Positions 1 to 64,000 of a stretch of 64,000 nucleotides of DNA are shown piece by piece. The stretch spans positions 1 to 64,000 of the forward strand of contig NZ_FMID01000004.1 of the NCBI RefSeq assembly GCF_900095385.1, written 5' to 3'. The position numbers and the translations under genes are program-made. The notes beneath the pieces are model-generated. The model had not been told where the DNA came from, did not search any database, and worked only from the letters and a program-made list of their open reading frames with translations. Source of the DNA: Methanoculleus chikugoensis (GTDB taxonomy: Archaea > Halobacteriota > Methanomicrobia > Methanomicrobiales > Methanoculleaceae). Every line of letters starts with the position of its first letter. Position 1 is the first letter of the stretch.

Positions 1-1
1 C

Positions 2-967
2 ATGGAGCAGACGAGAGAAGGACGTTCGTGGGAGTTCGCGCCGTTCGACCCCTGGTCCCCGGACGGGAAAACTCTCCTTTTTCTCTCCACCGACGCAGAT
101 CTCTGGAGAATGAACCCGGGCGGGACCGAAAGGATGCGCCTGACCGACGGAGGCCGGATCGTTCCCGGTCTGCCGCTCGCGGGATATGGAGCCGACTGGA
201 GCGACGACGGGAGGCAAATCGTCTACACCTCCTGCCTCTTCGACAATTCAGCTGTCTGGAAGACCCTCGTGGCGACCACCGCGGAAGGGTCGCCTGCAGT
301 GAACTACTCGGATATCCGGAAAGACGCCGACATCTGGATCATGGATGCGGACGGCAGCAATAAGAGCCAGCTGACGACCGGCGGGGATGCACGGCTCCCC
401 CTCTGGGAGCCCCACGGCGACCGGATCGCATACCTTTCGACGAAGTCCGGGGGCCAGGGGGTTTGGGTCACGGACCGCGGCGGGAGAGCGGAACAGGTAA
501 CGTTCTTCGAAGGGAATGTCACCGGGTATGCGTGGTCGCCGGACGGGAGTGCGATCGTCTGTGTTGTCGGAGCTCCGGCGGGAGAGTGGCCGGAATTTTC
601 TCTCTGGGTTGTCCCCCTTGACGGATCGGGTGTGCGACAGTTGACTTCCGGGAACCTGGATCAGGCTCCGGCCTGGTCGCCCGACGGCGACAGGATCGCG
701 TTTAGGTCGATGTCGCGGAACCAATCGGCGCTCTGGGTGATGAAGAGCGGCGGCTCGGACCTCGAACCGCTCGCTCCCGGCAATGCCATAATGCACCAGT
801 GGTCGCCCGACGGCCGGATGATTGCCGTCAGTGACGGCGACGATATCTCCGTGATCGCGTTCGACGACCGGACAACGCCCGCGTCCCCGGGGTTCGGGGT
901 TACAGGAGCGTTGGCGGCGCTCGTTCTCCTCCCGATGCTCGGCCGGAGATCCGGGAGGCGGCCATGA
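2..967 (+). CDS. Secreted TolB-like WD40/PD40 beta-propeller protein with PGF-type C-terminal anchor (5' end outside window)
   Basis: The 321 visible residues contain at least six propeller blades, each marked by a WSPDG-like motif (near residues 18, 66, 136, 178, 226 and 268). This is the TolB/PD40 pattern. The C-terminus carries SPGFG followed by a hydrophobic stretch and an Arg-rich tail, the tripartite layout of archaeal PGF-CTERM sorting signals processed by an archaeosortase. The protein is therefore probably exported and lipid-anchored at the surface. No signal peptide follows the first Met, so the true start probably lies upstream of the window. The ligand is unknown. Another secreted propeller with the same type of tail lies at 59176-60501. 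Confidence 0.8.
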   Translation: MEQTREGRSWEFAPFDPWSPDGKTLLFLSTDADLWRMNPGGTERMRLTDGGRIVPGLPLAGYGADWSDDGRQIVYTSCLFDNSAVWKTLVATTAEGSPAVNYSDIRKDADIWIMDADGSNKSQLTTGGDARLPLWEPHGDRIAYLSTKSGGQGVWVTDRGGRAEQVTFFEGNVTGYAWSPDGSAIVCVVGAPAGEWPEFSLWVVPLDGSGVRQLTSGNLDQAPAWSPDGDRIAFRSMSRNQSALWVMKSGGSDLEPLAPGNAIMHQWSPDGRMIAVSDGDDISVIAFDDRTTPASPGFGVTGALAALVLLPMLGRRSGRRP

Positions 968-1286
968 GCGACGCCGAGCCCTTTCAGTACGGCAGGCAGG
1001 GAAAATTCGATATAACTGCCGCCATCGAACCGATAAAACCGAATTGCCCCAAGACTGCGGGAGACATCCGGATCGACATGCTTTTATCCGATTATTGATA
1101 TGATCACATGCTAATATCCTTCACTATCGTGTTATGTGATCGGTGGATCTTCACAAGCCGTACCTACGTGATTGCATCGGTCCCGGGTACCGGCAGGACG
1201 ACCATGCCGATGCTGCTCGAACAGTACTTCCGCGGGCAGGCAACGACGAACCGGCTCAATAGAACGGGAATCCCACGAAGTGCATT
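968..1286. other. Intergenic stretch, no supported gene
   Basis: A 65-codon frame at 1108-1305 was considered. It has no convincing ribosome-binding site or recognisable domain and overlaps the next gene. An A/T-rich patch (1078-1115) could hold promoter elements. Nothing else is visible. Confidence 0.4.
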
Positions 1287-1583
1287 ATGGTCATCGTTCT
1301 CCTGAAGGGGACTGCGGAGCAGGAGTCCGGAACTCATGACGGGTCAGTACAGGGTTTCACATGCCCACATTGCGGGCGCAGGAGTAGGGAGTTTCGTTCC
1401 ATCTGTCCGGAGTGCGGCCGTCCGTTCATGCGGGATTACATCGACTGGCGGATGCACCCCCGGGACCCGGAACTGCGGGGAACATGGTATTACAATCGGT
1501 TCTGGGCACGGGTCGGGCTGGTGCTTATGATCCTCGGACTGGCATTTTCGGTGCTGGTGATGGCCATCCGGGCACTGGATTGA
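1287..1583 (+). CDS. Small zinc-ribbon protein with one transmembrane helix
   Basis: The 98-residue protein has two CxxC knuckles (CPHC and CPEC, about residues 26-42), a typical zinc ribbon. A basic/aromatic linker follows, then a single C-terminal hydrophobic helix (about residues 75-95). Archaeal genomes carry many such zinc-ribbon membrane proteins of unknown role. The domain order suggests a cytosolic metal-binding head anchored to the membrane. The start is uncertain: the ATG at 1287 lacks a clear Shine-Dalgarno sequence, and a later start before the ribbon is possible. It has no obvious operon partner. Confidence 0.6.
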   Translation: MVIVLLKGTAEQESGTHDGSVQGFTCPHCGRRSREFRSICPECGRPFMRDYIDWRMHPRDPELRGTWYYNRFWARVGLVLMILGLAFSVLVMAIRALD

Positions 1584-1798
1584 ACCTGAGGGACCACGAA
1601 ATAATCTATCGCTCTACTTCAGTCTACAATGTAGGGGTGGATTGCACCGGGTGATAGTCAGGGTGAGAGGACGAGCAGGCAGCGCTACCTCAGGAGATGA
1701 TATACACGAGAGGTCGTGTGTCTCGGCTGAGGTTAACAAAGACTTCGCCGGGGGTGGCTACGTGGAGATAACGGGAGTCTATGTGATGGAGTGCTGAA

Positions 1799-2493
1799 AT
1801 GCCGATCGATGAGATGCCGGGACACCTCTTCCGGAACCTCCGGAAGTTGTTGTTCCACCCGTTTCAATTCTTCGACGGCAGGTTGGAGCATCCACGCCTC
1901 CTGCCGCCGCTGCTCCTCATACTGGGTATCTGCTTGGTGCGGAGCGTATGGCATTTCCAGGTACTCGCAGACTACACGGTACGACTGCTCGAAGGAAGCA
2001 GTTTTCCCGCCGGCGGGTTTGCGCTCTGGTCGATGGTACTGCTCATGATCGGCCCCGCCATTCACTGGGTCTCATTACCGGTGTTGTCTTCGGGATATCG
2101 GTGCTGTTTCGCGGAGAAGGGTCTTTTACCCGACTTCTCACATTCACAGCGTATGGTCTCCTTGTGGGATATATGATCAGTCTTATTCAGGCAATTTTCA
2201 GCGTTCTCGCCGGACGACAGATCATGCATGAAGTGTCTCGTTTGATGATGGGCTCTGGCTATCTTTCCCTTCCAAATCTTTCAACCGATCCCACAATAGC
2301 GGTATTCTGGATGGTCTTCTGGTTAATAGGCACCATCAGCTTTGTATGGACGTTCATTGTCCATGTCGCAGCCACCCAGTACAGCAGATATATCCCTCGA
2401 ACGCATGCACTTCTCACCGTTATCCTCGCGTTCGTCTGTATGTATGGCGTGGTATGGATGCAGGTACTATTCGTTCGACATATAATTACATGA
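1799..2493 (+). pseudogene. Yip1-domain-like membrane protein broken by a frameshift
   Basis: A frame opening at 1799 (ATG preceded by GGAG at about 1788) encodes a cytosolic N-terminus and two hydrophobic helices, ending around MIGPAIHW. The continuation lies in another frame from about 2065 to the stop at 2493, with three more hydrophobic segments. Joined near 2060-2075, the two parts give one protein of about 230 residues with the multi-helix layout of Yip1-family archaeal membrane proteins. Either a one- or two-base indel inactivated the gene or the sequence has an error there. Family assignment rests on overall layout, not a decisive motif. Confidence 0.6.
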
Positions 2494-2963
2494 TTGTACC
2501 GAGATGCCCAGTCAGGAGTGCTTGAGGATATGAAGGGGCAAGAGAGATGTGAGACAGAGGGAGGAGAACCCCCGGTGGTGACTCTGATCAACCCGGCAGG
2601 TCCCGGCATCGGCGACCCCGTCGGGATGGAACGAATGTTCACAGCGACATGCGACCAGCCACGACAACGGGAGTTTACCTCAACGGCAACCCGAGACATA
2701 CGGAGCGAACCGGGCGTCCGGGAAGCGCGTTCCGGTTTGAACGGTTTATTGTCATCGTCGGGAAGGCGATCCGGGCATCGATGAGGCTGGTGAAAGAACC
2801 CCTGTGTTACCCCAACCAACGGGTACGATCATAGTTTAGCAGTGCGGGTACTGAAACGGATCCACGTTTTGAAACGGCCTAAACCCTGACGAATCGTCCG
2901 GCAGGCGGAACACCGGGTCGGGAAATTCCCGCCGTACTGCCGGTGAAAAGGGTTGGCGGCCGC
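2494..2963. other. Intergenic stretch, nothing recognised
   Basis: This gap of about 470 bases separates the broken Yip1-like gene from the convergent chelatase gene. Short open frames exist but show no domain, composition or ribosome-binding site supporting a gene. Confidence 0.4.
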
Positions 2964-4982
2964 TCAGGCAGGGTACACCGCCGCATCCCGTTCGGCCGCC
3001 GTGATCTTCTGCAGGAGGCCAGCAGAGAGGTCGGCGATCGGGTAGTACCCGCCGCCGGCATGTTCCGCGACGACTCTGCAGTAGCCCAGCCGGAACTCCA
3101 GAAAAGAGTTCCCCGCCTCCTCTGTATCGATGACCACCATCCGGATGCCGTGCGATCGAATCTCCTCTGCTACACCGAGAACCTCATTGCGCACGTCTCC
3201 CGACACAGGAACGTTTGCCCGACCATCGGAGATGACGACCATCATCGGGATCACCTCGCCGTTCTTCCGCCGCTCCTGCAGGAGAACCTCCATGCCTTTC
3301 ATCAGCCCGGCGCAAAGCGGCGTCTTCCCGCCGGTGGGGAGATCTTCCAGTTGCTTCTGCGCGAGATCGACACTTGAGCAGAGCGGGAGGAGGGTTTCGG
3401 CGCCGCTCCCCCGGAACGCCACAAGACCGATGCGGTCGCGATGCCGGTAGGAGTCCAGCAGCATCGAGAGGACCGCGCCCTTGGCCGACTCCATTCTCTT
3501 TGCGGCTCCCATCGAACCGCTGGCGTCGACCACGAAGACGCATGCGATGGAAACTCTCCCCACCCGGACCCGCTCGCGGACGTCTTCTTCGCGAACGGCG
3601 ACCGCCATGCCCTTTCGGTCGCGCACCGACTGGTGCGGAGCGGCGGCCCGGAGCGTGGCGTCGAGTGCGACATCAGCAGTTCCGGTGGGAAACCGTGCAG
3701 AAACATATCTCCCCACGCTATCCGCTGAGAACGTCTCGAGTCGCCTGCCGGATGGTCTCAGCCGTTCAAGGGTATCCCGTCGTTTCGGCAGGCTCATCTT
3801 TCCGACATCGACCGGGTTTCCAACCTGGAAAACGGTTTCGTGCATACCGTTTCCTTGGGAAGGGGGGGGTTCCCCACCACGCCCGCCGGGGTGCTCGTCA
3901 CCGCCCTGCTCCCCACCGTCCCGGGGAGAGTCGTCATGCCTCCTCCCGGCGTCATCCAGTGCTTTGTCGATATCTTCGGGATCAATCCTGGGCTCTTCAA
4001 ACGGTTTTCGACGCATCCGGTGCGGGAGCGCAAGCTCCATGGCTTCCCGGACATCGTCGCGGGTAACCGCGGTTCGTCCGTCAAGAGCGGCGATCGTCTT
4101 CGCCGTGCGGACGACGGCGATATCGGCACGGTGGGTCCTGACTCCTAGCCGGATGCATGCTTCCGCCACAGCATTCAAAAGCGTGTCGTCGGTCGTGACT
4201 GCCGGGAGCAGCGCACGTGCATCGGTAATCTTTTTGCGCAGTTCCTCCTGTGCCGCCTGGTATGCCCCCCGACACCCGTCGGGGTCGCACGCGAACGCCT
4301 CGGCGGCCCTGATAATCGCCACCCGCTCGGCGACCTCCTCGATCCCCTCCACGGCCACCTGTAGCCCGAACCGGTCGAGCAGTTGCGGCCGCAGTTCTCC
4401 CTCCTCCGGGTTCATGGTGCCGACCAGGATGAACCGGGCAGGGTGGGAGAACGATATACCTTCCCGTTCCACCACGTTGACGCCCATCGCGGCGGCATCC
4501 AGGAGCACGTCGGCAACATGGTCGTCGAGCAGGTTGACCTCGTCGATGTAGAGGATGCCGCGATTAACCGCCGCGAGGATGCCCGGATCGATGGTTACCT
4601 TCCCCTCCCGGATCGCTCGCTCCACGTCGACGGTGCCCACCACCCGGTCTTCGGTCACCCCGAGCGGGAGATCAATGACGCGGACACGGCGCCGTTCCAC
4701 TTCCAGGTCATCGCCCAAGGCCTCCCTTTCGGTACAGGCAGTACACAGGCCACCGTTGCCTGTGGGATCGCAACTGTACGGACAGTCCCGGATCACATCG
4801 ATCTCGGGGAGCACGTCGGCAAGCGCCCTGACTGCTGTAGATTTTGCGGTTCCTTTCTCGCCACGGATGAGCACGCCGCCGATCCCCGGATTAACGGCAT
4901 TGAGAATGAGCGCACGTTTCATTATCTCCTGACCGACAATAGCGGTGAACGGAAGGACACTCCTTCGCGCCGAGTATGACAT
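2964..4982 (-). CDS. Mg/Co-chelatase-type AAA+ / VWA subunit (BchI-BchD fusion)
   Basis: This 672-residue protein is the motor partner of CobN/BchH-type metal chelatases, which insert Mg or Co into tetrapyrroles using ATP. Residues 10-330 form a BchI-like AAA+ module with Walker A GEKGTAKST (about 41-49) and Walker B ILYIDEVN (about 143-150). A Cys cluster (CPYSC and CTAC, about 67-83) could bind a metal. A Gly/Pro/acidic linker (about 345-385) leads to a C-terminal VWA domain with the MIDAS motif DASGSMG. Prokaryotic I and D subunits are often separate; the fused form is common in archaea paired with CobN. The cobN gene lies 1.6 kb upstream on the same strand, so cobalt chelation for corrinoid synthesis is the likely role. 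Confidence 0.9.
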   Translation of the reverse strand: MSYSARRSVLPFTAIVGQEIMKRALILNAVNPGIGGVLIRGEKGTAKSTAVRALADVLPEIDVIRDCPYSCDPTGNGGLCTACTEREALGDDLEVERRRVRVIDLPLGVTEDRVVGTVDVERAIREGKVTIDPGILAAVNRGILYIDEVNLLDDHVADVLLDAAAMGVNVVEREGISFSHPARFILVGTMNPEEGELRPQLLDRFGLQVAVEGIEEVAERVAIIRAAEAFACDPDGCRGAYQAAQEELRKKITDARALLPAVTTDDTLLNAVAEACIRLGVRTHRADIAVVRTAKTIAALDGRTAVTRDDVREAMELALPHRMRRKPFEEPRIDPEDIDKALDDAGRRHDDSPRDGGEQGGDEHPGGRGGEPPPSQGNGMHETVFQVGNPVDVGKMSLPKRRDTLERLRPSGRRLETFSADSVGRYVSARFPTGTADVALDATLRAAAPHQSVRDRKGMAVAVREEDVRERVRVGRVSIACVFVVDASGSMGAAKRMESAKGAVLSMLLDSYRHRDRIGLVAFRGSGAETLLPLCSSVDLAQKQLEDLPTGGKTPLCAGLMKGMEVLLQERRKNGEVIPMMVVISDGRANVPVSGDVRNEVLGVAEEIRSHGIRMVVIDTEEAGNSFLEFRLGYCRVVAEHAGGGYYPIADLSAGLLQKITAAERDAAVYPA

Positions 4983-5080
4983 ATGAGAGAATATGATGCA
5001 ATTGATGTTAAATAGTTTCTATTTCGTAATAACCAATAGCGGACGAGGGCGGCCCTGCCCCCGCCCGGAACCATGTGGTC

Positions 5081-5413
5081 TCAGAACTCTTCCGCGATGC
5101 CGTAGCCGTATGACCGCAGTACCTCGCTCCCCCGCTGCTCCGGGTATGCGGCAAGCACGAGCCCCCGCGACTCCAGAAACTCCTCGGCGGAGACGATGGA
5201 GATGGGCTGAAGCTGCTCGTCTTCGCCGGGCACCATCGACCAGGTATGGATGTAGTAGATGTCCGGCAGCCCCTCCTCTTCGTGCAGGTAAAGATCCCTT
5301 CCGCGCCCGAATGCCCCGCCTGCGTCACCGCCCCGCGGCGCGAGGTAGAGCCAGGCGTCGCGGTCGGTGTCGAGGAGGATCTCGCCTTTCTCGGATTGAA
5401 TACATCTCTTCAT
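5081..5413 (-). CDS. Small acidic protein of unknown function
   Basis: The 110-residue product is soluble and acidic, with no transmembrane segment or Cys motif. The ATG is preceded by a strong AGAGGTGA Shine-Dalgarno sequence six bases upstream, which supports it as a real gene. It lies between the chelatase subunit and the CobN operon on the same strand, but a long gap on its upstream side suggests its own promoter. No family was recognised. Confidence 0.65.
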   Translation of the reverse strand: MKRCIQSEKGEILLDTDRDAWLYLAPRGGDAGGAFGRGRDLYLHEEEGLPDIYYIHTWSMVPGEDEQLQPISIVSAEEFLESRGLVLAAYPEQRGSEVLRSYGYGIAEEF

Positions 5414-5892
5414 GTTCAGTCACCTCTGCCCCGCCAGCCGTGCAGGGCAGTTCGGCAGGCGGCGACGATGAGCTCCGGGAGCCCGGCGAGGTGGCCATGG
5501 CCCTTCCGCAGCCCGGGTCGAACTGGAGATTTTGCCACCGCCCGCCGGTTGGGGATAGAACAGCAGGTAACATATATCTTTCGAGTAGTAGCACCAAATA
5601 TTATAAAATAAGATCTTAGTAGCAAACCGCCCGACCGGCATGCCCTAGGTCACTCGAAGGGGGCGCTGCATGCACCCACCAGAGTCTTTAAAACCAGTCG
5701 AGCCAGCAATACTCCCTCTTACAGATCTCCGTTGCGATCACCCCGGAGTGCAACAGATGATACTGTGTGCCATGAAGCGCAGGACCGGCGGTGCCGGCTC
5801 CTTCGCTACGCATCGTGAGGGACAGGATCCCGGAAAATGTGGGGGCCAGGACAGGGGACACGCCGAATCGAAGGGGAAACCCCTGGCCCGGC
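5414..5892. other. Intergenic region with an AT-rich promoter-like patch
   Basis: This gap of about 480 bases contains an AT-rich patch at about 5568-5620 whose minus strand includes a TTTATAATA-like box. It could serve the small gene ending at 5081. A short GC-rich inverted repeat (CCCCTGG...CCGGGG, about 5879-5903) sits at the end of the lipoprotein gene and could act as a terminator. Nothing else was seen. Confidence 0.35.
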
Positions 5893-6627
5893 CTATCCGG
5901 GGACGTTCACCTTCTCGGTGCCCATCGTCACCTTCACATCGACGAACCGCCCGTCAAGGGTCACGATATAGCGCCCCGGACTGTAGAGTTTGATCGACTT
6001 CTCCCGGGCGCTCCCGTATATCCCGTGGTAGCCCTCATCGGCGATGAGCCGGAGGGTTTCGGGGTCGCGGACGGTGACGACGAGCCGGGAGTTCGCGTCC
6101 GGCTCGGGATGTCTCGGGGTCGCAGAGAAGGTGATGATGAACGGCACGTCGACGACGTCCACCTGCAGCCCCCTGGCGGAATAAACGAGGGAATATTGCT
6201 CCTCGAAGACAGTCGTCGTCTCTACGAGGGGTTTTGCGACATCCACCCGGGTCATCGGCAGAGATGAGACGTTGCACGGGTTCGGATCCGGCAGGTGCTC
6301 GCCGGGCTGAACCGGCACCGGATCGACCGGAACCACCAGATTCAAATTCTGCGTCACGGAGGGGGTCGGGCGGTTCTCCCGGGACGGTTCCAATGAGCCC
6401 GACCACGGTTGATCGACGGCGTCGGAGGGGATCGGCTCATCGTCCTTCTCGAGGGCGATACATCCGGAGCACGCGGCGACAAGGACGACGATCAGGATGA
6501 GTGCGGCGGTTCGGGCAGGTGCGCTACGGAAGTCTCCGCCGCGCCGTGGCACACGTCCTTTTCCATCGTTTCGCCGGTACAGCCCCGCATGTCGGCAGGG
6601 CAGTGATCTCTTCCCCATACTCTTCAT
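5893..6627 (-). CDS. Lipoprotein translationally coupled to CobN, function unknown
   Basis: The 244-residue product has a long basic N-terminus, a hydrophobic stretch (about residues 40-55) and a lipobox-like AACSGC. It is probably a membrane-anchored extracellular lipoprotein. The C-terminal half has a beta-rich look and ends in a conserved YIVTLDGRFVDVKVTMGTE block. The start at 6627 overlaps the cobN stop (ATGA), implying coupled translation as the last gene of the CobN/ABC operon. A close paralogue lies at 21888-22604, next to a decayed cobN end, so lipoprotein and cobN were duplicated together. No known domain was recognised. A role in corrinoid or metal capture outside the cell is only a guess from context. 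Confidence 0.75.
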   Translation of the reverse strand: MKSMGKRSLPCRHAGLYRRNDGKGRVPRRGGDFRSAPARTAALILIVVLVAACSGCIALEKDDEPIPSDAVDQPWSGSLEPSRENRPTPSVTQNLNLVVPVDPVPVQPGEHLPDPNPCNVSSLPMTRVDVAKPLVETTTVFEEQYSLVYSARGLQVDVVDVPFIITFSATPRHPEPDANSRLVVTVRDPETLRLIADEGYHGIYGSAREKSIKLYSPGRYIVTLDGRFVDVKVTMGTEKVNVPG

Positions 6628-9600
6628 TCACCCTTCTGCCCCTTCCGAAACGCTCTCACCTCTTCGACAGTCACCACGCGAACCGCGCCTCCCTGGACAT
6701 CGCCGCCGACAGCTCCCATCCGATCCTCGATCCAGCCCTCCATCTCCAGGTATGCCGTCCGCAACCCCTCAAGAACGTCAGGGTCGGCATCCCAGAGACC
6801 GCGTTCGTGCGCCTCAAGCAGCCTCCTCCCGATCTCCTCGAGTGCCCAGGGATTCTCGTCCGCGAAGAACTGCCGCATCTCCGAGTTCAGGACGAACGTG
6901 CGGGTGATATCGTCGAAGATCCGGTCGTCCACCTCCTGCGTCGTCGCCTCCCACCCATAGACAGTGCCCACCTGCCGCGAGATATCGCCGGCACCCTTGT
7001 AGCCGTGCCGCTTCATCCCCTCGATCCACTTCGGGTTGAGAAGCCTCGCCCTGACGACCCGCCGCACTTCCTCAGCGACCGTCCTGACCTCCACGCGGTC
7101 CCGGTCACGCGTATCGCCGTAATAGGCGGGCACGTCCCGGTTCGAGAGAGCCCGCACCGCCCCGGTCAGCCCACCGTGCGTCCCGAAGTAGCAGCAGCAC
7201 CCGAGGAGATCGTACTCGTCGGTTACCGTCTTATTGAAGGTCAGGTCGACGGCGGCAAGTTGCGCGGAGAAGGTCTCGGGGGACTCTTCACCGAAACTCC
7301 CCCGCCCGTAGGCATAACTGTTCCACCGGACAAAGACCTCCGCAAGATCCGCCTCCCCCTTCCAGGCCGATGCGTAGACCGCCAGGCTGACGCCGTTGCC
7401 GTAGGTTCCCGGCCGGCTCCCGAAGATCCGGGCCGTGCCGCTCCCCTGCAGGGCGTGCTTCCGTATGAAGTTCATCTCGGGCGGTTCGTCCAGCGCGGCG
7501 ACCTCCCTGATAGCGTCGTCCAGGAGTTCGATGGAGGTGTAGAAGCAGTCCCGGAGGATCCCGCTCATCCTGACAGTGACGTCGATCCTCGGGCGTCCGA
7601 GTTCTTCGAGGGCGATCACCCGGTAGGACCTGACCCTGCCGTCCGTCCAGACCGGCTCGACCCCGATGAGGGAGAAGATCTGGGCAAGCTGCTCGCCGTC
7701 GGCCCACATAACATCGGATGCCATCCAGTACATGCCGATATTCTCCGGAATCCGCCCATTTTCATCGACGTATTTCGCAACGACGCTTTCCGCAAGCCGC
7801 GTCCCGATCCGCCACGCGGCACGGGTGGGAACCCGGAAGGGGTCGAGCGAGTAGAAGTTCCGCCCGGTGGGGAGCACCTCAGGCTTGCCCCGCGTGATCA
7901 ACCCTGAAGGGCCCGGCGGGATGTAGCCTCCGGCGAACCCCGACAGAAGGCTCCCGATCTCGTCGGAGGCGTCCATCCGTGCCGCGATATCGATAACACC
8001 CGCCCGGGTTGCTTCAAGCGCCTCATGGTCGTGCCTGCACAGGCAGTCGGAGAGTGCCTGCTCCGCCGCCCGGTCAGGGGGCTCCCCCGCAAGGATCGCG
8101 GCTATCAGACTTTTTGCCGCAACGTCGGCATCCCGCAACCGGGCCTCGTCCGCAGTCAAGGCGTCATGCCCCATCATCCGGAGCACCGCTTCCCTCACCT
8201 TGCCGTCGTAGCGCATGACGGCATGAATGAACTCCACCCGGCGCTCGCCCTCCGGCACCTCTCCAAAGACATGCATTCCCTCCGGGATCCGGGTATCGGC
8301 GATCCGGGTTACGGCGGTATGGGCGGCGGCAACCACTTCCCCAAACGATTTCCCCTCTTCGCGCATGGCCGCAAACCCGATCTCGTCGGCTATGCCGGTC
8401 TGCTCAAGCAGGTCGGCGATGGTATGCTCGAGCGCGTGCGCCCTTGCCCGATCGACGTCCTTCGCCCGGTGATAGTCCGCGATCTGCTCTTCGAGTTCTT
8501 TTAACCCCGCATAGAGGTCGCTTGCAACCATCACCGTCTGCATATGGTCGACCAGGGTTGCGTAACTCCGCCGCTTGGCGAGCGTCCCCTCCGGCGGGTT
8601 GTCGGCGTTGTAGATGTAGAGGTGAGGGACAGTCCCGATGGCGATATCGGGGAAACAGGCATCCGAGGGGGCGACCGATTTGCCGGGGAGGAACTCGAGG
8701 TTCCCATGCGTGCCGACATGGACGATCACGTCCGCACCGAACGTCTCCTCGATGTAGCGGTAGGTCGCAAGGTACTGGTGAGTCGGCGGAACGCCCGGGT
8801 CGTGGAGGATCTTACAGACCTCGCCGTCGCACCGCGCGCCTGCGCACCCGCGTTTGGGCTGGACGCAGACGACGGCGTTCCCGTAGCGTATCCCGGTGAC
8901 GACGATCTTCCCCTCGTAGACCATCGCCGGCGGAACCCCGTCCACCTCTTCGCCCGGGGGCCGTCCCCACGCCTCACAGATGCGGGTTCGAATCCCGGAA
9001 GGCAGGGTTTCAAACCAGAGAGCATAATCCTCGGGCTCTACCAGCGCGAGGGCGCCCCCTCTCCGGACGATCTCCGCAACCGACGTCCAGCGGAAGTCAC
9101 TGATCGCCTTTCTCTCCATGATCGTCTCGATCAGGGCTTTCCCGCTCTCCGGGCATTTGACCGCATACCCCCTGTCGCGCATCGCCTTGAGGATTCTTGC
9201 GACACTCTCCAGCGTATCGAGATGCGCCCCGGACCCGACCGTCGCCTCGACCGATGAACAGGGTTTGTTGTGGAGGATAAAGGCCACCCGCCTCTCTTCA
9301 GCCGGTTTTTGCGCAAGATTGACCCACTTCCGGACCCGGCCCACGAATTTCTCTACCCGCTCAGCGATAGGGACGTGCCGCTCTCCCTCGGTGCCCACCG
9401 GGTCACGGCTCTCCGCCGCGCCGACCGGCAGCATCTCGATCGCGCCCAGGAACTCGGGCAGCGCAACGTACCAGGAGACGTCGCTCCCACGCATCCCGTC
9501 CGTATCGGCCTTCCAATCGGCCTCGGTCCGGTGATAGAGGATCAGAGGGTGAAAGACCGGCACCCCGAGTTTCACGAGCGCCGCGGTGCAGGCATCGCCG

Positions 9601-10325
9601 TCACGGGGCGGCGTGAACGTCCGTGCATCAATGAGCGCAGAGATCCGGCCTTTGAAGAAGGTATCTATCACTTCCGGGTCGGAACGCGCCCCGATCCCCT
9701 GATCCTGTACCCCGAAGCAGAAGACCGGGAGGACGTCGTAATACTTCTCGAACTCCCGGATCAGGGCATCTTCGACGGCCAGGTCCCCGTTTACCCAGTG
9801 CGTCCGGGAAAAGAGAAGGCCGACACGGACACTGTGCCGGGACGGATACCCGGCGAGGTACTCATCGGGATCATCAAAGACACACCCAATGTCCGGGTGA
9901 TAGATCCCTTCCCAGCGGGTCTCGTGCGGAGGATCGTAAGCGACGTCCATACCGGTAACTTCAGCCTGGACATACCTGATCAGGTTCCGGATGTTCTCGG
10001 GCCCCCCGTAGAGGAAGTAAGCGCTCACCGTGGAGACGACGGCGAGCGGCACGGTCGAGGCCGACCACGAGGCATCGGTGTAGCCGAACGGTATAACCGG
10101 AACACCTTCCCGGAGACCGCCCAGGATCTCGTCCCAGACCGGGTCGTGTGACGGGTGGATCAGGACGACATCCGCCCCGTTGCACGACTCGATGCATCGC
10201 TTCCGTTGCTCCGGATCGTCTTTCAGTTCATGTACCTGCCACGCGGCAAGAGCGATCCCCGCCTCCCGCGCTGCACCGGAAAACTGCAGCAGTTCGCTGC
10301 CCCAGGCTACTATAGTTACTTTCAT
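6624..10325 (-). CDS. cobN: Cobaltochelatase large subunit CobN (BchH/CobN family)
   Basis: At 1233 residues this matches the usual CobN/BchH length. The family binds the tetrapyrrole and the metal, with an AAA+/VWA partner supplying ATP hydrolysis. The core signature HVGTHGNLEFLPGK is clear, preceded by a Cys cluster and followed by NADNPPEGTLAKRR. In methanogens such proteins are annotated as cobalt chelatase for corrinoids; F430 nickel insertion uses the separate CfbA. The start overlaps the ABC ATPase stop (ATGA) and the stop overlaps the lipoprotein start, so the gene is embedded in a corrinoid/metal transport operon. The partner is probably the fusion protein at 2964-4982. Mg specificity cannot be excluded from sequence. 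Confidence 0.92.
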   Translation of the reverse strand: MKVTIVAWGSELLQFSGAAREAGIALAAWQVHELKDDPEQRKRCIESCNGADVVLIHPSHDPVWDEILGGLREGVPVIPFGYTDASWSASTVPLAVVSTVSAYFLYGGPENIRNLIRYVQAEVTGMDVAYDPPHETRWEGIYHPDIGCVFDDPDEYLAGYPSRHSVRVGLLFSRTHWVNGDLAVEDALIREFEKYYDVLPVFCFGVQDQGIGARSDPEVIDTFFKGRISALIDARTFTPPRDGDACTAALVKLGVPVFHPLILYHRTEADWKADTDGMRGSDVSWYVALPEFLGAIEMLPVGAAESRDPVGTEGERHVPIAERVEKFVGRVRKWVNLAQKPAEERRVAFILHNKPCSSVEATVGSGAHLDTLESVARILKAMRDRGYAVKCPESGKALIETIMERKAISDFRWTSVAEIVRRGGALALVEPEDYALWFETLPSGIRTRICEAWGRPPGEEVDGVPPAMVYEGKIVVTGIRYGNAVVCVQPKRGCAGARCDGEVCKILHDPGVPPTHQYLATYRYIEETFGADVIVHVGTHGNLEFLPGKSVAPSDACFPDIAIGTVPHLYIYNADNPPEGTLAKRRSYATLVDHMQTVMVASDLYAGLKELEEQIADYHRAKDVDRARAHALEHTIADLLEQTGIADEIGFAAMREEGKSFGEVVAAAHTAVTRIADTRIPEGMHVFGEVPEGERRVEFIHAVMRYDGKVREAVLRMMGHDALTADEARLRDADVAAKSLIAAILAGEPPDRAAEQALSDCLCRHDHEALEATRAGVIDIAARMDASDEIGSLLSGFAGGYIPPGPSGLITRGKPEVLPTGRNFYSLDPFRVPTRAAWRIGTRLAESVVAKYVDENGRIPENIGMYWMASDVMWADGEQLAQIFSLIGVEPVWTDGRVRSYRVIALEELGRPRIDVTVRMSGILRDCFYTSIELLDDAIREVAALDEPPEMNFIRKHALQGSGTARIFGSRPGTYGNGVSLAVYASAWKGEADLAEVFVRWNSYAYGRGSFGEESPETFSAQLAAVDLTFNKTVTDEYDLLGCCCYFGTHGGLTGAVRALSNRDVPAYYGDTRDRDRVEVRTVAEEVRRVVRARLLNPKWIEGMKRHGYKGAGDISRQVGTVYGWEATTQEVDDRIFDDITRTFVLNSEMRQFFADENPWALEEIGRRLLEAHERGLWDADPDVLEGLRTAYLEMEGWIEDRMGAVGGDVQGGAVRVVTVEEVRAFRKGQKGE

Positions 10326-11116
10326 TCGATCTTCACCGGATCATCGTTGTTTGACGGACGAAGGGGGACCACGTACGGCACGCCCATCTCGTCCTTTACG
10401 GACGCCTCGATGCTATAGGCTGCGCGCACCATCTCCCCACTCAGGAGAGAGGACGGCGTCCCCCAGCCGAGCACCAGCCCTTCTTTCAGGATCAGGAGCC
10501 GGTGGCAGTAGCGGGCGGCGAGGTTCAGGTCATGGATCGCAGCCACCACTGCAAGCCGGCGTTCTTCGGCGAGCCGGCGCAGGAGATCCATCACCTCAAT
10601 CTGGTTGCGGACGTCAAGCGCGCTCGTCGGCTCGTCGAGGAGAAGGATCCGGGCATCCTGCGCGATTGCTCGTGCAATCAGCACCCGCTGCCGCTCCCCG
10701 CCCGAGAGGCGATCGACCCTGCGTGATGCGAAGTCGCCGATACCGAGAAGCGAGAGCGCTTCCGAGACCTTCTGTTTGTCTTCTTCGGAGACACTCCAGC
10801 GCAGGTGCGGCCGTCTGCCCATCAGGACAGTCTCAAAGACCGTCGCGGAACCGGATACACCGCCGTTCTGCGGGACGTAGGCAACCGCCCGCGCGATCTC
10901 CGTCCGGTTCATGGAACACATCTCCCTCCCTTCAAGGAAAACGGCTCCTTCCGGGTCGAGGATCCGGTCCAGACACCGGAGCAGCGTCGTCTTCCCCGAG
11001 CCGTTCGGCCCGACGAGACCGATGACCTCCCCCGCATCGAGGACGAACGAAACGTCCTCGAGCACCTGTCGGTCGCGGTAGGCAAACGAGACCCTCCTTG
11101 CACAGAGCAGCGGCAT
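10322..11116 (-). CDS. FecCD-type ABC importer ATPase (BtuD/FepC-like)
   Basis: The 264-residue ATPase has Walker A GPNGSGKTT, signature LSGGERQRV, Walker B ILLLDEPTSALD and switch His in AAIHDLNLA. This is the type II importer group for iron-siderophore, haem, cobalamin and related metal complexes. The start at 11116 (MPLLCARRVSF) was chosen because its ATG overlaps the permease stop as ATGA; the open frame continues upstream inside the permease. It couples to CobN by another ATGA overlap. A corrinoid or cobalt complex substrate is inferred from the CobN partner. Confidence 0.9.
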   Translation of the reverse strand: MPLLCARRVSFAYRDRQVLEDVSFVLDAGEVIGLVGPNGSGKTTLLRCLDRILDPEGAVFLEGREMCSMNRTEIARAVAYVPQNGGVSGSATVFETVLMGRRPHLRWSVSEEDKQKVSEALSLLGIGDFASRRVDRLSGGERQRVLIARAIAQDARILLLDEPTSALDVRNQIEVMDLLRRLAEERRLAVVAAIHDLNLAARYCHRLLILKEGLVLGWGTPSSLLSGEMVRAAYSIEASVKDEMGVPYVVPLRPSNNDDPVKIE

Positions 11117-12177
11117 CAGGCATCCCTCCTGCGCATGAAGAGGTAGAGGAAGAACGGTATGCCGAGGAACGCGGTCATGATCCCGACCGGAATGATGGTC
11201 CCCGGGATCAGGGTGCGGGCGAGGCAGTCGGCGCCGAGGAGGAGGACGGCACCCACGAGCCCGGACGCGGGGAGGAGGGTGCGGTGATCGGTTCCGATCA
11301 CCATCCGGGTGATGTGGGGCGCCACGAGGCCGATGAACCCGATAGTGCCGGTGAAGCAGATGATCACCGCCGTCACGAGGGAGGCGGCGAGCATGAACCC
11401 GGCCATGGACCGCTCCACCGGCACACCGAGGCTTTTGGCCGTCTCGTCGCCCTCGGCGAGGGCGTTGAGGTCCCACGCACGCCAGAGGAGGGGCGGGACG
11501 GCTGCGGCGACGACGACCGTCACGATCGCCAGTTTCGGCCAGGATGACTTGTCCAGGGACCCGAACATCCAGAAGACGACCGCCTGCACCTTTTCCGAGT
11601 TACCCAGGTACTGAAGAAGAGAGGTGACGGCCGAGAAGAGGTACATGAGCGCGATGCCGGCGAGGATCATCGTCTCGCTCCCCATGCCCCGCAGGCGGGC
11701 CATGCCATAGATGGCGCCGGCAGCGAGCATGGCAAAGAGGAAGGCGTTGCCGACGACGAGGTAGCCGGAGAGAAAACCGGCCCCGAGAATGATGGCAACC
11801 GATGCGCCGCACGAAGCAGCTGAGGCGATCCCGAGGGTGAAGGGGCTTGCAAGCGGGTTTCGGAGGACTCCCTGCATCACCGAGCCTGCAATCGCAAGCC
11901 CGAATCCTGCCGCAATCGCAAAGAGCACCCGGTGCAGCCGCCAGCCCCAGACGATCCCGACAGCGTTGGACTCAATCATCCGGTCAGGCAGGTCGACCGC
12001 GTCGGGGAAGAGCCCGGCGAGGACCGCGAGGTAGGAGTCGGCGACCGAGAGGTCGGCCGACCCGAGGGTGACCGCGACCCCGGCGAGCGCTATGAGGATC
12101 AGAATGAGGCTAGTGATGAAGAGGGCTCGCTTCTCGGTGAGCCGCGCGTATTCCTGCCTGCCGGTATCGGTTATCAT
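11116..12177 (-). CDS. FecCD-type ABC permease (BtuC-like)
   Basis: The 353-residue membrane protein has about ten helices and the FecCD signatures GLAIAGSVMQGVLRNPLASP (after the second helix) and IGFIGLVAPHITRM near the C-terminus. It forms the channel of a type II importer with the neighbouring ATPase. The start at 12177 (MITDTGRQEY) overlaps the stop of the binding-protein gene as ATGA; an extra 40 upstream in-frame codons are basic/Pro-rich and unlikely to be translated. The likely cargo is a corrinoid, cobalt complex or siderophore, by analogy with BtuC and the CobN context. Confidence 0.9.
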   Translation of the reverse strand: MITDTGRQEYARLTEKRALFITSLILILIALAGVAVTLGSADLSVADSYLAVLAGLFPDAVDLPDRMIESNAVGIVWGWRLHRVLFAIAAGFGLAIAGSVMQGVLRNPLASPFTLGIASAASCGASVAIILGAGFLSGYLVVGNAFLFAMLAAGAIYGMARLRGMGSETMILAGIALMYLFSAVTSLLQYLGNSEKVQAVVFWMFGSLDKSSWPKLAIVTVVVAAAVPPLLWRAWDLNALAEGDETAKSLGVPVERSMAGFMLAASLVTAVIICFTGTIGFIGLVAPHITRMVIGTDHRTLLPASGLVGAVLLLGADCLARTLIPGTIIPVGIMTAFLGIPFFLYLFMRRRDA

Positions 12178-13403
12178 GCCGGGTACACAAACGTTCCGTG
12201 TTCGTCGAGGTCGTAGTCGAGCCGCTGGAATTCGTCCAGGTACTGCCGGTGGACGGCACGGGGATCCAGGTCGGGGAAACGGTCTGGGTAGAACCATTTC
12301 GCCATGTATGCGACGCCGATGAAGTATTCTGGCCCTCCGATGACGTCGGAGTGGATGATATGCACCCGGTCGTCCCTGACCGCACCGATCCTATCCCAGA
12401 CCGGGCGGTTCGCGATCGAACGACGGACGTTCTCGAAGGACGACGGGTCGTCGTCGCCGTAGCCGCCGAACACCAGTTCGCCGGCACCCACAATCTTGAC
12501 GATGACGTCGGGGTTCCTGCTGATGACCGCCTCGGGGTCGACCACAGGGTACTCGACCGGGTTGTCGGCGAAGATGTTTCTGCCGCCGGCAAGTTCGATT
12601 TTCTCGTCGTAGCCCGAGCCCTTTCCAGCGCTCTTGTAGTCGTTCCAGCTCTCCAGGTAGACAGGAACCCGGTCGTCGACCGGGATTGCGTTGACCACTT
12701 CTGCCACCGTATTCGTAACGTTCCCATGGAACGCAAGGAACCGCTCTGCTCCCTCTTCTTTCCCGAGAAGGAGCCCGAGCGTCCGCACCTCGTCGGCGTA
12801 TACCGCCGGCCGGTAACTGTCGAACCGGAAGAAACGGATGCCGGGATCGATGGACCCGAGGGTCTCTTCGATCTCGGTGCACGAACTCTCGGAGAGGGTT
12901 GCGTAGAGGAAGACCGCATCGGGACGAGCCCCGGTAACCTGCTCGTAGTCAGGCGACCAGATCGATCCGAGGTTTGCCTTACCCTGGTACTCGGGGAAGA
13001 ATGTCGGGTCTTCAAGGGTGTACTTGCTCACACCCACGAAACGGTCGGGTTCGATCCCGATCGACCGCATCATCTCGAGGGTATCGCTATTAAAGACCGC
13101 AATCCTCCGGAGCGGGCGGGAAAGTGTCGTTGTTCGCCCGGAGGAGTCGGTTATTGTGAGCGGCCGGCCGTCCCAGTGCTCATGGACGAACGCAGCGTCC
13201 CGGAGGTCGCCGGGCGTCGGACCCTCAACCGTTCCGCCCATGAACCGGGCATCCAATGAATCAAGGATTGCAGTCCCGAGTTCCGATGCTGTCAGGGTGC
13301 CGTCACCGTCACGGTCGCACGGGACTGTCGCCGCCGCTGTCGCCCCGGCCAGGAGGCAGATGCAGCAGGCGAGCAGGAGGAATCGCCGGGTCACCGACAG
13401 CAC
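12174..13403 (-). CDS. FecCD-system substrate-binding protein with N-terminal EF-hand/dockerin-like loop
   Basis: The 409-residue exported protein begins with a signal peptide (about 1-25). A calcium loop DRDGDGTLTASEL follows (about 30-42), as in dockerin/EF-hand repeats, then a BtuF/FepB-type periplasmic-binding fold (about 85-400). Class III binding proteins of this kind capture metal complexes and deliver them to FecCD permeases. The calcium loop in front of the binding fold is an unusual addition that might stabilise the protein or mediate docking at the cell surface. It heads the transporter genes and overlaps the upstream small secreted gene by 13 bases. Confidence 0.88.
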   Translation of the reverse strand: MLSVTRRFLLLACCICLLAGATAAATVPCDRDGDGTLTASELGTAILDSLDARFMGGTVEGPTPGDLRDAAFVHEHWDGRPLTITDSSGRTTTLSRPLRRIAVFNSDTLEMMRSIGIEPDRFVGVSKYTLEDPTFFPEYQGKANLGSIWSPDYEQVTGARPDAVFLYATLSESSCTEIEETLGSIDPGIRFFRFDSYRPAVYADEVRTLGLLLGKEEGAERFLAFHGNVTNTVAEVVNAIPVDDRVPVYLESWNDYKSAGKGSGYDEKIELAGGRNIFADNPVEYPVVDPEAVISRNPDVIVKIVGAGELVFGGYGDDDPSSFENVRRSIANRPVWDRIGAVRDDRVHIIHSDVIGGPEYFIGVAYMAKWFYPDRFPDLDPRAVHRQYLDEFQRLDYDLDEHGTFVYPA

Positions 13404-13876
13404 CCCCGCCCGAATACCACGGTAAGCGCCGCCAGGGCGACTGCATACCCGAAACCGGGTGTTTCCAGAGCAGTTGTCTGCGCAGCCTGCCCTGAGTCAC
13501 GGGGTTCGTCCGAGCCCACGACGCCCGACTCACCGGTCAACAGGTCTTCCCACGTGCCGGCGAACGCTTCTCCGGCCTCCGGCGGCCCCTGCACCCGGTA
13601 GCAGATCGTTTCTTCGCCGATAACGGCGAAGGCGACGTGCTGGTCGGAGACCCGGGTGCGGTTGTCCGGGTGGTCGCACCCGGCCCACGTGCAGCTGTCG
13701 GGGATGGTCTCGACGATACCCCCGACAGGGATATCGTTCACCGTGAGCGTCACCTCAAGACCACCCTCCGGGCTTTCCGGGAGGGGAGCGGCGATCCTTT
13801 CGACGCTACCGGCCGCTACGGGAACCGCGAGCACAAGGATCAGAATATACAGGAGTGCTGCTCTGTTCGGTGTCAC
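13391..13876 (-). CDS. Small secreted protein with PGF-type C-terminal sorting signal
   Basis: The 161-residue protein has an N-terminal signal peptide (about 1-22), a short extracellular domain with a Cys pair (CTWAGC) and a C-terminal TPGFG followed by a hydrophobic helix and basic residues. That layout matches archaeosortase-type (PGF-CTERM-like) anchoring. It is the first gene of the operon leading to the binding protein, permease, ATPase and CobN, overlapping the binding protein by 13 bases. It may be a surface-anchored accessory in corrinoid or metal capture. No known extracellular domain was recognised. Confidence 0.75.
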   Translation of the reverse strand: MTPNRAALLYILILVLAVPVAAGSVERIAAPLPESPEGGLEVTLTVNDIPVGGIVETIPDSCTWAGCDHPDNRTRVSDQHVAFAVIGEETICYRVQGPPEAGEAFAGTWEDLLTGESGVVGSDEPRDSGQAAQTTALETPGFGYAVALAALTVVFGRGCCR

Positions 13877-14395
13877 TGCAGGGAGTTTGGTGTATAGTAT
13901 TAAATATCTTATTATTTGTATTACTTATTCCGAGTGGTTCCAATTTTGTATGACATGATGCTAACAAATATCAAAAAGTCATTACATCCGAGTTTTTCGG
14001 CACATCGACAATCGTTGTGCAGGCCGGGAGTGCGACCGCGGGGTGTTGAGATTTGGAAGAGATCCCGAAGAAATGGCGGTTGTCCTCTCCCGGTTTAGGG
14101 CTCAAATCCGGCATAAATCAACGATATAGCAAGAATGAAATTTTCCGGCTGTCTGATAGGGAGGATTGACCCAAAGGAGCATGAGCACCACGAGGCCGCG
14201 AGTAGGTTTTCCCCTCCCGGCGTCCACTGCACCGGAACACACCGGAGCGGATACAGGATGTTCAGGGATACCCCCTTCCCCCGGGCGGCACTCCGGACGG
14301 CTTTACTAAATAAAAACATTAATATTCCACTTAGTGTTATTTATCGATCGATCTGTAATACCAGATCTCACGAAACTGAAAAGGAGTAGAAACAC
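13877..14395. other. Divergent intergenic region with promoters for two operons
   Basis: About 520 bases separate the minus-strand transporter operon from the plus-strand pilin pair. The left part (about 13890-13925) is AT-rich with TTAAATATCTTATTATT, suited to the transporter promoter on the minus strand. The right part (about 14305-14340) has AAATAAAAACATTAATATT upstream of the pilin, whose ATG has an AAAAGGAG Shine-Dalgarno sequence (about 14379-14386). No gene was recognised in between. Confidence 0.5.
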
Positions 14396-15106
14396 ATGAA
14401 AGAACAGCACATAACCGAAGACGCTGTTTCGCCGGTGATTGGGGTGATGCTGATGCTGGTCGTCACGATAATCATCGCCGCCGTTGTCTCCACGTTTGCA
14501 GGCGGCATGATGAAGAGCGAGCAAACAGCGCCTCAAGCCTCTTTCGAGTGCGTCATTTCAAACGACGGTTCCTGGGGCGGGAGCAGTTTCGACCTGACCT
14601 GCCTTGGTACCAGCGAAGGCATCCCCACAAAGGACCTGAGACTGGTGACCAGCTGGAAGGCATCGGACGGTACCACAGGAGGGGCAACGATCACCGGACC
14701 TTCGATAGAGCCGAACACACATTACAAGAACGCTACCGGCACCCCTGAAAGTACATACCACTCGCCACTGGGCTTCGGTCCAGGTGCAGGAGACTGGGTG
14801 GCATCCGGCAATTACACATCATCGCAGCATTTCGGGAATTACACTATCATGGCCGGAACAGCGATGCACAACAGTGCATACGGATGGAACGAGACTTACG
14901 GCGGCTACGGGGTCACGCCTGGATCGCGATACCAATACACAGATGGCTCGACGTTCAGCCTCGCAAACCAGGATTGCGACGCGATGATGGCAATCCTCGG
15001 CGAGGACTGGTACCATCTCCGGCCGGGAGATGTGGTTAGCGTGAAACTTGCACATATCCCGAGCGGGAAGGTCATCTTCGAGAAAAATGTCGTGGTGGAG
15101 GGATAG
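14396..15106 (+). CDS. Archaeal type IV pilin, long form (pair 1)
   Basis: The 236-residue protein starts with a short charged leader ending in EDAVSPVIG and a hydrophobic helix LMLVVTIIIAAVVSTFAGG, the archaeal Pilin_N (PF07790-type) signature. The leader would be cut by the prepilin peptidase and the helix packs in the fibre core. The exposed domain is Gly/Tyr/Asn-rich with several NxT/S sites. It ends with a conserved PSGKVIFEKNVVVEG block shared with the long pilins at 36131 and 37595. A short pilin follows after 3 bases, so the two form a cassette that occurs three times in this window. Confidence 0.92.
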   Translation: MKEQHITEDAVSPVIGVMLMLVVTIIIAAVVSTFAGGMMKSEQTAPQASFECVISNDGSWGGSSFDLTCLGTSEGIPTKDLRLVTSWKASDGTTGGATITGPSIEPNTHYKNATGTPESTYHSPLGFGPGAGDWVASGNYTSSQHFGNYTIMAGTAMHNSAYGWNETYGGYGVTPGSRYQYTDGSTFSLANQDCDAMMAILGEDWYHLRPGDVVSVKLAHIPSGKVIFEKNVVVEG

Positions 15107-15109
15107 ACA

Positions 15110-15664
15110 ATGAGAAGACAACGTGACGATGCGGTGTCCCCGGTGGTGGGCGTGATGCTGATGCTCGTGGTGACGGTCATCATCGCGGCAGTGGTGAGCG
15201 CCTTCGCTGGCGGCATGGGTAGCGGATCGGAGAAACTCCAGCAGGTGCAGCTCAGAGCGACGTACAGCCAGGCTGACGGCATGACCATCGAACATCTCGG
15301 TGGCGACGCCATCGCAACGATATCGACCAACGTGATCGTCCGGCCCTCAAAGACCTTCGGGAACGCCGAGCACATGAGATGGGTCGTGAACAAGACAAGC
15401 ATCACCGACGAGAAGAAAACTACTGCCTACCCAGATGGAACTCCCTGGTTAGCAGCAAGCGGTGTGACAGGCGCAAAGGCCTTCCGACCCGGGGAAACGC
15501 ATCATATCCTTTCACCCTATCACAATTCTACATTCCTGCAGCCCGGAGCAAGCGCAACCTACAAGTTCGACAATCTCGACAATATCGGAAGAACATTCTA
15601 TGTGGAGTTTGTCGACGATGCAGGCCGGGTCTTTGGACAGACTGAAGTGATCATCAAACCCTGA
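15110..15664 (+). CDS. Archaeal type IV pilin, short form (pair 1)
   Basis: The 184-residue protein has the leader QRDDAVSPVVG and helix LMLVVTVIIAAVVSAFAGG of archaeal pilins. The head domain carries a HLGGDAI motif after the helix, a RPGETH motif in the middle and ends in GQTEVIIKP. The short pilins at 35594 and 37026 share this plan. It follows the long pilin by 3 bases and is surely co-transcribed. The pair could be major and minor subunits of one fibre; which is major cannot be told from sequence. Confidence 0.9.
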   Translation: MRRQRDDAVSPVVGVMLMLVVTVIIAAVVSAFAGGMGSGSEKLQQVQLRATYSQADGMTIEHLGGDAIATISTNVIVRPSKTFGNAEHMRWVVNKTSITDEKKTTAYPDGTPWLAASGVTGAKAFRPGETHHILSPYHNSTFLQPGASATYKFDNLDNIGRTFYVEFVDDAGRVFGQTEVIIKP

Positions 15665-15695
15665 ACCCCACCACATTTTTCTGTACTCATTTCTC

Positions 15696-16631
15696 TCAGA
15701 ACAGAAGAAGCACCAGCGTGATCGTAACCACTTTCGCAGCCATGCTCGCCGCGTACGTGACCAGCGCCACCCGGACGCCGAACCGACCGAAGAGCGAGAG
15801 GTAGAGCGGCACGGAGTACTTGACGTAGATCATGGTGATGACCACCATGCTCCCGAGGACGAGCGTGACGAGCGCCGTCTCGAGCGTGAGGACGCCCCCG
15901 TCCAGCAGGGACGCAACGATCGCGTAGCCCGCCGAGAAGTGGACGAACTGCGCCACGAGCGCCGCGGCGCTCTCGCCGGGAAGGCCGACGGCCCGGAGGA
16001 GCGGGTCGAACGCGGCAGCGACGCCGTCCATGACCCCCGTCGCGGAGAGAAGCGAAAAAACGATCAGCGCGACCAGGGTGATGGGAACGACCCGCCGGAG
16101 CGGCGGGACCGCCTTCCTGCACCCGGCGATGACAGAACCCCGATTGAGCGCGAGCGCGGCCACGGGGGCAGCAGGAACCGGGGCGATCACATGTCCGGGA
16201 TCTGCGAGGAACCGGCGGCTGTAGAGGAGGGCGAAAAGCGCCTGGATGCCGCTTGAGAAGAGGTTCAGCCCCGTGTAGATCCCCCCGACAACAGGGCCGA
16301 GGAGGATCAGGGCCGCAGGGAGCTGGACGCGGAAGAGCGATTCCCCGAGCACCACCGGGAAGGCGCCCATGATAAGGATCGGGATCACCTCCCGCTCTGT
16401 CACCTTCCCGTCGCGGTAGTATTCGGCGAGCATCGACTTTCCTGCCGTGGCGTTGACCCCCATCGCGACGATCGAGAGGACGCACGCATCGGAGAGGCCG
16501 GAGATCTTGCAAAACGGCCCGGTGAACGATGAAAGCCGGGAAAAGACCCCGGTCTCGGCGAGGATGTTCGCGACGACGATGCCCACGGTTACCAGCAGGA
16601 CGGCGTTCACCGCGGAAAAGAATACCTGCAC
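15696..16631 (-). CDS. Nucleoside-recognition (Gate) domain membrane protein
   Basis: The 311-residue integral membrane protein has about eight helices and two Gate-like segments, with Gly/Asn/Ser-rich turns such as MGVNATAGKSM and HFSAGYAIV. The Gate family (nucleoside recognition, PF07670) includes concentrative nucleoside transporters, SpmA/B and FeoB membrane parts. The exact solute is unknown; archaeal stand-alone copies are uncharacterised. It converges with the pilin pair (31 bases between ends), so it is not part of the pilus operon. Confidence 0.75.
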   Translation of the reverse strand: MQVFFSAVNAVLLVTVGIVVANILAETGVFSRLSSFTGPFCKISGLSDACVLSIVAMGVNATAGKSMLAEYYRDGKVTEREVIPILIMGAFPVVLGESLFRVQLPAALILLGPVVGGIYTGLNLFSSGIQALFALLYSRRFLADPGHVIAPVPAAPVAALALNRGSVIAGCRKAVPPLRRVVPITLVALIVFSLLSATGVMDGVAAAFDPLLRAVGLPGESAAALVAQFVHFSAGYAIVASLLDGGVLTLETALVTLVLGSMVVITMIYVKYSVPLYLSLFGRFGVRVALVTYAASMAAKVVTITLVLLLF

Positions 16632-16857
16632 GGCCCTACCCTTCCCCGAATACCATCTTTTATTCTCCCGGACGTATCTGCACCAGTATTACAATCTATT
16701 ATAATTTATATAATAAGTGTTACTACACATAACCAACAGATGAACTCATAGAAAAACATCCGTGCCGTCCGGGTTCTCATCGATTGTGGCAGACGCGACG
16801 ATCGGGCCACCATCACCGCCACGCACAAGGAGATCGTCACCCAGGAAAGACCCTCGC

Positions 16858-16905
16858 GAGTATACATAAGATAGTTAACTTAGGGGACTAATTAACTATA
16901 AAAAA
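16858..16905 (+). promoter_or_regulatory. Putative promoter of the type IV pilus assembly operon
   Basis: Two TATA-like boxes are visible, TATACATA at about 16860 and CTATAAAAAA at about 16896. The region from 16680 to 16920 is AT-rich. The first box would give a short leader that includes the AGGAGATTAGAG ribosome-binding site before the GTG at 16924. The second would give a nearly leaderless message. Confidence 0.45.
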
Positions 16906-16923
16906 TACTCCAGGAGATTAGAG

Positions 16924-18627
16924 GTGTTGCAGCGCAGGGAGCAGGGCTCGACAGAGGAAGCATACGGAGCTACCCCGACCGCAGGGCTCAGGATACCCGG
17001 GAGTATCAAGGCGCTGACCGAACGCTTCAGGCACCGGGATCAGGGTTCGACGGAAGAAAACGGAAGCATCCCGAACGGAGGAGTTCCGTCCAGGATACTT
17101 GGTGGCGTCAAAACCCTGGCCGCACGCTTCAGGGCGCGCGACGCGCCGGGGGCAGAGATCGCCTTCGATAGCCTGGCCCTCCCCTCCGCCGGCGACGGCA
17201 CGGTCAATACCTACTGGCTGGACCCCGGGTTCTCGTACGCCGTCGTCACCCGGGATAAAAACTCAAGTCTGAAGTATGAGGTCTTCGAACCCGCTCTGGA
17301 ACCCTCGGAGTACATCCTCCTCAACGAAGCCCATGACTACATACGCGATGTATTCCTCTTCGACTCGCCCCGGGAAAAGAACGAGATCAGCCTCACGTAC
17401 GACGACGTGGTGCCGATCCTGCGGCGGTTCGCACCGAAACTGGCCAAAGACCGGATCGCTGTCCTCTACTACTACCTGAAGCGCAACTTCCAGGGGTTCG
17501 GCAGGATCGAACCCCTGATGCACGACGACTACCTCGAGGACATCAGCTGCAACGGCGTCGGCGTCCCGGTCTATGTCTATCACAGGCTCTACGAGAGTAT
17601 GCCGACGAACATCACGTTTAAGGGCGACGAACTGAACCGGTTCGTCCTCAAGATCGCCCAGAAGGCGGACCGGCAGATATCGCTCACGACGCCGCTCGTC
17701 GATGCGTCGCTCCCCGACGGCTCCCGTATCCAGCTGACGTTCTCCGACATCGTCTCCACCAGGGGGAGCTCGTTCACCGTCCGGAAGTTCCGCAAAGACC
17801 CGATGACGCCCGTCTCGCTCATCGAGTACGGGACCTACAGCCCGGAGGTGCTCGCGTGCATCTGGCTTGCCGTCGAGAACCGCAAGAGCATGATCGTCGT
17901 CGGCGGGACGGCGAGCGGCAAGACCTCGACGATGAACGCGATCTCGTTCTTCATTCCCCACCACTCAAAGATCGTCTCCATCGAAGATACCCGCGAGATC
18001 CAGCTCCCGCACGAGAACTGGCTGCCGACGCAGACCCGCGAGATCAACGTCAGGGGTTCGAGAGGAGACGTTGACATGTTCGCCCTCCTCAAGGCGGCGC
18101 TCCGCCAGCGCCCCGAGTTCATCATCGTCGGGGAGGTCCGCGGCCGTGAAGCCCAGACACTCTTCCAGGCGATGAACACCGGGCATACGACGTTCTCGAC
18201 CCTCCACGCCGGCAGCATCGACGAGGCGATCAACCGCCTGGTCAGCGACCCGATCAACGTGCCGACCGCGATGCTCGGGGCGCTGGACCTGATGGTCATC
18301 CAGTCTCTCCATTACCTGAACGATGGAACAGCCAGGCGGTGCGACTCGCTCCACGAGATCCGGGTCGAGCAGGGGAGGGAGATCGTCCACGACTGCCTCT
18401 ACCGCTGGGACCCCCTCACCGATGAGTTTCACCGGGAAAGCAGCGGTTCGCATGTCCTCGACGATATCGCCAGAAGGCGCGGGTGGTCAGCCGACGAACT
18501 GGAGAGGGAACTTGCACGCCGCGCGGAGTTCCTCGCACGGATACACGCGAACGGGGGTATCGGCGTGGACGACCTGATCCGCCGGATAGCCGCATTCGGA
18601 GGAGGCGCAGATGTCGGTCCTGAGTGA
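16924..18627 (+). CDS. Type II/IV secretion system ATPase (archaeal pilus assembly, TadA/FlaI-like)
   Basis: The 567-residue ATPase powers pilus assembly. Walker A is GGTASGKTS (about 326), the Asp box includes EDTREIQLP, and Walker B is EFIIVGEVRGREA followed by the His box TGHTTFSTLHA. The N-terminus is unusual: two tandem copies of a segment of about 35 residues (QGSTEE ... G.I..LT.RFR.RD, about residues 7-70) precede the conserved domain. A GTG start at 16924 with an upstream purine-rich site was chosen. It overlaps the membrane platform gene by 17 bases, forming an assembly operon with two pilin-like genes. Confidence 0.93.
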   Translation: MLQRREQGSTEEAYGATPTAGLRIPGSIKALTERFRHRDQGSTEENGSIPNGGVPSRILGGVKTLAARFRARDAPGAEIAFDSLALPSAGDGTVNTYWLDPGFSYAVVTRDKNSSLKYEVFEPALEPSEYILLNEAHDYIRDVFLFDSPREKNEISLTYDDVVPILRRFAPKLAKDRIAVLYYYLKRNFQGFGRIEPLMHDDYLEDISCNGVGVPVYVYHRLYESMPTNITFKGDELNRFVLKIAQKADRQISLTTPLVDASLPDGSRIQLTFSDIVSTRGSSFTVRKFRKDPMTPVSLIEYGTYSPEVLACIWLAVENRKSMIVVGGTASGKTSTMNAISFFIPHHSKIVSIEDTREIQLPHENWLPTQTREINVRGSRGDVDMFALLKAALRQRPEFIIVGEVRGREAQTLFQAMNTGHTTFSTLHAGSIDEAINRLVSDPINVPTAMLGALDLMVIQSLHYLNDGTARRCDSLHEIRVEQGREIVHDCLYRWDPLTDEFHRESSGSHVLDDIARRRGWSADELERELARRAEFLARIHANGGIGVDDLIRRIAAFGGGADVGPE

Positions 18628-20413
18628 CCTGCCCCTTCCGGACGGCGGCCAGCTCCGGAGGGCGCTGCGGATGGCGCACATCCCCATCGCGTATCCCGCC
18701 TATCTGCGACAGGTCATCCTTGCCACCGCCGGCGCGGCAGCCGTATACCTCGCGATCATCGCCTACCTCACCCACGCCGGCTACCGGATCCTCCTCTTCT
18801 CCGTCGTCCCCGACGCGGCCACAAAGATCATCCTCTTCCTCGTCCTGATCGCCGGTGTCTCCGGCGCCCTCTACAGCTACCCCTTCCTCGTCGCACAGGG
18901 GAGGAAGACAGAGATCGACCTCGACCTCCCCTACGCCATCACCTACATGGAGGCCCTCTCCACCACCATGACCCTCTACGAGGTCATCCGGAAGGTCTAC
19001 GAAGAGATGGATCTCTTCGGGGAGGTTTCAAAAGAGTTCGGCGTGGTCGTGCGCGATGTGGAACTCTTCGGCGAAGACCTGCATACGGCGATGAAGAACA
19101 TCCAGCGCACCACGCCGTCGCCGAACCTCGCCGACTTCTTCAACGACCTCGCCCTCCTCTCCGACAGCGGGGGGGACATCACCGCGTTCCTCGGGGCGCG
19201 CTCCGGGTTCTTCAGGGACGTCGCGGAGCGCGAGCAGGAGATGGCGCTCCAGACCATCGAGATCATGGCCGAGGTCTACGTCACGGCGTTCGTGGCGGGC
19301 CCGATCGTCATCATGATCATGATCCTCTCGCAGAACCTCGCCGGACAGGGCGATCTCGCGGGCTGGATGCCGCTGATCACCCTCGGCATTCCTGCCGGGG
19401 CGCTGGCGATGATCGGGATCCTGTACACCCTCCTCCCCGCTGAAAATCTCCAGATCAGCCGGCAGGAGCGGGGGGACCGCGAGCGCCTCGACGTCCCGGA
19501 CCCGGGAGGAGACGTCGACCCGCGGCTGATCAAGGCCTTAAAGGCGCGGAACCGCACCCTCGGGATTATGAAGGCGCTGAGACAGCCGTTCCGTCACTAC
19601 ATCTCGAACTACGGCTGGAGCCTCGTGCTCGCGATGCTCTGCGGCGGTGGCGCCACCGCTCTTCTCCTGCTCGGCTACTTCGACGCGTGGTTCCCGATGT
19701 ACACCCTGGAGGTCGGCGTCTGCGCCATCGTCTGCGTCTCCTTCTTCCCCGTGATGATCGCCTACGAGGGGAGGCGGTGGTACGTCAACAACGTCGAGCG
19801 CCAGATGCCGGAGTTCCTGCGCGAACTTGCCGATATGAAGGATATCGGGATGACGCTCCAGTCGGCGATCCACCGGATCGCAAACACGAAACTCGGGCTC
19901 CTGAGTTCGGAACTACAGATCACCTCCGAGGAGATCCGGCGGGGCGTCAGCATCGGCAACGCCCTCGTCCGGATGGAGGAGCGGATCGGGCTCGTCTCGG
20001 TGAAGCGCGCGATATCGCTCGTGGTGAAGGCGAGCGAGATCACCGATCACCTGCGGGAGACGCTCATGGTCGCCATCAGCGACTTCGAACACTATCTCAA
20101 GATGAAACGGGAGCGGTTCAACTCGGCGTTCACCTACATCGCCGTCGTCTACCTCTCCTTCGGCGTCTACCTCTACACCGCCCTCGAACTCAATACCCGG
20201 TTCGTGTCGAGTTTCACGGCATTCGACGTCGCCCTGGACGTCGCCGGGAACACGACCGACATGTTTCACGTCGCCATCGTCCTCGGGGCGTTCTCGGGCA
20301 TCATGGCCGGGCAACTCAGCGCAAACAGCATCCTCTCCGGGTTCAAGCACAGCATCGTCTTCCTCATCGCGACGGTCGTGGTCTTCGTCGTCTTCATCGG
20401 GGGTGCTCTATGA
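18611..20413 (+). CDS. Type II secretion F-like pilus assembly membrane protein (TadC/FlaJ-like)
   Basis: The 600-residue membrane platform has two T2SSF domains (about residues 70-260 and 390-560), each followed by a pair of hydrophobic helices, plus N-terminal helices (about 30-90). This duplicated arrangement is the archaeal FlaJ/TadC type. It would sit in the membrane and couple the ATPase to pilin insertion. It overlaps both neighbours (17 bases upstream, ATGA downstream), indicating tight co-expression. Confidence 0.92.
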   Translation: MSVLSDLPLPDGGQLRRALRMAHIPIAYPAYLRQVILATAGAAAVYLAIIAYLTHAGYRILLFSVVPDAATKIILFLVLIAGVSGALYSYPFLVAQGRKTEIDLDLPYAITYMEALSTTMTLYEVIRKVYEEMDLFGEVSKEFGVVVRDVELFGEDLHTAMKNIQRTTPSPNLADFFNDLALLSDSGGDITAFLGARSGFFRDVAEREQEMALQTIEIMAEVYVTAFVAGPIVIMIMILSQNLAGQGDLAGWMPLITLGIPAGALAMIGILYTLLPAENLQISRQERGDRERLDVPDPGGDVDPRLIKALKARNRTLGIMKALRQPFRHYISNYGWSLVLAMLCGGGATALLLLGYFDAWFPMYTLEVGVCAIVCVSFFPVMIAYEGRRWYVNNVERQMPEFLRELADMKDIGMTLQSAIHRIANTKLGLLSSELQITSEEIRRGVSIGNALVRMEERIGLVSVKRAISLVVKASEITDHLRETLMVAISDFEHYLKMKRERFNSAFTYIAVVYLSFGVYLYTALELNTRFVSSFTAFDVALDVAGNTTDMFHVAIVLGAFSGIMAGQLSANSILSGFKHSIVFLIATVVVFVVFIGGAL

Positions 20414-20796
20414 ACGATGAAGCGGTATCCGAAGTCGTCGGGGAGATGCTCATGATCTCCCTCGTGCTCCTCCTCGTCGGCGTCTTCGCCGTATCGCTCG
20501 GGAACTTCCTCCCCACCGAGCGGGCGCCGACGGTCACCATCATGATGACGAATACAACGGAGAACGTCACGCTCTACCATAAGGGCGGCGACTGGGTGCG
20601 GGCGGCCGACCTCGAAATCGTCGTCTCGAACACCACCGCGACCCGGAAGTACCGCTCCGATACGTTCATCCTGTCGCCTGAAAAGCAGGTCTTCGACCTC
20701 GGGAGCAGCATCGTCGTGAACTGGACGGTCGCCGGCGACGAGACGGTGCGCCTCGTCATGCCGCGGGCGGTCCTCTTCACCGGGGAGGTGCGGTAA
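20410..20796 (+). CDS. Pilin-like protein of the pilus assembly operon (1)
   Basis: The 128-residue protein has the leader MNDEAVSEVVGEML and a hydrophobic helix (about residues 13-32), an archaeal pilin N-terminus with Glu in place of the usual Pro after Ser (VSE). The head has several NxT sites and a beta-sandwich look. The ATG overlaps the stop of the platform gene (ATGA). It is probably a minor pilin or structural subunit dedicated to this secretion ATPase. Confidence 0.85.
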   Translation: MNDEAVSEVVGEMLMISLVLLLVGVFAVSLGNFLPTERAPTVTIMMTNTTENVTLYHKGGDWVRAADLEIVVSNTTATRKYRSDTFILSPEKQVFDLGSSIVVNWTVAGDETVRLVMPRAVLFTGEVR

Positions 20797-21692
20797 TGGA
20801 CGATCGCGCCGTCTCGCCGGTCGTCGCGGCGATGCTCCTCCTCGCCGTCCTGGTGACGTTCCTTTCGGCCTACAACGCCGTCGTCATTCCCTCGCTCAAG
20901 CAGCAGGCGGAGGTGGAGCACCTGCACGCGGTCGAGGAGTCGTTCCTCGCGTTCGGGTCGGACATGACCACCGCCGCGGCGCTTAAACAGGATATGCGCC
21001 TCTCGAAACGCATCCCCCTCGGCGGGGGAGATATGATCCTCGACCCGGTCAGGTCGGGGGGGACGCTCCGGGTCATCGAGGACCCGGGAGGGCCGGTTGC
21101 GAACGTGACCCTGAACGGGACGCCCTACCACTGCAACCTGACGCGGTTCTCCTACACCCCGATGGACAACTTCTGGCGCGACCAGGGGTACGCCTGGCAG
21201 TACGGCTACACCAACGTCACTGACGGAGTCCTCCAGACGCCGCTCGAATACACGGATATGGAGGAAGTTCGCAAGGGCGCGAAGACCTCGGGGTTCGCCG
21301 GATCGCTCATCGGGATCGAGCACGAGGGTGCGGGGGGCAACTGCACCGCCGTCCGGATATCGCTCGTGACGTTCGAGCCCGGGGAAGATAACCTCGCGAG
21401 CGGAAACGGCATCGGGACGCTTTCGCTGGATGCTACGGTGGAAGAGATACCGATCAACATGACCGCCGACCCGAAAATGGAGGTTGCGGTCAACACAGCC
21501 CTCCCGGTCCCGCTGAACACATCGCTGTGGGAGAACTGCAACACGACGCTCCATGAGATGAATAAGACCTACAACAACATCGAAAACTGCACATTCTCTT
21601 CCGAAGACGGCGCGGTGACGCTCTCCTTCGCCGACGGTCAGGCACCCGGGGTGACGCTGCGCCGGGTCTGGGTCGTCGTCTCCGCCCGCTGA
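20796..21692 (+). CDS. Pilin-like surface protein of the pilus assembly operon (2)
   Basis: The 298-residue protein starts DDRAVSPVVAAMLLLAVLVTF, a pilin-type leader and helix, followed by a large N-glycosylation-site-rich extracellular domain (many NxT/S). Its length and plan resemble archaeal DUF7289-like surface proteins encoded beside FlaI/FlaJ-like pairs. The ATG overlaps the preceding stop by one base (TAATG). It may cap the fibre or mediate adhesion; that is inference. Confidence 0.82.
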   Translation: MDDRAVSPVVAAMLLLAVLVTFLSAYNAVVIPSLKQQAEVEHLHAVEESFLAFGSDMTTAAALKQDMRLSKRIPLGGGDMILDPVRSGGTLRVIEDPGGPVANVTLNGTPYHCNLTRFSYTPMDNFWRDQGYAWQYGYTNVTDGVLQTPLEYTDMEEVRKGAKTSGFAGSLIGIEHEGAGGNCTAVRISLVTFEPGEDNLASGNGIGTLSLDATVEEIPINMTADPKMEVAVNTALPVPLNTSLWENCNTTLHEMNKTYNNIENCTFSSEDGAVTLSFADGQAPGVTLRRVWVVVSAR

Positions 21693-21887
21693 AGGCGCAT
21701 AGCCGGCCGGAATGCCGCGTGGTTTGCGCCGGGCATTGTCCATCTATAACTGACCGGTGCAAACCCGGACACTGTTCCGGGCGGCCGGGGTATCCGGCCG
21801 CCTCATGACGCCGACCTGCCGGATTGACAGAATGAGTATGAACCTGAAGGGCTGGATAGCGATCGAAGAGACAGCCCCTGACCCGGC

Positions 21888-22604
21888 CTATCCGGGGACG
21901 CTCGTCATCTCGGTGCCCATCGTCACCTTCACATCGACGAATCGCCCGTCCAGGGTCACGATATAGCGTCCCGCCCGGTAGAGCTTGATCGACTTCTCCC
22001 GGTCGCTCCCGTATATCCCGTGGTAACCCTCGTCGGTGATGAGCCGGAGGGTTTCGGAGTCGCGGACGGTGACGACGAGCCGGGAGTTCGCGTCCGGTTC
22101 GGGGTGCTTCGGGGTCGCGGAGAAGGTGATGATGAAGGGCACGTCGACGACGTCCACCTGCAGCCCCCTGGCGGAATGGTAGAGGGTATACTGTTCCTCG
22201 AAGATCTTCGTCGTCTCCACGAGGGGCTTTACGGCATCCATCCGGGTCATCGGAATGGGCGTGACGTTGGCCGTGTTCGGGTTCGGGAGGTGCTCGCCGG
22301 GCTGCACCGGCACCGGATCGACCGGGATCACCGTATTCCTGTTCCCTGTCACGGAAGAAGCAGGGGCTGTTTCGCCCGGAGGCGGCTGATATGCACCCGA
22401 CCATGGCGATTCAGCAGGGTCGAGGTCGTCATCCTTTTCAAGGGCAATACATCCACAGCACGCGACGAGAAGGAGAGCGATCAGGAGGAGGGCGGGGGTT
22501 CGGACGTGCATAGCATTATCTGCACCGCGCCGCGGCATGTACATCTTTTCATCGGCCTGCCGGAACAGCCCGGCGCGCCTGCCGGACGACAGTATTCTTC
22601 TCAT
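21888..22604 (-). CDS. Duplicate of the CobN-linked lipoprotein
   Basis: The 238-residue protein is a close paralogue of the one at 5893-6627; the last 60 residues are almost identical. It has the same hydrophobic stretch and a lipobox-like VACCGC. The ATG at 22604 was chosen because GGAGAGGAG lies just upstream; a GTG five codons earlier is possible. Directly upstream sits a decayed copy of the cobN 3' end in the same order as at 6.6 kb. The lipoprotein frame remains open, so it may still be expressed, but it has lost its operon. Confidence 0.75.
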   Translation of the reverse strand: MRRILSSGRRAGLFRQADEKMYMPRRGADNAMHVRTPALLLIALLLVACCGCIALEKDDDLDPAESPWSGAYQPPPGETAPASSVTGNRNTVIPVDPVPVQPGEHLPNPNTANVTPIPMTRMDAVKPLVETTKIFEEQYTLYHSARGLQVDVVDVPFIITFSATPKHPEPDANSRLVVTVRDSETLRLITDEGYHGIYGSDREKSIKLYRAGRYIVTLDGRFVDVKVTMGTEMTSVPG

Positions 22605-22930
22605 GCCTCTCCTCTCCACAACACTTCGACATTCTCCATGCTCACCACGCGGACGGCACCGTCAATCGGGCCCTCGAATCCGGCCTTCCATCTCAAGAAT
22701 GCTTCTGTAGCCCATCGAAAACGTCCGGGTCGCGTCCGTGCGCCTCAGAAACAACCGCTTCCTGCCTGTAAACGGCTCCCATATGCCGGGAGGCGCCCCG
22801 ATACCCCTGTAACCGTTCCGATATGCCTTCTTGTAGGTCCTCTCGTATGAATGGCTCCGGCCTGCCGGAATGCTTCCCGCAGCATCGCCGGGTTGAGGAG
22901 ACAGATGATGAGGCTTTTCATGCCGTTCTC
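22605..22930 (-). pseudogene. cobN: Decayed 3' end of a second cobN copy
   Basis: The minus strand encodes fragments matching the C-terminus of CobN at 6624-10325. GAVRVVSMENVEV corresponds to GAVRVVTVEEVRA, LEMEGRI to LEMEGWI, and PDVFDGL to PDVLEGL. A further patch resembles the GYKGAGDISRQVGTVYGWEA region. There are frame changes, an in-frame stop and an apparent deletion of about 35 codons, so it cannot be functional. Gene order relative to the lipoprotein is the same as in the intact operon, showing a block duplication followed by decay. Confidence 0.85.
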
Positions 22931-23055
22931 CCGACCGTCCGCTTCTAGTACTGCAGAACTTTCGTTACGCTACCACTGATCTTATGTTAATCATATATAT
23001 TTAATAAAATCGTTTTGTCAACGAAAATAATATACGAGGTTGTTCCAAAACCTCT

Positions 23056-23451
23056 ATGCCGGGAGAGGGACGCCCCCTCCCGGGGGTCCGCATCCTCGTC
23101 ACCGCCGGAAAGCTCCTCCTACCACGAGCGGACATCGAGGGCCGGAGCATGGTCTGGTTAAAAGACCTCTATAACATCAGGATCGCGTGGGACGGCGATA
23201 CGCCGCACGTATTCTACGCGGGCGATGCACTCGAGGATGCCCGGCGCGAGAAGGCGCCGATCATCCAGTGGCTGCCGGCGGACGCGAAACTTCCCTGCAC
23301 CCTTCTGCAGCAGGAGGGAAGCCTCGAGGGGTTCTGCGAGCCGCCGGTCGCCGGCGAGGCGGACAACGTCGTCCAGTTCGAGCGGATCGGGTTTGCGAGG
23401 GTAGACTCGGCGGACGGCGGCCGGGTGAGCACGTATTTTGCGCACCGGTAG
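23056..23451 (+). pseudogene. gltX: C-terminal fragment of archaeal glutamyl-tRNA synthetase
   Basis: The 131-residue frame matches the end of the anticodon-binding domain of archaeal GltX. It carries WLKDLYNIRI, IIQWLPADA, NVVQFERIGFARVD and the terminal STYFAHR. Family members are about 550-570 residues; catalytic HIGH/KMSKS motifs and the first three quarters are absent here. The frame is intact from about 23080, so decay is recent or the fragment is retained. It abuts the cobN remnant, suggesting a recombination breakpoint. A full-length gltX is expected elsewhere in the genome. Confidence 0.85.
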
Positions 23452-23540
23452 GGCAACGTATCTTTTTCCGGGAAGAATACGAAGGTGCTGACCCGGAGCG
23501 TTACGGTCGCGTGTCCCCCCTATGCATGCAGGAACAACCG

Positions 23541-24368
23541 CTACACCCGGCACGTGCGGCATACCGGATCCAGGTTCATTTTTTTCTGAAATGCCCTCCT
23601 GTTCTTCAGGATCGTTGCTAGGTTATCCACCAACAGATTCCCGAGCGAAAGATCTGCACGGTAGCAGCAAGGAGCAACATCTCCATTCCATCTGACAAAA
23701 AGGGTTAGCCTGAATAGGGGGCAGGGCCGGGAGTGAACCACCGGCAAGGTCACTTTGCACCCGGTTTTTTTTGCGGCATTTTTAATATAGGCGAAAAGGT
23801 CTTTTTCCGATTCCGTCTGCGCTTCCGTCCACGGGAAGGAGCGTTCGAAGTTCACGGCATCGATCCCGGTTGCGCGGGCAAGATCAAACCCCTCCTCGAT
23901 GCAATTTGAATTTCCCTCTATAAGGGCAATGTTCAGGTACGTCTTCGGGGATTTCCGGTTTCCGGCGGATCGTTTCCGGATAAATCCGCTGACATTTCTC
24001 TCGACAATCGGCCCGAACAGGTGTGAATCCGGAAAACTGAAGGCGATCGCATCGAGCCCGGAGTTCAGGAGTTCGTCCGTTCTTCCGGGCAGCAACGTCG
24101 CATTCGTAGTAAAATTCACAGACATTCTCTTCCCGGAAGCGTAGGAGATCATCGCAGGAAGATCTGCATGCAGGAGCGGTTCCCCCCACCCATGGAGTGT
24201 CAGGAACCGGCTCTTCGAGGCATCGATGATCTTTCGGAACGCCTCAAAAGTGATGGATTCCTCCGACCGGTTCAGGGAACTGCGCAGACAGAACGGGCAA
24301 TTAAGGTTGCAGGCCGTCGTGGGCTCCAGCTGCAGGATCGGAGGTACTACATAGTCATACACTGACAT
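23541..24368 (-). CDS. Radical SAM protein with SPASM-like C-terminal cysteines
   Basis: The 275-residue enzyme has the radical SAM motif CNLNCPFC (about residues 19-26), the Gly-rich GWGEP and a C-terminal Cys cluster (CPLF, CCYRADL, CRTC), as in SPASM/Twitch proteins that bind extra Fe-S clusters and often modify peptides. The reaction is unknown. It is the last gene of a minus-strand operon behind a strong-RBS 60-residue gene (17 bases apart) and two paralogous membrane proteins. Context allows two readings: maturation of the small protein as a peptide substrate, or synthesis of a cofactor or metallophore. Neither is proven. Confidence 0.85.
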   Translation of the reverse strand: MSVYDYVVPPILQLEPTTACNLNCPFCLRSSLNRSEESITFEAFRKIIDASKSRFLTLHGWGEPLLHADLPAMISYASGKRMSVNFTTNATLLPGRTDELLNSGLDAIAFSFPDSHLFGPIVERNVSGFIRKRSAGNRKSPKTYLNIALIEGNSNCIEEGFDLARATGIDAVNFERSFPWTEAQTESEKDLFAYIKNAAKKTGCKVTLPVVHSRPCPLFRLTLFVRWNGDVAPCCYRADLSLGNLLVDNLATILKNRRAFQKKMNLDPVCRTCRV

Positions 24369-24385
24369 ACTGTATCTTACGGTGT

Positions 24386-24568
24386 CTATGTGGCACGAAC
24401 GATGTCCGGATCTGTCTTTGGATCTTCCCAGATGCCCAGAAGAGCACCCATTGCCTTCCTTACACCATTGGAGTTCATCACTACGATTCCTGCAATCAGT
24501 CCGACACCCAGGATATGGGCCGCCGCAAGACCGATCGCCGCTTCAGGAAGAATTACGGGTATGCACAC
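24386..24568 (-). CDS. Small 60-residue hydrophobic protein upstream of radical SAM gene
   Basis: A GTG start at 24568 is preceded by a near-perfect GGGAGGTGA ribosome-binding site, strong evidence for translation. The product has a hydrophobic, Gly/Ala-rich segment (about residues 9-30, including AAHILGVGLIAGIVV) and a polar tail with GALLGIWEDPKTDP. It could be a one-helix membrane subunit of the adjacent transporter-like proteins or a substrate peptide of the radical SAM enzyme 17 bases downstream. No known family was recognised. Confidence 0.7.
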   Translation of the reverse strand: MCIPVILPEAAIGLAAAHILGVGLIAGIVVMNSNGVRKAMGALLGIWEDPKTDPDIVRAT

Positions 24569-24629
24569 GCGAGTTCACCTCCCTTGGTTTCATAGATATG
24601 CATAACTTTTACAAAAAGATAAATATTTC

Positions 24630-25430
24630 TCATTGACCCTGCACCAAGCCGTCATCTGCTTTGCTGTACATCTTCACGAGAAGATCGATTGCATATGCGC
24701 CGGATGCAGATAGCACTCCGCCGACTGCGGCGACGCAGAGCAGTACCGGGATGATATCCGGGGCTACAGGGAATCTTCCTGCGAATGAACTGCCCCAGAA
24801 CAGCCAGAAGTGAAGGAGATAATACATGTTGGCAATGGCGGATGCAGCCAGATACTTTGCCGGGTGGCGGTAGCAGATCACTGCGTAACAGAGAGCAATC
24901 AGTGAGATAACGACGTAGCCTAGCGGGAACGAGGTGGCTGGCGCACCGTTCTCTCCCATCTTGGCCTGCCCGGCAAGGAAAAGGAGCAGGGTCGTCGCAC
25001 CAAGCACGGCCAGCAGCGCGGGAGTCACATACTTCAGGGGGGTGTTCGTGAGGGGAAGCATGGTCAGTATCTCGATGATCACGGCGACGAGTACTATCAC
25101 GTCGATTGCATGGATGCTGACAGCCTGTGTTCCGATGAGGAGGTCGATGGCGACGATCAGCAGCGACATGACCGCTGCTGTTCCCGGTTTTTTCACGAGA
25201 AGAAGACCGAGGACAAGCCAGAAGCACAGGATGCTCCCGAAGACGAACACACCCGCTCCCGGCCCCGGCAGTATCAGGAACTGGTGGACGAACCCGGCAA
25301 TGCTGCCTCCGGGCAGGAGATACACCGGCGCATACGTACCGCTGAAAACGGCAAGTATAGCAAGCAAGGCAATCATCCCCAGTTCCCTGAAGGAGAAGTA
25401 TCCGGTTGATTTCATTTCTTTTCCGATCAT
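24630..25430 (-). CDS. Polytopic membrane protein, ECF S-component-like (paralogue 2)
   Basis: The 266-residue protein has six or more helices and shares with its neighbour (25476-26345) the blocks YLLPGG, LPGPGAG, LVKKPGT and AKMGENGAPATSFPLGY. The first helices and KPGxA-type loop resemble YkoE-like ECF substrate-binding subunits, but no ECF ATPase is nearby, so this is tentative. The ATG at 25430 overlaps the stop of a 10-codon leader frame (ATGA) and seems translationally coupled to it. Genes follow in the order paralogue 1, paralogue 2, small protein, radical SAM. Confidence 0.75.
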   Translation of the reverse strand: MIGKEMKSTGYFSFRELGMIALLAILAVFSGTYAPVYLLPGGSIAGFVHQFLILPGPGAGVFVFGSILCFWLVLGLLLVKKPGTAAVMSLLIVAIDLLIGTQAVSIHAIDVIVLVAVIIEILTMLPLTNTPLKYVTPALLAVLGATTLLLFLAGQAKMGENGAPATSFPLGYVVISLIALCYAVICYRHPAKYLAASAIANMYYLLHFWLFWGSSFAGRFPVAPDIIPVLLCVAAVGGVLSASGAYAIDLLVKMYSKADDGLVQGQ

Positions 25431-25459
25431 TGGCGCACATCCCAAAACAGTTGTGTCAT
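25427..25459 (-). CDS. Ten-codon leader frame coupled to the membrane protein gene
   Basis: ATG at 25459 follows a strong AGGAGGGAGG site and encodes MTQLFWDVRQ before a TGA that overlaps the next ATG (ATGA, 25427-25430). The downstream gene has no good ribosome-binding site of its own, so it may depend on reinitiation from this mini-frame. It could also be chance. Confidence 0.4.
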   Translation of the reverse strand: MTQLFWDVRQ

Positions 25460-25475
25460 TTGATCCCTCCCTCCT

Positions 25476-26345
25476 TCACTGGTTAAACCGTGCCAGCGGA
25501 CCTTCTCCCCGGTAGGTCTGGAAAAGGATGTATACGCAGTATGCCAGGAACGCCATCACTGCACCGCAGACAAAGGCAAACGTCAGGAGCGGTGGGATCG
25601 CCAGGGGCACCGGAACCCAGGTGAAGAGGCCGGTCTTCCCATGGGTTGCCCAGCGGAAGACGATGTTGAACATCTCCGCGCAACCGGCGCCGATGATGAA
25701 CTTCACCGAGGGATACGAGAAGAAGATGACGGCAAGACCAAGGGCAAAGATACCGGATACCGCGTACCCGAGCGGGAAGACGGTAGCCGCCGCGCCGCTC
25801 TCGCCCATCTTCGCGTTGCCGGTCAGCATCAGCGCAAGGGTGATGAGGCCCATGATCGTGAGGAATGATGGAAAGATGTACCGGTACGGTTTCTTCTCCA
25901 GCGACAGCAGTCCTGCTCCCTCGATGATGATCGCAACGAGGAACGGCAGATAATCAAACCGGACATTCCCTCCGGTTATAAGCGACGCCGCTGTGCTAAG
26001 AATGACCATCAGGAAGGTCACACACAGAACAGTGCCGGGTTTTTTTACCAGGAGGATCGCAAGCACAAGCCAGACACAGATGAAGGCGCTGCTGATGAAG
26101 ATGCCCGCTCCCGGTCCGGGTAATTTTAGAAATCCGTGGACAAAACTCGGGGCAGTCCCTCCCGGAAGGATGTAGCGAAGCCCGTAACTGCTCGTAGCGA
26201 ATGCGACAATTGCAAAAAAGACGATCACTCCCCAGTCATGTAAAGAGAAATATCCTGTTATTTTGCCGAAATCTCCTTTTAGTACAGCTTCCTTGTATGC
26301 TGCTATTCCCTCTAATTCACCTTTTTGTACCGCTTTTTCGTTCAT
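25476..26345 (-). CDS. Polytopic membrane protein, ECF S-component-like (paralogue 1)
   Basis: The 289-residue protein is a paralogue of the next gene, sharing LPGPGAG, LVKKPGT and AKMGESGAAATVFPLGY; a soluble N-terminal extension of about 35 residues is unique to it. The start MNEKAVQKGEL at 26345 was chosen because GAGGTGA lies six bases upstream; a longer frame to 26450 lacks support. It is the first gene of the minus-strand operon and diverges from the FmdE-family gene at 26546. Substrate is unknown; a vitamin- or metal-complex role is only suggested by context. Confidence 0.75.
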   Translation of the reverse strand: MNEKAVQKGELEGIAAYKEAVLKGDFGKITGYFSLHDWGVIVFFAIVAFATSSYGLRYILPGGTAPSFVHGFLKLPGPGAGIFISSAFICVWLVLAILLVKKPGTVLCVTFLMVILSTAASLITGGNVRFDYLPFLVAIIIEGAGLLSLEKKPYRYIFPSFLTIMGLITLALMLTGNAKMGESGAAATVFPLGYAVSGIFALGLAVIFFSYPSVKFIIGAGCAEMFNIVFRWATHGKTGLFTWVPVPLAIPPLLTFAFVCGAVMAFLAYCVYILFQTYRGEGPLARFNQ

Positions 26346-26401
26346 TTCAGTCACCTCAACGGATTTGAAGTCCAGTTCTTCGCCGGGGAACAGTCGGGCA
26401 C

Positions 26402-26545
26402 GAAATGGACTGAATATTGGTTTCACTCCCGGACAAATAAGGATATTCATTTAACTTATCCAAATGTCAAAGATTATATGTTAACTCATCTGAGACATAT
26501 ACGGTATGAAGCTGTTAGAGCAGATAGCAGGAGCCGGGAGGAACG
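26402..26545 (+). promoter_or_regulatory. Conserved upstream region of FmdE-family gene 1
   Basis: This 144-base region aligns with 46161-46299 in front of the second FmdE-family gene, beginning with the identical GAAATGGACTGAATATTGG. Both contain an imperfect palindrome (CATATACGGTATG here, 26496-26508) and a short frame starting at its ATG whose stop overlaps the gene's start. Such conservation of non-coding sequence suits a shared promoter/operator, possibly metal-responsive, or simply recent duplication. Confidence 0.5.
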
Positions 26546-27109
26546 ATGGCCGATAGTGATCTCCTCCTGGCACGGGCAAAAGAGTTCCACGGCGACATGT
26601 GCGCCGGGATCGTGCTCGGGACCCGGATGACGATGATCGGGATGCGGGAGCTCCACATGGACCCGATGGTAAGAAACAGAGATCTTATCGTGTACGTAGA
26701 GATTGATCGCTGCATTGCGGATGCAATCCAGGCGATCACGGGGTGCTCGCTCGGCCACCGCACTCTGAAATACCTGCCTTACGGCAAGTTTGCCGCCACG
26801 TTCATCAACCTGGCGACACAGGATGCCGTCAGGGTCTCGGTCCTGGAGAAGAAGCGGACGGAGAAATCCGGTCCCGAAGCTATGAAAGAAGCAGGAAAAA
26901 TTCTGCGTGACGCACCGGAGGATGATCTCTTCAGGGTGCGGAGAGTCAGGGTCATGATCCCGGATGGCGACCTTCCCGGCCTCCCGAAGCACCGGGCTCG
27001 CTGCAACAGGTGCGGCGAAATGATCCTGGACGACAAGGAGATTGTGACGGAAGAGACGATCATGTGCGGCAATTGCGCCCGGGGATCGTATTACACAGAG
27101 ACGGAGTAA
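26546..27109 (+). CDS. FmdE-family protein with C-terminal zinc ribbon (copy 1)
   Basis: The 187-residue protein has the FmdE N-terminal motif FHGDMCAG (about residues 14-21), a central RCIADAIQAITGCSLGHRTL with conserved Cys/His, and a C-terminal ribbon with CNRCGE and CGNC. FmdE was named from the molybdenum formylmethanofuran dehydrogenase operon; stand-alone members bind metals through His/Cys and are mostly uncharacterised. There is no fmd operon here. It converges with a methyltransferase 19 bases away, an arrangement repeated at 46.3-47.7 kb. Metal sensing, delivery or chelation is the reasonable inference. Confidence 0.88.
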   Translation: MADSDLLLARAKEFHGDMCAGIVLGTRMTMIGMRELHMDPMVRNRDLIVYVEIDRCIADAIQAITGCSLGHRTLKYLPYGKFAATFINLATQDAVRVSVLEKKRTEKSGPEAMKEAGKILRDAPEDDLFRVRRVRVMIPDGDLPGLPKHRARCNRCGEMILDDKEIVTEETIMCGNCARGSYYTETE

Positions 27110-27128
27110 AGATTGTTCCGGAAGGGGA

Positions 27129-27977
27129 TCACCCTTCCTTTTCCCACCAGATTTTTGCCTGATATGACGTCCCACGAAGCAGGTAATTCCCGTTATCAGG
27201 CTGTAATTTCTGCGTCAAGAACTCACGGAGTATCGATTCCTGCTCTTTTGTGGTCAGCCCCAGGCCGGCCCCCTGATCGGCCACCGCCTCGTCGATGCTG
27301 GAGAAACTCGTAATGTGCCCTTCCTTCGATATTTCAACATTGGCATAGATGCCAAGTTGATTGAGCAGGTTGAAGATGATATTTGGCCTTCCGGGTTCTT
27401 TGTTTGGAACCCCGAAGAGATGTTCCCAGATCTCACCGTAATTCCGTCGCCAGGGAGACTGCATATCTGCGAACCAGAAGATGTACACGTATTTCTCCGA
27501 GGCATCGTTCATTTTCAGCAGGGCATCGCGGAGGTCGGGGAAACCCAGCGAATAAGATGCCACCACGATGTCGTAGGGGGGATCGAGGTCCGTCGAAATA
27601 TCCAGATCCTCCCACTTCCGGGTAAGAACCCTGATATTTCGTATGCCGGATGCCCGTATATTCTCCATCAGGCATTCAGCCATCCCGGCAGAGGGTTCGA
27701 TCGCGGTAACGTGCCGGACGAGTCCAGATAGGGGGACGGCGAGCGTACCGGGACCGGCTCCGATATCCAGAACCCTGGATGCCGGGGTGATCTTCATCGC
27801 CCGGATTCGTGCCCACGACCGCCCCCAGTTGTCCGCTTTGGCCGTTTTGTCATATTTTCTGCATCGTTTTGGATCCGACCACCGACCAAGGCAGGAGATC
27901 GACCCTCTGCTCCCTTTCTGTCCGGGCCCCGATCGTTTCCATTCTTCGTTCCAGTCAATCTTGCCGATATCGATCAT
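27129..27977 (-). CDS. Class I SAM-dependent methyltransferase (module A, 1)
   Basis: The 282-residue protein has the SAM-binding motif VLDIGAGPGTLAVPL (about residues 69-83), the acidic loop IEPSAG and the post-I region DIVVASYSLGF. A Trp-rich N-terminal segment (IDWNEEW) recurs in the related methyltransferases here. The C-terminal LGIYANV block is shared with those at 46845 and 47793. The ATG at 27977 was chosen for its purine-rich GGAGAGGAG site. The methyl acceptor is unknown; the link to FmdE and binding proteins suggests a small metal-binding molecule or corrinoid/tetrapyrrole rather than RNA or protein. Confidence 0.85.
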   Translation of the reverse strand: MIDIGKIDWNEEWKRSGPGQKGSRGSISCLGRWSDPKRCRKYDKTAKADNWGRSWARIRAMKITPASRVLDIGAGPGTLAVPLSGLVRHVTAIEPSAGMAECLMENIRASGIRNIRVLTRKWEDLDISTDLDPPYDIVVASYSLGFPDLRDALLKMNDASEKYVYIFWFADMQSPWRRNYGEIWEHLFGVPNKEPGRPNIIFNLLNQLGIYANVEISKEGHITSFSSIDEAVADQGAGLGLTTKEQESILREFLTQKLQPDNGNYLLRGTSYQAKIWWEKEG

Positions 27978-28147
27978 CCGTGTTTCCTCTCCTCTCCAAT
28001 ACCCGGCTCTCTGTTTTCCTGCAGTGCTATAAATATTTATTATTGACAAAATTAAAATGTTTAATGGTATTATTATACTTTCGACATCCGGATCGTTTTC
28101 CGGCGGCAGACTCTCCGGTATGCTTCAGAGATCAGGACAATGAGACC

Positions 28148-29011
28148 ATGATGTGCGACACTCCCATAACAATTCTTGAAAAGGCGTATGCAAAACTCAT
28201 CGCCGAATACCGGCGGCTCAGGCTGCCGGAACCGGCGGTAAAGAACTTCGGCCTCAACCCGGGCTGGAATGCCGTGATCGGGACCAGGGGGTGCTCAGGA
28301 GTTGCCATGAGTTTTGTGGACAACAACCCGCTCTACGGCACAGAAGAAACACGGCAGGATCTGGTATTTTTACAATCCTTTGTCGGAAAACCCCTCTTTG
28401 AGGTTGCATCCGCTTGCCTTGCCGAACCCCGTATCAGCAGGCGTTCCGTTGCTCTTGCCGCGCTCAACGCACTCTCACAGCCGCTCGTTACCGATGAGGT
28501 ACTGCTGGCAAAGGGATATTCGGTCGGGATCGAGGTCAAAGACCAGGTAAAAAGCGATGATAAGATGGTTATCGTCGGGTACGGTGGGCTGGTGAAGAGC
28601 TATGCGGGGCGGTGCCGCGAACTGCACGTCACCGACCAGCGGCCGCCGGAGACGTTCCGGACAACGGTTGTCGGCGACACAATCAAGTACGGACCCGCAG
28701 GCATCATGGTCCACCCGGCGGAGGAGAACAAAGAGGTCCTTAGGGACGCAGATGTTGCGATCATCACCGGCTCGACGCTCGTCAACGGCACCTTTGAGGA
28801 AGTCGTCGGGTATGCGAAGCATGCCCGAATCCGTGCGCTTTACGGCTCGAGCGCGCAGTTGATCCCGGACGTACTCTTTGAGAACGGGATCAATGTTGCG
28901 ATGTCCGTTGCCATCAGCGATCCGGCAAGGTTTGAATATGATGTGATGAATGCGCCGGACATGGAGACGGCGCTCCGGAAGCACCAGCGGAAGTATAACG
29001 TGAGTATGTAA
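28148..29011 (+). CDS. DUF364/DUF4213 putative heavy-metal chelation protein (copy 1)
   Basis: The 287-residue protein has a DUF4213-like N-terminal part (about 1-90) and a DUF364 Rossmann-like C-terminal part (about 110-270) with MVIVGYGGLV, VTDQRPPE and AIITGSTLVNGTF. The Pfam description of DUF364 is a putative heavy-metal chelation domain, based on structure; biochemical function is unproven. The start MMCDTP at 28148 was chosen; upstream in-frame codons have no clear site. It stands alone on the plus strand between two methyltransferases. A second copy heads the transporter operon at 52 kb. Confidence 0.85.
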   Translation: MMCDTPITILEKAYAKLIAEYRRLRLPEPAVKNFGLNPGWNAVIGTRGCSGVAMSFVDNNPLYGTEETRQDLVFLQSFVGKPLFEVASACLAEPRISRRSVALAALNALSQPLVTDEVLLAKGYSVGIEVKDQVKSDDKMVIVGYGGLVKSYAGRCRELHVTDQRPPETFRTTVVGDTIKYGPAGIMVHPAEENKEVLRDADVAIITGSTLVNGTFEEVVGYAKHARIRALYGSSAQLIPDVLFENGINVAMSVAISDPARFEYDVMNAPDMETALRKHQRKYNVSM

Positions 29012-29356
29012 TGGCTCTTATGGCTCCTGGACGGGAAACCTGTGTGGTTAGATGGAATGTGAAATTCTAACCGAATGTGACATTTTTTTTGTAATTCAGT
29101 TCAAGGAGCATGCCTGTGAGGTCTGCCTGCAACCCGGCCTGACGATGACCGGGCATACAGGCGATACAGTTGAACTGCTCAACCCGGCTATCTCTCCGAA
29201 AACAGACAACGCTTGGGCGATTGTATACCGTAAAAGCAGAATATTGATCTGGTATATGTTCAGATCCGGGCGCCCTGACAGGGATTGCCCGGAACTGATC
29301 CCATACCGGCCCATGGGATCCCAAACAGCGCTCACGGATCCGCATGAATCCGGAGA
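29012..29356. other. Convergent intergenic region with poly-T terminator
   Basis: About 345 bases between the ends of convergent genes. A run of eight T at 29083-29090 on the plus strand is a likely archaeal terminator for the DUF364 gene. Weak open frames elsewhere show no domain. Confidence 0.5.
29083..29090 (+). terminator. Poly-T transcription terminator
   Basis: Eight consecutive T residues, 72 bases after the DUF364 stop. Archaeal RNA polymerase terminates at such runs without needing a hairpin. Confidence 0.55.
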
Positions 29357-30241
29357 TTATGATCCTTTCGCTTGTTCCTCAATATTCACGTTCCATACCA
29401 TCATGCCGGAATACCCCTCGGAGACAGAGTGGTACTTTCCGTCCACCGCTGCTGCCTTGTAATAGTCCCGAACTTTTTTCTCTGTCGCTGCCGTGCATCC
29501 CCCCCTGCGTTCAAGAGACTTAATTGTGCGGTCGGCCGCCTCTTCCCAGCCAACAGCAGTCTCCCTTTTGTTATGATTGACCCGCACGATGGGACGGTAA
29601 CCGTTCAGGTACAGGTACATGAAATTGTACATGAACCCGGACATCGAACCGCGGGAGGGCCGGGGCGACTCTTTCTCGAGGATCTTCCTGAGGCCCTCGT
29701 CATTGGCCTGACCCCTCCCGCCCGGGAGGAAATGGCTGTAATAGCAGAACTTCCGGGAACAGGCGATCATCCGCTCGAAGGTCTCAAGGTCCTTGACCGA
29801 AGGCGTTGCAGAGACCACGACAAGATCGAACTTGTTCCGCAGGCCGAGCTCGTCGATGTCTGCCGTCCACCACGAGGCCTCGATCGGCTCGATCGAGAGC
29901 CCTTCGCATTCCGCGTTGTCCTTCAGGTACTCAAGGGCCTTATACGAGATGTCAAGCGATGTCACCTCTGCACCGGCGCGGGCGAGCGGGATGGATATCG
30001 CCCCCGGCCCACACCCGATATCGAGTACGCGGGAACCTTCCGCCCGGAACCCGACCTCATCCAGCAGCGAGAAGATCTCATCCATCCGCTTCTGTCTCTT
30101 CTTCGGGTCAAGCACCTTTGCAAAGTTGTCGGCCCGCTCGTTCCATAACTCGACCGACCCGAGCTTGCTCATGGGGTCAGGTGTACCTCTCGACGATTTC
30201 CAGCAGTCGATCCAGTTCTTTACATTCGTGTCCTGGTGCAT
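29357..30241 (-). CDS. Class I SAM-dependent methyltransferase (module A, 2)
   Basis: The 294-residue protein has motif I VLDIGCGPGAISIPLA (about residues 79-94), the acidic loop SLDISYKAL and post-I DLVVVSATPS. The N-terminal NWIDCW segment parallels the related enzymes here. The start at 30241 (MHQDTNVKNW) was preferred for spacing to AGAGGATT. It follows the substrate-binding protein by about 140 bases on the same strand and probably closes the operon with three CooC-like ATPases. The acceptor is unknown. Confidence 0.85.
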   Translation of the reverse strand: MHQDTNVKNWIDCWKSSRGTPDPMSKLGSVELWNERADNFAKVLDPKKRQKRMDEIFSLLDEVGFRAEGSRVLDIGCGPGAISIPLARAGAEVTSLDISYKALEYLKDNAECEGLSIEPIEASWWTADIDELGLRNKFDLVVVSATPSVKDLETFERMIACSRKFCYYSHFLPGGRGQANDEGLRKILEKESPRPSRGSMSGFMYNFMYLYLNGYRPIVRVNHNKRETAVGWEEAADRTIKSLERRGGCTAATEKKVRDYYKAAAVDGKYHSVSEGYSGMMVWNVNIEEQAKGS

Positions 30242-30378
30242 TTTTAATCCTCTGGTTGTTTGTTGCCTGCAAAAACAACATGCAGGCAATTGTGTGTTCA
30301 TCTGACTGTTCACCCTACGAGTTCCCGCGGAACGTGTTGATTTACCCTACCGATATCGGGCACAACGGGACCTTTTTT

Positions 30379-31521
30379 TCACCCGGATAGCAGCGAAGTC
30401 AGCTCCTCATCGCTCAGGTCGACATGGTAGAACAAATGGTAGAACTCCTTTGCCTTTGCCCGGAACCACTCTTCGGAAAAGAGGTCCGGGTAAAGGAGAT
30501 GCGCTGTCCACGGGATGCCCACGATCCGGTTGACGCCCGGCGGGCGGTCGAACCAGTTGTATGGCTTGTTTGGTGTCAGGTAGACCCTGCGGTTCTGCAC
30601 GGCCGGGACCAGCTGCCATACCGTATCGTCATAGACCTGAGCGGTGAATTCCTTGCTTGTTGTGATGATCAGGTCCGGTTTCCACACCAGCACCAACTCC
30701 TTGGTCACGGTCGCTGACGAGGAACTGAACGGGGCGTCGGTGCCGGCTACGTTGATCCCGCCGCAGACATCGATCAACTGCGAGTGGCACGAACCGCCGG
30801 CATCGGTCGAGAGACCGTCGGTACCTTCCGCATAATAGACCCGCACGCGTTTTTCCTCCGGGATCGCGGCGACCTTTGTCTGGACCTCGGCGAGTACGGA
30901 CTGGTAATACGCATTTTGTCTGGCAGCCACATCGGGAACGCCGAGGACATCGCCCATAAAGAGGAGCGTCGGGCCGTACATGGTGGCGTTGCGGGCATTG
31001 TCCACGCATACCGCCGGGATAGTCCCGAGTTTCTCCTGGGTCAGGTCCGCTTTCCCGGGATCTGAGAGCCCCGATTCGCAGGAGATGAAAACAAGATCCG
31101 GGGACATGGCAATGTAGGCTTCATAGTTGGTCGAACCCCCGCCGGTAGTGGTGAGACGGGTCGAAATCGATGAGAGGTTCAATCCGCTCTGGTTGGTTGC
31201 AGAAGATTCGACGTTCCCCAGTTTCTCCGGCGCAAGCATGTACACGAACGTTGTCGGGGGCGGGCCGGTACAGAGCACCAGGGAAACGTTTGCGGGGATG
31301 GTTACCCTGCGCCCGGCCATATCGGTTACGGTTCGATACGAGGCATTCTGTTCCACAAATTGTCCGGACGGGAGTGTGCTCTCACTTACGGCAGAGGAAC
31401 CGGGCGTCGCTGCCGGGGCCTCCGCCACCACATTGTTCAGTTCGACAAGCACGACGTACATGCCGCATACAATGGCCGCAAGCAATGCGACGACGACTAT
31501 CCACGAAATTTTATTCTCCAT
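30379..31521 (-). CDS. FecCD-type metal-complex substrate-binding protein (module A)
   Basis: The 380-residue protein has an N-terminal membrane anchor or signal (about 7-30), then a class III binding fold with VTDMAGRRVTIP, two lobes, and the C-terminal block RPPGVNRIVGIPWTAHLLYP that also marks the protein at 39047. No FecCD permease lies in module A, so it must use one encoded elsewhere, for instance at 41641 or 50726. It lies 18 bases after a CooC-like ATPase, an unusual partnership between an extracellular binding protein and cytosolic metal-insertion-type ATPases. Confidence 0.88.
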   Translation of the reverse strand: MENKISWIVVVALLAAIVCGMYVVLVELNNVVAEAPAATPGSSAVSESTLPSGQFVEQNASYRTVTDMAGRRVTIPANVSLVLCTGPPPTTFVYMLAPEKLGNVESSATNQSGLNLSSISTRLTTTGGGSTNYEAYIAMSPDLVFISCESGLSDPGKADLTQEKLGTIPAVCVDNARNATMYGPTLLFMGDVLGVPDVAARQNAYYQSVLAEVQTKVAAIPEEKRVRVYYAEGTDGLSTDAGGSCHSQLIDVCGGINVAGTDAPFSSSSATVTKELVLVWKPDLIITTSKEFTAQVYDDTVWQLVPAVQNRRVYLTPNKPYNWFDRPPGVNRIVGIPWTAHLLYPDLFSEEWFRAKAKEFYHLFYHVDLSDEELTSLLSG

Positions 31522-31539
31522 TGACCTGACTCTCCAGTA

Positions 31540-32337
31540 TCATGTTCTTAGCGGGGCACAACCGGACTGTGCCGCATGGACTCCCTCGATCATCTCGATA
31601 ACCGACATGACAGCAGGGTTGCCTGCAGGAAGCGGACAGCCCGTGAACCCGGCTCCGAGAATGGCACGGTCCTGCCCGAAATCTGCGATGATCCGGAACG
31701 AATCCGGCAATGCGTTCCGGAGGAACGCAGACGAATGCACATCCGTTTTATTCAGGACGAAATAGACGGGGACATGCACCTGATCTGCCATACCCGACAC
31801 GGTCGCTGCAAGACAGATGGACTCGTACGAGGGGTCGACGACCACGATGATGGCATCGCATGCCTCTCCCATCTTCCGCGCAAGGTGTTCTACCCCCGCA
31901 TCGGTATCGATAATGACCCGATCGTCAGCGGCAAGAACCAGCCCGGCAAGAAACTGGCGGGCAAGTCCGACCCAGCGGCCTTTGCCGAACTGCGTTGCAT
32001 CGCGGATCTTTCCCACCGAGACCAGAGCCACGCCCCTGTTCTCAGAAAGATATTCCGGGGGAATTGTGTCAAAGGTCCACGTGCCCAAAAGCGGGGTCCC
32101 GCGAGGGATCCCATTCTGCCGGGCATTTCTCATGGCCTCCCTCATCGACCGTTTCCCGCTGAAGTACCCGGTCAGGTCCGGGGGTGCGGCTGTTCCAAGG
32201 ATACGGTGAAGCCCGACATTTGATACATCGGTGTCCAGGACTACGACCCGTTTTCCCTCCGCAGTATATTGTCGGGCAAGGAGCGCGGTGATCGTACTCT
32301 TTCCTGACCCGCCTTTTCCGCAAATCATCAGTTTCAT
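31540..32337 (-). CDS. CooC-like deviant Walker A ATPase (third of tandem trio)
   Basis: The 265-residue P-loop protein has the deviant Walker A CGKGGSGKST at residues 6-15, switch I DTDVSNVGLHRILG and switch II VIIDTDAGVEHLARKM, and NKTD in the base-recognition region. This is the SIMIBI class like CooC, which matures nickel sites in CO dehydrogenase, and ParA/MinD relatives. The Cys pair that binds nickel in bacterial CooC1 is not evident. The ATG at 32337 is used. The adjacent genes are two paralogues upstream and a metal-complex binding protein downstream. Confidence 0.85.
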   Translation of the reverse strand: MKLMICGKGGSGKSTITALLARQYTAEGKRVVVLDTDVSNVGLHRILGTAAPPDLTGYFSGKRSMREAMRNARQNGIPRGTPLLGTWTFDTIPPEYLSENRGVALVSVGKIRDATQFGKGRWVGLARQFLAGLVLAADDRVIIDTDAGVEHLARKMGEACDAIIVVVDPSYESICLAATVSGMADQVHVPVYFVLNKTDVHSSAFLRNALPDSFRIIADFGQDRAILGAGFTGCPLPAGNPAVMSVIEMIEGVHAAQSGCAPLRT

Positions 32338-32422
32338 GGTTCCACTCAAAGGGTATGTTTTTAAGCCTGGGGAATGGTGTTCTTTTTAACTGGCATTGTA
32401 ACTCTCTCGCGGGAAATCAGGA

Positions 32423-33193
32423 TCACCCCTGCAGGACTGCAAGGTTATCGAGGACTGCTGCAGCCACAGGGTACCCGCCAGGGAGCGCCCGACCTTCAAT
32501 TCCGGCCCGAAGAAGTTCCGGGTCATGGGGGAATTCCCCGATAATCGGGTTCCCGGCCGGGATGACCTTCCGGAGAAACGGGGATGTGTTCACATCGGTT
32601 TTGTTCAGGACAAAATACAGGGGTACGTTCACAAAATCCGCCATGCCCGATGCCCGTTCGGCAAGACGGACAGATTCGTGCGAAGGGTCGATGACCATCA
32701 GGACGGCATCACATGCGGCATCGATTCCCCGGCCGAAGTGCTCGATGCCCGCTTCCGCATCAACGATGACCCGATCATTCTCTGCAAGATCCAGCCCAAG
32801 GATGAACTGCCGGGCAAGCGCCATCCATGGCGATTTGCATGCCACGGTTGTATCCCTGATTTTCCCGATTGTCACCAGTTTTACCCCGTCATTTTCCGAG
32901 CTGAAATCCTGCGGGATGGTGTCATACGTCCAGGTGCCGAGCAGGGGAGTTTCCGGTGGGATTTCGGCCTGCCGGAGAGCCTTCATCTTCTCCCTCACCG
33001 ACTTTTCCCCGTTGAAATATCCGATCAGGTCCTGAGGGACACCGGTCCCAAGGAGGCGGTGGGGGCCGAGCACCGTTGAGACCTCCGCGTCCACGACAAC
33101 AACCCGTTTCCCGACATGCGCATACTGCTTTGCAAGGAGCGCCGCAACCGTGCTTTTTCCTGACCCGCCTTTTCCGCAAATCATCAGTTTCAT
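32423..33193 (-). CDS. CooC-like deviant Walker A ATPase (second of tandem trio)
   Basis: The 256-residue paralogue has CGKGGSGKSTVAALLAKQY, switch DAEVSTVLGPHRLLG and VIVDAEAGIEHFGRGI. In the switch II region DAEAG replaces the DTDAG or DTEAG of its neighbours. The start at 33193 was chosen for GGGAGGAAT just upstream. It lies 85 bases before the next copy and is presumably co-transcribed. It may form heterodimers with the neighbouring copies, since this class dimerises on ATP binding; that is inference from the family. Confidence 0.85.
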   Translation of the reverse strand: MKLMICGKGGSGKSTVAALLAKQYAHVGKRVVVVDAEVSTVLGPHRLLGTGVPQDLIGYFNGEKSVREKMKALRQAEIPPETPLLGTWTYDTIPQDFSSENDGVKLVTIGKIRDTTVACKSPWMALARQFILGLDLAENDRVIVDAEAGIEHFGRGIDAACDAVLMVIDPSHESVRLAERASGMADFVNVPLYFVLNKTDVNTSPFLRKVIPAGNPIIGEFPHDPELLRAGIEGRALPGGYPVAAAVLDNLAVLQG

Positions 33194-33260
33194 GGTAATT
33201 CCTCCCGGGAGATGCCGGAAGAACCGGTGTGGTTCTGGGCATCTGCGCCGGCATTGGTCA

Positions 33261-34046
33261 TTATCCGGCGGGACATGTCCCTTCGACCCGGGCTGCAAGG
33301 CGTTCCAGGACCGCGGCCGCGGCCGGGTAACCGCTCGGCACCGCCTGGCCCATAAGACCGGCTTCGATCAGCACGGGGTCGAGGGTAAACTCGCCGATGA
33401 TCCGGGCCGTGTCCGGAATGGTGTCCCGCAGGGCCGCCGAAGTGGCCTCATCCGTCTTGTTCAGGATAAAGTACAGAGGTACGTCGATCGAGTCCGCCAT
33501 GCCCGAGATCTTCCCGACAAGGCACTGTGACTCGTACGAGGGGTCGATGACCATGAGGATGGCGTTGCACAACGTGTCGAACCCCCGGCCGAAATGCTCG
33601 ATGCCGGCCTCGGTATCGATAATGACACGATCGTTTTCAGCCGGTGAGAGGCCGAGGATGAACTGCCGGGCAAGCGCGCTCATGGAGCATTTGCAGCCCT
33701 CGGTCGCCTCGTTGATCTTGCCGACCGAGACCAGCTGCACACCATCCTGTACCGAGCTGAATTCTTTGGGGATCGTGTCATAGGTCCATGTTCCCAGAGC
33801 AGGCGTGTCCGCAGGAACATCCCCCCGCCGCGACCCGCGCATGAACTCCATCATCTTTGTCTTGCCGCCGAAATACCCGATCAGGTCCGGTGGGGGGTCC
33901 ATCCCCAGGATTCGGTGCAGCCCGACGTTGGACACATCGGTATCAACGACCACGACCCGCTTTCTCTCACGGGCATACTGCCGGGCCAGGAGCGCGGTGA
34001 TCGTGCTCTTTCCGGATCCGCCTTTTCCACAGATAATCAGTTTCAT
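33261..34046 (-). CDS. CooC-like deviant Walker A ATPase (first of tandem trio)
   Basis: The 261-residue paralogue has CGKGGSGKSTITALLARQY, DTDVSNVGLHRILGMD and VIIDTEAGIEHFGRGF. It is closest to the third copy in switch I and to the second in switch II. The start at 34046 (MKLIICGKGG) follows CCGGAGTA. An AT-rich stretch (34080-34140) upstream is the likely promoter of the whole run of three ATPases, binding protein and methyltransferase. Confidence 0.85.
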   Translation of the reverse strand: MKLIICGKGGSGKSTITALLARQYARERKRVVVVDTDVSNVGLHRILGMDPPPDLIGYFGGKTKMMEFMRGSRRGDVPADTPALGTWTYDTIPKEFSSVQDGVQLVSVGKINEATEGCKCSMSALARQFILGLSPAENDRVIIDTEAGIEHFGRGFDTLCNAILMVIDPSYESQCLVGKISGMADSIDVPLYFILNKTDEATSAALRDTIPDTARIIGEFTLDPVLIEAGLMGQAVPSGYPAAAAVLERLAARVEGTCPAG

Positions 34047-34212
34047 CAGAGTACTCCGGCCTGTTTGCACCAGCCTGCATTAAACAAATTACACTTACTT
34101 TTTGAAAAATATACCTATTTTGTTTTACTCTCCGGTCGATTACTACGAGCCTGAATATCGGACAATTTTTCTTTTGCCTGAAAATTCATCATCTGCCATG
34201 GGAACCTCCCTG

Positions 34213-34790
34213 TTACCCGGACAGTAAGGCGGTGAGTTCCTCGCCGCTCAGATCGTAGTGATAAAAGATCGCGTAGAATTCCTTTGCCTTCTCCCTGAAC
34301 CTGTCCTCCAGGAACAGGCCGGGGTAGAGCACGTGCGCTGTCCACGGGATGCCAACGATCCGGTTGACGCCCGGCGGGCGGGCGAACCAGTTGTATGGCT
34401 TGCTTGGTGTCAGGTAGACCCTGTAGTTCTGCACGGCCGGGATCAGCTGCCATGCCGTATCGTTATAGACCAGGGCAGCGAATTCCTCGCTTGCTGGTAT
34501 GACCGGGTCCGGTTTCCACATTAGCACCGACTCCCCGGTCGCCGCAGGCGACTGAGAACCATCGGGAACCGGGCTTCCCGCGACATTCAGCCCCCGCAGA
34601 CATCGACCAACTGCGAATGAGGCGACCCAATGAGATAGTCGAGAGGCCGGTCGTTCCCCCGGCATAATATACGCGGACTTGTTGTTCTTCGGGAATTCCG
34701 GAGATCCCGGCCTGCATCTCGTCGGGCACGGACCGGAAAGATCCGGCTACCTGCACGTTGCTGCCGGGAAAACGATTGCCATATGTACGA
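34213..34790 (-). pseudogene. Truncated, frameshifted substrate-binding protein
   Basis: The C-terminal half matches the binding protein at 30379-31521 (YRVYLTPSKPYNWFARPPGV, then VGIPWTAHVLYPGLF and GEELTALLSG). The preceding part continues in another frame (IPEEQQVRVYYAGGTTGLST), and the N-terminal half with its signal is missing. It is thus a 5'-truncated copy with at least one frameshift, lying between a methyltransferase and the CooC-like trio. It points to duplication of the binding-protein gene and recombination inside the module. Confidence 0.85.
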
Positions 34791-34804
34791 TTCAGGCCGC
34801 GACG

Positions 34805-35461
34805 TTATGCCGATTTCCTGATTACCATCCAGAACCCGGAATCATCGCTGATGATCCGGTAATCCTCGATCCCGACGGCTTCAATCGAAGATTCGATCTC
34901 CCCGGGCCGGAACTTCCGGAACCGCGGCCGGGACGGGTTGTCCGGGTCGTCCACGATCCCACGCTTCTTCCGCCCGGCAAGAACGCTCTTTCTGGCTTCC
35001 AGGCTGCCGTATCCCCCGCCGATGTATGCCATGCCGCCGGATTTCAGGACCCGGTGGATCTCCCGGAGCGCCCCGGGGAGATCGACCCAGAAATGGTAAG
35101 AACCCCTGCTCACCACGAGGTCGAATGTTTCCCCATCAGCCGGGATCGCATGGACGTCGCCGAGCATGGGGATAACCCTGCCCTCGAGCCCACGGTCATG
35201 GATATTCCGGGCGGCGAGCGACTGCATCTTGGATGAGCTGTCGAGTGCAGTGACCCGGAGATCCGATTGGAGGGCAAGGGCGATCGCGAGCGGGGCGGGT
35301 CCGGATCCCACGTCAAGGCAGGTGCCGCGTGAAATCCCGGTTCGTTCCAGAACCTGCCCGGCGATGACCGGGTAGATTGCGGCGAACGTCGTTTTGGTGA
35401 ACTCGTCGTACTGCCGGGCATCCCCGGCGGTCTTCCAGAAGGGATCGGGTGCCTCGTTCAT
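34805..35461 (-). CDS. Class I SAM-dependent methyltransferase (module A, 3; UbiE-like)
   Basis: The 218-residue protein has motif I CLDVGSGPAPLAIALA (about residues 48-63), the LDSSSKM loop, DLVVSRGSYHFW and a C-terminal RPGEIESSIEAVGI. It is shorter than the other methyltransferases of the island and more like UbiE/COG2226 enzymes. It starts a minus-strand run; the degraded binding-protein gene follows after a short gap. Acceptor unknown. Confidence 0.82.
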   Translation of the reverse strand: MNEAPDPFWKTAGDARQYDEFTKTTFAAIYPVIAGQVLERTGISRGTCLDVGSGPAPLAIALALQSDLRVTALDSSSKMQSLAARNIHDRGLEGRVIPMLGDVHAIPADGETFDLVVSRGSYHFWVDLPGALREIHRVLKSGGMAYIGGGYGSLEARKSVLAGRKKRGIVDDPDNPSRPRFRKFRPGEIESSIEAVGIEDYRIISDDSGFWMVIRKSA

Positions 35462-35593
35462 TTTGCAATAAAAATAAGGGATTGGATGGTGTTAAACCCC
35501 ATCCTTCTCTCGTTCTTCGCAGTACACTAACCAAAAAGATAGTGTTTACCAGGAAAGGAAAAACCACTCCTGGAATTGAGGATGATTTCTTTT

Positions 35594-36127
35594 CTATGGA
35601 TCGATCATCACCTTGCTCTTTGAGATAAGTTTTCCTTCTGTAGTACTCACTTGGAGAATCAGGGACTTGCCGACGGGATCAAGATTTACTATGTTTTTCT
35701 TGATAACATCTGTGTAGAACATCGTCTCTCCGGGACGGAATACCGGTACCTCGAAGGCGCCCGTTGTCGAATTGAGCCAGCATTCCCCGCCAGAGTTACG
35801 GATACACGACTTATTTGCAACGATTAATCCCGCACCCGTCCCTTTTTGGCTGAAAAGGCTCATATACCCCCCGAAGTCCTCGTCGTTCTGCTGGATCGTT
35901 ATAATAATTTTTTGTGTTGGCAGTTGATCCCCCCCAGCATGATGAAGCTGGAGAATATCCGAAGACAGGCTGTATGTTCCCTGGATTGTTGCCTGGGGAG
36001 GTTTGGTCTCTGTGCCTATCATGCCCCCCGCGAACGCGCTGACGACCGCCGCGATGATGATCGTCACGACCAAGATCAGCATCACGCCGATGACCGGAGA
36101 AACTGCCGATTCATTCACGCACTCCAT
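35594..36127 (-). CDS. Archaeal type IV pilin, short form (pair 2)
   Basis: The 177-residue protein starts NESAVSPVIGVMLILVVTII, the archaeal pilin signature, then carries the short-pilin features HHAGGDQ, FRPGETM and a terminal KSKVMIDP. It follows the long pilin by 3 bases with a GGAGGG ribosome-binding site. It is the most divergent of the three short copies in the head domain. Confidence 0.88.
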   Translation of the reverse strand: MECVNESAVSPVIGVMLILVVTIIIAAVVSAFAGGMIGTETKPPQATIQGTYSLSSDILQLHHAGGDQLPTQKIIITIQQNDEDFGGYMSLFSQKGTGAGLIVANKSCIRNSGGECWLNSTTGAFEVPVFRPGETMFYTDVIKKNIVNLDPVGKSLILQVSTTEGKLISKSKVMIDP

Positions 36128-36130
36128 GGG

Positions 36131-37012
36131 TTAGCCCTCCACTGAAATATCTTTCTGCCATATGACCTTTCCGCTCGGAGTGTGGATCACTTTCATGGTC
36201 ACTACATCCCCGGCCCTGAGATAGTTCCAGTTGTTCCCGAGGACGGCCATCATCTGGTCGATGCTTTCGGGATATGACTCAAAAGTTGCCCCTTTGGAGT
36301 CCGTCCCGTATGAATACCAGTATCTGCCGCCACCGGTATTACCCTGCGAGGTATCGGCAGCCATGCCATAACCAACAGAGAATCCTCCACCTCCCGTTGC
36401 CTGCCCGCCCAATCTTCCACCGAACGGCCGGGCGAACATAATAGTGCCGGACTGGAGGTTATAATTACCGAACCATGAGTAATTCGTTAATCCTCCCGTT
36501 TCGAATTGAGCCATGGTAGCTGGCTTTGTATAATTTGGACCTTTCTCAAAAGGCCAGAAATTTGTATTTTCCTCTCCACTCAGTCCGACTCCGGGGCCGT
36601 ACCCCTGGGGACAGACGTACGTCCAGTTATCCTTCGCCGACCAGCCGTTGACGACATAGAACACACGGAAATTCCGGTCACCGGGAACCATCGTCGCACC
36701 TCCGTCAATCGTGGTCCCGTTGACGAGCTTCTTGGACCAGGATGTCATGATCTGCAGATCCTGCGTATCAATGGGGTCGTCCACACCCGTTACCTCTGCC
36801 TTGAAGTAACTTGAAGACCAGTAACCTGTGTTGACGATCTTAGCATCCATTATGAGTTTCGGTGCTTTCTGGTCTTCGTTTCCGATCAGGCCCCCCGCGA
36901 ACGCGCTGACGACCGCCGCGATGATGATCGTCACCACAAGCATCAGCATGACGCCGATGACCGGCGAGACCGCCTCTTCACTGGATAATAATTTCATTCT
37001 TGACTGTCTCAT
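36131..37012 (-). CDS. Archaeal type IV pilin, long form (pair 2)
   Basis: The 293-residue pilin has the leader SSEEAVSPVIG, the helix LMLVVTIIIAAVVSAFAGG and a long Gly/Tyr/Asn-rich head that ends LRAGDVVTMKVIHTPSGKVI. It is the longest pilin here, with an expanded Gly-rich loop (about residues 200-235) absent from the other long copies. Presumably exported by the assembly machine at 16.9-20.4 kb or another copy elsewhere. Confidence 0.9.
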   Translation of the reverse strand: MRQSRMKLLSSEEAVSPVIGVMLMLVVTIIIAAVVSAFAGGLIGNEDQKAPKLIMDAKIVNTGYWSSSYFKAEVTGVDDPIDTQDLQIMTSWSKKLVNGTTIDGGATMVPGDRNFRVFYVVNGWSAKDNWTYVCPQGYGPGVGLSGEENTNFWPFEKGPNYTKPATMAQFETGGLTNYSWFGNYNLQSGTIMFARPFGGRLGGQATGGGGFSVGYGMAADTSQGNTGGGRYWYSYGTDSKGATFESYPESIDQMMAVLGNNWNYLRAGDVVTMKVIHTPSGKVIWQKDISVEG

Positions 37013-37025
37013 TGCTCATCACCTC

Positions 37026-37598
37026 CTATGGCCTGATCAGCACCTCGGTCTGTGCAATCGTTCTCCCGGTGTCGTCGACAATACTCAGGATGAAGCGCTG
37101 GCCGCGGGCGTTTTTGTTCTGGAAACCGTAATCCACGTTGTTTACATCGGTTTCTCCAGGCTCCCCACTCATTGCGGGCTGAACCTGCGCAAGATCACGC
37201 ACCACGGCCATCTCTCCCGGCTGGAAGGTGCGGGCGAGTTCGCCTGAGGATTTCTTCGGATCAAACCAGGGCCTGCCCCCTCCATCTTTCGCGACGTTTA
37301 CATTGGCGGTGCTCACTTCCCACCTGAGATGCTCGTAGCCGCCGAAATCTGCTGTGGGAGCGACAATGATCTTTGTCTGGAGCGTGTTGATGGTATCCCC
37401 ACCCGTGTGGGTGATGGTCATGCCGTTGTTCTGGCTGTAGTCCGCCTTGATCGTTGCCTGAACAGGCTTGCTCGTACCGCTCGCGAGCCCCCCGGCAAAT
37501 CCGGAGACGATCGCAGCGATGATGATCGTCACCACGAGCATCAGCATGACGCCGACAACCGGCGAGACCGCATCATCGTTCTTCTCCCGGGAGGTCAT
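37026..37598 (-). CDS. Archaeal type IV pilin, short form (pair 3)
   Basis: The 190-residue protein has the leader KNDDAVSPVVG and helix, then THTGGDTI, FQPGEM and a terminal AQTEVLIRP matching the short pilin at 15110 more closely than that at 35594. Its ATG overlaps the stop of the long pilin upstream (ATGA), so translation is coupled. Confidence 0.9.
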   Translation of the reverse strand: MTSREKNDDAVSPVVGVMLMLVVTIIIAAIVSGFAGGLASGTSKPVQATIKADYSQNNGMTITHTGGDTINTLQTKIIVAPTADFGGYEHLRWEVSTANVNVAKDGGGRPWFDPKKSSGELARTFQPGEMAVVRDLAQVQPAMSGEPGETDVNNVDYGFQNKNARGQRFILSIVDDTGRTIAQTEVLIRP

Positions 37599-38299
37599 CC
37601 CTGCACCCCCACGGTCTTCGTAAATATGACCTTTCCACTCGGGATATGAGTGACCCTGACATCAACGGTGTCACCGGCCCTGAGTTTAGACCACTCCTTG
37701 CCGAGGATTGCCATCATGCCGTCGATGTTAGTCTCCTTCCAATACTCTCCAACAGCGTATTTGTAGGAGTCTGTTGCGCCGTAGCCACTCATTTCGTACG
37801 CTGCAGGCGAACTCTTCATCGTTGTTCCCGCAACTAACGTGTAGTTGGCGAAGTACTGCCCGGTTCCGTAGGTGGTTGTGTTTATCCCTTGTTTACCCTG
37901 GACCCCCTTGCCAAAGCCGATGGGGGAGTTATACTTAAAGCCGTGCTCTTCGTGACCCGGTATTGCAACATTGGTGTTCCACTCTCCGACAGTACAGACG
38001 CCGCCGCCCATTTCCCCGCTCGCTTTCGTCCAAGAGGTCGCGATCTTCAGGTCTTTCGTCGGGATGGGCTCACTCGTCCCTTTTACATCAAACAGGATGT
38101 AACTGCTTCCCGAGTGCCCTGTGTTCACTATCGCCACGTCCATCGTCAGCTGGGGGGCCGCCTTCTGAGTTTCTGTAAGCCCCCCGGCAAACGCGGAGAC
38201 GACCGCGGCGATGATGATCGTCACCACAAGCATCAGCATGACACCGATGACGGGTGATACCGCATCATCTTTTTCTAAAATACGTGTTCTGCGTTCCAT
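37595..38299 (-). CDS. Archaeal type IV pilin, long form (pair 3)
   Basis: The protein of about 234 residues has the leader EKDDAVSPVIG, the canonical helix and a head ending LRAGDTVDVRVTHIPSGKVI. The start MERRTRI at 38299 gives a leader length like its relatives; an ATG ten codons earlier is possible. It is first of four consecutive pilin genes (two pairs) on the minus strand. Confidence 0.9.
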   Translation of the reverse strand: MERRTRILEKDDAVSPVIGVMLMLVVTIIIAAVVSAFAGGLTETQKAAPQLTMDVAIVNTGHSGSSYILFDVKGTSEPIPTKDLKIATSWTKASGEMGGGVCTVGEWNTNVAIPGHEEHGFKYNSPIGFGKGVQGKQGINTTTYGTGQYFANYTLVAGTTMKSSPAAYEMSGYGATDSYKYAVGEYWKETNIDGMMAILGKEWSKLRAGDTVDVRVTHIPSGKVIFTKTVGVQG

Positions 38300-38329
38300 A
38301 GTTTCATGCTTCCGTATCCCCCGGGGCAA

Positions 38330-39046
38330 TAGCCTGGGAAACTACGTCCAGATATGCGCGTGTGTAGTATATAAGTTAACTGAATCATATTTATAATTGA
38401 TATAAGTCAACAATACAATGTTTACAATAAATCCAGGCAGAATGCCCGCGACGAAGTCACGGGATGAATACTGCCTGCAAAAGGTATATGAAACACCTGC
38501 CGGAGCAGAGACCTGCACCAGGAGCGCCCGGGAGCAGGAACGGCTTTCTCTCGCGCACCTGCGGCCGGAAAACTCACGCAAAGCCGCGAAGGGCGCGGGG
38601 ACTGCCAGCACTCACGCCGACTTCGCGTCCTCACGCGTGCTTCGCGCGAGAGTGCGAGAGACCCTGTTGCTGCCCCGATACTCTGATTCAACGAGGGGAA
38701 TGTGAGAAAAACGCCGGCCCAGAACTCTTACCGGGATAAGTCGATTCATCTTACAGCGGAGGGCGGGTAGTGCTCTTTGTCATCTTAAACCCAAAAATCC
38801 AATGTCGTCTTCGCGACCTTCGCGCACTTCTGCGTGAGGTCACAACCTCATCTTCACGTGTGGTTATTGGCGTTGTATCTCACGCATCGAAATCTTCAAA
38901 ATAAAGTGACACGATCCGTAGTGTGGGCAGATCGGGATGCAAAGAGTTACTTTTGTTGGAATTTGTAATAAAAGAGGTGAGGAGAGCCGATTTTCAAGGT
39001 TAACCTGACGGCGATGTTTCACAATCAAACCGGTTCATTCCCAGGT
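38330..39046. other. Intergenic region with inverted CTCACGCA-type repeats
   Basis: About 700 bases without a supported gene. An AT-rich segment (about 38370-38430) is the likely pilin promoter. The rest contains degenerate CTCACGCA...GCGAAG units described separately. Confidence 0.5.
38573..38840. repeat. Degenerate inverted repeat flanking a 210-base segment
   Basis: CTCACGCAAAGCCGCGAAGG at 38573 is matched on the other strand at 38811-38840 (reverse complement begins CTCACGCAGAAGTGCGCGAA). A related direct unit CTCACGCCGACTTCGCG lies at about 38611. Such units are scattered non-coding repeats in many prokaryotes; origin and function are unknown here. Confidence 0.5.
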
Positions 39047-40162
39047 TCAGAGATTCAAAATACCCCAGATCTGGTCGTCAGAGAGCGATATGTGAAGGAA
39101 GAGCTCGTGATACTCCTTGACAAGCCCCTCAAGATCCATATCGCTGAAACGGTCCGGGTAGAGGACTTTCGCGGTCCAGGGGATCCCGATGATCCGGTTG
39201 ATCCCCGGCGGGCGGTCGAACCAACAGAACGCCGTTCGCGGAATGAGGTAGACCCGGTTAGTCTTCACGGCGGTGATCTCCTGCCAGAGCGGGTCAGTCC
39301 GGATCGTGGCATAAAACTCCGGATCGAGGACCAGAATAACCTCCGGATCCCAGAGGATGATCTGCTCCATCGAGACCTCGGTCATCCCCGACCCCGGGTT
39401 GAGCGCGCAGTCTGCAACGTTTCTCCCGCCGCAGAGTTCGATGAGTTCGGAGTGCACCGAGCCCGTGGGATCGGTCGCGAGCCCTTGCGGACCTTCGGCG
39501 TAGTAGACCCGCACCCGTTCGCCGTCGGGGATCGAGACCGCCCGCTCCGTCACCGTGGCGAGTATGCCCTCGTAGAACGCGATCATCGCTTCGGCCTGCT
39601 CCTCCTCACCGAGCAGATCGCCCGTGAACCGTATGGGCGCGGAGTAGCCGGTGGAGTTCCTGGCATCCTTGACAGCGACGACCGGAATGGAACCCAGCTT
39701 CTTCTGCTGTTCAGCGATGGAGGCAAGCGTCGCCTCGTCGCCGGTGGTGCAACTCACGACGACGATGTCGGGGTTCAGCGATATGATAAGCTCGTAGTTG
39801 GTTACAACGACGGACCCACCGCCACCGATGGGCTCAATGCCCTCCGCGTATTTCTCGGGGATATATTCGTTCTTACCAAGCGCAGAGTTCCAGGCCGCGA
39901 GCCGGTCGGGCGCGACCATGTAGACGAATGTAGACGGCGGCGGCGACGTACAGATGACGCGCTTGATCTCAGACGGAACGACGACCGTCCGGCCAGCCAT
40001 ATCGGTGATCGTCCGGTTCTCGGCCGGGGCGGGTGTTTCCTGAGCAGTTATGCAGGCGGCGGAGACGCAGAGGAGAACTGCACAGACGCCGAGCAAGGTG
40101 AGCAGAATATATCGATGTTGTGTAATAACTACCACGTCCTCTTGGAATTCTCCGGCACGCAC
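39047..40162 (-). CDS. FecCD-type metal-complex substrate-binding protein (module B, 1)
   Basis: The protein of up to 371 residues has a signal peptide (hydrophobic stretch about 18-40 ending in AAC) and a class III binding fold with TDMAGRTVVVP and the RPPGINRIIGIPWTAKVLYP block also seen at 30379. A GTG at 40162 opens the frame; a GTG at 40135 gives a more conventional signal peptide. It lies divergently from the slipin-permease-ATPase genes and probably feeds that transporter, which otherwise lacks a binding protein. Confidence 0.88.
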   Translation of the reverse strand: MRAGEFQEDVVVITQHRYILLTLLGVCAVLLCVSAACITAQETPAPAENRTITDMAGRTVVVPSEIKRVICTSPPPSTFVYMVAPDRLAAWNSALGKNEYIPEKYAEGIEPIGGGGSVVVTNYELIISLNPDIVVVSCTTGDEATLASIAEQQKKLGSIPVVAVKDARNSTGYSAPIRFTGDLLGEEEQAEAMIAFYEGILATVTERAVSIPDGERVRVYYAEGPQGLATDPTGSVHSELIELCGGRNVADCALNPGSGMTEVSMEQIILWDPEVILVLDPEFYATIRTDPLWQEITAVKTNRVYLIPRTAFCWFDRPPGINRIIGIPWTAKVLYPDRFSDMDLEGLVKEYHELFLHISLSDDQIWGILNL

Positions 40163-40872
40163 CGGAAAGGGAGATGCCCGAGATCTGTTAATGTGTTTGA
40201 AAAACGAGAGAATTAAATATTATTGTTTGACTTTCGAGAGAAATTAACTGAAGATAAAGTGCTATCTCCCGCCACCGCACTCAACACCCTGCCGCTTGTT
40301 CCAGACAACAATGTTTGTTCAATGGAATGCAGATGTGGCCCCCATGCTGCCACCGCGCCAACCTTTCGCTCGGGAATTTCCCGACAGGTAACCCTGCAAA
40401 AGTCCTCAAACGGCGAGATCAGTTTCAGAAATCGATGAAAAACGATCCCATGTGCAGCCAATGCCGGACTTAATTTGCACACGGGATCTTAGGCAGATAA
40501 CAATACTGGGAAACAGATCACGAGTTGAAATCACAAAGTTAAATGATAAATCTTAACTATTGAGTGATGTAAACATGATTAAGTACAACTGCATTCGGCA
40601 GGTAAAGATAGCGTGTCGAGATATCTGCCAATAAGATGGGTAGTGTTTCAGAATATGACTGAAAATCCATTCCAGTGAATCTGACAGAATGGCGTTAAGC
40701 GATAACGTGTGCTCGTACCAAATACCTGTACAATGAGAGTGTTTCCATTGCCAAACCAGTTGTTTCTTCGATCACTACCTGTTTTTGATCAGTTCAAATT
40801 GGTACGATGCAAAGACACTGAAAAACAGTTGCGTCCAGTAGAGATAGAGATGGCATATAGAGGTGTATTCAG
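40163..40872. other. Long AT-rich divergent intergenic region
   Basis: About 710 bases between the binding-protein gene and the slipin gene, clearly AT-richer than the surroundings from 40480 on. It should hold promoters for both directions. Short open frames at 40223-40438 and 40709-40897 lack domains and good start sites. No terminal repeats of a mobile element were seen. Confidence 0.45.
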
Positions 40873-41640
40873 ATGGCTTTCAGTGCGACAATTATGATAC
40901 TGGTAACACTGGCGATTCTTGCCATACTTGCGTTGTTTTCGATTAAGATAACGCGCCAGTACGAGCGTGCGGTCGTTTTCAGGTTAGGGCGCTTGGCCGG
41001 AGTGAAAGGTCCGGGGATATTTGTCATCATTCCTTTCGTCGACCAGATTATCAGGGTCGACCTCCGCGTCAGGCAGTTTGACGTCCCGAAGCAGACGACC
41101 GTGACGCGAGACAACATTAGCATCGACGTTGATGCTATCATCTACTACCATGTCACCGACCCGGCCCGGGCAATCGTGGAAGTCGAGGACTATGAGGAGG
41201 CGACGGCGCTTATCTCCCAGACAATCCTCAGGGATGTCCTCGGGCAGAACGAGCTTGATACGATCCTCTCTGACCGGGAGTCCCTGAACAAACGTATCAG
41301 AGAGATAATTGAAGACGTGACCGATCCATGGGGTATCCATGTCAGTGTCGTGACGATCCGTGACATTGGTCTTCCAGAGAATATGCTCCGTGCCATCGCC
41401 CGTCAGGCTGAAGCCGAACGTGAGAAGAGAGCTCGTATCATCCTTGCCGACGGCGAATATCAGGCCTCGGAGCGGATGAGTGAAGCGGCCCGCCTCTATG
41501 AAAAGACCCCGGTCGCCCTGAAACTTCGTGAATTCCAGACCCTTGCCGAGATCGCAAAAGAGCGCAACCTCATCGTCGTCACAAACGGTACAGAGAGCCT
41601 CGGGACGACGCTCGGGTGCGTCAAGGCGCTGGATCGGTGA
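40873..41640 (+). CDS. Slipin / stomatin-like SPFH-domain protein
   Basis: The 255-residue protein has an N-terminal membrane helix (about 5-24), an SPFH/Band 7 domain starting at YERAVVFRLGRL, and a C-terminal coiled region with ARQAEAEREKRARI, as in archaeal slipins. These form membrane microdomain scaffolds and often pair with NfeD; no NfeD gene is adjacent. The ATG has an AGAGGTG site. It directly precedes the FecCD permease with no gap, an unusual neighbour for a slipin. Confidence 0.9.
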   Translation: MAFSATIMILVTLAILAILALFSIKITRQYERAVVFRLGRLAGVKGPGIFVIIPFVDQIIRVDLRVRQFDVPKQTTVTRDNISIDVDAIIYYHVTDPARAIVEVEDYEEATALISQTILRDVLGQNELDTILSDRESLNKRIREIIEDVTDPWGIHVSVVTIRDIGLPENMLRAIARQAEAEREKRARIILADGEYQASERMSEAARLYEKTPVALKLREFQTLAEIAKERNLIVVTNGTESLGTTLGCVKALDR

Positions 41641-42768
41641 GTGAGGGTGTTGAGGCGGGGACCGGGCTCGAGGAGGGCGCCGATAAACCTTAAACGGGCC
41701 AGAACGGGAAAGATACCTCAAATTCAACAGAAGTATTCCCGTGCTGCCTGGAAAAAGGCGGTCTTCATCCTTGCCCTGATGGCGACCCTCATCCTCGCCT
41801 CAGGAGCGATCATCACCATCGGGCCGATGCCCATCACCATCATCGAGGTCTACTGCACCATACTTGATAAGTTTGTACCCGGTATCTTTTCCATCGAGTC
41901 GATGATAAATACTGTCGTCTGGCAGATCCGCCTGCCCCGTGTCGCGGGGGCCATTTCCGTCGGCCTAGGACTTGGCATCTGCGGGTGCGTGATGCAGGCG
42001 GTCCTGAAAAACCCGCTTGCAAGCCCGTTCACGCTCGGGATCTCGTCGGGCGCAAATTTTGGTGTATCACTGGCGGCGGTGTTCGGCATCACCATCCTGG
42101 GCGGCCCGTATTTCCTGATAGGGAATGCCTTCGTCTTCGCTCTTCTCTGTTCAGGGGTTATCATCGGCCTCTCGGGGCTGAAGGGCGCAACCTCCGAGAC
42201 GATGGTCCTCGCCGGGATCGCCCTGAACTACCTGTTCCAGGCGATGAACCAGCTCTTCAGTTATATCGCCAGCGACGAACAGCGTGACGTGATGAGAATT
42301 TGGGGGATGGGCAGCATCGGCGGTCTCAACTGGAACAGCATCATGGTGATCGCGGTGGTCTCCATGATCTGCCTGCCGCTGCTCTACAGTAAGGCCTGGG
42401 ACCTCAACCTGATGACCGTCGGCGACGAAGCTGCAACGAGCATGGGAGTGAACGCAGGCCATGTCCGCATCTTCGTGCTGGTCGTCTCAAGCCTCCTTGT
42501 TGCCGCTCTTGTGGCGTTTGTCGGGGTCATCGGGTTTATCGGGCTGGTTGCACCCCACGTCGCGCGCCTGATCCTCGGGAGCGACCACCGGTATATCATT
42601 CCGGCGGCAGGCGGGCTCGGGGCGATTCTCTTCCTGTTTGCGGACGTCATCGCAATGAACCTCTTCAGCCCGAGCACGATCCCGACCGGGACCGTGATGT
42701 CGGTGATCGGCGTCCCGTTCTTCCTGTATCTCATCCTCAGAGGGAGAAGAAAGGAGTACTGGTCATGA
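41641..42768 (+). CDS. FecCD-type ABC permease (module B, 1)
   Basis: The 375-residue protein has about ten helices and the FecCD blocks LGICGCVMQAVLKNPLASP and IGFIGLVAPHVARL. The GTG at 41641 lies immediately after the slipin stop; the first 35 residues are basic and the true start might be a little later. It overlaps the ATPase start by 4 bases. Cargo is likely a metal complex; the best candidate binding protein is the one at 39047. Confidence 0.88.
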   Translation: MRVLRRGPGSRRAPINLKRARTGKIPQIQQKYSRAAWKKAVFILALMATLILASGAIITIGPMPITIIEVYCTILDKFVPGIFSIESMINTVVWQIRLPRVAGAISVGLGLGICGCVMQAVLKNPLASPFTLGISSGANFGVSLAAVFGITILGGPYFLIGNAFVFALLCSGVIIGLSGLKGATSETMVLAGIALNYLFQAMNQLFSYIASDEQRDVMRIWGMGSIGGLNWNSIMVIAVVSMICLPLLYSKAWDLNLMTVGDEAATSMGVNAGHVRIFVLVVSSLLVAALVAFVGVIGFIGLVAPHVARLILGSDHRYIIPAAGGLGAILFLFADVIAMNLFSPSTIPTGTVMSVIGVPFFLYLILRGRRKEYWS

Positions 42769-43559
42769 TAGTAAAACTTTCAGTCAAAGGGCTTCATTTC
42801 AGTTACGGCAGCGCTGAGATCCTCCGGGACGTCAACCTCGACATCCGCGACGGGCAGGTCGTCAGCATCGTCGGTCCCAACGGTTCCGGGAAGTCGACGC
42901 TGATCAAGTGCATCGACCGGATCCTCAACCCTTCGAAGGGTGAGGTCATCGTTGACCGGCAGAAGGTTTCCGGGATGAAACAGATGGAGCTGGCCCGGAT
43001 GATTGCATACGTCCCCCAGAACTCGCTGCGGGTCTTTCCGAACACGGTCTTCGATGTGGTTCTCATGGGAAGGCGGCCGCATCTCGGGTGGCGGGAGGAG
43101 GCCCGGGACGAGCAGAAGGTCTGGGAGGTTCTCGGACTCCTCGGTATCGAGGACCTGGCGCTTTCGCTGTTCACCGAACTCTCGGGGGGGCAGCAACAGA
43201 AGGTGCTCATTGCCCGTGCTCTTGCCCAGGAGACGGGGGTCATCCTGCTGGATGAGCCCACAAGCAACCTTGATGTCTGGCACCAGATCGACGTGATGGA
43301 GATCCTGAGGACTCTTGTGCGCAGCCAGGACCTGACCGCCATCATAGCGATCCATGATCTCAATACGGCAGCGCGGTATTCCGATACGATCATCATGATG
43401 AAGGGCGGGAAGATTTTTGCTGCAGGAAGGCCGGAGGATGTCCTGACTTCGGAAAACCTCGCAGCCGTCTACGGGATTCATGCGCGCGTGAGGAACTATG
43501 ACGACATCCCCCATGTTATTCCCCTGAAACAAATTCCCAGGAAAAGAGGCAGGGTATAG
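42765..43559 (+). CDS. FecCD-type ABC importer ATPase (module B, 1)
   Basis: The 264-residue ATPase has Walker A GPNGSGKST, signature LSGGQQQKV, Walker B ILLDEPTSNLD and switch IAIHDLNTA. Its start overlaps the permease stop (ATGA). With the permease it forms a type II importer core related to the one at 10.3-12.2 kb. Confidence 0.9.
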   Translation: MIVKLSVKGLHFSYGSAEILRDVNLDIRDGQVVSIVGPNGSGKSTLIKCIDRILNPSKGEVIVDRQKVSGMKQMELARMIAYVPQNSLRVFPNTVFDVVLMGRRPHLGWREEARDEQKVWEVLGLLGIEDLALSLFTELSGGQQQKVLIARALAQETGVILLDEPTSNLDVWHQIDVMEILRTLVRSQDLTAIIAIHDLNTAARYSDTIIMMKGGKIFAAGRPEDVLTSENLAAVYGIHARVRNYDDIPHVIPLKQIPRKRGRV

Positions 43560-43755
43560 TGTCTCCGGTAATTGGAAACACTCTCAACGTGCGGGTATCT
43601 GGTATGAAGGCGGGTATTGCTCACCGTAATTCGGTCAGAAGCTCCTGGATAGATCTTCAGGTATCCTGAGCACTACCGATTTTCGAGGGGATGATAAAAC
43701 GGATAATTTCGGTTCCGGTGATACCATAAGCATCAAAACATGCGTTCATAACAGG

Positions 43756-45582
43756 GTGGTCCGGGTAGCATCCACGGTTCATGACCGGATGACCGGCACG
43801 CTCAACGATCTTCAGCGGATACTCCAGCTCCTGCGTTTTTACAGCTACGGTTACAAGAGGTATCTCTTCGCCCTATTTGCCCTGAGTATTTTGCAGGGCC
43901 TTATGGAGACGTTTCAGATCATTCTTCTTTATCCGATCATAAACGCCACAATCAACTTTCAGGGTTCCGAGATCGCGATTCTTGAGCCGTTCTATACCTT
44001 CGTGCAGAATACTGTAGACCTGCCCGCCATTGTCCTGTTCTCTCTCCTGTTTACCCTGATCGTATTCGTAACGTTCCTTGTTTCACTGGTATACAGGTAT
44101 CTCTCGTTATACCTGACTAAAAAGGTGATAACCAGGACAAAGAGGACGATTTTCGATAAACTCATCAGCAATGATTACCAGTATTATGTAGAGAATAAAC
44201 GTGGGGATATTCTCTATAATGTCGTAACGGCCCCGGGTCAGGTCAGGTATTTCTTAGAAACGTCAACCACCATACTTTCCGAAGGCATTATCGTCGTCAC
44301 CATACTTGTTACAATTTTTTTTGTATCGGCAGGTGCAGCCGCCCTGATCATTGCAGGAAGCCTGCTTTTCGTCCTGGTAGTCAGGGTTGTCGGGAAAAAA
44401 GTTGCCTTCCGGCTTGGCCGGCTTCATATGCATTCCATGCAGTCCGAGAACGAGGTGATCAGCGGTTACGTACAGGGACTGCGGCAGATCCGGTCCGTGT
44501 GCGGGGATGCGTACTGGAGGGAACAATACGATATCGCCCTCGACAAATTCTGGGATAAGTACATCAGGCTCAGTTTTTTCCGGCATTTGCCCGGTGAAGC
44601 GCTCCAGTTCTTATTTTTTATAGGGATTGCTGCAATGGTAATAACTCTGTATTATATCTACCAGGAGAGTTTTCTGTTCGTCATCCCGTTCCTGGGAACG
44701 TTCGTATTTTCAGCAATGAAGGTAATACCCCGGATCACCACCATGAGCCACCGGTATATGATCGTTATGGAGACCTGGCCCAATCTTGAAACGATCTACC
44801 AGTTCCTGAATGATTCACAATACCACAAAATAGAGGACGGTGCACGAACCTTTGATACCCTTACTTCGGATATCGTCTTTGACAATGTGGTCTTTTCGTA
44901 TTATAAAGGCCAGGACCTGATAGAAGGTATCAACCTGACCATCAGGAGAAAGAAGGTCACCGCGCTGGTCGGCCATTCGGGTTCGGGGAAATCAACGCTG
45001 GTCTCCCTGCTCCTGCGCTATTACGATGTAACCGGCGGCCGTATCCAGATAAATGGATACGACCTGCGAGAATATAACCGCGAGACCCTCCTGCAGAAGG
45101 TGGGATACGTGAGCCAGGATACGTTCATTTATAATACAACCGTCCGGGAAAACATCTCATTTGGGGGAAGTTATTCAGATGACGAGATCGCCGAAGCTGC
45201 AAAGAAAGCCAATATCCATGCATTCATAGCCGGTCTTCCCGAGGGGTATGACAGTATTGTCGGAGACCAGGGTATCAAGTTCTCTGGAGGAGAAAAACAG
45301 AGAATCGCCATAGCTCGAGCTCTTGTCCGAAGTCCGGAGATCCTGGTGCTCGATGAAGCGACCAGTAATCTCGACTACGAATCCGAGGCGATCGTCCAGG
45401 AGTCAATCAACCGCGTTTCAAAGAATATCACCACATTCATCATCGCACACAGGCTCTCGACGATCCGAAGGGCGGATACGATCTATTTCATGAGCGAGGG
45501 GAAAATTCTGGAGAGCGGCAACCACGATGAACTGATGGAAAGGAAGGGGTGTTACTACGAGTTGTACGAGTCGGAGGGGTGA
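43756..45582 (+). CDS. MsbA-like ABC exporter (fused TMD-NBD)
   Basis: The 608-residue half-transporter has six helices (about 30-310) and an ABC domain with Walker A GHSGSGKST, signature [14 protein letters not shown] and LVLDEATSNLD. Such homodimeric exporters move lipids, peptides or small molecules outward. A GTG at 43756 opens the frame; the ATG at 43789 (MTGTLNDL) is also plausible. The gene looks less GC-rich than its neighbours and lies between an importer and an FmdE/methyltransferase cluster; an exporter beside metal-complex importers fits metallophore secretion, but this is inference. Confidence 0.88.
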   Translation: MVRVASTVHDRMTGTLNDLQRILQLLRFYSYGYKRYLFALFALSILQGLMETFQIILLYPIINATINFQGSEIAILEPFYTFVQNTVDLPAIVLFSLLFTLIVFVTFLVSLVYRYLSLYLTKKVITRTKRTIFDKLISNDYQYYVENKRGDILYNVVTAPGQVRYFLETSTTILSEGIIVVTILVTIFFVSAGAAALIIAGSLLFVLVVRVVGKKVAFRLGRLHMHSMQSENEVISGYVQGLRQIRSVCGDAYWREQYDIALDKFWDKYIRLSFFRHLPGEALQFLFFIGIAAMVITLYYIYQESFLFVIPFLGTFVFSAMKVIPRITTMSHRYMIVMETWPNLETIYQFLNDSQYHKIEDGARTFDTLTSDIVFDNVVFSYYKGQDLIEGINLTIRRKKVTALVGHSGSGKSTLVSLLLRYYDVTGGRIQINGYDLREYNRETLLQKVGYVSQDTFIYNTTVRENISFGGSYSDDEIAEAAKKANIHAFIAGLPEGYDSIVGDQGIKFSGGEKQRIAIARALVRSPEILVLDEATSNLDYESEAIVQESINRVSKNITTFIIAHRLSTIRRADTIYFMSEGKILESGNHDELMERKGCYYELYESEG

Positions 45583-45903
45583 ATAACATGGGTTACTCAG
45601 GAGCCGTGCAATGATAATGGAAGCACAATCTGGAGAGATGCGTTGTTCAATTCACCCTTAAAACGCAGATGGGGAGGAAAGAGACTGCACGGATGAAAAC
45701 AGCCTGCTCACCGCGCAATCCCCGGAGGGCGGTGAGGAGGTCTCCCCCTCCCCAGGAGGAGAATATGCTTACGTTATTTTTGCACAGATCCTGAGTATCT
45801 CAAGTCGATTAATCGATGGTACAACCCACCTTTCGCACTAATTCGAGCCCCGGGTAGAATTCTCAAACCGTAAGATCCTTATACTTCCAGTAAAGCATCT
45901 ACT
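45583..45903. other. Intergenic, nothing recognised
   Basis: About 320 bases between the exporter and the transposase remnant. It may include the left end of the insertion sequence, but no clear terminal inverted repeat was found. Confidence 0.35.
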
Positions 45904-46160
45904 GTGCCCGCCTCTGCCAACTTCATCGAAGGATCCAACATCTCGTTCGGTCATCTCGGGATCGTCGCCGACGCCTTCGAGACCCTCGGCATTGCCGCGG
46001 TCATCGACCGTGCCATCCCAAAGACACCGCAGCATCACCTCACCCACGGAGAGGTCGTCAAGGCCATGGTGCTCAACGGTCTCGGGTTCGTGGAACGGCG
46101 GCTCTACCTGTATCCGGAGTTCTTCTCGGACATCGCCGTCGACTGGCTCTATTCGGGCGA
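45904..46160 (+). pseudogene. Truncated transposase N-terminus (IS1634-like, DUF4277 domain)
   Basis: About 85 residues match the DUF4277 start of IS1634-type transposases: FGHLGIVADAFETLGIAAVI, then HGEVVKAMVLNGLGFVERRL and YPEFFSDIAVDWL. The DDE catalytic domain (several hundred residues) is missing. The match stops exactly where the conserved FmdE upstream region begins (46161), so the element was cut there by deletion or recombination. Confidence 0.8.
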
Positions 46161-46299
46161 GAAATGGACTGAATATTGGTTCCACTCTCGGACATACAGT
46201 AATATTTATTTAACTTTTTCAAAATATCAAAAACTATTTGTTTACTTATCTGAGACATATACAGTATGAAACTGCCGGAACAGATGGCGGGGAGAACCG
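46161..46299 (+). promoter_or_regulatory. Conserved upstream region of FmdE-family gene 2
   Basis: Aligned with 26402-26545: identical first 19 bases, the TTTATTTAACTT segment, the CATATACAGTATG palindrome (46256-46268) and a short frame MKLPEQMAGRTDG whose stop overlaps the gene start. See the copy 1 entry. Confidence 0.5.
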
Positions 46300-46863
46300 A
46301 TGGCTGATATCGATCTCCTCCTGGCACGGGCAAAAGAGTTCCACGGTGATATGTGCCCCGGGATCGTGCTCGGGACCCGGATGACGACGATCGGGATGCG
46401 GGAACTCCACATGGACCCGATGGTGAGAAACAGGGATCTTATCGTCTACGTGGAGATCGACCGCTGCATCACAGATGCAATCCAGGCGATCACGGGGTGC
46501 TCGCTCGGCCACCGCACGCTGAAATACCGGCCCTACGGCAAGTTTGCCGCCACGTTCATCAACCTCGCGACACAGGATGCCGTCAGGGTCTCGGCCCGGG
46601 AGAAGGAGCGAACGGAGAAGCCCGGTTCCGAAGCAATGAACGAAGCAGGAAAGATGCTGCGTGACGCACCGGAGGAGGATCTCTTCAGGGTGCAGAGAGT
46701 CAGGGTCGTGATCCCGGAAGGCGACCTCCCCGGCTTCCCGAAGCACCGGACCCGCTGCAGCAGGTGCGGCGAAACGATCCTGGACGACAAAGAGATTGTG
46801 GCGGAAGAGACGGTCCTCTGCGGCAACTGCGCCCGGGGATCGTATTACACGGAAGCGGGCTGA
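46300..46863 (+). CDS. FmdE-family protein with C-terminal zinc ribbon (copy 2)
   Basis: The 187-residue protein is nearly identical to the copy at 26546, with the same FHGDMCPG motif, CSLGHRTL and CSRCGE/CGNC ribbon. Substitutions are mostly conservative, so both copies appear to be under selection. It overlaps the convergent methyltransferase by 19 bases, repeating the FmdE-methyltransferase arrangement of module A. Confidence 0.9.
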   Translation: MADIDLLLARAKEFHGDMCPGIVLGTRMTTIGMRELHMDPMVRNRDLIVYVEIDRCITDAIQAITGCSLGHRTLKYRPYGKFAATFINLATQDAVRVSAREKERTEKPGSEAMNEAGKMLRDAPEEDLFRVQRVRVVIPEGDLPGFPKHRTRCSRCGETILDDKEIVAEETVLCGNCARGSYYTEAG

Positions 46864-47735
46864 TCCGGGGTGGGATCACCCTTCTCCCACCAGATATGGG
46901 CGGTTCGCGAACGGCCCGGGACAACGCACTCGGAACCGTCCCTGACCGCCCGTTCGAGAAGAAACGCATCTACGATCTCCCGCTGCCTGTCTTCCGTTAC
47001 GGAAAGACGCTTGTAATAATCCTCCCGCATCTCTTCAAACCCGGTGTATCGCTGGCCTCTCTTCTTCGTTTCAACCTGCACGTTCGCATAAATGCCCAAC
47101 TGGCAGAGGACGTTCCACAGGATATCGGCGTTCGCTTCACTGTAGTACGGTTCCCCGTGCAGTGCCGGCCAGAGCTCGGCATTCCCTCCCGAAGCGGACG
47201 GGGAGGAGAAGAACCAGTAGAGGTGCACCGCGTGCCTCGCCGCCGCATCCATCTTCAGAAGACTGGTGCGGATATCGCCCATGACAAGAGACCGCGAAGC
47301 AACGACGACGTCGTGCACCCCCGCCTCCTCCGGGCCGACGTCCTCCCAGCAACTGCGGATCTCACGGATCGGAGGAGCATTCACCAGCCGGCGGTACCTC
47401 TCCATCGCCGCACCCATAGGGGCCGACGGCTCTACAACCGTAACCCTGCAGCCCGCGAGGGCAAGAGGAACCGCAAGGGTCCCGGGACCCGCACCGATAT
47501 CGAGAACCGACGAACCCGGCGGGATCTGCATCCCGGCGATCTGATTCTCGATACGGGACTTATCCCCAAGGATAAGGTTTCGGACAAACCGGTCGACCAC
47601 ATCCTGGTTCGACCAGAACTTCCCGCGATCCTCGCCCATCTTCTCCTTCTGCGCAAGAGAACGGGCATGCTGTTCGTCCCACAAACGGGCGTAGTCAATC
47701 GTGGTGCCGGAGGCACCGGTGCTTTCATACCGCAT
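46845..47735 (-). CDS. Class I SAM-dependent methyltransferase (module B, 1)
   Basis: The 296-residue protein has motif I VLDIGAGPGTLAVPLA (about residues 76-91), VVEPSAPM and DVVVASRSLVMGD. N-terminal DYARLWDEQH and C-terminal LGIYANVQV and AHIWWEK blocks relate it to those at 27129 and 47793. ATG at 47735 follows GAGGTAGT. It closes the minus-strand operon DUF364 > permease > ATPase > binding protein > methyltransferase > methyltransferase. Confidence 0.86.
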   Translation of the reverse strand: MRYESTGASGTTIDYARLWDEQHARSLAQKEKMGEDRGKFWSNQDVVDRFVRNLILGDKSRIENQIAGMQIPPGSSVLDIGAGPGTLAVPLALAGCRVTVVEPSAPMGAAMERYRRLVNAPPIREIRSCWEDVGPEEAGVHDVVVASRSLVMGDIRTSLLKMDAAARHAVHLYWFFSSPSASGGNAELWPALHGEPYYSEANADILWNVLCQLGIYANVQVETKKRGQRYTGFEEMREDYYKRLSVTEDRQREIVDAFLLERAVRDGSECVVPGRSRTAHIWWEKGDPTPDQPASV

Positions 47736-47792
47736 ACTACCTCATGGAAATCACAAAACGTGGCCGGATCTATCTCATGCTCCGGGCACTGG

Positions 47793-48617
47793 TCACTTCT
47801 CCCACCGGATATGGGCCGTCTTCGAGACCCCCGGAATACAGAATCCGGCGTTCGTCTGCACGATCCGCTCATGCACGAAGGAGGTAACGATCTCCCGCTG
47901 CCGGTCGTCGCGGACATAGAGACGCCGGCAGTAGTCGGCAACAGCCTCCCCCTCGGTCGGGTAGCGCTGCCCCTTCTCCACGTCTTCGACCGTGAGATCC
48001 GGATAGATCCCGAGCTGGCACAAACAGTTCCAGAGGAGATCCGCCGTCGGTTCGGCAGCAAACTCGCTTCCGTGCAGTCGCGGCCAGAGACTGAAGTTCG
48101 CCCGGGTCCACGCGGGCGGCGTCAGGAACCAGAACAGGTGTACCGACCGCTTCGCCGCCGAGTCTATCTTTTTGAGGGAAGGGCCGATATCGTCGAGCGC
48201 TAGCGAGAACGAAGCGACGACGACATCGTGCGTCCCCACCTCCGCCGGGTCCGCGTCCTCCCACCGGGAGGGGATCTCCCGGATCTCCGGAGCACCGGCG
48301 ATCTCCCGGTACTCCTTCATCGCGGCCCGCATCCCGGCGGACGGCTCCACGACCGTGACGTCGCAGCCCGAGAGAGCAAGGGGGACGGCGAGGGTCCCCG
48401 GACCCGCCCCGATGTCGAGCACCGTGGACCCGGGAGGAATCTGCATCGCCGCAATCTGGTCAACGATACGCGACCGGTCGCCGTTCAGCAGCCGATCCAC
48501 AAAGCGGCGGATGTTTGCCGGGTCTTCCCAGAAACTTTTGCCGTCGTTTCGGATCTGCTTCTGGCGGTTCGCCGCCTCGTGCTGCTCGTTCCAGAGAGCG
48601 ATGTGGTCGACCGCCAT
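47793..48617 (-). CDS. Class I SAM-dependent methyltransferase (module B, 2)
   Basis: The 274-residue protein has motif I VLDIGAGPGTLAVPLA and VVEPSAGM, with N-terminal DHIALWNEQHE and C-terminal AHIRWEK. The start at 48617 is five bases after the binding-protein stop, whose last bases provide GGTGAGC as ribosome-binding site; the open frame extends upstream only in a shadow of that gene. The tandem of two similar methyltransferases suggests stepwise methylation or a heterodimer. Confidence 0.87.
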   Translation of the reverse strand: MAVDHIALWNEQHEAANRQKQIRNDGKSFWEDPANIRRFVDRLLNGDRSRIVDQIAAMQIPPGSTVLDIGAGPGTLAVPLALSGCDVTVVEPSAGMRAAMKEYREIAGAPEIREIPSRWEDADPAEVGTHDVVVASFSLALDDIGPSLKKIDSAAKRSVHLFWFLTPPAWTRANFSLWPRLHGSEFAAEPTADLLWNCLCQLGIYPDLTVEDVEKGQRYPTEGEAVADYCRRLYVRDDRQREIVTSFVHERIVQTNAGFCIPGVSKTAHIRWEK

Positions 48618-48622
48618 GCAGC

Positions 48623-49813
48623 TCACCGGTTGCGTCCCCTCCCGGCGACAGCCGCTGCTGCAACGAGACCGGCAAGAACGCCGAAGAGCGGGGTCGGGGC
48701 CTGCGTGGTTGCCTGTGCCGACGCGGATGCCGGTGCGGGCTTTGCATACACCATCAGGTCGTCCAACTCCGCATCCGTCAGGTCGTACCTGAAGAAGAGC
48801 GTGTAGAACTCCCTGACGCGATCGTCGATATCGTAGTCGAAGACGTCCGGATACATCAGGTTGCCGAGCCAGATCATCGACAACAGCCGCTGAATCGACG
48901 GCGGACCGCCCATCCAGCTGTACGGGCCGCAGGGTGCCTCGTAGACGTTGCCGCTCTTGACTGCGGAGAGCGACCGCCACATCGGGTCGGTCATGATCGT
49001 GTTGTAGTAGGCGTGCCCGTCGACGTAGCCCACGATGATGTAATCGGGATTCAACTGGAGGACATCCTCCATCGTGTACTCGTCGCCCGTCCCGCTGCCG
49101 GTCGTCGCGGGTTTTGCGAGGTTGTTGCCGACATAATCGATAATCTCGGCATGATACGAGCCTTCTCCGATCATGGATACGGAGTTGCCGTCGATGACGG
49201 TCACGTAGATCAGGGACTTTTTATTGTCGCCGACCTCCTTCATGCCGGTATCAAACTCGGCAAGAAGCGCGGAGACGTAGTCGGAGAGTTCCTGGCCGCG
49301 CTCCGGGCGGGAGAGAAGTTCGCCGAGTTTCACGTAGGAGCCGGGGATCTCTTCGAGCTTGTTCTGGGTGACGAACGCGAACGCCACACCGGTCTTCGAC
49401 TGGATATCATCGAGATCCGCCTTCATGGTCTGCTTTGCCTCGCCGATATCCAGAACCACGTCGATATTGAGGTTTTTGTTCAACTCCATGATCGACTCCG
49501 GGTTCATGGTCGAAGCCTTGGAACCATAGAACTGCCCGGTGACCGGAAGCGTCAGAAGCCGGGGATCGATGTACTTCGCCTGGGCATCGGTAAACTCGCT
49601 GGAGACACTCACGAAGAGGTCCTGATCGAGTGAGTAGAGCACGATCTGTGCCAGGGGGCCGGACGGCGAGACCGCGTCGATATTGACCGGCAGGGTGATC
49701 TCCCGGCCGACATCGTCAACGAACGTCCGGGTCTCCTCGGCGGCGCTGCAGAATGCGACGGCGGTGCCGGAGAGGAGAACGAGAACCACGAGCATTTTTA
49801 TCACTGTCTTCAT
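48623..49813 (-). CDS. FecCD-type substrate-binding protein with C-terminal sorting signal (module B, 2)
   Basis: The 396-residue protein has a signal peptide (about 1-25), a class III binding fold beginning TFVDDVGREITLPVNID, and a C-terminal Ala/Thr/Pro-rich linker followed by PLFG, a hydrophobic helix and GRGRNR. The tail looks like an archaeosortase signal and would tether the binding protein to the membrane. The ATG at 49813 follows GGGAGGTGC. Partner permease and ATPase lie just upstream. Confidence 0.88.
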   Translation of the reverse strand: MKTVIKMLVVLVLLSGTAVAFCSAAEETRTFVDDVGREITLPVNIDAVSPSGPLAQIVLYSLDQDLFVSVSSEFTDAQAKYIDPRLLTLPVTGQFYGSKASTMNPESIMELNKNLNIDVVLDIGEAKQTMKADLDDIQSKTGVAFAFVTQNKLEEIPGSYVKLGELLSRPERGQELSDYVSALLAEFDTGMKEVGDNKKSLIYVTVIDGNSVSMIGEGSYHAEIIDYVGNNLAKPATTGSGTGDEYTMEDVLQLNPDYIIVGYVDGHAYYNTIMTDPMWRSLSAVKSGNVYEAPCGPYSWMGGPPSIQRLLSMIWLGNLMYPDVFDYDIDDRVREFYTLFFRYDLTDAELDDLMVYAKPAPASASAQATTQAPTPLFGVLAGLVAAAAVAGRGRNR

Positions 49814-49925
49814 ACGTGCACCTCCCGAAAACGGGAACTCATACAACTATGATCTGGATTTGACGGAATAAAATATAATACCTTATAATTTTGATCAAGT
49901 AAATCAAAATAAATTAACAGCCGCG

Positions 49926-50729
49926 CTACCCATGCTTCCCGATGCCGCCGTCGATCGGAATACAGAGTTTGTGGCGGCGTGAGCCGTACTGGTAATCCTC
50001 GATATGTACATCCACACCATAGACATCCTTGATCAGGCCTGCGTCCAGGACACCCTCCGGCGTTCCTTCGGCGATCACCCTCCCGCCGTAGATCATCAGC
50101 GTCCGGTTCGCGTACAGAAATGCATGATCCGGGTTGTGGGTCGAGAGGATGATGATATAGCCGTCCCTCGCGAGATCCGATATCCGGCACATCACCCGGA
50201 ACTGGTTGCCGTAGTCAAGGTTTGCCGTCGGCTCGTCCATGATCAGGATCTTTGCCTTCTGCACAAGCGCCCGGGCGACCAGAGCAAGCTGCCGCTCGCC
50301 GCCGCTGATCTCGCCGTACCCTGCATCCCGGAGATGGGCGATGCCAAGGTTCTCCATCGCCGCGTACGCCTCATCGATGTGGCTCCGGTTCGGCGTACCA
50401 AGCAGACGCACCTGATTGGTCAGGCCCATCAGAACCACATCCAGCACCGTGTAGTTGAAGACCGGATGCGTCGACTGGGGGATGTAGGCGACATGCTTTG
50501 CAATCTCCTTGTGATCGAGCGTCTTGATATCCAGGCCATTCAGCCGGATGCTGCCCCGGTAGTTTCGCAAAAATCCGAGAATGCACCGGAACATCGTACT
50601 CTTCCCGACGCCGTTCGGCCCGAGCACGGCGAGGAGGTCTCCCTCCTTCACCGAGAACGAGACATCGTCGAGTACCAGGCGGGTACGCCTGCCGTAGGCA
50701 AAGGAGAGGTGCGATATCTCCAGGCTCAT
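49926..50729 (-). CDS. FecCD-type ABC importer ATPase (module B, 2)
   Basis: The 267-residue ATPase has Walker A GPNGVGKST, signature ISGGERQLALVARAL, Walker B ILIMDEPTANLD and switch ILSTHNPDHA. Its start overlaps the permease stop (ATGA). The C-terminal domain is of the metal-chelate importer type. Confidence 0.9.
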   Translation of the reverse strand: MSLEISHLSFAYGRRTRLVLDDVSFSVKEGDLLAVLGPNGVGKSTMFRCILGFLRNYRGSIRLNGLDIKTLDHKEIAKHVAYIPQSTHPVFNYTVLDVVLMGLTNQVRLLGTPNRSHIDEAYAAMENLGIAHLRDAGYGEISGGERQLALVARALVQKAKILIMDEPTANLDYGNQFRVMCRISDLARDGYIIILSTHNPDHAFLYANRTLMIYGGRVIAEGTPEGVLDAGLIKDVYGVDVHIEDYQYGSRRHKLCIPIDGGIGKHG

Positions 50730-51937
50730 GACCGCTTCCCTCCCATCATCAGCAGATAAGCGAAGATCGGCGCTCCGACAAACGCGGTGAGAATGCCGAG
50801 CGGCACCTCGGTGGTTGCAATCGTCCGGGCGAAATTGTCCACCAGGAGAAGAAACCCGCCGCCCATAATGATTGCCGCAGGAATGATCCTCCGGTAGTCG
50901 TAACCGAAGATCATCCGGCAGAAGTGCGGGATCACGAGGCCGACCCAGCCGATGATGCCGGAGATGGAGACGGCGACCGCCGTAACGAGGGTTGCACAGA
51001 GGATCACGATCAGCCGGAGCAGGTGGGTGTTGATCCCCATGCTCTTCGCCTCGTCCTCGCCGAGGGTGAGGACGTTCATCCTCCAGCGGAACAGGTAGAG
51101 GGGGATGAGGCCGATGACGATCACCACGCCCGCAAAGTACACGTCCTCCATGGTCGCGCCGGCAAGGCTGCCCATCAGCCAGTAGGTGATGGCCGGCAGC
51201 TGATCGTTGGTATCGGCGACGAGTTTGATGTAGGAGGTGGATGCGGAGAAGAGGCTGGCGACAAGGATTCCGGCAAGGACCATACCGAGGGTGGGGTTTC
51301 CTCTCGTCAGGCGGCTGACCCCATACGCGGTGCCGACCGCAACAAGACCCCCGGCGAAGGCGAAGAGCGTGATCGCTCCGGTCCCGAGGTAAAAGTAGAT
51401 GGCAAGAGCCGCCCCGAAACCGGCACCGGCGGATGCTCCGAGGATATCGGGAGAGACGAGAGGATTCTGGAACATTCCCTGATATGCGGCGCCGGCCGTC
51501 GAGAGGGCGGCCCCGACGAGAAGTGCCGCGAGGATTCTCGGCAGGCGGATGTTGAAGACGACGCTGTACATTGCATCGTCCCAGGTCTCCGCCACGGGGA
51601 CGACCGGCGAGAGAAGGATGTGAACAATATCGCCCAGAACCGGGATATCCATCGACATGGCGAAGTGAACGGCCGGCGAGAGGAGAATGAGAACAGCGTC
51701 GGCGACGGCGAGCGAGAACCTGCCGACGGCAAACGACCCGATGAAGCAGAAAACGGCGGCGAGTAGCAGAAGGATAAACCGGAACCGGTAGTCGGGCAAC
51801 TCTCGATCCGATACGAACGGGGCCGATGCTGCACCGGCCGTGTGCAACCGGGTCTCCGCTGCAGCGCCGGTCGGTTCCGTAAGAGATGATCTCGTCGGTT
51901 CTGCATCAGCCATGTATGGATATTGATTCTTTTCCAA
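50726..51937 (-). CDS. FecCD-type ABC permease (module B, 2)
   Basis: The 403-residue protein has a polar N-terminal extension of about 50 residues, then about ten helices with TAGAAYQGMFQNPLVSPDIL and IGWVGLVIPHFCRM signatures. The extension is longer than usual; an internal ATG (MADAEPT, residue 9) is an alternative start. It lies downstream of the DUF364 gene and starts the transporter part of the operon. Confidence 0.9.
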   Translation of the reverse strand: MEKNQYPYMADAEPTRSSLTEPTGAAAETRLHTAGAASAPFVSDRELPDYRFRFILLLLAAVFCFIGSFAVGRFSLAVADAVLILLSPAVHFAMSMDIPVLGDIVHILLSPVVPVAETWDDAMYSVVFNIRLPRILAALLVGAALSTAGAAYQGMFQNPLVSPDILGASAGAGFGAALAIYFYLGTGAITLFAFAGGLVAVGTAYGVSRLTRGNPTLGMVLAGILVASLFSASTSYIKLVADTNDQLPAITYWLMGSLAGATMEDVYFAGVVIVIGLIPLYLFRWRMNVLTLGEDEAKSMGINTHLLRLIVILCATLVTAVAVSISGIIGWVGLVIPHFCRMIFGYDYRRIIPAAIIMGGGFLLLVDNFARTIATTEVPLGILTAFVGAPIFAYLLMMGGKRS

Positions 51938-52125
51938 AGTTAAATAAACACACTATAATTTACGGATTTGTTAACAATATATCATTAATGTCCCATACTA
52001 CCAGAAATAAGGATCGGTCGAACAGAGCGGCAGGATCGTCCGCCTGCGCAGATGCCGATGGATGATCGGGCCGGTGCCCCGGAGACGGATCCGCTCCGAA
52101 AGATCGGTCTGTAAAAAAAGTTCGT

Positions 52126-52974
52126 TCAGGGGGCGTCCGACCGGCAGACGGTCGTCTTCTCCGCGGATTTGCCGAAGAAATGATACCCGGAGCCGCCCTC
52201 TGCAATCGTATCGAGCACCTCGTCGGGGCGGGTGACGCTGTCCCCCCCGAGCATCGTTACGCCGCGCCGGAAGAATGCGTCCGGAAGCATGCTGGCGGTC
52301 GGCCCGACGACGACGATCGAGGCGCCGGGCCGGGCGAGGGCAAGCAGGGGTTCGAGGGTGTTGTTGATGAGGGTGGTGCCGGTGATGACGAGCATATCGG
52401 CCCTCTGGACCGCTGCATCCACCTCATCCCGGGGAACGGCATAGGGCAGTTCGTCGGGCTTCAACGTGCGCGGGTCGAGTTCGAGGATCCCGAACGGCTT
52501 TCCCCGCGCCTTGAGCCGCCGGATGACCGGCACGAGCGCCCCCACCACCGCGACGTACCCGTCCCCGGGCAGCGGGACGGTATCGAGGATGTCCCGCCCG
52601 GTCTCCCGGACGTAGTCGGGCCGGCGCTTCCAGCAGGACTCTGAGAGCGCGTTGAGGATGGCGATGCCGACCGCTTTCTTGAGCGGCGGCGCACGGGGAA
52701 GGTCGCGGAGGAACTCCGCGGCGCTTCGCCCCGTAAACCGTCCGGGGTAGGGCATGGCGCGGGCCGAACTCGGGCAGCAGACCGCTTCCGGGATCTCCTT
52801 TATCGGGGTGAAACAGAGGCCCCCGGAGCCGTCGCTGAGTTTTACGCCGGTAAAGAAGATCCCGATCACGACCCGCTCCACGGTGATGGAATCGAGATCG
52901 CTTCCAAGGATCTCACGGATCTCTCCGAGGGTTTCTTCGAGAATCGAACCGGGGTGTAGAGATGTAGCTGTCAT
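52126..52974 (-). CDS. DUF364/DUF4213 putative heavy-metal chelation protein (copy 2)
   Basis: The 282-residue protein has a DUF4213-like N-terminus (about 1-110, with VVIGIFFTGVKL) and a DUF364 Rossmann-like part with YVAVVGALVPVI, MLVITGTTLINNTLEPLL and VVVGPTASMLPDAF. It is homologous to the gene at 28148. Placed 188 bases upstream of the FecCD permease on the same strand, it probably belongs to the transport/methyltransferase operon, supporting a metal-linked role. Confidence 0.87.
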   Translation of the reverse strand: MTATSLHPGSILEETLGEIREILGSDLDSITVERVVIGIFFTGVKLSDGSGGLCFTPIKEIPEAVCCPSSARAMPYPGRFTGRSAAEFLRDLPRAPPLKKAVGIAILNALSESCWKRRPDYVRETGRDILDTVPLPGDGYVAVVGALVPVIRRLKARGKPFGILELDPRTLKPDELPYAVPRDEVDAAVQRADMLVITGTTLINNTLEPLLALARPGASIVVVGPTASMLPDAFFRRGVTMLGGDSVTRPDEVLDTIAEGGSGYHFFGKSAEKTTVCRSDAP

Positions 52975-53321
52975 AGGTTACCTGTTTTAGTCCTGTTCGG
53001 TTAACAGGATTAAAGGAAATCCATTTAATGATAACGTCCCGCATTTTCTGTAAAATAAATACCCTGTACCCGGCCCGCTCCTCTCTCACCCGTCAATGCA
53101 CACCGTGCACCGTCTCGCTCATCGCCGGCCCAGGGGATATCGGCGCCCATGCCGGCGCAAAAGGGGAGGAAGGGGCACCATAGAACCCTTCCCGGCAGAG
53201 TGTCAGGCGGAGAACAATCCGGATAATCGCACAGGGCGTCTGTCAGGACGGCGGGATCTCCTGCTGACCCTGAAGTTAAACATTAATAACGAAATGCCCA
53301 AGCTTGTATACACAGACTGCT
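52975..53321. other. Divergent intergenic region
   Basis: About 350 bases between the DUF364 gene and the DUF2178-like gene. The first part (52990-53060) is AT-rich with TAAAATAAATA and may hold the minus-strand promoter; GTTAAACATTAATAACG (about 53275) is a candidate for the plus-strand gene. No gene seen. Confidence 0.45.
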
Positions 53322-53795
53322 ATGAAGCGAAACACGTTCTATCTTCTGGCCGGCATCGTTGCGCTCGCCGAGGTCGGCATCTTCTGGCTCTCGGTGGAGC
53401 TCGAGAGACCGATCCTGATCCAGGTCGCGTTCGTCCTCGGCGTCCTCCTGCTGTATGCGGCGCGAAGGGCGGTCGAAGAGAGAATAGAGGACGAACGGAC
53501 GGCGATGATCACACAGAAGGCGGCGCTCCGGACACTGGAGGTCTTCTGGGTGGTCTTCTTCGCGGTCAGCCTGGGGAGCGCGGTCATTGCGTTCTCGAGG
53601 CCGCTCGGGTTGCGCCCGCCCCACCCGGGACCTCCCGGAACGGCCCCACCCGACGTGCTCGAACTCCCGTTCATCGGCGGTTTCGCTCTCTTTCAGATGG
53701 CGTTGCTCTGCCTGATGATCTTCCTGTACGTCGGGTTCAGGATGTATTACGCCCGCAAGTACGGGGGCTGGGATACCGATGAAGAACAGGATTAA
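53322..53795 (+). CDS. DUF2178-like membrane protein
   Basis: The 157-residue protein has four hydrophobic helices in two pairs separated by a conserved cytosolic loop with EERIEDERTAMITQKAALRT, typical of archaeal DUF2178 proteins that pair with small XRE regulators. The ATG at 53322 was chosen over an upstream TTG. It overlaps the regulator by 17 bases. Function is unknown. Confidence 0.8.
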   Translation: MKRNTFYLLAGIVALAEVGIFWLSVELERPILIQVAFVLGVLLLYAARRAVEERIEDERTAMITQKAALRTLEVFWVVFFAVSLGSAVIAFSRPLGLRPPHPGPPGTAPPDVLELPFIGGFALFQMALLCLMIFLYVGFRMYYARKYGGWDTDEEQD

Positions 53796-53988
53796 GGTCT
53801 ACCGGGCGATGCACGACCTGACCCAGGAAGGGCTCGCAAACGAGCTCGGGGTCACCCGGCAGACCATTCTCGCCATCGAGAAGGGGAAGTACGACCCCTC
53901 GCTCGAACTCGCCTTCAAGATCGCCAGGTTCTTCGGCGTCGCCATCGAGGAGATCTTCCTCTACGGCGATGTGACGGAGCGGAAGTAA
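53779..53988 (+). CDS. Small XRE-family HTH transcriptional regulator
   Basis: The 69-residue protein is a single helix-turn-helix (about 5-60) with ELGVTRQTILAIEKGKYDPS, close to YozG/YgzD-type regulators. It overlaps the DUF2178-like membrane gene; this pair is common in archaea and bacteria, and the regulator probably controls its own operon. Confidence 0.9.
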   Translation: MKNRIKVYRAMHDLTQEGLANELGVTRQTILAIEKGKYDPSLELAFKIARFFGVAIEEIFLYGDVTERK

Positions 53989-54452
53989 CCCCCAAGACCG
54001 GGGGCGCTGCCCGGGCGTTTCCGGCCCTCAATCCCGATTCACCATAACAAATAAGGCAGCCTGCCCCCGGCCATCGCCTCCACTTTTCGATCCCGGATTT
54101 CGTGCGTCCTTTGATCGCAGATCCTGCATAACCCACCATGCCGGCGCACGATCCATGGAAGCCGGTGGTTCGGCGGGACGAACCGAGACGTACCCGTAGG
54201 CCGGTGCCCGTTCACGAAAGATGTCGAGTCAACCCACCATTTTGTTCAAAATATATCACCATTAGTAGGTTATAAATAACAATATGTAAAATGTACCTTA
54301 CATTGTCCGGCAGTCCTTCCCGCAGATTCCGAGAAGGGCGCGACATCAGAGCAGCATATCAAAAGTGAGTGAGAAGACCATGAAACCTGCCAGAACGATA
54401 CCAGAGCAGCACCGATACCGTACGGGAACTCCCATGCCCGGAGGCAGAGCGG
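53989..54452. other. Intergenic region with AT-rich promoter patch
   Basis: About 460 bases. AAAATATATCACC and GGTTATAAATAACA (about 54247-54283) are TATA-like boxes for the downstream transporter operon. No gene was recognised. Confidence 0.45.
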
Positions 54453-55697
54453 ATGATGCGTAACCTCTGCATCCTGCTCCTCCTTCTCTCGACAATCGTG
54501 GGTGCTGCGGCGGCGGCCAATGCGTCGGCGGAGGAACAGATCGCGGTCACCGGGGTCACCGTCAATCCCGAGACGCTCATGCGCGGGGATATGGGCACGG
54601 TGACGGTCGATATCAAGAACACCGGGGGGACAGGCGTTGCCATCAGCAGGGCTGAACTCTATCCCAACGGGATTGCCGTCGTCAACGACAAGACCTACGA
54701 TTCGGTGGGCATCATCGGCCCCGGGAACACCATGTCGTTCACGTTCACCGTGCGGGCCGATACCGCGGACGGCATCTACTACCCGGTCTTCTACCTGGAC
54801 CTCCGGGACAGCGGGAGCGTCCGCTACTCCATTCCGGTGACGGTTGAGAGCACCGAGATTCAGGTCAACGTCGTCGACGCCCCGGAGACCTACCCGGCAA
54901 ACAGCGAAGACACCATCGTTCTCTCCGTCGGAAACCCCCGTGAGAACAGCGTGAACGGCGTAACCGTCACCCCGACCGGCGAAGGCGTCAAGAGTACCCA
55001 GACGGCCGTCTTCCTCGGCGCCCTCTCGCCGGACGATGAGAAGAACGCCTCGTTCCGGATCCTGGCATCGCAGTCGACCGAACTCACCTTCGATGTCTCC
55101 TACCGGAACGGGATCAACGAGCACCACGCCATCCTGACCGTTCCTATCGAGATCGGTCAGAGAACGGTCGAACCGGACATGGTGGTCAATAACATCGAGG
55201 TGTCGCAGAGCGGCGGCGCGATCACGCTGACCGGCGACGTGACCAACGCCGGCCTGAAAGATGCGTACTCTGTCAAGATCACCGTTGATGACCCGGCGAC
55301 CCCGACCGACCCCTACCCGGTCTACGTCGTCGGCGGACTGGAACCGGACGACTTCTCGAGCTTCGAGGTCACGTGCAGCGCCGAGGGCGCGTCCTCCATC
55401 CCACTCCTCGTCCAGTACAAAGACGAGAACGGTAAGACCTTCAGCGAGACCGTGACCGTCTCCCTCTCCTCCGCAGGACAAGCGCCGCAGACCGGCACCG
55501 GCAACCAGATGCCATCCGGCATGACCGGCGGCCCGCAGGGTGGAAGAGGGGGCATGGGTATGTTCGGATCGTTCGGCAGCGGGTTTTCGCAGATCCCGGT
55601 AGCGGAGATCCTCCTCGTGATCATCGGAGGCGTGGCTGTCGTCGCCGCATGGCGGAAGGGTTACTTAGGGAAGATCCGTGACCGGCTCCGCAAGTAA
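54453..55697 (+). CDS. Secreted CARDB/S-layer-like protein of an ABC transporter operon
   Basis: The 414-residue protein has a signal peptide (about 1-25), tandem Ig-like CARDB/NEW3-type beta domains (about 30-345), a Gly/Met-rich linker (GGPQGGRGGMGMFG) and a C-terminal membrane helix with a basic tail. It lies 15 bases upstream of a LolD/MacB-type ATPase and its permease, so it is probably the extracellular part of this ABC system, as COG1361-type proteins often are in methanogens. Substrate unknown. Confidence 0.85.
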   Translation: MMRNLCILLLLLSTIVGAAAAANASAEEQIAVTGVTVNPETLMRGDMGTVTVDIKNTGGTGVAISRAELYPNGIAVVNDKTYDSVGIIGPGNTMSFTFTVRADTADGIYYPVFYLDLRDSGSVRYSIPVTVESTEIQVNVVDAPETYPANSEDTIVLSVGNPRENSVNGVTVTPTGEGVKSTQTAVFLGALSPDDEKNASFRILASQSTELTFDVSYRNGINEHHAILTVPIEIGQRTVEPDMVVNNIEVSQSGGAITLTGDVTNAGLKDAYSVKITVDDPATPTDPYPVYVVGGLEPDDFSSFEVTCSAEGASSIPLLVQYKDENGKTFSETVTVSLSSAGQAPQTGTGNQMPSGMTGGPQGGRGGMGMFGSFGSGFSQIPVAEILLVIIGGVAVVAAWRKGYLGKIRDRLRK

Positions 55698-55712
55698 CCC
55701 GGGGGAAGACAG

Positions 55713-56384
55713 ATGATCAGTCCGGTTATCGAACTCGACGACGTCAAAAAGGTCTACCCCCTCCCTTCGGGCGACGTCAAGGCGTTAAGAGGGATATCCC
55801 TCCGGATCGACGAGGGAGAGTTCGTTGCCATCATGGGGCCGTCGGGGTCGGGCAAATCAACCCTCCTCAACCAGATCGGGTGCCTCGATCGTCCTACGTC
55901 GGGCGACCTCTTTCTCGCCGGGAAGAACACCAGGGAGATGGACGACCGGGAGTTGACCAGCCTCCGGCTCACCTCCATCGGCTACATCTTCCAGAAGTTC
56001 AACCTCATCCCCCTTCTTTCCGCCTACGAGAACGTCGAATACCCCTATATCATGAAGCACAGGAAGAACGACGACACCGGGCGGGTGAGGGATCTCCTCG
56101 CCCAGGTCGGGATCGACGAAAACCTCTCGGCACATAAGCCAAGCGAACTCTCGGGAGGCCAGCAGCAACGGATCGCGATCGCCCGGGCGCTCGTCAACGA
56201 CCCAGCCATCCTCCTCTGCGACGAGCCGACCGGTAACCTGGACTCGCAAACGAGCCTCCAGATCATGGAAATCCTCGCGGGTCTCCACGGCAGGGGCCGG
56301 ACAATCGTCATGGTGACCCATAACCCGGAGACCGCCGGGTACGCGGACAGGACGATCACGATACGGGACGGGATGGTCGCATGA
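55713..56384 (+). CDS. MacB/LolD-type ABC ATPase
   Basis: The 223-residue ATPase has Walker [10 protein letters not shown], the LolD-type [19 protein letters not shown] loop, signature [15 protein letters not shown], Walker [13 protein letters not shown] and switch VTHNPETA. This subfamily drives mechanotransmission rather than classic transport. It overlaps the permease by 4 bases. Confidence 0.92.
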
Positions 56385-57601
56385 TCGGAAACGACATCAT
56401 CTTCGCGCTCTCGATACGGAGCGTCAGGCTCCATTTCCTCAGATCGGTCCTCGCCGCCCTCGGTATCGTGATCGGCGTCGTCGCCATCGCCTCGATCGGC
56501 ATGATGGGGGCGAACATGACGCTCTCGGTCACGGAGGAACTCTCCGATATGGCGAACAAACTTACCGTCACCGCATACCGCGGAGGCGGGGGTGGCATGA
56601 TGGGAGGACCAGGCGGTGGAGGCAACGGTGGCTCCTCCGACGACGATGCGATCACGGAAAAAGAGTTCAAGACAATTCAGCGCATCGTCGCGAAGTACGG
56701 GACCACCTACACCGTCATGTCGGAATCCGACCGGATCGAGGTCGGGTCGAAAGAAGGAAGAGCGACCATCTACGGCCTTGATGCGGAGATCATCCGCGGG
56801 ATCCTCACCGTCGAGACGGGAGAGTACCCCAAGAGCACGACCTCGGTGGTGGTCGGGCCGACGCTTGCAGAACGGCTCGACCTCAAGATAGGGAGCAAGA
56901 TCGATATCGGCGACCCCGACGATGGGTCCACCGCGACTGTCCGGGTCGTCGGCATCCTCGAGGAGCGCGGCATGTCGATGGATCTCTCCACGGATATGGC
57001 GATCGTCGGCACCCAGAAACTCTTCACCGGCATCTACGGCGGCGAAAGTGAGTACGACCAGGTCAACGTCGTCGTGAACGACTTAAACGATATCGATGCG
57101 GTCACGGAGGCGATCGAAGACGAACTCAACAGGAAAGAGGATACGGTCACCGTCCAGGACAGCAGCCGCATGATGGAGAGCATCACCTCGACGGTCTCCA
57201 CGATGACGACGTTCGTGATGGCGATTGCCGGGATCTCGCTCCTCGTTGCCGCGGTCTCGATCTTCAACGTCATGATGATGTCGGTGAACGAGCGGGTACG
57301 TGAGATCGGGATCCTCCGCTCCATCGGGACGCAGCGAACCGAGATCCTGCGGATGTTCATCTACGAGGCAGGGATCCTCGGGCTCGTCGGAGCGGTCATC
57401 GGTGCCATTGCGAGCATCGTCATCGGCTATATCGTCGTGCTTGGCATGGTCGGCACCGCCGAGTACTTCTTTGCGCCCGGGAGCGTCGTCTACGTCCCGA
57501 TGGCTATGGCCGTCGGCGCCGCGATCTGCATCATTACCGGGGTCTACCCGGCGTGGCGGGCGTCGAACCTCGACCCGATCGAGGCGTTGCGGGCCGAATA
57601 G
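56381..57601 (+). CDS. MacB/FtsX-type ABC permease
   Basis: The 406-residue protein has an N-terminal helix (about 20-42), a large extracellular MacB_PCD domain and three C-terminal helices of the FtsX domain with [19 protein letters not shown] Gly-rich loop ([14 protein letters not shown], about 67-80) directly after the first helix echoes the Gly-rich linker of the secreted partner. ATP cycling in the neighbour would move the extracellular domain; the cargo is unknown. Confidence 0.92.
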
Positions 57602-57756
57602 GATGATTCGCGCCTTTGCGCGAGGAGGGGTACAGGGACAGTAACGATGCCTCACGCTAAGTGCGACGGGCGGGATGTCCGGAACTTGAGAAGACCGAAG
57701 GCCTTCGAAGAGCACGAGATAGATAAAAGATAGACTCCAGGGCAAACCACCCGCAC

Positions 57757-58398
57757 TCACCGGCGCTGAATCGCCGCCCTCTCCGCCCGCCCGACCAGTT
57801 CCCGGAGCACCGCCCGTGCGAGATCCACGTTGCCGTAGTCGCGCTCCCGGGCGACGTCGCGGATGCAGGCCGGCACCTCGACGACCCGCCCGGCCTCCCG
57901 GATCTCTGCTTCGAGCGCCGCGAGACCCCGCCTCTCCCGCATCCGGTCCCGGTGCCAGGCCGCCGACCCCCGTTCCGGGTCGATCGAGAGAACCGCCTCG
58001 TAACACTCCAACGCCTCGTCGTAGCGGCACATCACCCCGAGCACCCAGCCCCGGCTCTGCCAGGCGAGGATGTGCTCCGGGTCAAGACTGAGCGCCCGAT
58101 CACAGCAGGCGACCGCGCTGTCGTGCTCCCCGAGGTGCGCGAGAGCGTAGCCCTTCCGCTGCCATGCCGTCGCATCGTCGGGATCTACGGCGAGCGCCTT
58201 ATCAAAACAGGCAACCGCCTCGTCGTAGCGGCCGGCCTTGATGAGCGCAAAACCCTTTCTCCTCCAGAGGACGGGATCGTCGGGAGAGAGTTCAAGTGCC
58301 TTATCGTAACAGACGACCGCATCGGTGAAACATCCGGTGGTGCAGAGAGCCTGACCTCTGTGATACCAATGTTCGGCATCCTCATCTCTAGTCGCCAT
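57757..58398 (-). CDS. Tetratricopeptide repeat protein
   Basis: The 213-residue protein has about four TPR units of 34 residues (ALELSPDDPVLWRRKGFALI, ALAVDPDDATAWQRKGYALA, ALSLDPEHILAWQSRGWVLG, VLSIDPERGSA). The start MATRDEDAEHW at 58398 gives a first TPR directly; 28 upstream codons look untranslated. It is a soluble scaffold with unknown partners. Confidence 0.85.
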   Translation of the reverse strand: MATRDEDAEHWYHRGQALCTTGCFTDAVVCYDKALELSPDDPVLWRRKGFALIKAGRYDEAVACFDKALAVDPDDATAWQRKGYALAHLGEHDSAVACCDRALSLDPEHILAWQSRGWVLGVMCRYDEALECYEAVLSIDPERGSAAWHRDRMRERRGLAALEAEIREAGRVVEVPACIRDVARERDYGNVDLARAVLRELVGRAERAAIQRR

Positions 58399-58480
58399 CG
58401 AACCTAAGGGGGGGATCAACCCATAAGAAGATAACCCGGCCCGCAACGAATAAGACCGGTCGAACACGAAGTAACTACTC

Positions 58481-58987
58481 ATGGCAGAGAGGATTCTTGT
58501 TGCCTACGCCACCCGCTACGGCTCTACCGCAGAAGTGGCGGAAGCGATCGGCGACGAACTCCGTAAAGCGGGCGTCGATGTCGATGTCAGGCCGGTGGAC
58601 GAAGTCGGGGATCTCTCCCCCTATCGGGCCGCCGTCATCGGGAGCCCGATATACATGGGGAAATGGCTCCCGGAACCCCAGGTATTCATCGAGAGAAACC
58701 AGCAGCGCCTGCGCACCATCCCGGTCGCCTACTTCGCCGTGGGCCTCACGGTCACGGACAGAAGCCCCGAGATCCTCAGGAAAGCGGAGGCATCGATGGA
58801 CTCGGTCAGGCTGCTCGTCAACCCGGTGGAGGTCGGTATCTTCCCGGGCAGACTGGAGAGCAGCGGCCTCTCCTTCACCGACCGCACCATCGTCAAGATG
58901 ATCCGGGCAACGACCGGGGACTTCCGCGACTGGGGGGCCGTCCGCGCCTGGGCGCAGGCGGTGCACCTAAAGATCGCAGCGGCGTGA
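58481..58987 (+). CDS. Flavodoxin domain protein (HemG/FldA-like)
   Basis: The 168-residue protein binds FMN through VAYATRYGSTAEVAEAIG at the N-terminus and has the GSPIYMGKW loop, as in flavodoxin-like HemG/menaquinone-type proteins. Methanogens use such small flavoproteins in electron transfer or oxygen defence. It diverges from the TPR gene. The exact partner is unknown. Confidence 0.88.
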   Translation: MAERILVAYATRYGSTAEVAEAIGDELRKAGVDVDVRPVDEVGDLSPYRAAVIGSPIYMGKWLPEPQVFIERNQQRLRTIPVAYFAVGLTVTDRSPEILRKAEASMDSVRLLVNPVEVGIFPGRLESSGLSFTDRTIVKMIRATTGDFRDWGAVRAWAQAVHLKIAAA

Positions 58988-59142
58988 CCGGCCGTCACAC
59001 CGTTTTTCACCGGCGGGATGCATGCAGCCCCCTCTTCTTGCGATACGAGATGCAATGTGCAGGCCTTCCGGGAAAAACGGGGGATCGTGATAACGGCGTA
59101 TGAATAAAGTGGGCATGTGGCCCGATGCCGGGGTAAGATAGG

Positions 59143-59150
59143 TATATATA
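59143..59150 (+). promoter_or_regulatory. TATA box of secreted propeller gene
   Basis: TATATATA at 59143-59150, 26 bases before the ATG at 59176, which lacks a Shine-Dalgarno sequence. This spacing predicts a leaderless transcript. Confidence 0.6.
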
Positions 59151-59175
59151 CACCTATTCCGTATCACTGCACACC

Positions 59176-60501
59176 ATGACCCGGATCAGGTGCTATCCAA
59201 CTCAAATAGCCCATAGCAGTCTCATAAAGCGCCCCAAACCGCCCGGGCACCGGAGGATCGAAGGGATCCTTGCATGCTTCATCACACTCTGCCTCATCTG
59301 CGGGATGGGGCAGGCGTATAGTCTTGAGAATGTCACATCAGAGGACAGGTTTCTGGTCGGGACGAAACTCTATCTTAACGCCGACAGCGGAGGTGGGACG
59401 ACATCGAGCGGCTCCTCCGGATCCGGTGGCGGGTCATCCGCCCCCGTCCTGCTCTGGACATCCAGGTTTCCGGCCGCCGTAACGGCGGTCGATATACGTG
59501 CCGACGGGGCCGTCGTGGTTGTCGGAACCGCCGACGGGAACGTCACCCTCTTAAACAGCAGCGGCACCACGCTCTGGACGGTGCCGGGCGACGATCCGGT
59601 CAGCGCGGTCGGGATCGCCGACGACGGGAACGGCATCGCGGCGGGAACCGGGGACCTGCTCATGGTGCTTGACGCGGGCGGCAGCGTCGTCTGGACAGTG
59701 GACGCCGGAAGTAAGGTTCTTGGGGCCGCGATCTCCCCGGACGGAGACTGCTGTGCCGCAGGGACCGGCGCGGGCGACCTCCTCGTCACCGACAACCGGG
59801 GAAGCGTCCTCTGGAGCGTTTCGCTTGGAGGCGCGGTCAACACCGTGGCGGTAGGCTCGGGGGGTATGCTCGTGGCCGCCGGTACCGAGAACGGCACGAC
59901 CCGTCTCCTGGACGCCGAAAGCAACGTGCTCTGGACGCATGGTACAGGGGCCGCCGTTCACAGCGTCTCGATGACGGGTGACGGAGCCGTTATCGGCGCC
60001 GGAACCGCCGGCGGCACGGTCGTCATGCTGGACGGCGAAGGGAAAGGAGGTACCGTATGGACGGCAGAGAGCGCGGCGAACGCGGTCCACTTCGACGCCG
60101 ACGGCTCCGCGCTCGGCGTCGGTACGGACGGCGGGTACGCCTACCTGATGAACGGCGCCGGGCTCAGGACCTGGCAGTACGGCAGGATGAAGAGCCTCGA
60201 CGGGAAGAACTGCGCCGTCACCGGGATTGCGCTCTCATCCTCGGCCGACTACCTGGTGATCGGCTCGGATAACCGGAACGTCTACTACTTCGCGTTCACC
60301 TCCCGGCTCCCGCCGACCGTGATGAAAGAGCTCGAACCGGCCTTCCCAGAAGCGACACCGGCCGCCGCCATGAAGACAACTTCCGCGGCCGGCGTCGCCG
60401 CCGCCGAGGCTCTGACGCCGCAGGAGGCGCCCGGGTTCTCTGCCGCCCTCTGCCTCGGGGCCCTGGCGGTCGTCGCCGTCTCGCGGCGCAGAGGCCGATA
60501 A
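59176..60501 (+). CDS. Secreted PQQ/WD40-like beta-propeller with PGF-type anchor
   Basis: The 441-residue protein has an N-terminal signal (hydrophobic about 32-48), a Gly/Ser-rich linker (about 73-90), then about seven blades with the repeated pattern VxWxxxxGxxVxxVxxSxDG, and a C-terminal EAPGFSAALCLGALAVVAV helix with RRRGR. It is thus exported and anchored like the propeller at the window start. Gly-rich repeats indicate a structural or ligand-binding scaffold. Substrate unknown. Confidence 0.86.
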   Translation: MTRIRCYPTQIAHSSLIKRPKPPGHRRIEGILACFITLCLICGMGQAYSLENVTSEDRFLVGTKLYLNADSGGGTTSSGSSGSGGGSSAPVLLWTSRFPAAVTAVDIRADGAVVVVGTADGNVTLLNSSGTTLWTVPGDDPVSAVGIADDGNGIAAGTGDLLMVLDAGGSVVWTVDAGSKVLGAAISPDGDCCAAGTGAGDLLVTDNRGSVLWSVSLGGAVNTVAVGSGGMLVAAGTENGTTRLLDAESNVLWTHGTGAAVHSVSMTGDGAVIGAGTAGGTVVMLDGEGKGGTVWTAESAANAVHFDADGSALGVGTDGGYAYLMNGAGLRTWQYGRMKSLDGKNCAVTGIALSSSADYLVIGSDNRNVYYFAFTSRLPPTVMKELEPAFPEATPAAAMKTTSAAGVAAAEALTPQEAPGFSAALCLGALAVVAVSRRRGR

Positions 60502-60612
60502 CCCGGATCGCAGAACCCACCATTCTTCTTTTGTCGAACCGGGTTCCTCGGACCGCACAAAAAAGTGCTTATAGGACGGCCGCTCACCTCTATAAATCAT
60601 AAGGTGAACCGG

Positions 60613-62133
60613 GTGAATAAATACTCTTTTGTCGCCAGAATGCCCGACAAACCGGGCGCGCTGCATCGCGCGGCCGAGATCGTCAAATCTTATGCGGGCA
60701 ACATCATCCGCATCCAGTACGACCGCAGGATCGATCCCGCCACGGTCTTTTTTGAGGTAGCCGCAGAACCGGAGAGTTACTCCCTGATGAAGAGAGACCT
60801 CCACGCGCTCGGCTACCTCCAGGAGTCGCTCCCCAAGCTCGGGTTCCTCAAACTCTCCGTATACCTCCCCCACGAACCCGGCTCCCTCTTCGAACTCCTC
60901 ACCTACGTCACCGGGGCGGGGGCGAACATCGCCTACATCGACTTCGACGACCGGAGGCCGGACCCCGGGAGAGTCACCATCAGCCTGAACGTCGAGGAGA
61001 CCGCGATCGTCGAGAGCCTGCTCGACCGGCTGAAGTCCCGTTATCGGCTTGAGATCCTGGAGTACGACACCACCGGCGAGAAACTCGACGACACCGTCTT
61101 CTACGTCCGGTTCGCCCAGGCGGTGCGGGGGCTGATCGGGACGGCTGAGGACGAGTTCCTGCTCTCGCTCCTCCAGGACGTCAACCACATCGTCCAGGAA
61201 CTCAACAGTCTCGGCCAGGACCCGAGAGAGGTCTTCGAGTCCATCCTGCTCACGGGCCGGACGCTCCGGGACACCACCGGCGACCGGTTCTACGCGGAGG
61301 TCCAGCGCATCGGCCTCGCCGACGACGTCGAGGTCTTCTGCTTCCAGATGCCGGGCGGTGGGAACATCTTCCTGCTCCGCGCCCCGGACGAGACGGTGAT
61401 GATCGATACCGGATACGGGATCTACCACGAGGACGCCGTCCGGATGTTCCGGCACTACGGGCTCGGGGATCTCGGGGATATCCGGAGGATCTATATCACC
61501 CATGCCGATGCCGACCACTGCGGGGCGGGGGGGCTTTTTAGTGCGAAAGCGTATACGCACACCGGGTCGCTCGAGATCATCCGGCGGGCAAACCGGGCAT
61601 ACGGATCGCGCAGCGAGTCCTCGATCCTCGAAGAGGTCTACACGACCGTCATCAACCTCTTCTCACACTTCACCCCCCCGAACGACCCCGAGGTCTTCCC
61701 GGCGGAGAGGCTCGGCATGCGCTCGATCTTTCCCGTCCTCGCACGCTTTACGGTTCACGACCTCGAGTTCGAGGTTCTCGAATCCCTCGGCGGGCATATG
61801 CACGGCCAGGTCTACTTCTTCTGCCCCACGCACGGGATCATCTTCACCGCCGACACGCTGATCAACTTCGGCAGCCTCGACGAGGCGCGGAAACGCTACA
61901 ACTCGCTCGCCGACTTCCTGGTGACCTCGGTCAACGTCGACAGCGACTGCGCACGCCGGGAGAGGAAGGCGCTGCTTGAACTGATCCGGGACCTGGACGA
62001 GGAACTCGCCCCGGCCGGCCGCCGGTGCCTGGTCGCGTGCGGCCACGGCGCCATATCCGTCCTCTCGGACGGGAGACTGGAAGCGGTCGGGCCCATCGAG
62101 CGCTACCGGGCAGACGAGGAACGAGCGGGTTAA
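60613..62133 (+). CDS. ACT-ACT-metallo-beta-lactamase fold fusion protein
   Basis: The 506-residue protein starts with two ACT-like domains (SFVARMPDKPGALHRAAEIV at 5-24; LSVYLPHEPGSLFELLTYV at about 80-98), a helical linker, then a metallo-beta-lactamase domain (about 240-500) with ITHADADHCGAGG, GGHMHGQVY and CGHGAIS. The usual HxHxDH has Asp for the second His. ACT domains bind amino acids and regulate enzymes, so a ligand-controlled hydrolase or flavodiiron-like sensor is plausible. GTG at 60613 follows AAGGTGA with good spacing and was preferred to an upstream ATG. Confidence 0.86.
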   Translation: MNKYSFVARMPDKPGALHRAAEIVKSYAGNIIRIQYDRRIDPATVFFEVAAEPESYSLMKRDLHALGYLQESLPKLGFLKLSVYLPHEPGSLFELLTYVTGAGANIAYIDFDDRRPDPGRVTISLNVEETAIVESLLDRLKSRYRLEILEYDTTGEKLDDTVFYVRFAQAVRGLIGTAEDEFLLSLLQDVNHIVQELNSLGQDPREVFESILLTGRTLRDTTGDRFYAEVQRIGLADDVEVFCFQMPGGGNIFLLRAPDETVMIDTGYGIYHEDAVRMFRHYGLGDLGDIRRIYITHADADHCGAGGLFSAKAYTHTGSLEIIRRANRAYGSRSESSILEEVYTTVINLFSHFTPPNDPEVFPAERLGMRSIFPVLARFTVHDLEFEVLESLGGHMHGQVYFFCPTHGIIFTADTLINFGSLDEARKRYNSLADFLVTSVNVDSDCARRERKALLELIRDLDEELAPAGRRCLVACGHGAISVLSDGRLEAVGPIERYRADEERAG

Positions 62134-62262
62134 TTCGGCGGGTGAGCACGGGCACCCATCAACCTGCCTTCCCGCGAGATCAGATTGTTGCGGAGCCCTC
62201 CGGCCCATCGTTCTTCTCATGCTCTCCCCTACGGGGAACTCACGTTTAGCTCCGTACGGCCC

Positions 62263-63555
62263 CTACTCGCCGGTCAGGGCAATCAGCGCACCGATGACGA
62301 CCATGACCCCGCCGACCATCAGCACCAGAGACTCCAGCTGGATGAGGAGAAGGAGGGTCGAGACGATGCCGACGGCCGGGATGACCGGGAGCCTGCCGAT
62401 GCTGCCCGGTATCCGGAACGGCCGGAGAGCGTCCGGCGCACGGTAGCGGAGCAGGATCACGGACGCGTTGATGACGGCGAACGTCACGAAGAGCGTGAAG
62501 TTCGTGATGCTTGCAACGAAGTCGATCTCGCCGGCAAAGAGGAACGCGATGGAGGCAAGCAGAACGGCGACGATGGCCGTCCACGGCGTCCGTGTCCGGG
62601 GGTGCACCCGGGCGAGAGCTGCCGGGAGCGAGGAGGAGGATGCCATCCCGTAGATGATCCGGGACGACGCCATCATCATCAGGAGGGCGGTGTTTGCCGT
62701 GGCGAAGAGAGCGATGACGGAGATGACGGTGAACGCCGCAGGGCCGAGGGCGACCGATGCGACGTCGGCGAAGGGCGCCCTCGACGCAGCGAGCTGCTCC
62801 CACCCGACGACCGAGACGGCGGCGAGGGAGACCAGGATATAGAGGACGACGGAGATGGCAAGCGCGATCATCAGGGCGAGGGGGATGGTTTGTTCCGGAT
62901 TTCTGGTCTCCTCCGAGAGTTTCACGATCTCCTCAAACCCCATGTAGGCGAAGAAGACGAGTGCGGAAGCCTGCAGGAGACCCGAAACCCCGAAGGGCAT
63001 CTCGAAGTAGTCTACCCGTCCAAGATACGGGAGGCCGATCAGGATGACCATGACGATTCCCCCGACCTCGATGAGGGTCATGGCGATGGCGGCCCGGGCG
63101 GTCTCCCTGATACCGTAGAGGAGGATCCCGGCAAGGACGAGGAGGAGCAGGACGGCGGAGGGGAGTGCCGGGAAGCCGAAGAGATCCGAGAAGTAGCCGG
63201 AGAACCCGAGCGAGACGGTCGCGGCCCCGAGGATGCCGGAGAAGGTGATCAGCCACCCGACGACGAACGCAAGCCTCCTCCCGAAGGCGTTTCTGACGTA
63301 CTCGAACTCGGCGCTCGCACGGGGGTACATCGACGAGAGTTCGGCGTAACCGAGCGCGCTGAAGCCGGCGATGGCGGCGGCGACGGCGAAGGTCAGCCAG
63401 ACGGCGTTTCCGGCCATGCAGGCCGCTTCCCCGAGCAGGGCATAGATCCCGGCCCCGAGGATGATCCCGACGCCCGAGAGGGTGACCGCAGGAAGGCCGA
63501 GTTCGCGCCGGAGCTTCGTTCCGGGAGCCGGGCTGTCCCGGTCCTCGTTCGACAT
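62263..63555 (-). CDS. APC-family amino acid/polyamine permease
   Basis: The 430-residue protein has 12 hydrophobic helices and the APC start GVGIILGAGIYALLGEAA in helix 1, plus FAYMGFEEIVKLSEETRNPE in the helix 6 region. It probably moves amino acids by proton or sodium symport or exchange. The start MSNEDRDSP at 63555 was chosen; the frame extends upstream without a membrane or domain match. Confidence 0.9.
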   Translation of the reverse strand: MSNEDRDSPAPGTKLRRELGLPAVTLSGVGIILGAGIYALLGEAACMAGNAVWLTFAVAAAIAGFSALGYAELSSMYPRASAEFEYVRNAFGRRLAFVVGWLITFSGILGAATVSLGFSGYFSDLFGFPALPSAVLLLLVLAGILLYGIRETARAAIAMTLIEVGGIVMVILIGLPYLGRVDYFEMPFGVSGLLQASALVFFAYMGFEEIVKLSEETRNPEQTIPLALMIALAISVVLYILVSLAAVSVVGWEQLAASRAPFADVASVALGPAAFTVISVIALFATANTALLMMMASSRIIYGMASSSSLPAALARVHPRTRTPWTAIVAVLLASIAFLFAGEIDFVASITNFTLFVTFAVINASVILLRYRAPDALRPFRIPGSIGRLPVIPAVGIVSTLLLLIQLESLVLMVGGVMVVIGALIALTGE

Positions 63556-63689
63556 GTACAGTCCTATGCGCCTGCAGCATTTATGGATATCCGGGAGCCT
63601 CCGCCGGGTATCGGCACGATACGCCATCCAGCCGGAGGGATCGCTGTCGGAAAGAGCGGACAGGCCGCGGGACGGAACTCCGCATAACG

Positions 63690-63697
63690 TATATATA
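63690..63697 (+). promoter_or_regulatory. TATA box of hemerythrin-like gene
   Basis: TATATATA at 63690-63697, 51 bases before the ATG, leaving a short leader that contains GGGGGGAAGTGA as ribosome-binding site. Confidence 0.6.
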
Positions 63698-63747
63698 CCC
63701 GCCTCGCCCCTCATGGCTTCCCTGCAAGAGCGGGGGGAAGTGACTCG

Positions 63748-64000
63748 ATGGCACAGAACGTTATCGACATCCTGAAGCAGGAGCACGAGATGGTGCTCTC
63801 GCAGCTCTCGGAACTCTCAAGCACGGGCACGAGCAACCGGGAGCAGAAGTACACCACCATGAAGGAGAACCTCATACCGCACATGATCGGGGAGGAGCAG
63901 GCCGTATACCCGAAACTCATGGACTCGGGGATGAAGGAGATGGCCCTCGAGTCTATTGAGGAGCACAACGCGGTCAAGACGCTCTTATCCCAGCTCGACA
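63748..64000 (+). CDS. Hemerythrin (HHE)-like protein, 3' end outside window
   Basis: The first 84 residues show LKQEHEMVLSQL, PHMIGEEQAVYPKL and EEHNAVKTLL, the His/Glu pattern of HHE cation-binding domains that bind a di-iron centre and often sense or store oxygen. The ATG follows a strong GGGGGAAGTGA site. The gene runs off the window end. Confidence 0.85.
   Translation, partial: MAQNVIDILKQEHEMVLSQLSELSSTGTSNREQKYTTMKENLIPHMIGEEQAVYPKLMDSGMKEMALESIEEHNAVKTLLSQLD

Follow-up and report, generated by a model that had tools for sequence, protein, structure and literature searches.

What does an island that places FmdE, DUF364, methyltransferase, CooC-like ATPase and binding protein genes side by side do for Methanoculleus chikugoensis? 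The first step of methanogenesis from CO2 requires a Mo or W enzyme, and sulfide makes both metals scarce in methanogen habitats; to our knowledge, how methanogens acquire Mo or W in sulfidic habitats is poorly known. Here, we report an analysis of the island (Module A, 23541-35461) in a window of 64,000 nucleotides (contig NZ_FMID01000004.1, positions 1 to 64,000). On balance, the sequence comparisons make it somewhat probable that the island is part of a Mo/W acquisition and processing system of Methanomicrobiales, in which a type II (MolABC-like) importer is combined with a cytosolic cassette that would process the imported complex. A recurrent importer-plus-processing cassette tied to Mo/W enzymes is a named, testable gene set; it offers a likely setting for FmdE and DUF364, two families with solved structures and no known function, and it predicts that methyltransferases serve metal handling in a new way.

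All genes that an earlier note on this DNA had listed for Module A were found, among them the 60-residue open reading frame, both paralogous membrane proteins and the broken binding protein. Only FmdE and DUF364 are encoded on the + strand; the remaining genes are on the - strand, as follows.

23541..24368, - strand: radical SAM/SPASM protein, 275 aa (PF04055, 4e-12; PF13186, 2e-9)
24386..24568, - strand: 60-aa small protein, GTG start, one hydrophobic (probably membrane) segment (homologue in genome G080)
24630..25430, - strand: mem1, membrane protein distantly like ECF S-component YkoE (PF09819; sub-cut-off match and profile comparison)
25476..26345, - strand: mem2, membrane protein, mem1 paralogue (41% identical to mem1)
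26546..27109, + strand: FmdE_A, FmdE core domain and C-terminal zinc-finger-like domain (PF02663, 6.6e-31; PF01258, 1.9e-4)
27129..27977, - strand: MT1, class I methyltransferase (sequence, AlphaFold2 model, clade tree)
about 28148..29011, + strand: DUF364_A, DUF4213/DUF364 protein of a putative heavy-metal chelation family (PF04016, 7.6e-25; PF13938, 1.2e-9)
29357..30241, - strand: MT2, class I methyltransferase of a clade distinct from MT1 (sequence, clade tree)
30379..31521, - strand: PBP_A, Peripla_BP_2 binding protein (PF01497, 6.7e-16)
31540..32337, - strand: Coo1, CooC-like ATPase, CxC motif lost with both Cys absent (alignment)
32423..33193, - strand: Coo2, CooC-like ATPase with CKS at the CxC site, the second Cys lost (alignment)
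33261..34046, - strand: Coo3, CooC-like ATPase, CxC retained (CKC; alignment)
about 34201..34805, - strand: broken PBP_A copy, C-terminal remnant (126 aa, 71% identical to intact PBP_A; remainder truncated and frame-shifted)
34805..35461, - strand: MT3, class I methyltransferase, UbiE-like (PF08241, 8.5e-19)

FmdE_A scored 107.6 bits against PF02663 (cut-off, 22.9), with a sub-threshold PF01258 zinc-finger match bearing CxxC pairs at its C terminus (residues 152-183), and DUF364_A exceeded both of its cut-offs (PF04016, 87.7 bits versus 23; PF13938, 38.7 bits versus 23.5). The broken PBP_A copy shares in-register repeats D2 and D13 with the intact PBP_A region. Searched against Rfam at gathering thresholds, the whole window matched no RNA family and so holds no known riboswitch.

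As the earlier note had described, the FmdE, methyltransferase, binding protein and DUF364 core is repeated in Module B (46300-52974), with two methyltransferases. Module B additionally carries a complete FecCD permease and ATPase, whereas a permease gene is absent from Module A. The FecCD permease and ABC ATPase pairs by which a type II importer is recognized occur at 41641-43559 and 49926-51937, both outside Module A.

39047..40162, - strand: PBP_C, binding protein with 44% identity to PBP_A (PF01497, 2.4e-23)
41641..42768, + strand: FecCD permease C (PF01032, 3.7e-83)
42765..43559, + strand: ABC ATPase C (PF00005, 7.4e-33)
46300..46863, + strand: FmdE_B, Module B, 88% identical to FmdE_A (PF02663, 2.8e-32)
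46845..47735, - strand: MTB1, Module B methyltransferase (sequence, clade tree)
47793..48620, - strand: MTB2, Module B methyltransferase (sequence, clade tree)
48623..49846, - strand: PBP_B, Module B binding protein with hydrophobic C-terminal tail (PF01497, 3.5e-11)
49926..50729, - strand: ABC ATPase, Module B (PF00005, 2.3e-32)
50726..51937, - strand: FecCD permease, Module B (PF01032, 1.8e-85)
52126..52974, - strand: DUF364 protein, Module B (PF04016, 1.7e-44; PF13938, 3.9e-20)

FmdE_A is a recent duplicate of FmdE_B, and the duplication takes in about 150 bp upstream.

The gene set is more than a chance assembly. By rotation tests over nine genomes, 5/5 two-domain FmdE cases had DUF364 no more than 10 kb away, against 0.07 expected, and 9/19 DUF364 cases had these methyltransferases nearby, against 0.60 expected. 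In a clade test, FmdE or DUF364 lay near MT1-clade genes at 16/18 loci versus 6/71 other-clade loci (p = 5e-11). The genomes behind these counts, and behind the Mo/W counts below, are related and hence non-independent samples. The same families were almost absent from 20 control regions. The clustered module recurs in related genera, most of Module A is also carried by one genome of another family, and an MT3-type methyltransferase adjoins these modules in other genomes too. The co-occurrence of FmdE, DUF364 and methyltransferases, proposed earlier as a check, is thus real and statistically strong, and it upholds the core of the earlier proposal of an undescribed system for capturing and processing a metal complex; nothing was found in favor of the metallated tetrapyrrole named there. 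The combined module was not described in open-licence literature on FmdE with DUF364 or on an archaeal Mo/W metallophore.

Neighboring genes point to the metal. Mo/W genes (MoeA, molbindin, formate or formylmethanofuran dehydrogenase) were present at 10/18 MT1-clade loci versus 2/71 loci of other clades (p = 5e-7), and DUF364 lay near TOBE proteins in 6/19 cases (0.47 expected; rotation test). Module neighbors in several genera comprised MoeA, FdhA, FdhB, FdhD, ModB (over the TIGR02141 cut-off), molbindin and an FwdD-FwdB fusion (over the TIGR03129 cut-off). The same genome encodes an FwdDB fusion (formylmethanofuran dehydrogenase), another methyltransferase and a molbindin 12-17 kb beyond Module B (C37:65.5-69.6 kb). 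Some module loci (FecCD-MT-PBP-Coo) are without Mo/W neighbors. Neighbors in other genomes suggest that the module supplies Mo or W to the enzymes starting methane formation, the identity of the metal being read from gene context.

Genome-context analyses from 2010 had linked FmdE to metal-ion transporters (PMC2954224) and DUF364 to tungstate and molybdate transport (PMC2954201). Like the FmdE family PF02663 described there, the Methanoculleus proteins combine a core domain with a C-terminal zinc finger, and their genes adjoin metal transporters; here, however, FmdE is a member of a larger recurrent cassette. Dhaf4260 (PMC2954201) has the same two domains, DUF364 and DUF4213, with ABC metal transporters nearby, tungstate and molybdate included, and the present analysis puts numbers to the tie with MT1-type methyltransferases and FmdE.

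Among the binding proteins, PBP_C matched HI_1472 MolA over the full MolA length (E = 2.3e-26; third best match), and MolA outscored siderophore, Ni and B12 binding proteins. The solved structures nearest to PBP_A were 4pag, 4ovk, 4hn9 and, fourth, MolA; both PBP_A and PBP_C are nearer to 4pag and 4ovk than to MolA. MolBC-A (HI1470-1472), the molybdate/tungstate importer of Haemophilus influenzae, was demonstrated experimentally to be a type II molybdate importer (PMC4031551). At the level of sequence, it shares with the window a FecCD-class permease, an ABC ATPase and a Peripla_BP_2 binding protein, but no companion methyltransferases, DUF364 or FmdE have been described for it.

From the gene content, conserved clustering and clade-specific tie to Mo/W genes, all observed directly, we infer the metal, a direction of flow and a chemistry. 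Outside the membrane, PBP_A, PBP_B and PBP_C would capture Mo or W species and hand them to the type II importer (FecCD permease and ATPase). In the cytosol, MT1, MT2 and MT3 (small-molecule type), the DUF364 protein and FmdE would alter the ligand of the incoming complex or strip it off, and the freed metal would pass to molybdopterin enzymes (formylmethanofuran dehydrogenase, formate dehydrogenase), with the CooC-like ATPases as presumed nucleotide-driven metal carriers.

An LDIGAGPGT motif with invariant glycines (GxGxG-type) bears out the assignment to the class I SAM-dependent methyltransferases. MT1 belongs to a clade of 20 rows (SH-aLRT support, 100%), separate from that of MT2, and its AlphaFold2 model (pLDDT, 90.6) matched the Rossmann methyltransferase fold in the PDB. 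The fold is of the small-molecule type, and its closest matches include the S-methyltransferase TmtA and its relative GtmA, both of which act on dithiols. With low confidence, we prefer a chemistry in which methylation of the sulfur or oxygen donor atom of a ligand would release the metal. Its specific form, S-methylation of sulfide or thiolate ligands of an imported thiomolybdate, thiotungstate or dithiolate metal complex with intracellular release of Mo or W, is quite improbable; if true, it would give methanogens of sulfidic habitats a previously unknown Mo/W route. In sulfidic methanogen medium, molybdate becomes thiomolybdate (PMC10390477).

Acquisition of a Ni (or Co) complex is a somewhat unlikely alternative, in which Ni would enter as a complex through the FecCD importer, be freed by DUF364 and the methyltransferases, and reach CO dehydrogenase or another Ni enzyme with the CooC-like ATPases as carriers. 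CooC, a nickel-insertion ATPase, is defined by a CxC pair and a lysine-signature Walker A (PMC6006190). All three Coo proteins (58-63% identical to one another) share its GKGGxGKS P-loop, and Coo3 retains CxC together with the deviant, lysine-signature Walker A. Unlike CooC, they form a tandem triplet in Methanoculleus with the metal ligand lost in two copies, which speaks against nickel; dN/dS values (Coo1 versus paralogues, 0.21-0.29; Coo2, 0.19-0.21) indicate purifying selection on Coo1 and Coo2 despite that loss. Nickel is also favored by the recurrence of FecCD-ABC-MT-PBP-Coo operons in Methanoculleus, Methanolobus and other genera, by a CobW/HypB-like GTPase adjoining DUF364C and, for nickel or cobalt, by the distant likeness of the mem proteins to a family named ABC_cobalt. 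Against it, MT1-clade loci outside the window had no Coo gene (0/18), often having Mo/W genes instead, a count that also sits poorly with the Mo/W role proposed above for Coo in Module A, and PDB nickel-binding proteins scored far below MolA against PBP_C. No CooC-like protein was matched in the viral contigs searched. Of the metals listed earlier (nickel, tungsten and molybdenum), the neighborhoods thus favor Mo/W where MT1, FmdE and DUF364 are concerned; nickel may be the metal of the CooC-like genes and the MT2/PBP part, because Coo homologues accompany a different methyltransferase clade without Mo/W neighbors.

Metallophore biosynthesis, in which the SAM-dependent enzymes and DUF364 would build a chelator for export, which would pick up metal outside the cell and return via the FecCD transporter, is unlikely. 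The window does have several SAM-dependent enzymes, an ABC exporter-like gene (43756-45582) and DUF364, a family whose structure paper (PMC2954201) ties it to the synthesis of compounds of pterin, flavin or siderophore-like type, but no scaffold-building enzyme (NRPS, NIS synthetase, opine dehydrogenase or other) is among the detected families, and MT1-family genes often adjoin an importer where no further candidate for biosynthesis was recognized. Very unlikely is salvage of a corrinoid or other metallated tetrapyrrole by BtuFCD-like import, with methyltransferases acting on the ring: a FecCD permease obtains good scores with BtuC models, a CobN and BtuCD-like cluster lies 10 kb off (6624-13403) and there is a single weak CbiT match, but all BtuC matches are far under curated cut-offs, BtuF is a much poorer match to PBP_C than MolA is, MT1 looks like a general small-molecule methyltransferase, and module neighbors in other genera are Mo/W genes.

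The best NCBIfam relative of the radical SAM protein was TIGR04317, a tungsten cofactor oxidoreductase maturase that is likewise a radical SAM enzyme (6.5e-25), but the window protein is shorter and missed the cut-off by far (88 bits versus 380). It is weak as tungsten evidence because of this shortfall and because its orthologues elsewhere (found in only 4/231 class genomes) lie outside Mo/W loci. The 60-aa protein has a homologue in genome G080, of another family (L025:12753-12950; 48% identity across 48 aa), likewise placed between mem1 and the radical SAM gene in the operon. The peptide accompanies the enzyme, as in the idea of a RiPP matured by it, only in the window and in G080; it is missing beside the orthologous enzymes of two other genomes. 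The mem1/mem2 pair gave no match in 84,980 species with strict search patterns, mem2 being present in 2/232 class genomes, and AlphaFold2 of mem2 with mem1 as sole companion yielded no usable model (pLDDT, 42). Against PF09819 (YkoE), mem1 and mem2 scored 15 and 15.9 bits (cut-off, 25.2; mem1 E, 0.027). Profile comparison with the YkoE-like family gave 41.6, versus 23.9 or less for control membrane families, which supports a distant kinship of the mem proteins to YkoE-like S-components over about 100 residues.

The earlier note's gene list for Module A (23541-35461 on contig C37; 174,649 bases, of which the window is bases 1-64000; archaeal genome, 2.65 Mb) was correct, and all genes were located, on both strands. 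On the minus strand, the transcription order from the right is methyltransferase MT3, a broken Peripla_BP_2 binding protein (PBP), CooC-like ATPases Coo3, Coo2, and Coo1, PBP_A, MT2, MT1, paralogous membrane proteins mem2 and mem1, a 60-aa open reading frame, and a radical SAM/SPASM gene (rSAM). Module B does repeat the FmdE/methyltransferase/PBP/DUF364 core, with a FecCD permease and ATPase in addition. The features are as follows (suffixes denote the module):

ending at 23541, minus strand: rSAM gene, last in the Module A minus-strand order
26546-27109, plus strand: FmdE_A
about 28148-29011, plus strand: DUF364_A
34805-35461, minus strand: MT3
35594-38329, right of Module A: four archaeal pilin genes
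39047-40162, right of the pilin genes: PBP_C
between PBP_C and the FecCD permease: Band 7 protein gene
41641-43559: FecCD permease and ATPase
after that pair, before Module B: exporter-type ABC protein gene
46300-52974: Module B (FmdE_B, methyltransferases MTB1 and MTB2, PBP_B, ATPase, FecCD permease, DUF364_B)
C37 65.5-67.3 kb: FwdDB fusion gene
C37 67.9 kb: further methyltransferase (MT) gene
C37 69.4 kb: molbindin gene

Permease and ATPase are absent from Module A; to act in import, it must draw on either of the two permease/ATPase sets farther right. The PBPs would capture and the FecCD/ATPase pairs import a ligand, as their family membership suggests; MT1 to MT3, DUF364, and FmdE would process the cargo in the cytosol, and the metal would pass to molybdopterin enzymes, as the neighbors hint. 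A processing step is biologically plausible, since sulfide in methanogen media turns molybdate into thiomolybdate, lowering molybdenum availability (PMC10390477). MT1 is confidently modeled as a class I methyltransferase (pLDDT 90.6); its nearest folds are small-molecule enzymes, including S-methyltransferase TmtA and GtmA, and the fold alone does not name a substrate. Judged by sequence, mem1 and mem2 may be distant YkoE-type S-components (two subthreshold Pfam matches; YkoE profile match 41.6 versus ≤23.9 for control membrane families).

The co-occurrence search across genomes proposed in the earlier note found the cluster conserved. In a genome of a different family (G080), one 11-kb stretch (locus L025) holds most module genes, ordered FecCD, ATPase, pilins, MT3, DUF364, MT1, FmdE, mem2, mem1, small protein, and rSAM; the last four are in identical order in the window. 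This membrane-pair subset is rare, because the pair occurs in only 2/232 genomes of the class, these two; it is absent from other genomes of the genus. MT1 matches occur in 146/149 genomes, some of the matches being to different class I methyltransferases. A test on nine genomes (including three same-genus pairs) took randomly rotated positions as its null. In these genomes, 5/5 two-domain FmdE genes had DUF364 within 10 kb (0.07 expected) and 5/5 had an MT within that distance (0.11 expected); of the DUF364 genes, 9/19 had an MT within 10 kb (0.60 expected; P = 0.0002 for each, the resolution limit). No MT, FmdE, DUF364, FecCD, PBP, Coo, CobW, or FdhA was found in twenty 20-kb control regions. 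Archaeal type IV pilin gene pairs recur beside metal modules in several genera (35594-38329; loci L025, L026, L035, L062, and L097), and a second methyltransferase family, O-methyltransferase-like (Methyltransf_2 plus dimerization domain), adjoins the binding proteins in six genomes (L034:16706-17749 and relatives).

Genes beside the module in other genomes include those for molybdopterin formate dehydrogenase FdhA with FdhB, FdhD, and MoeA, ModB above its curated cutoff (TIGR02141), and molbindin (TOBE); formylmethanofuran dehydrogenase is also represented there, by its catalytic FwdD-FwdB fusion (TIGR03129, 558 to 577 bits; cutoff, 328). In the rotation test, 6/19 DUF364 genes had a TOBE protein nearby (0.47 expected), and 6/19 had MoeA within 20 kb (0.85 expected). 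In a tree of 126 methyltransferases, MT1 belongs to a clade of 20 rows that has full SH-aLRT support. Among loci selected by methyltransferase similarity, not context (phylogenetically nonindependent; window excluded, one count per locus, neighbors within about 10 kb), Fdh, Fwd, MoeA, or molbindin accompanied 10/18 of the MT1 clade versus 2/71 of other clades (P = 5e-7), FmdE or DUF364 16/18 versus 6/71 (P = 5e-11), and Coo 0/18 versus 17/71. The window genome itself carries the FwdDB fusion, an MT, and molbindin 12 to 17 kb beyond Module B, and molybdate-binding MolA (2.3e-26) is among the three best solved relatives of PBP_C and outscores siderophore, nickel, and B12 proteins. Together, these neighbors, the clade test, and the MolA match favor molybdenum/tungsten (Mo/W) as the metal served by the MT1/FmdE/DUF364 core.

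The metal is harder to assign for the Coo/MT2/PBP_A part. Methanoculleus, Methanolobus, and further genera repeatedly carry FecCD-ABC-MT-PBP-Coo operons that lack Mo/W genes, and these operons may handle a different metal, e.g., nickel; given this difference from the Mo/W-linked core, Module A may represent two related modules merged into one.

Structural genomics papers of 2010 had already placed DUF364 genes close to transporters for tungstate, molybdate, vanadium, and iron (PMC2954201) and most FmdE genes adjacent to metal-ion transporters (PMC2954224). The FecCD importers share their transporter class with MolBC-A, known to transport molybdate, so that molybdate carriage is possible for this class (PMC4031551). 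We found no literature description of the recurrent FmdE/DUF364/importer combination with a dedicated methyltransferase family, of the clade-specific Mo/W linkage of methyltransferases, or of the membrane/peptide/rSAM add-on.

FmdE_A and FmdE_B arose by recent duplication (88% protein identity; dS, 0.24); the duplication took in about 150 bp of upstream sequence, pointing to common regulation of the two genes. What is left of the broken binding protein is its C-terminal part, with 71% identity to PBP_A. The Coo proteins are 58 to 63% identical to one another and under purifying selection (dN/dS, 0.19 to 0.29). The motif GEGCACPMG is present in 16/16 Coo relatives listed from other genomes; in the window, the cysteine motif is CKC in Coo3 and CKS in Coo2, and Coo1 has neither cysteine. 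Since the two motif cysteines of CooC hold metal at the dimer interface (PMC6006190), Coo3 looks canonical, and Coo1 and Coo2 have lost this ligand yet are still maintained.

In a protein of ~590 aa, an AmmeMemoRadiSam-like radical SAM domain is followed by a C-terminal domain akin to Peripla_BP_2 proteins (37% identity in the best blastp match; E, 1.5e-20), an unusual fusion of a binding-protein domain with a cytosolic-type enzyme (L037:12104-13882; L058:15157-16884 and 16872-18749, on contig C14 of genome G000). It occurs in 63/230 class genomes (15 genera), often adjacent to DUF364/FecCD/MT modules.

Elsewhere in the window, a remnant of a second Module A-type radical SAM/SPASM gene (40250-40473, plus strand; SPASM end only) sits in the gap separating PBP_C from the Band 7 gene, and a CobN-type chelatase (over its cutoff) adjoins a BtuCD/FecCD-type ATPase, permease, and binding protein (6624-13403, minus strand). 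G+C content at 23 to 46 kb is 49 to 59%, versus 56 to 65% in the rest of the window, consistent with acquired DNA. Upstream of DUF364_B, a perfect inverted repeat (TCCTGTT-N5-AACAGGA; 52991-53009) is a possible regulator site.
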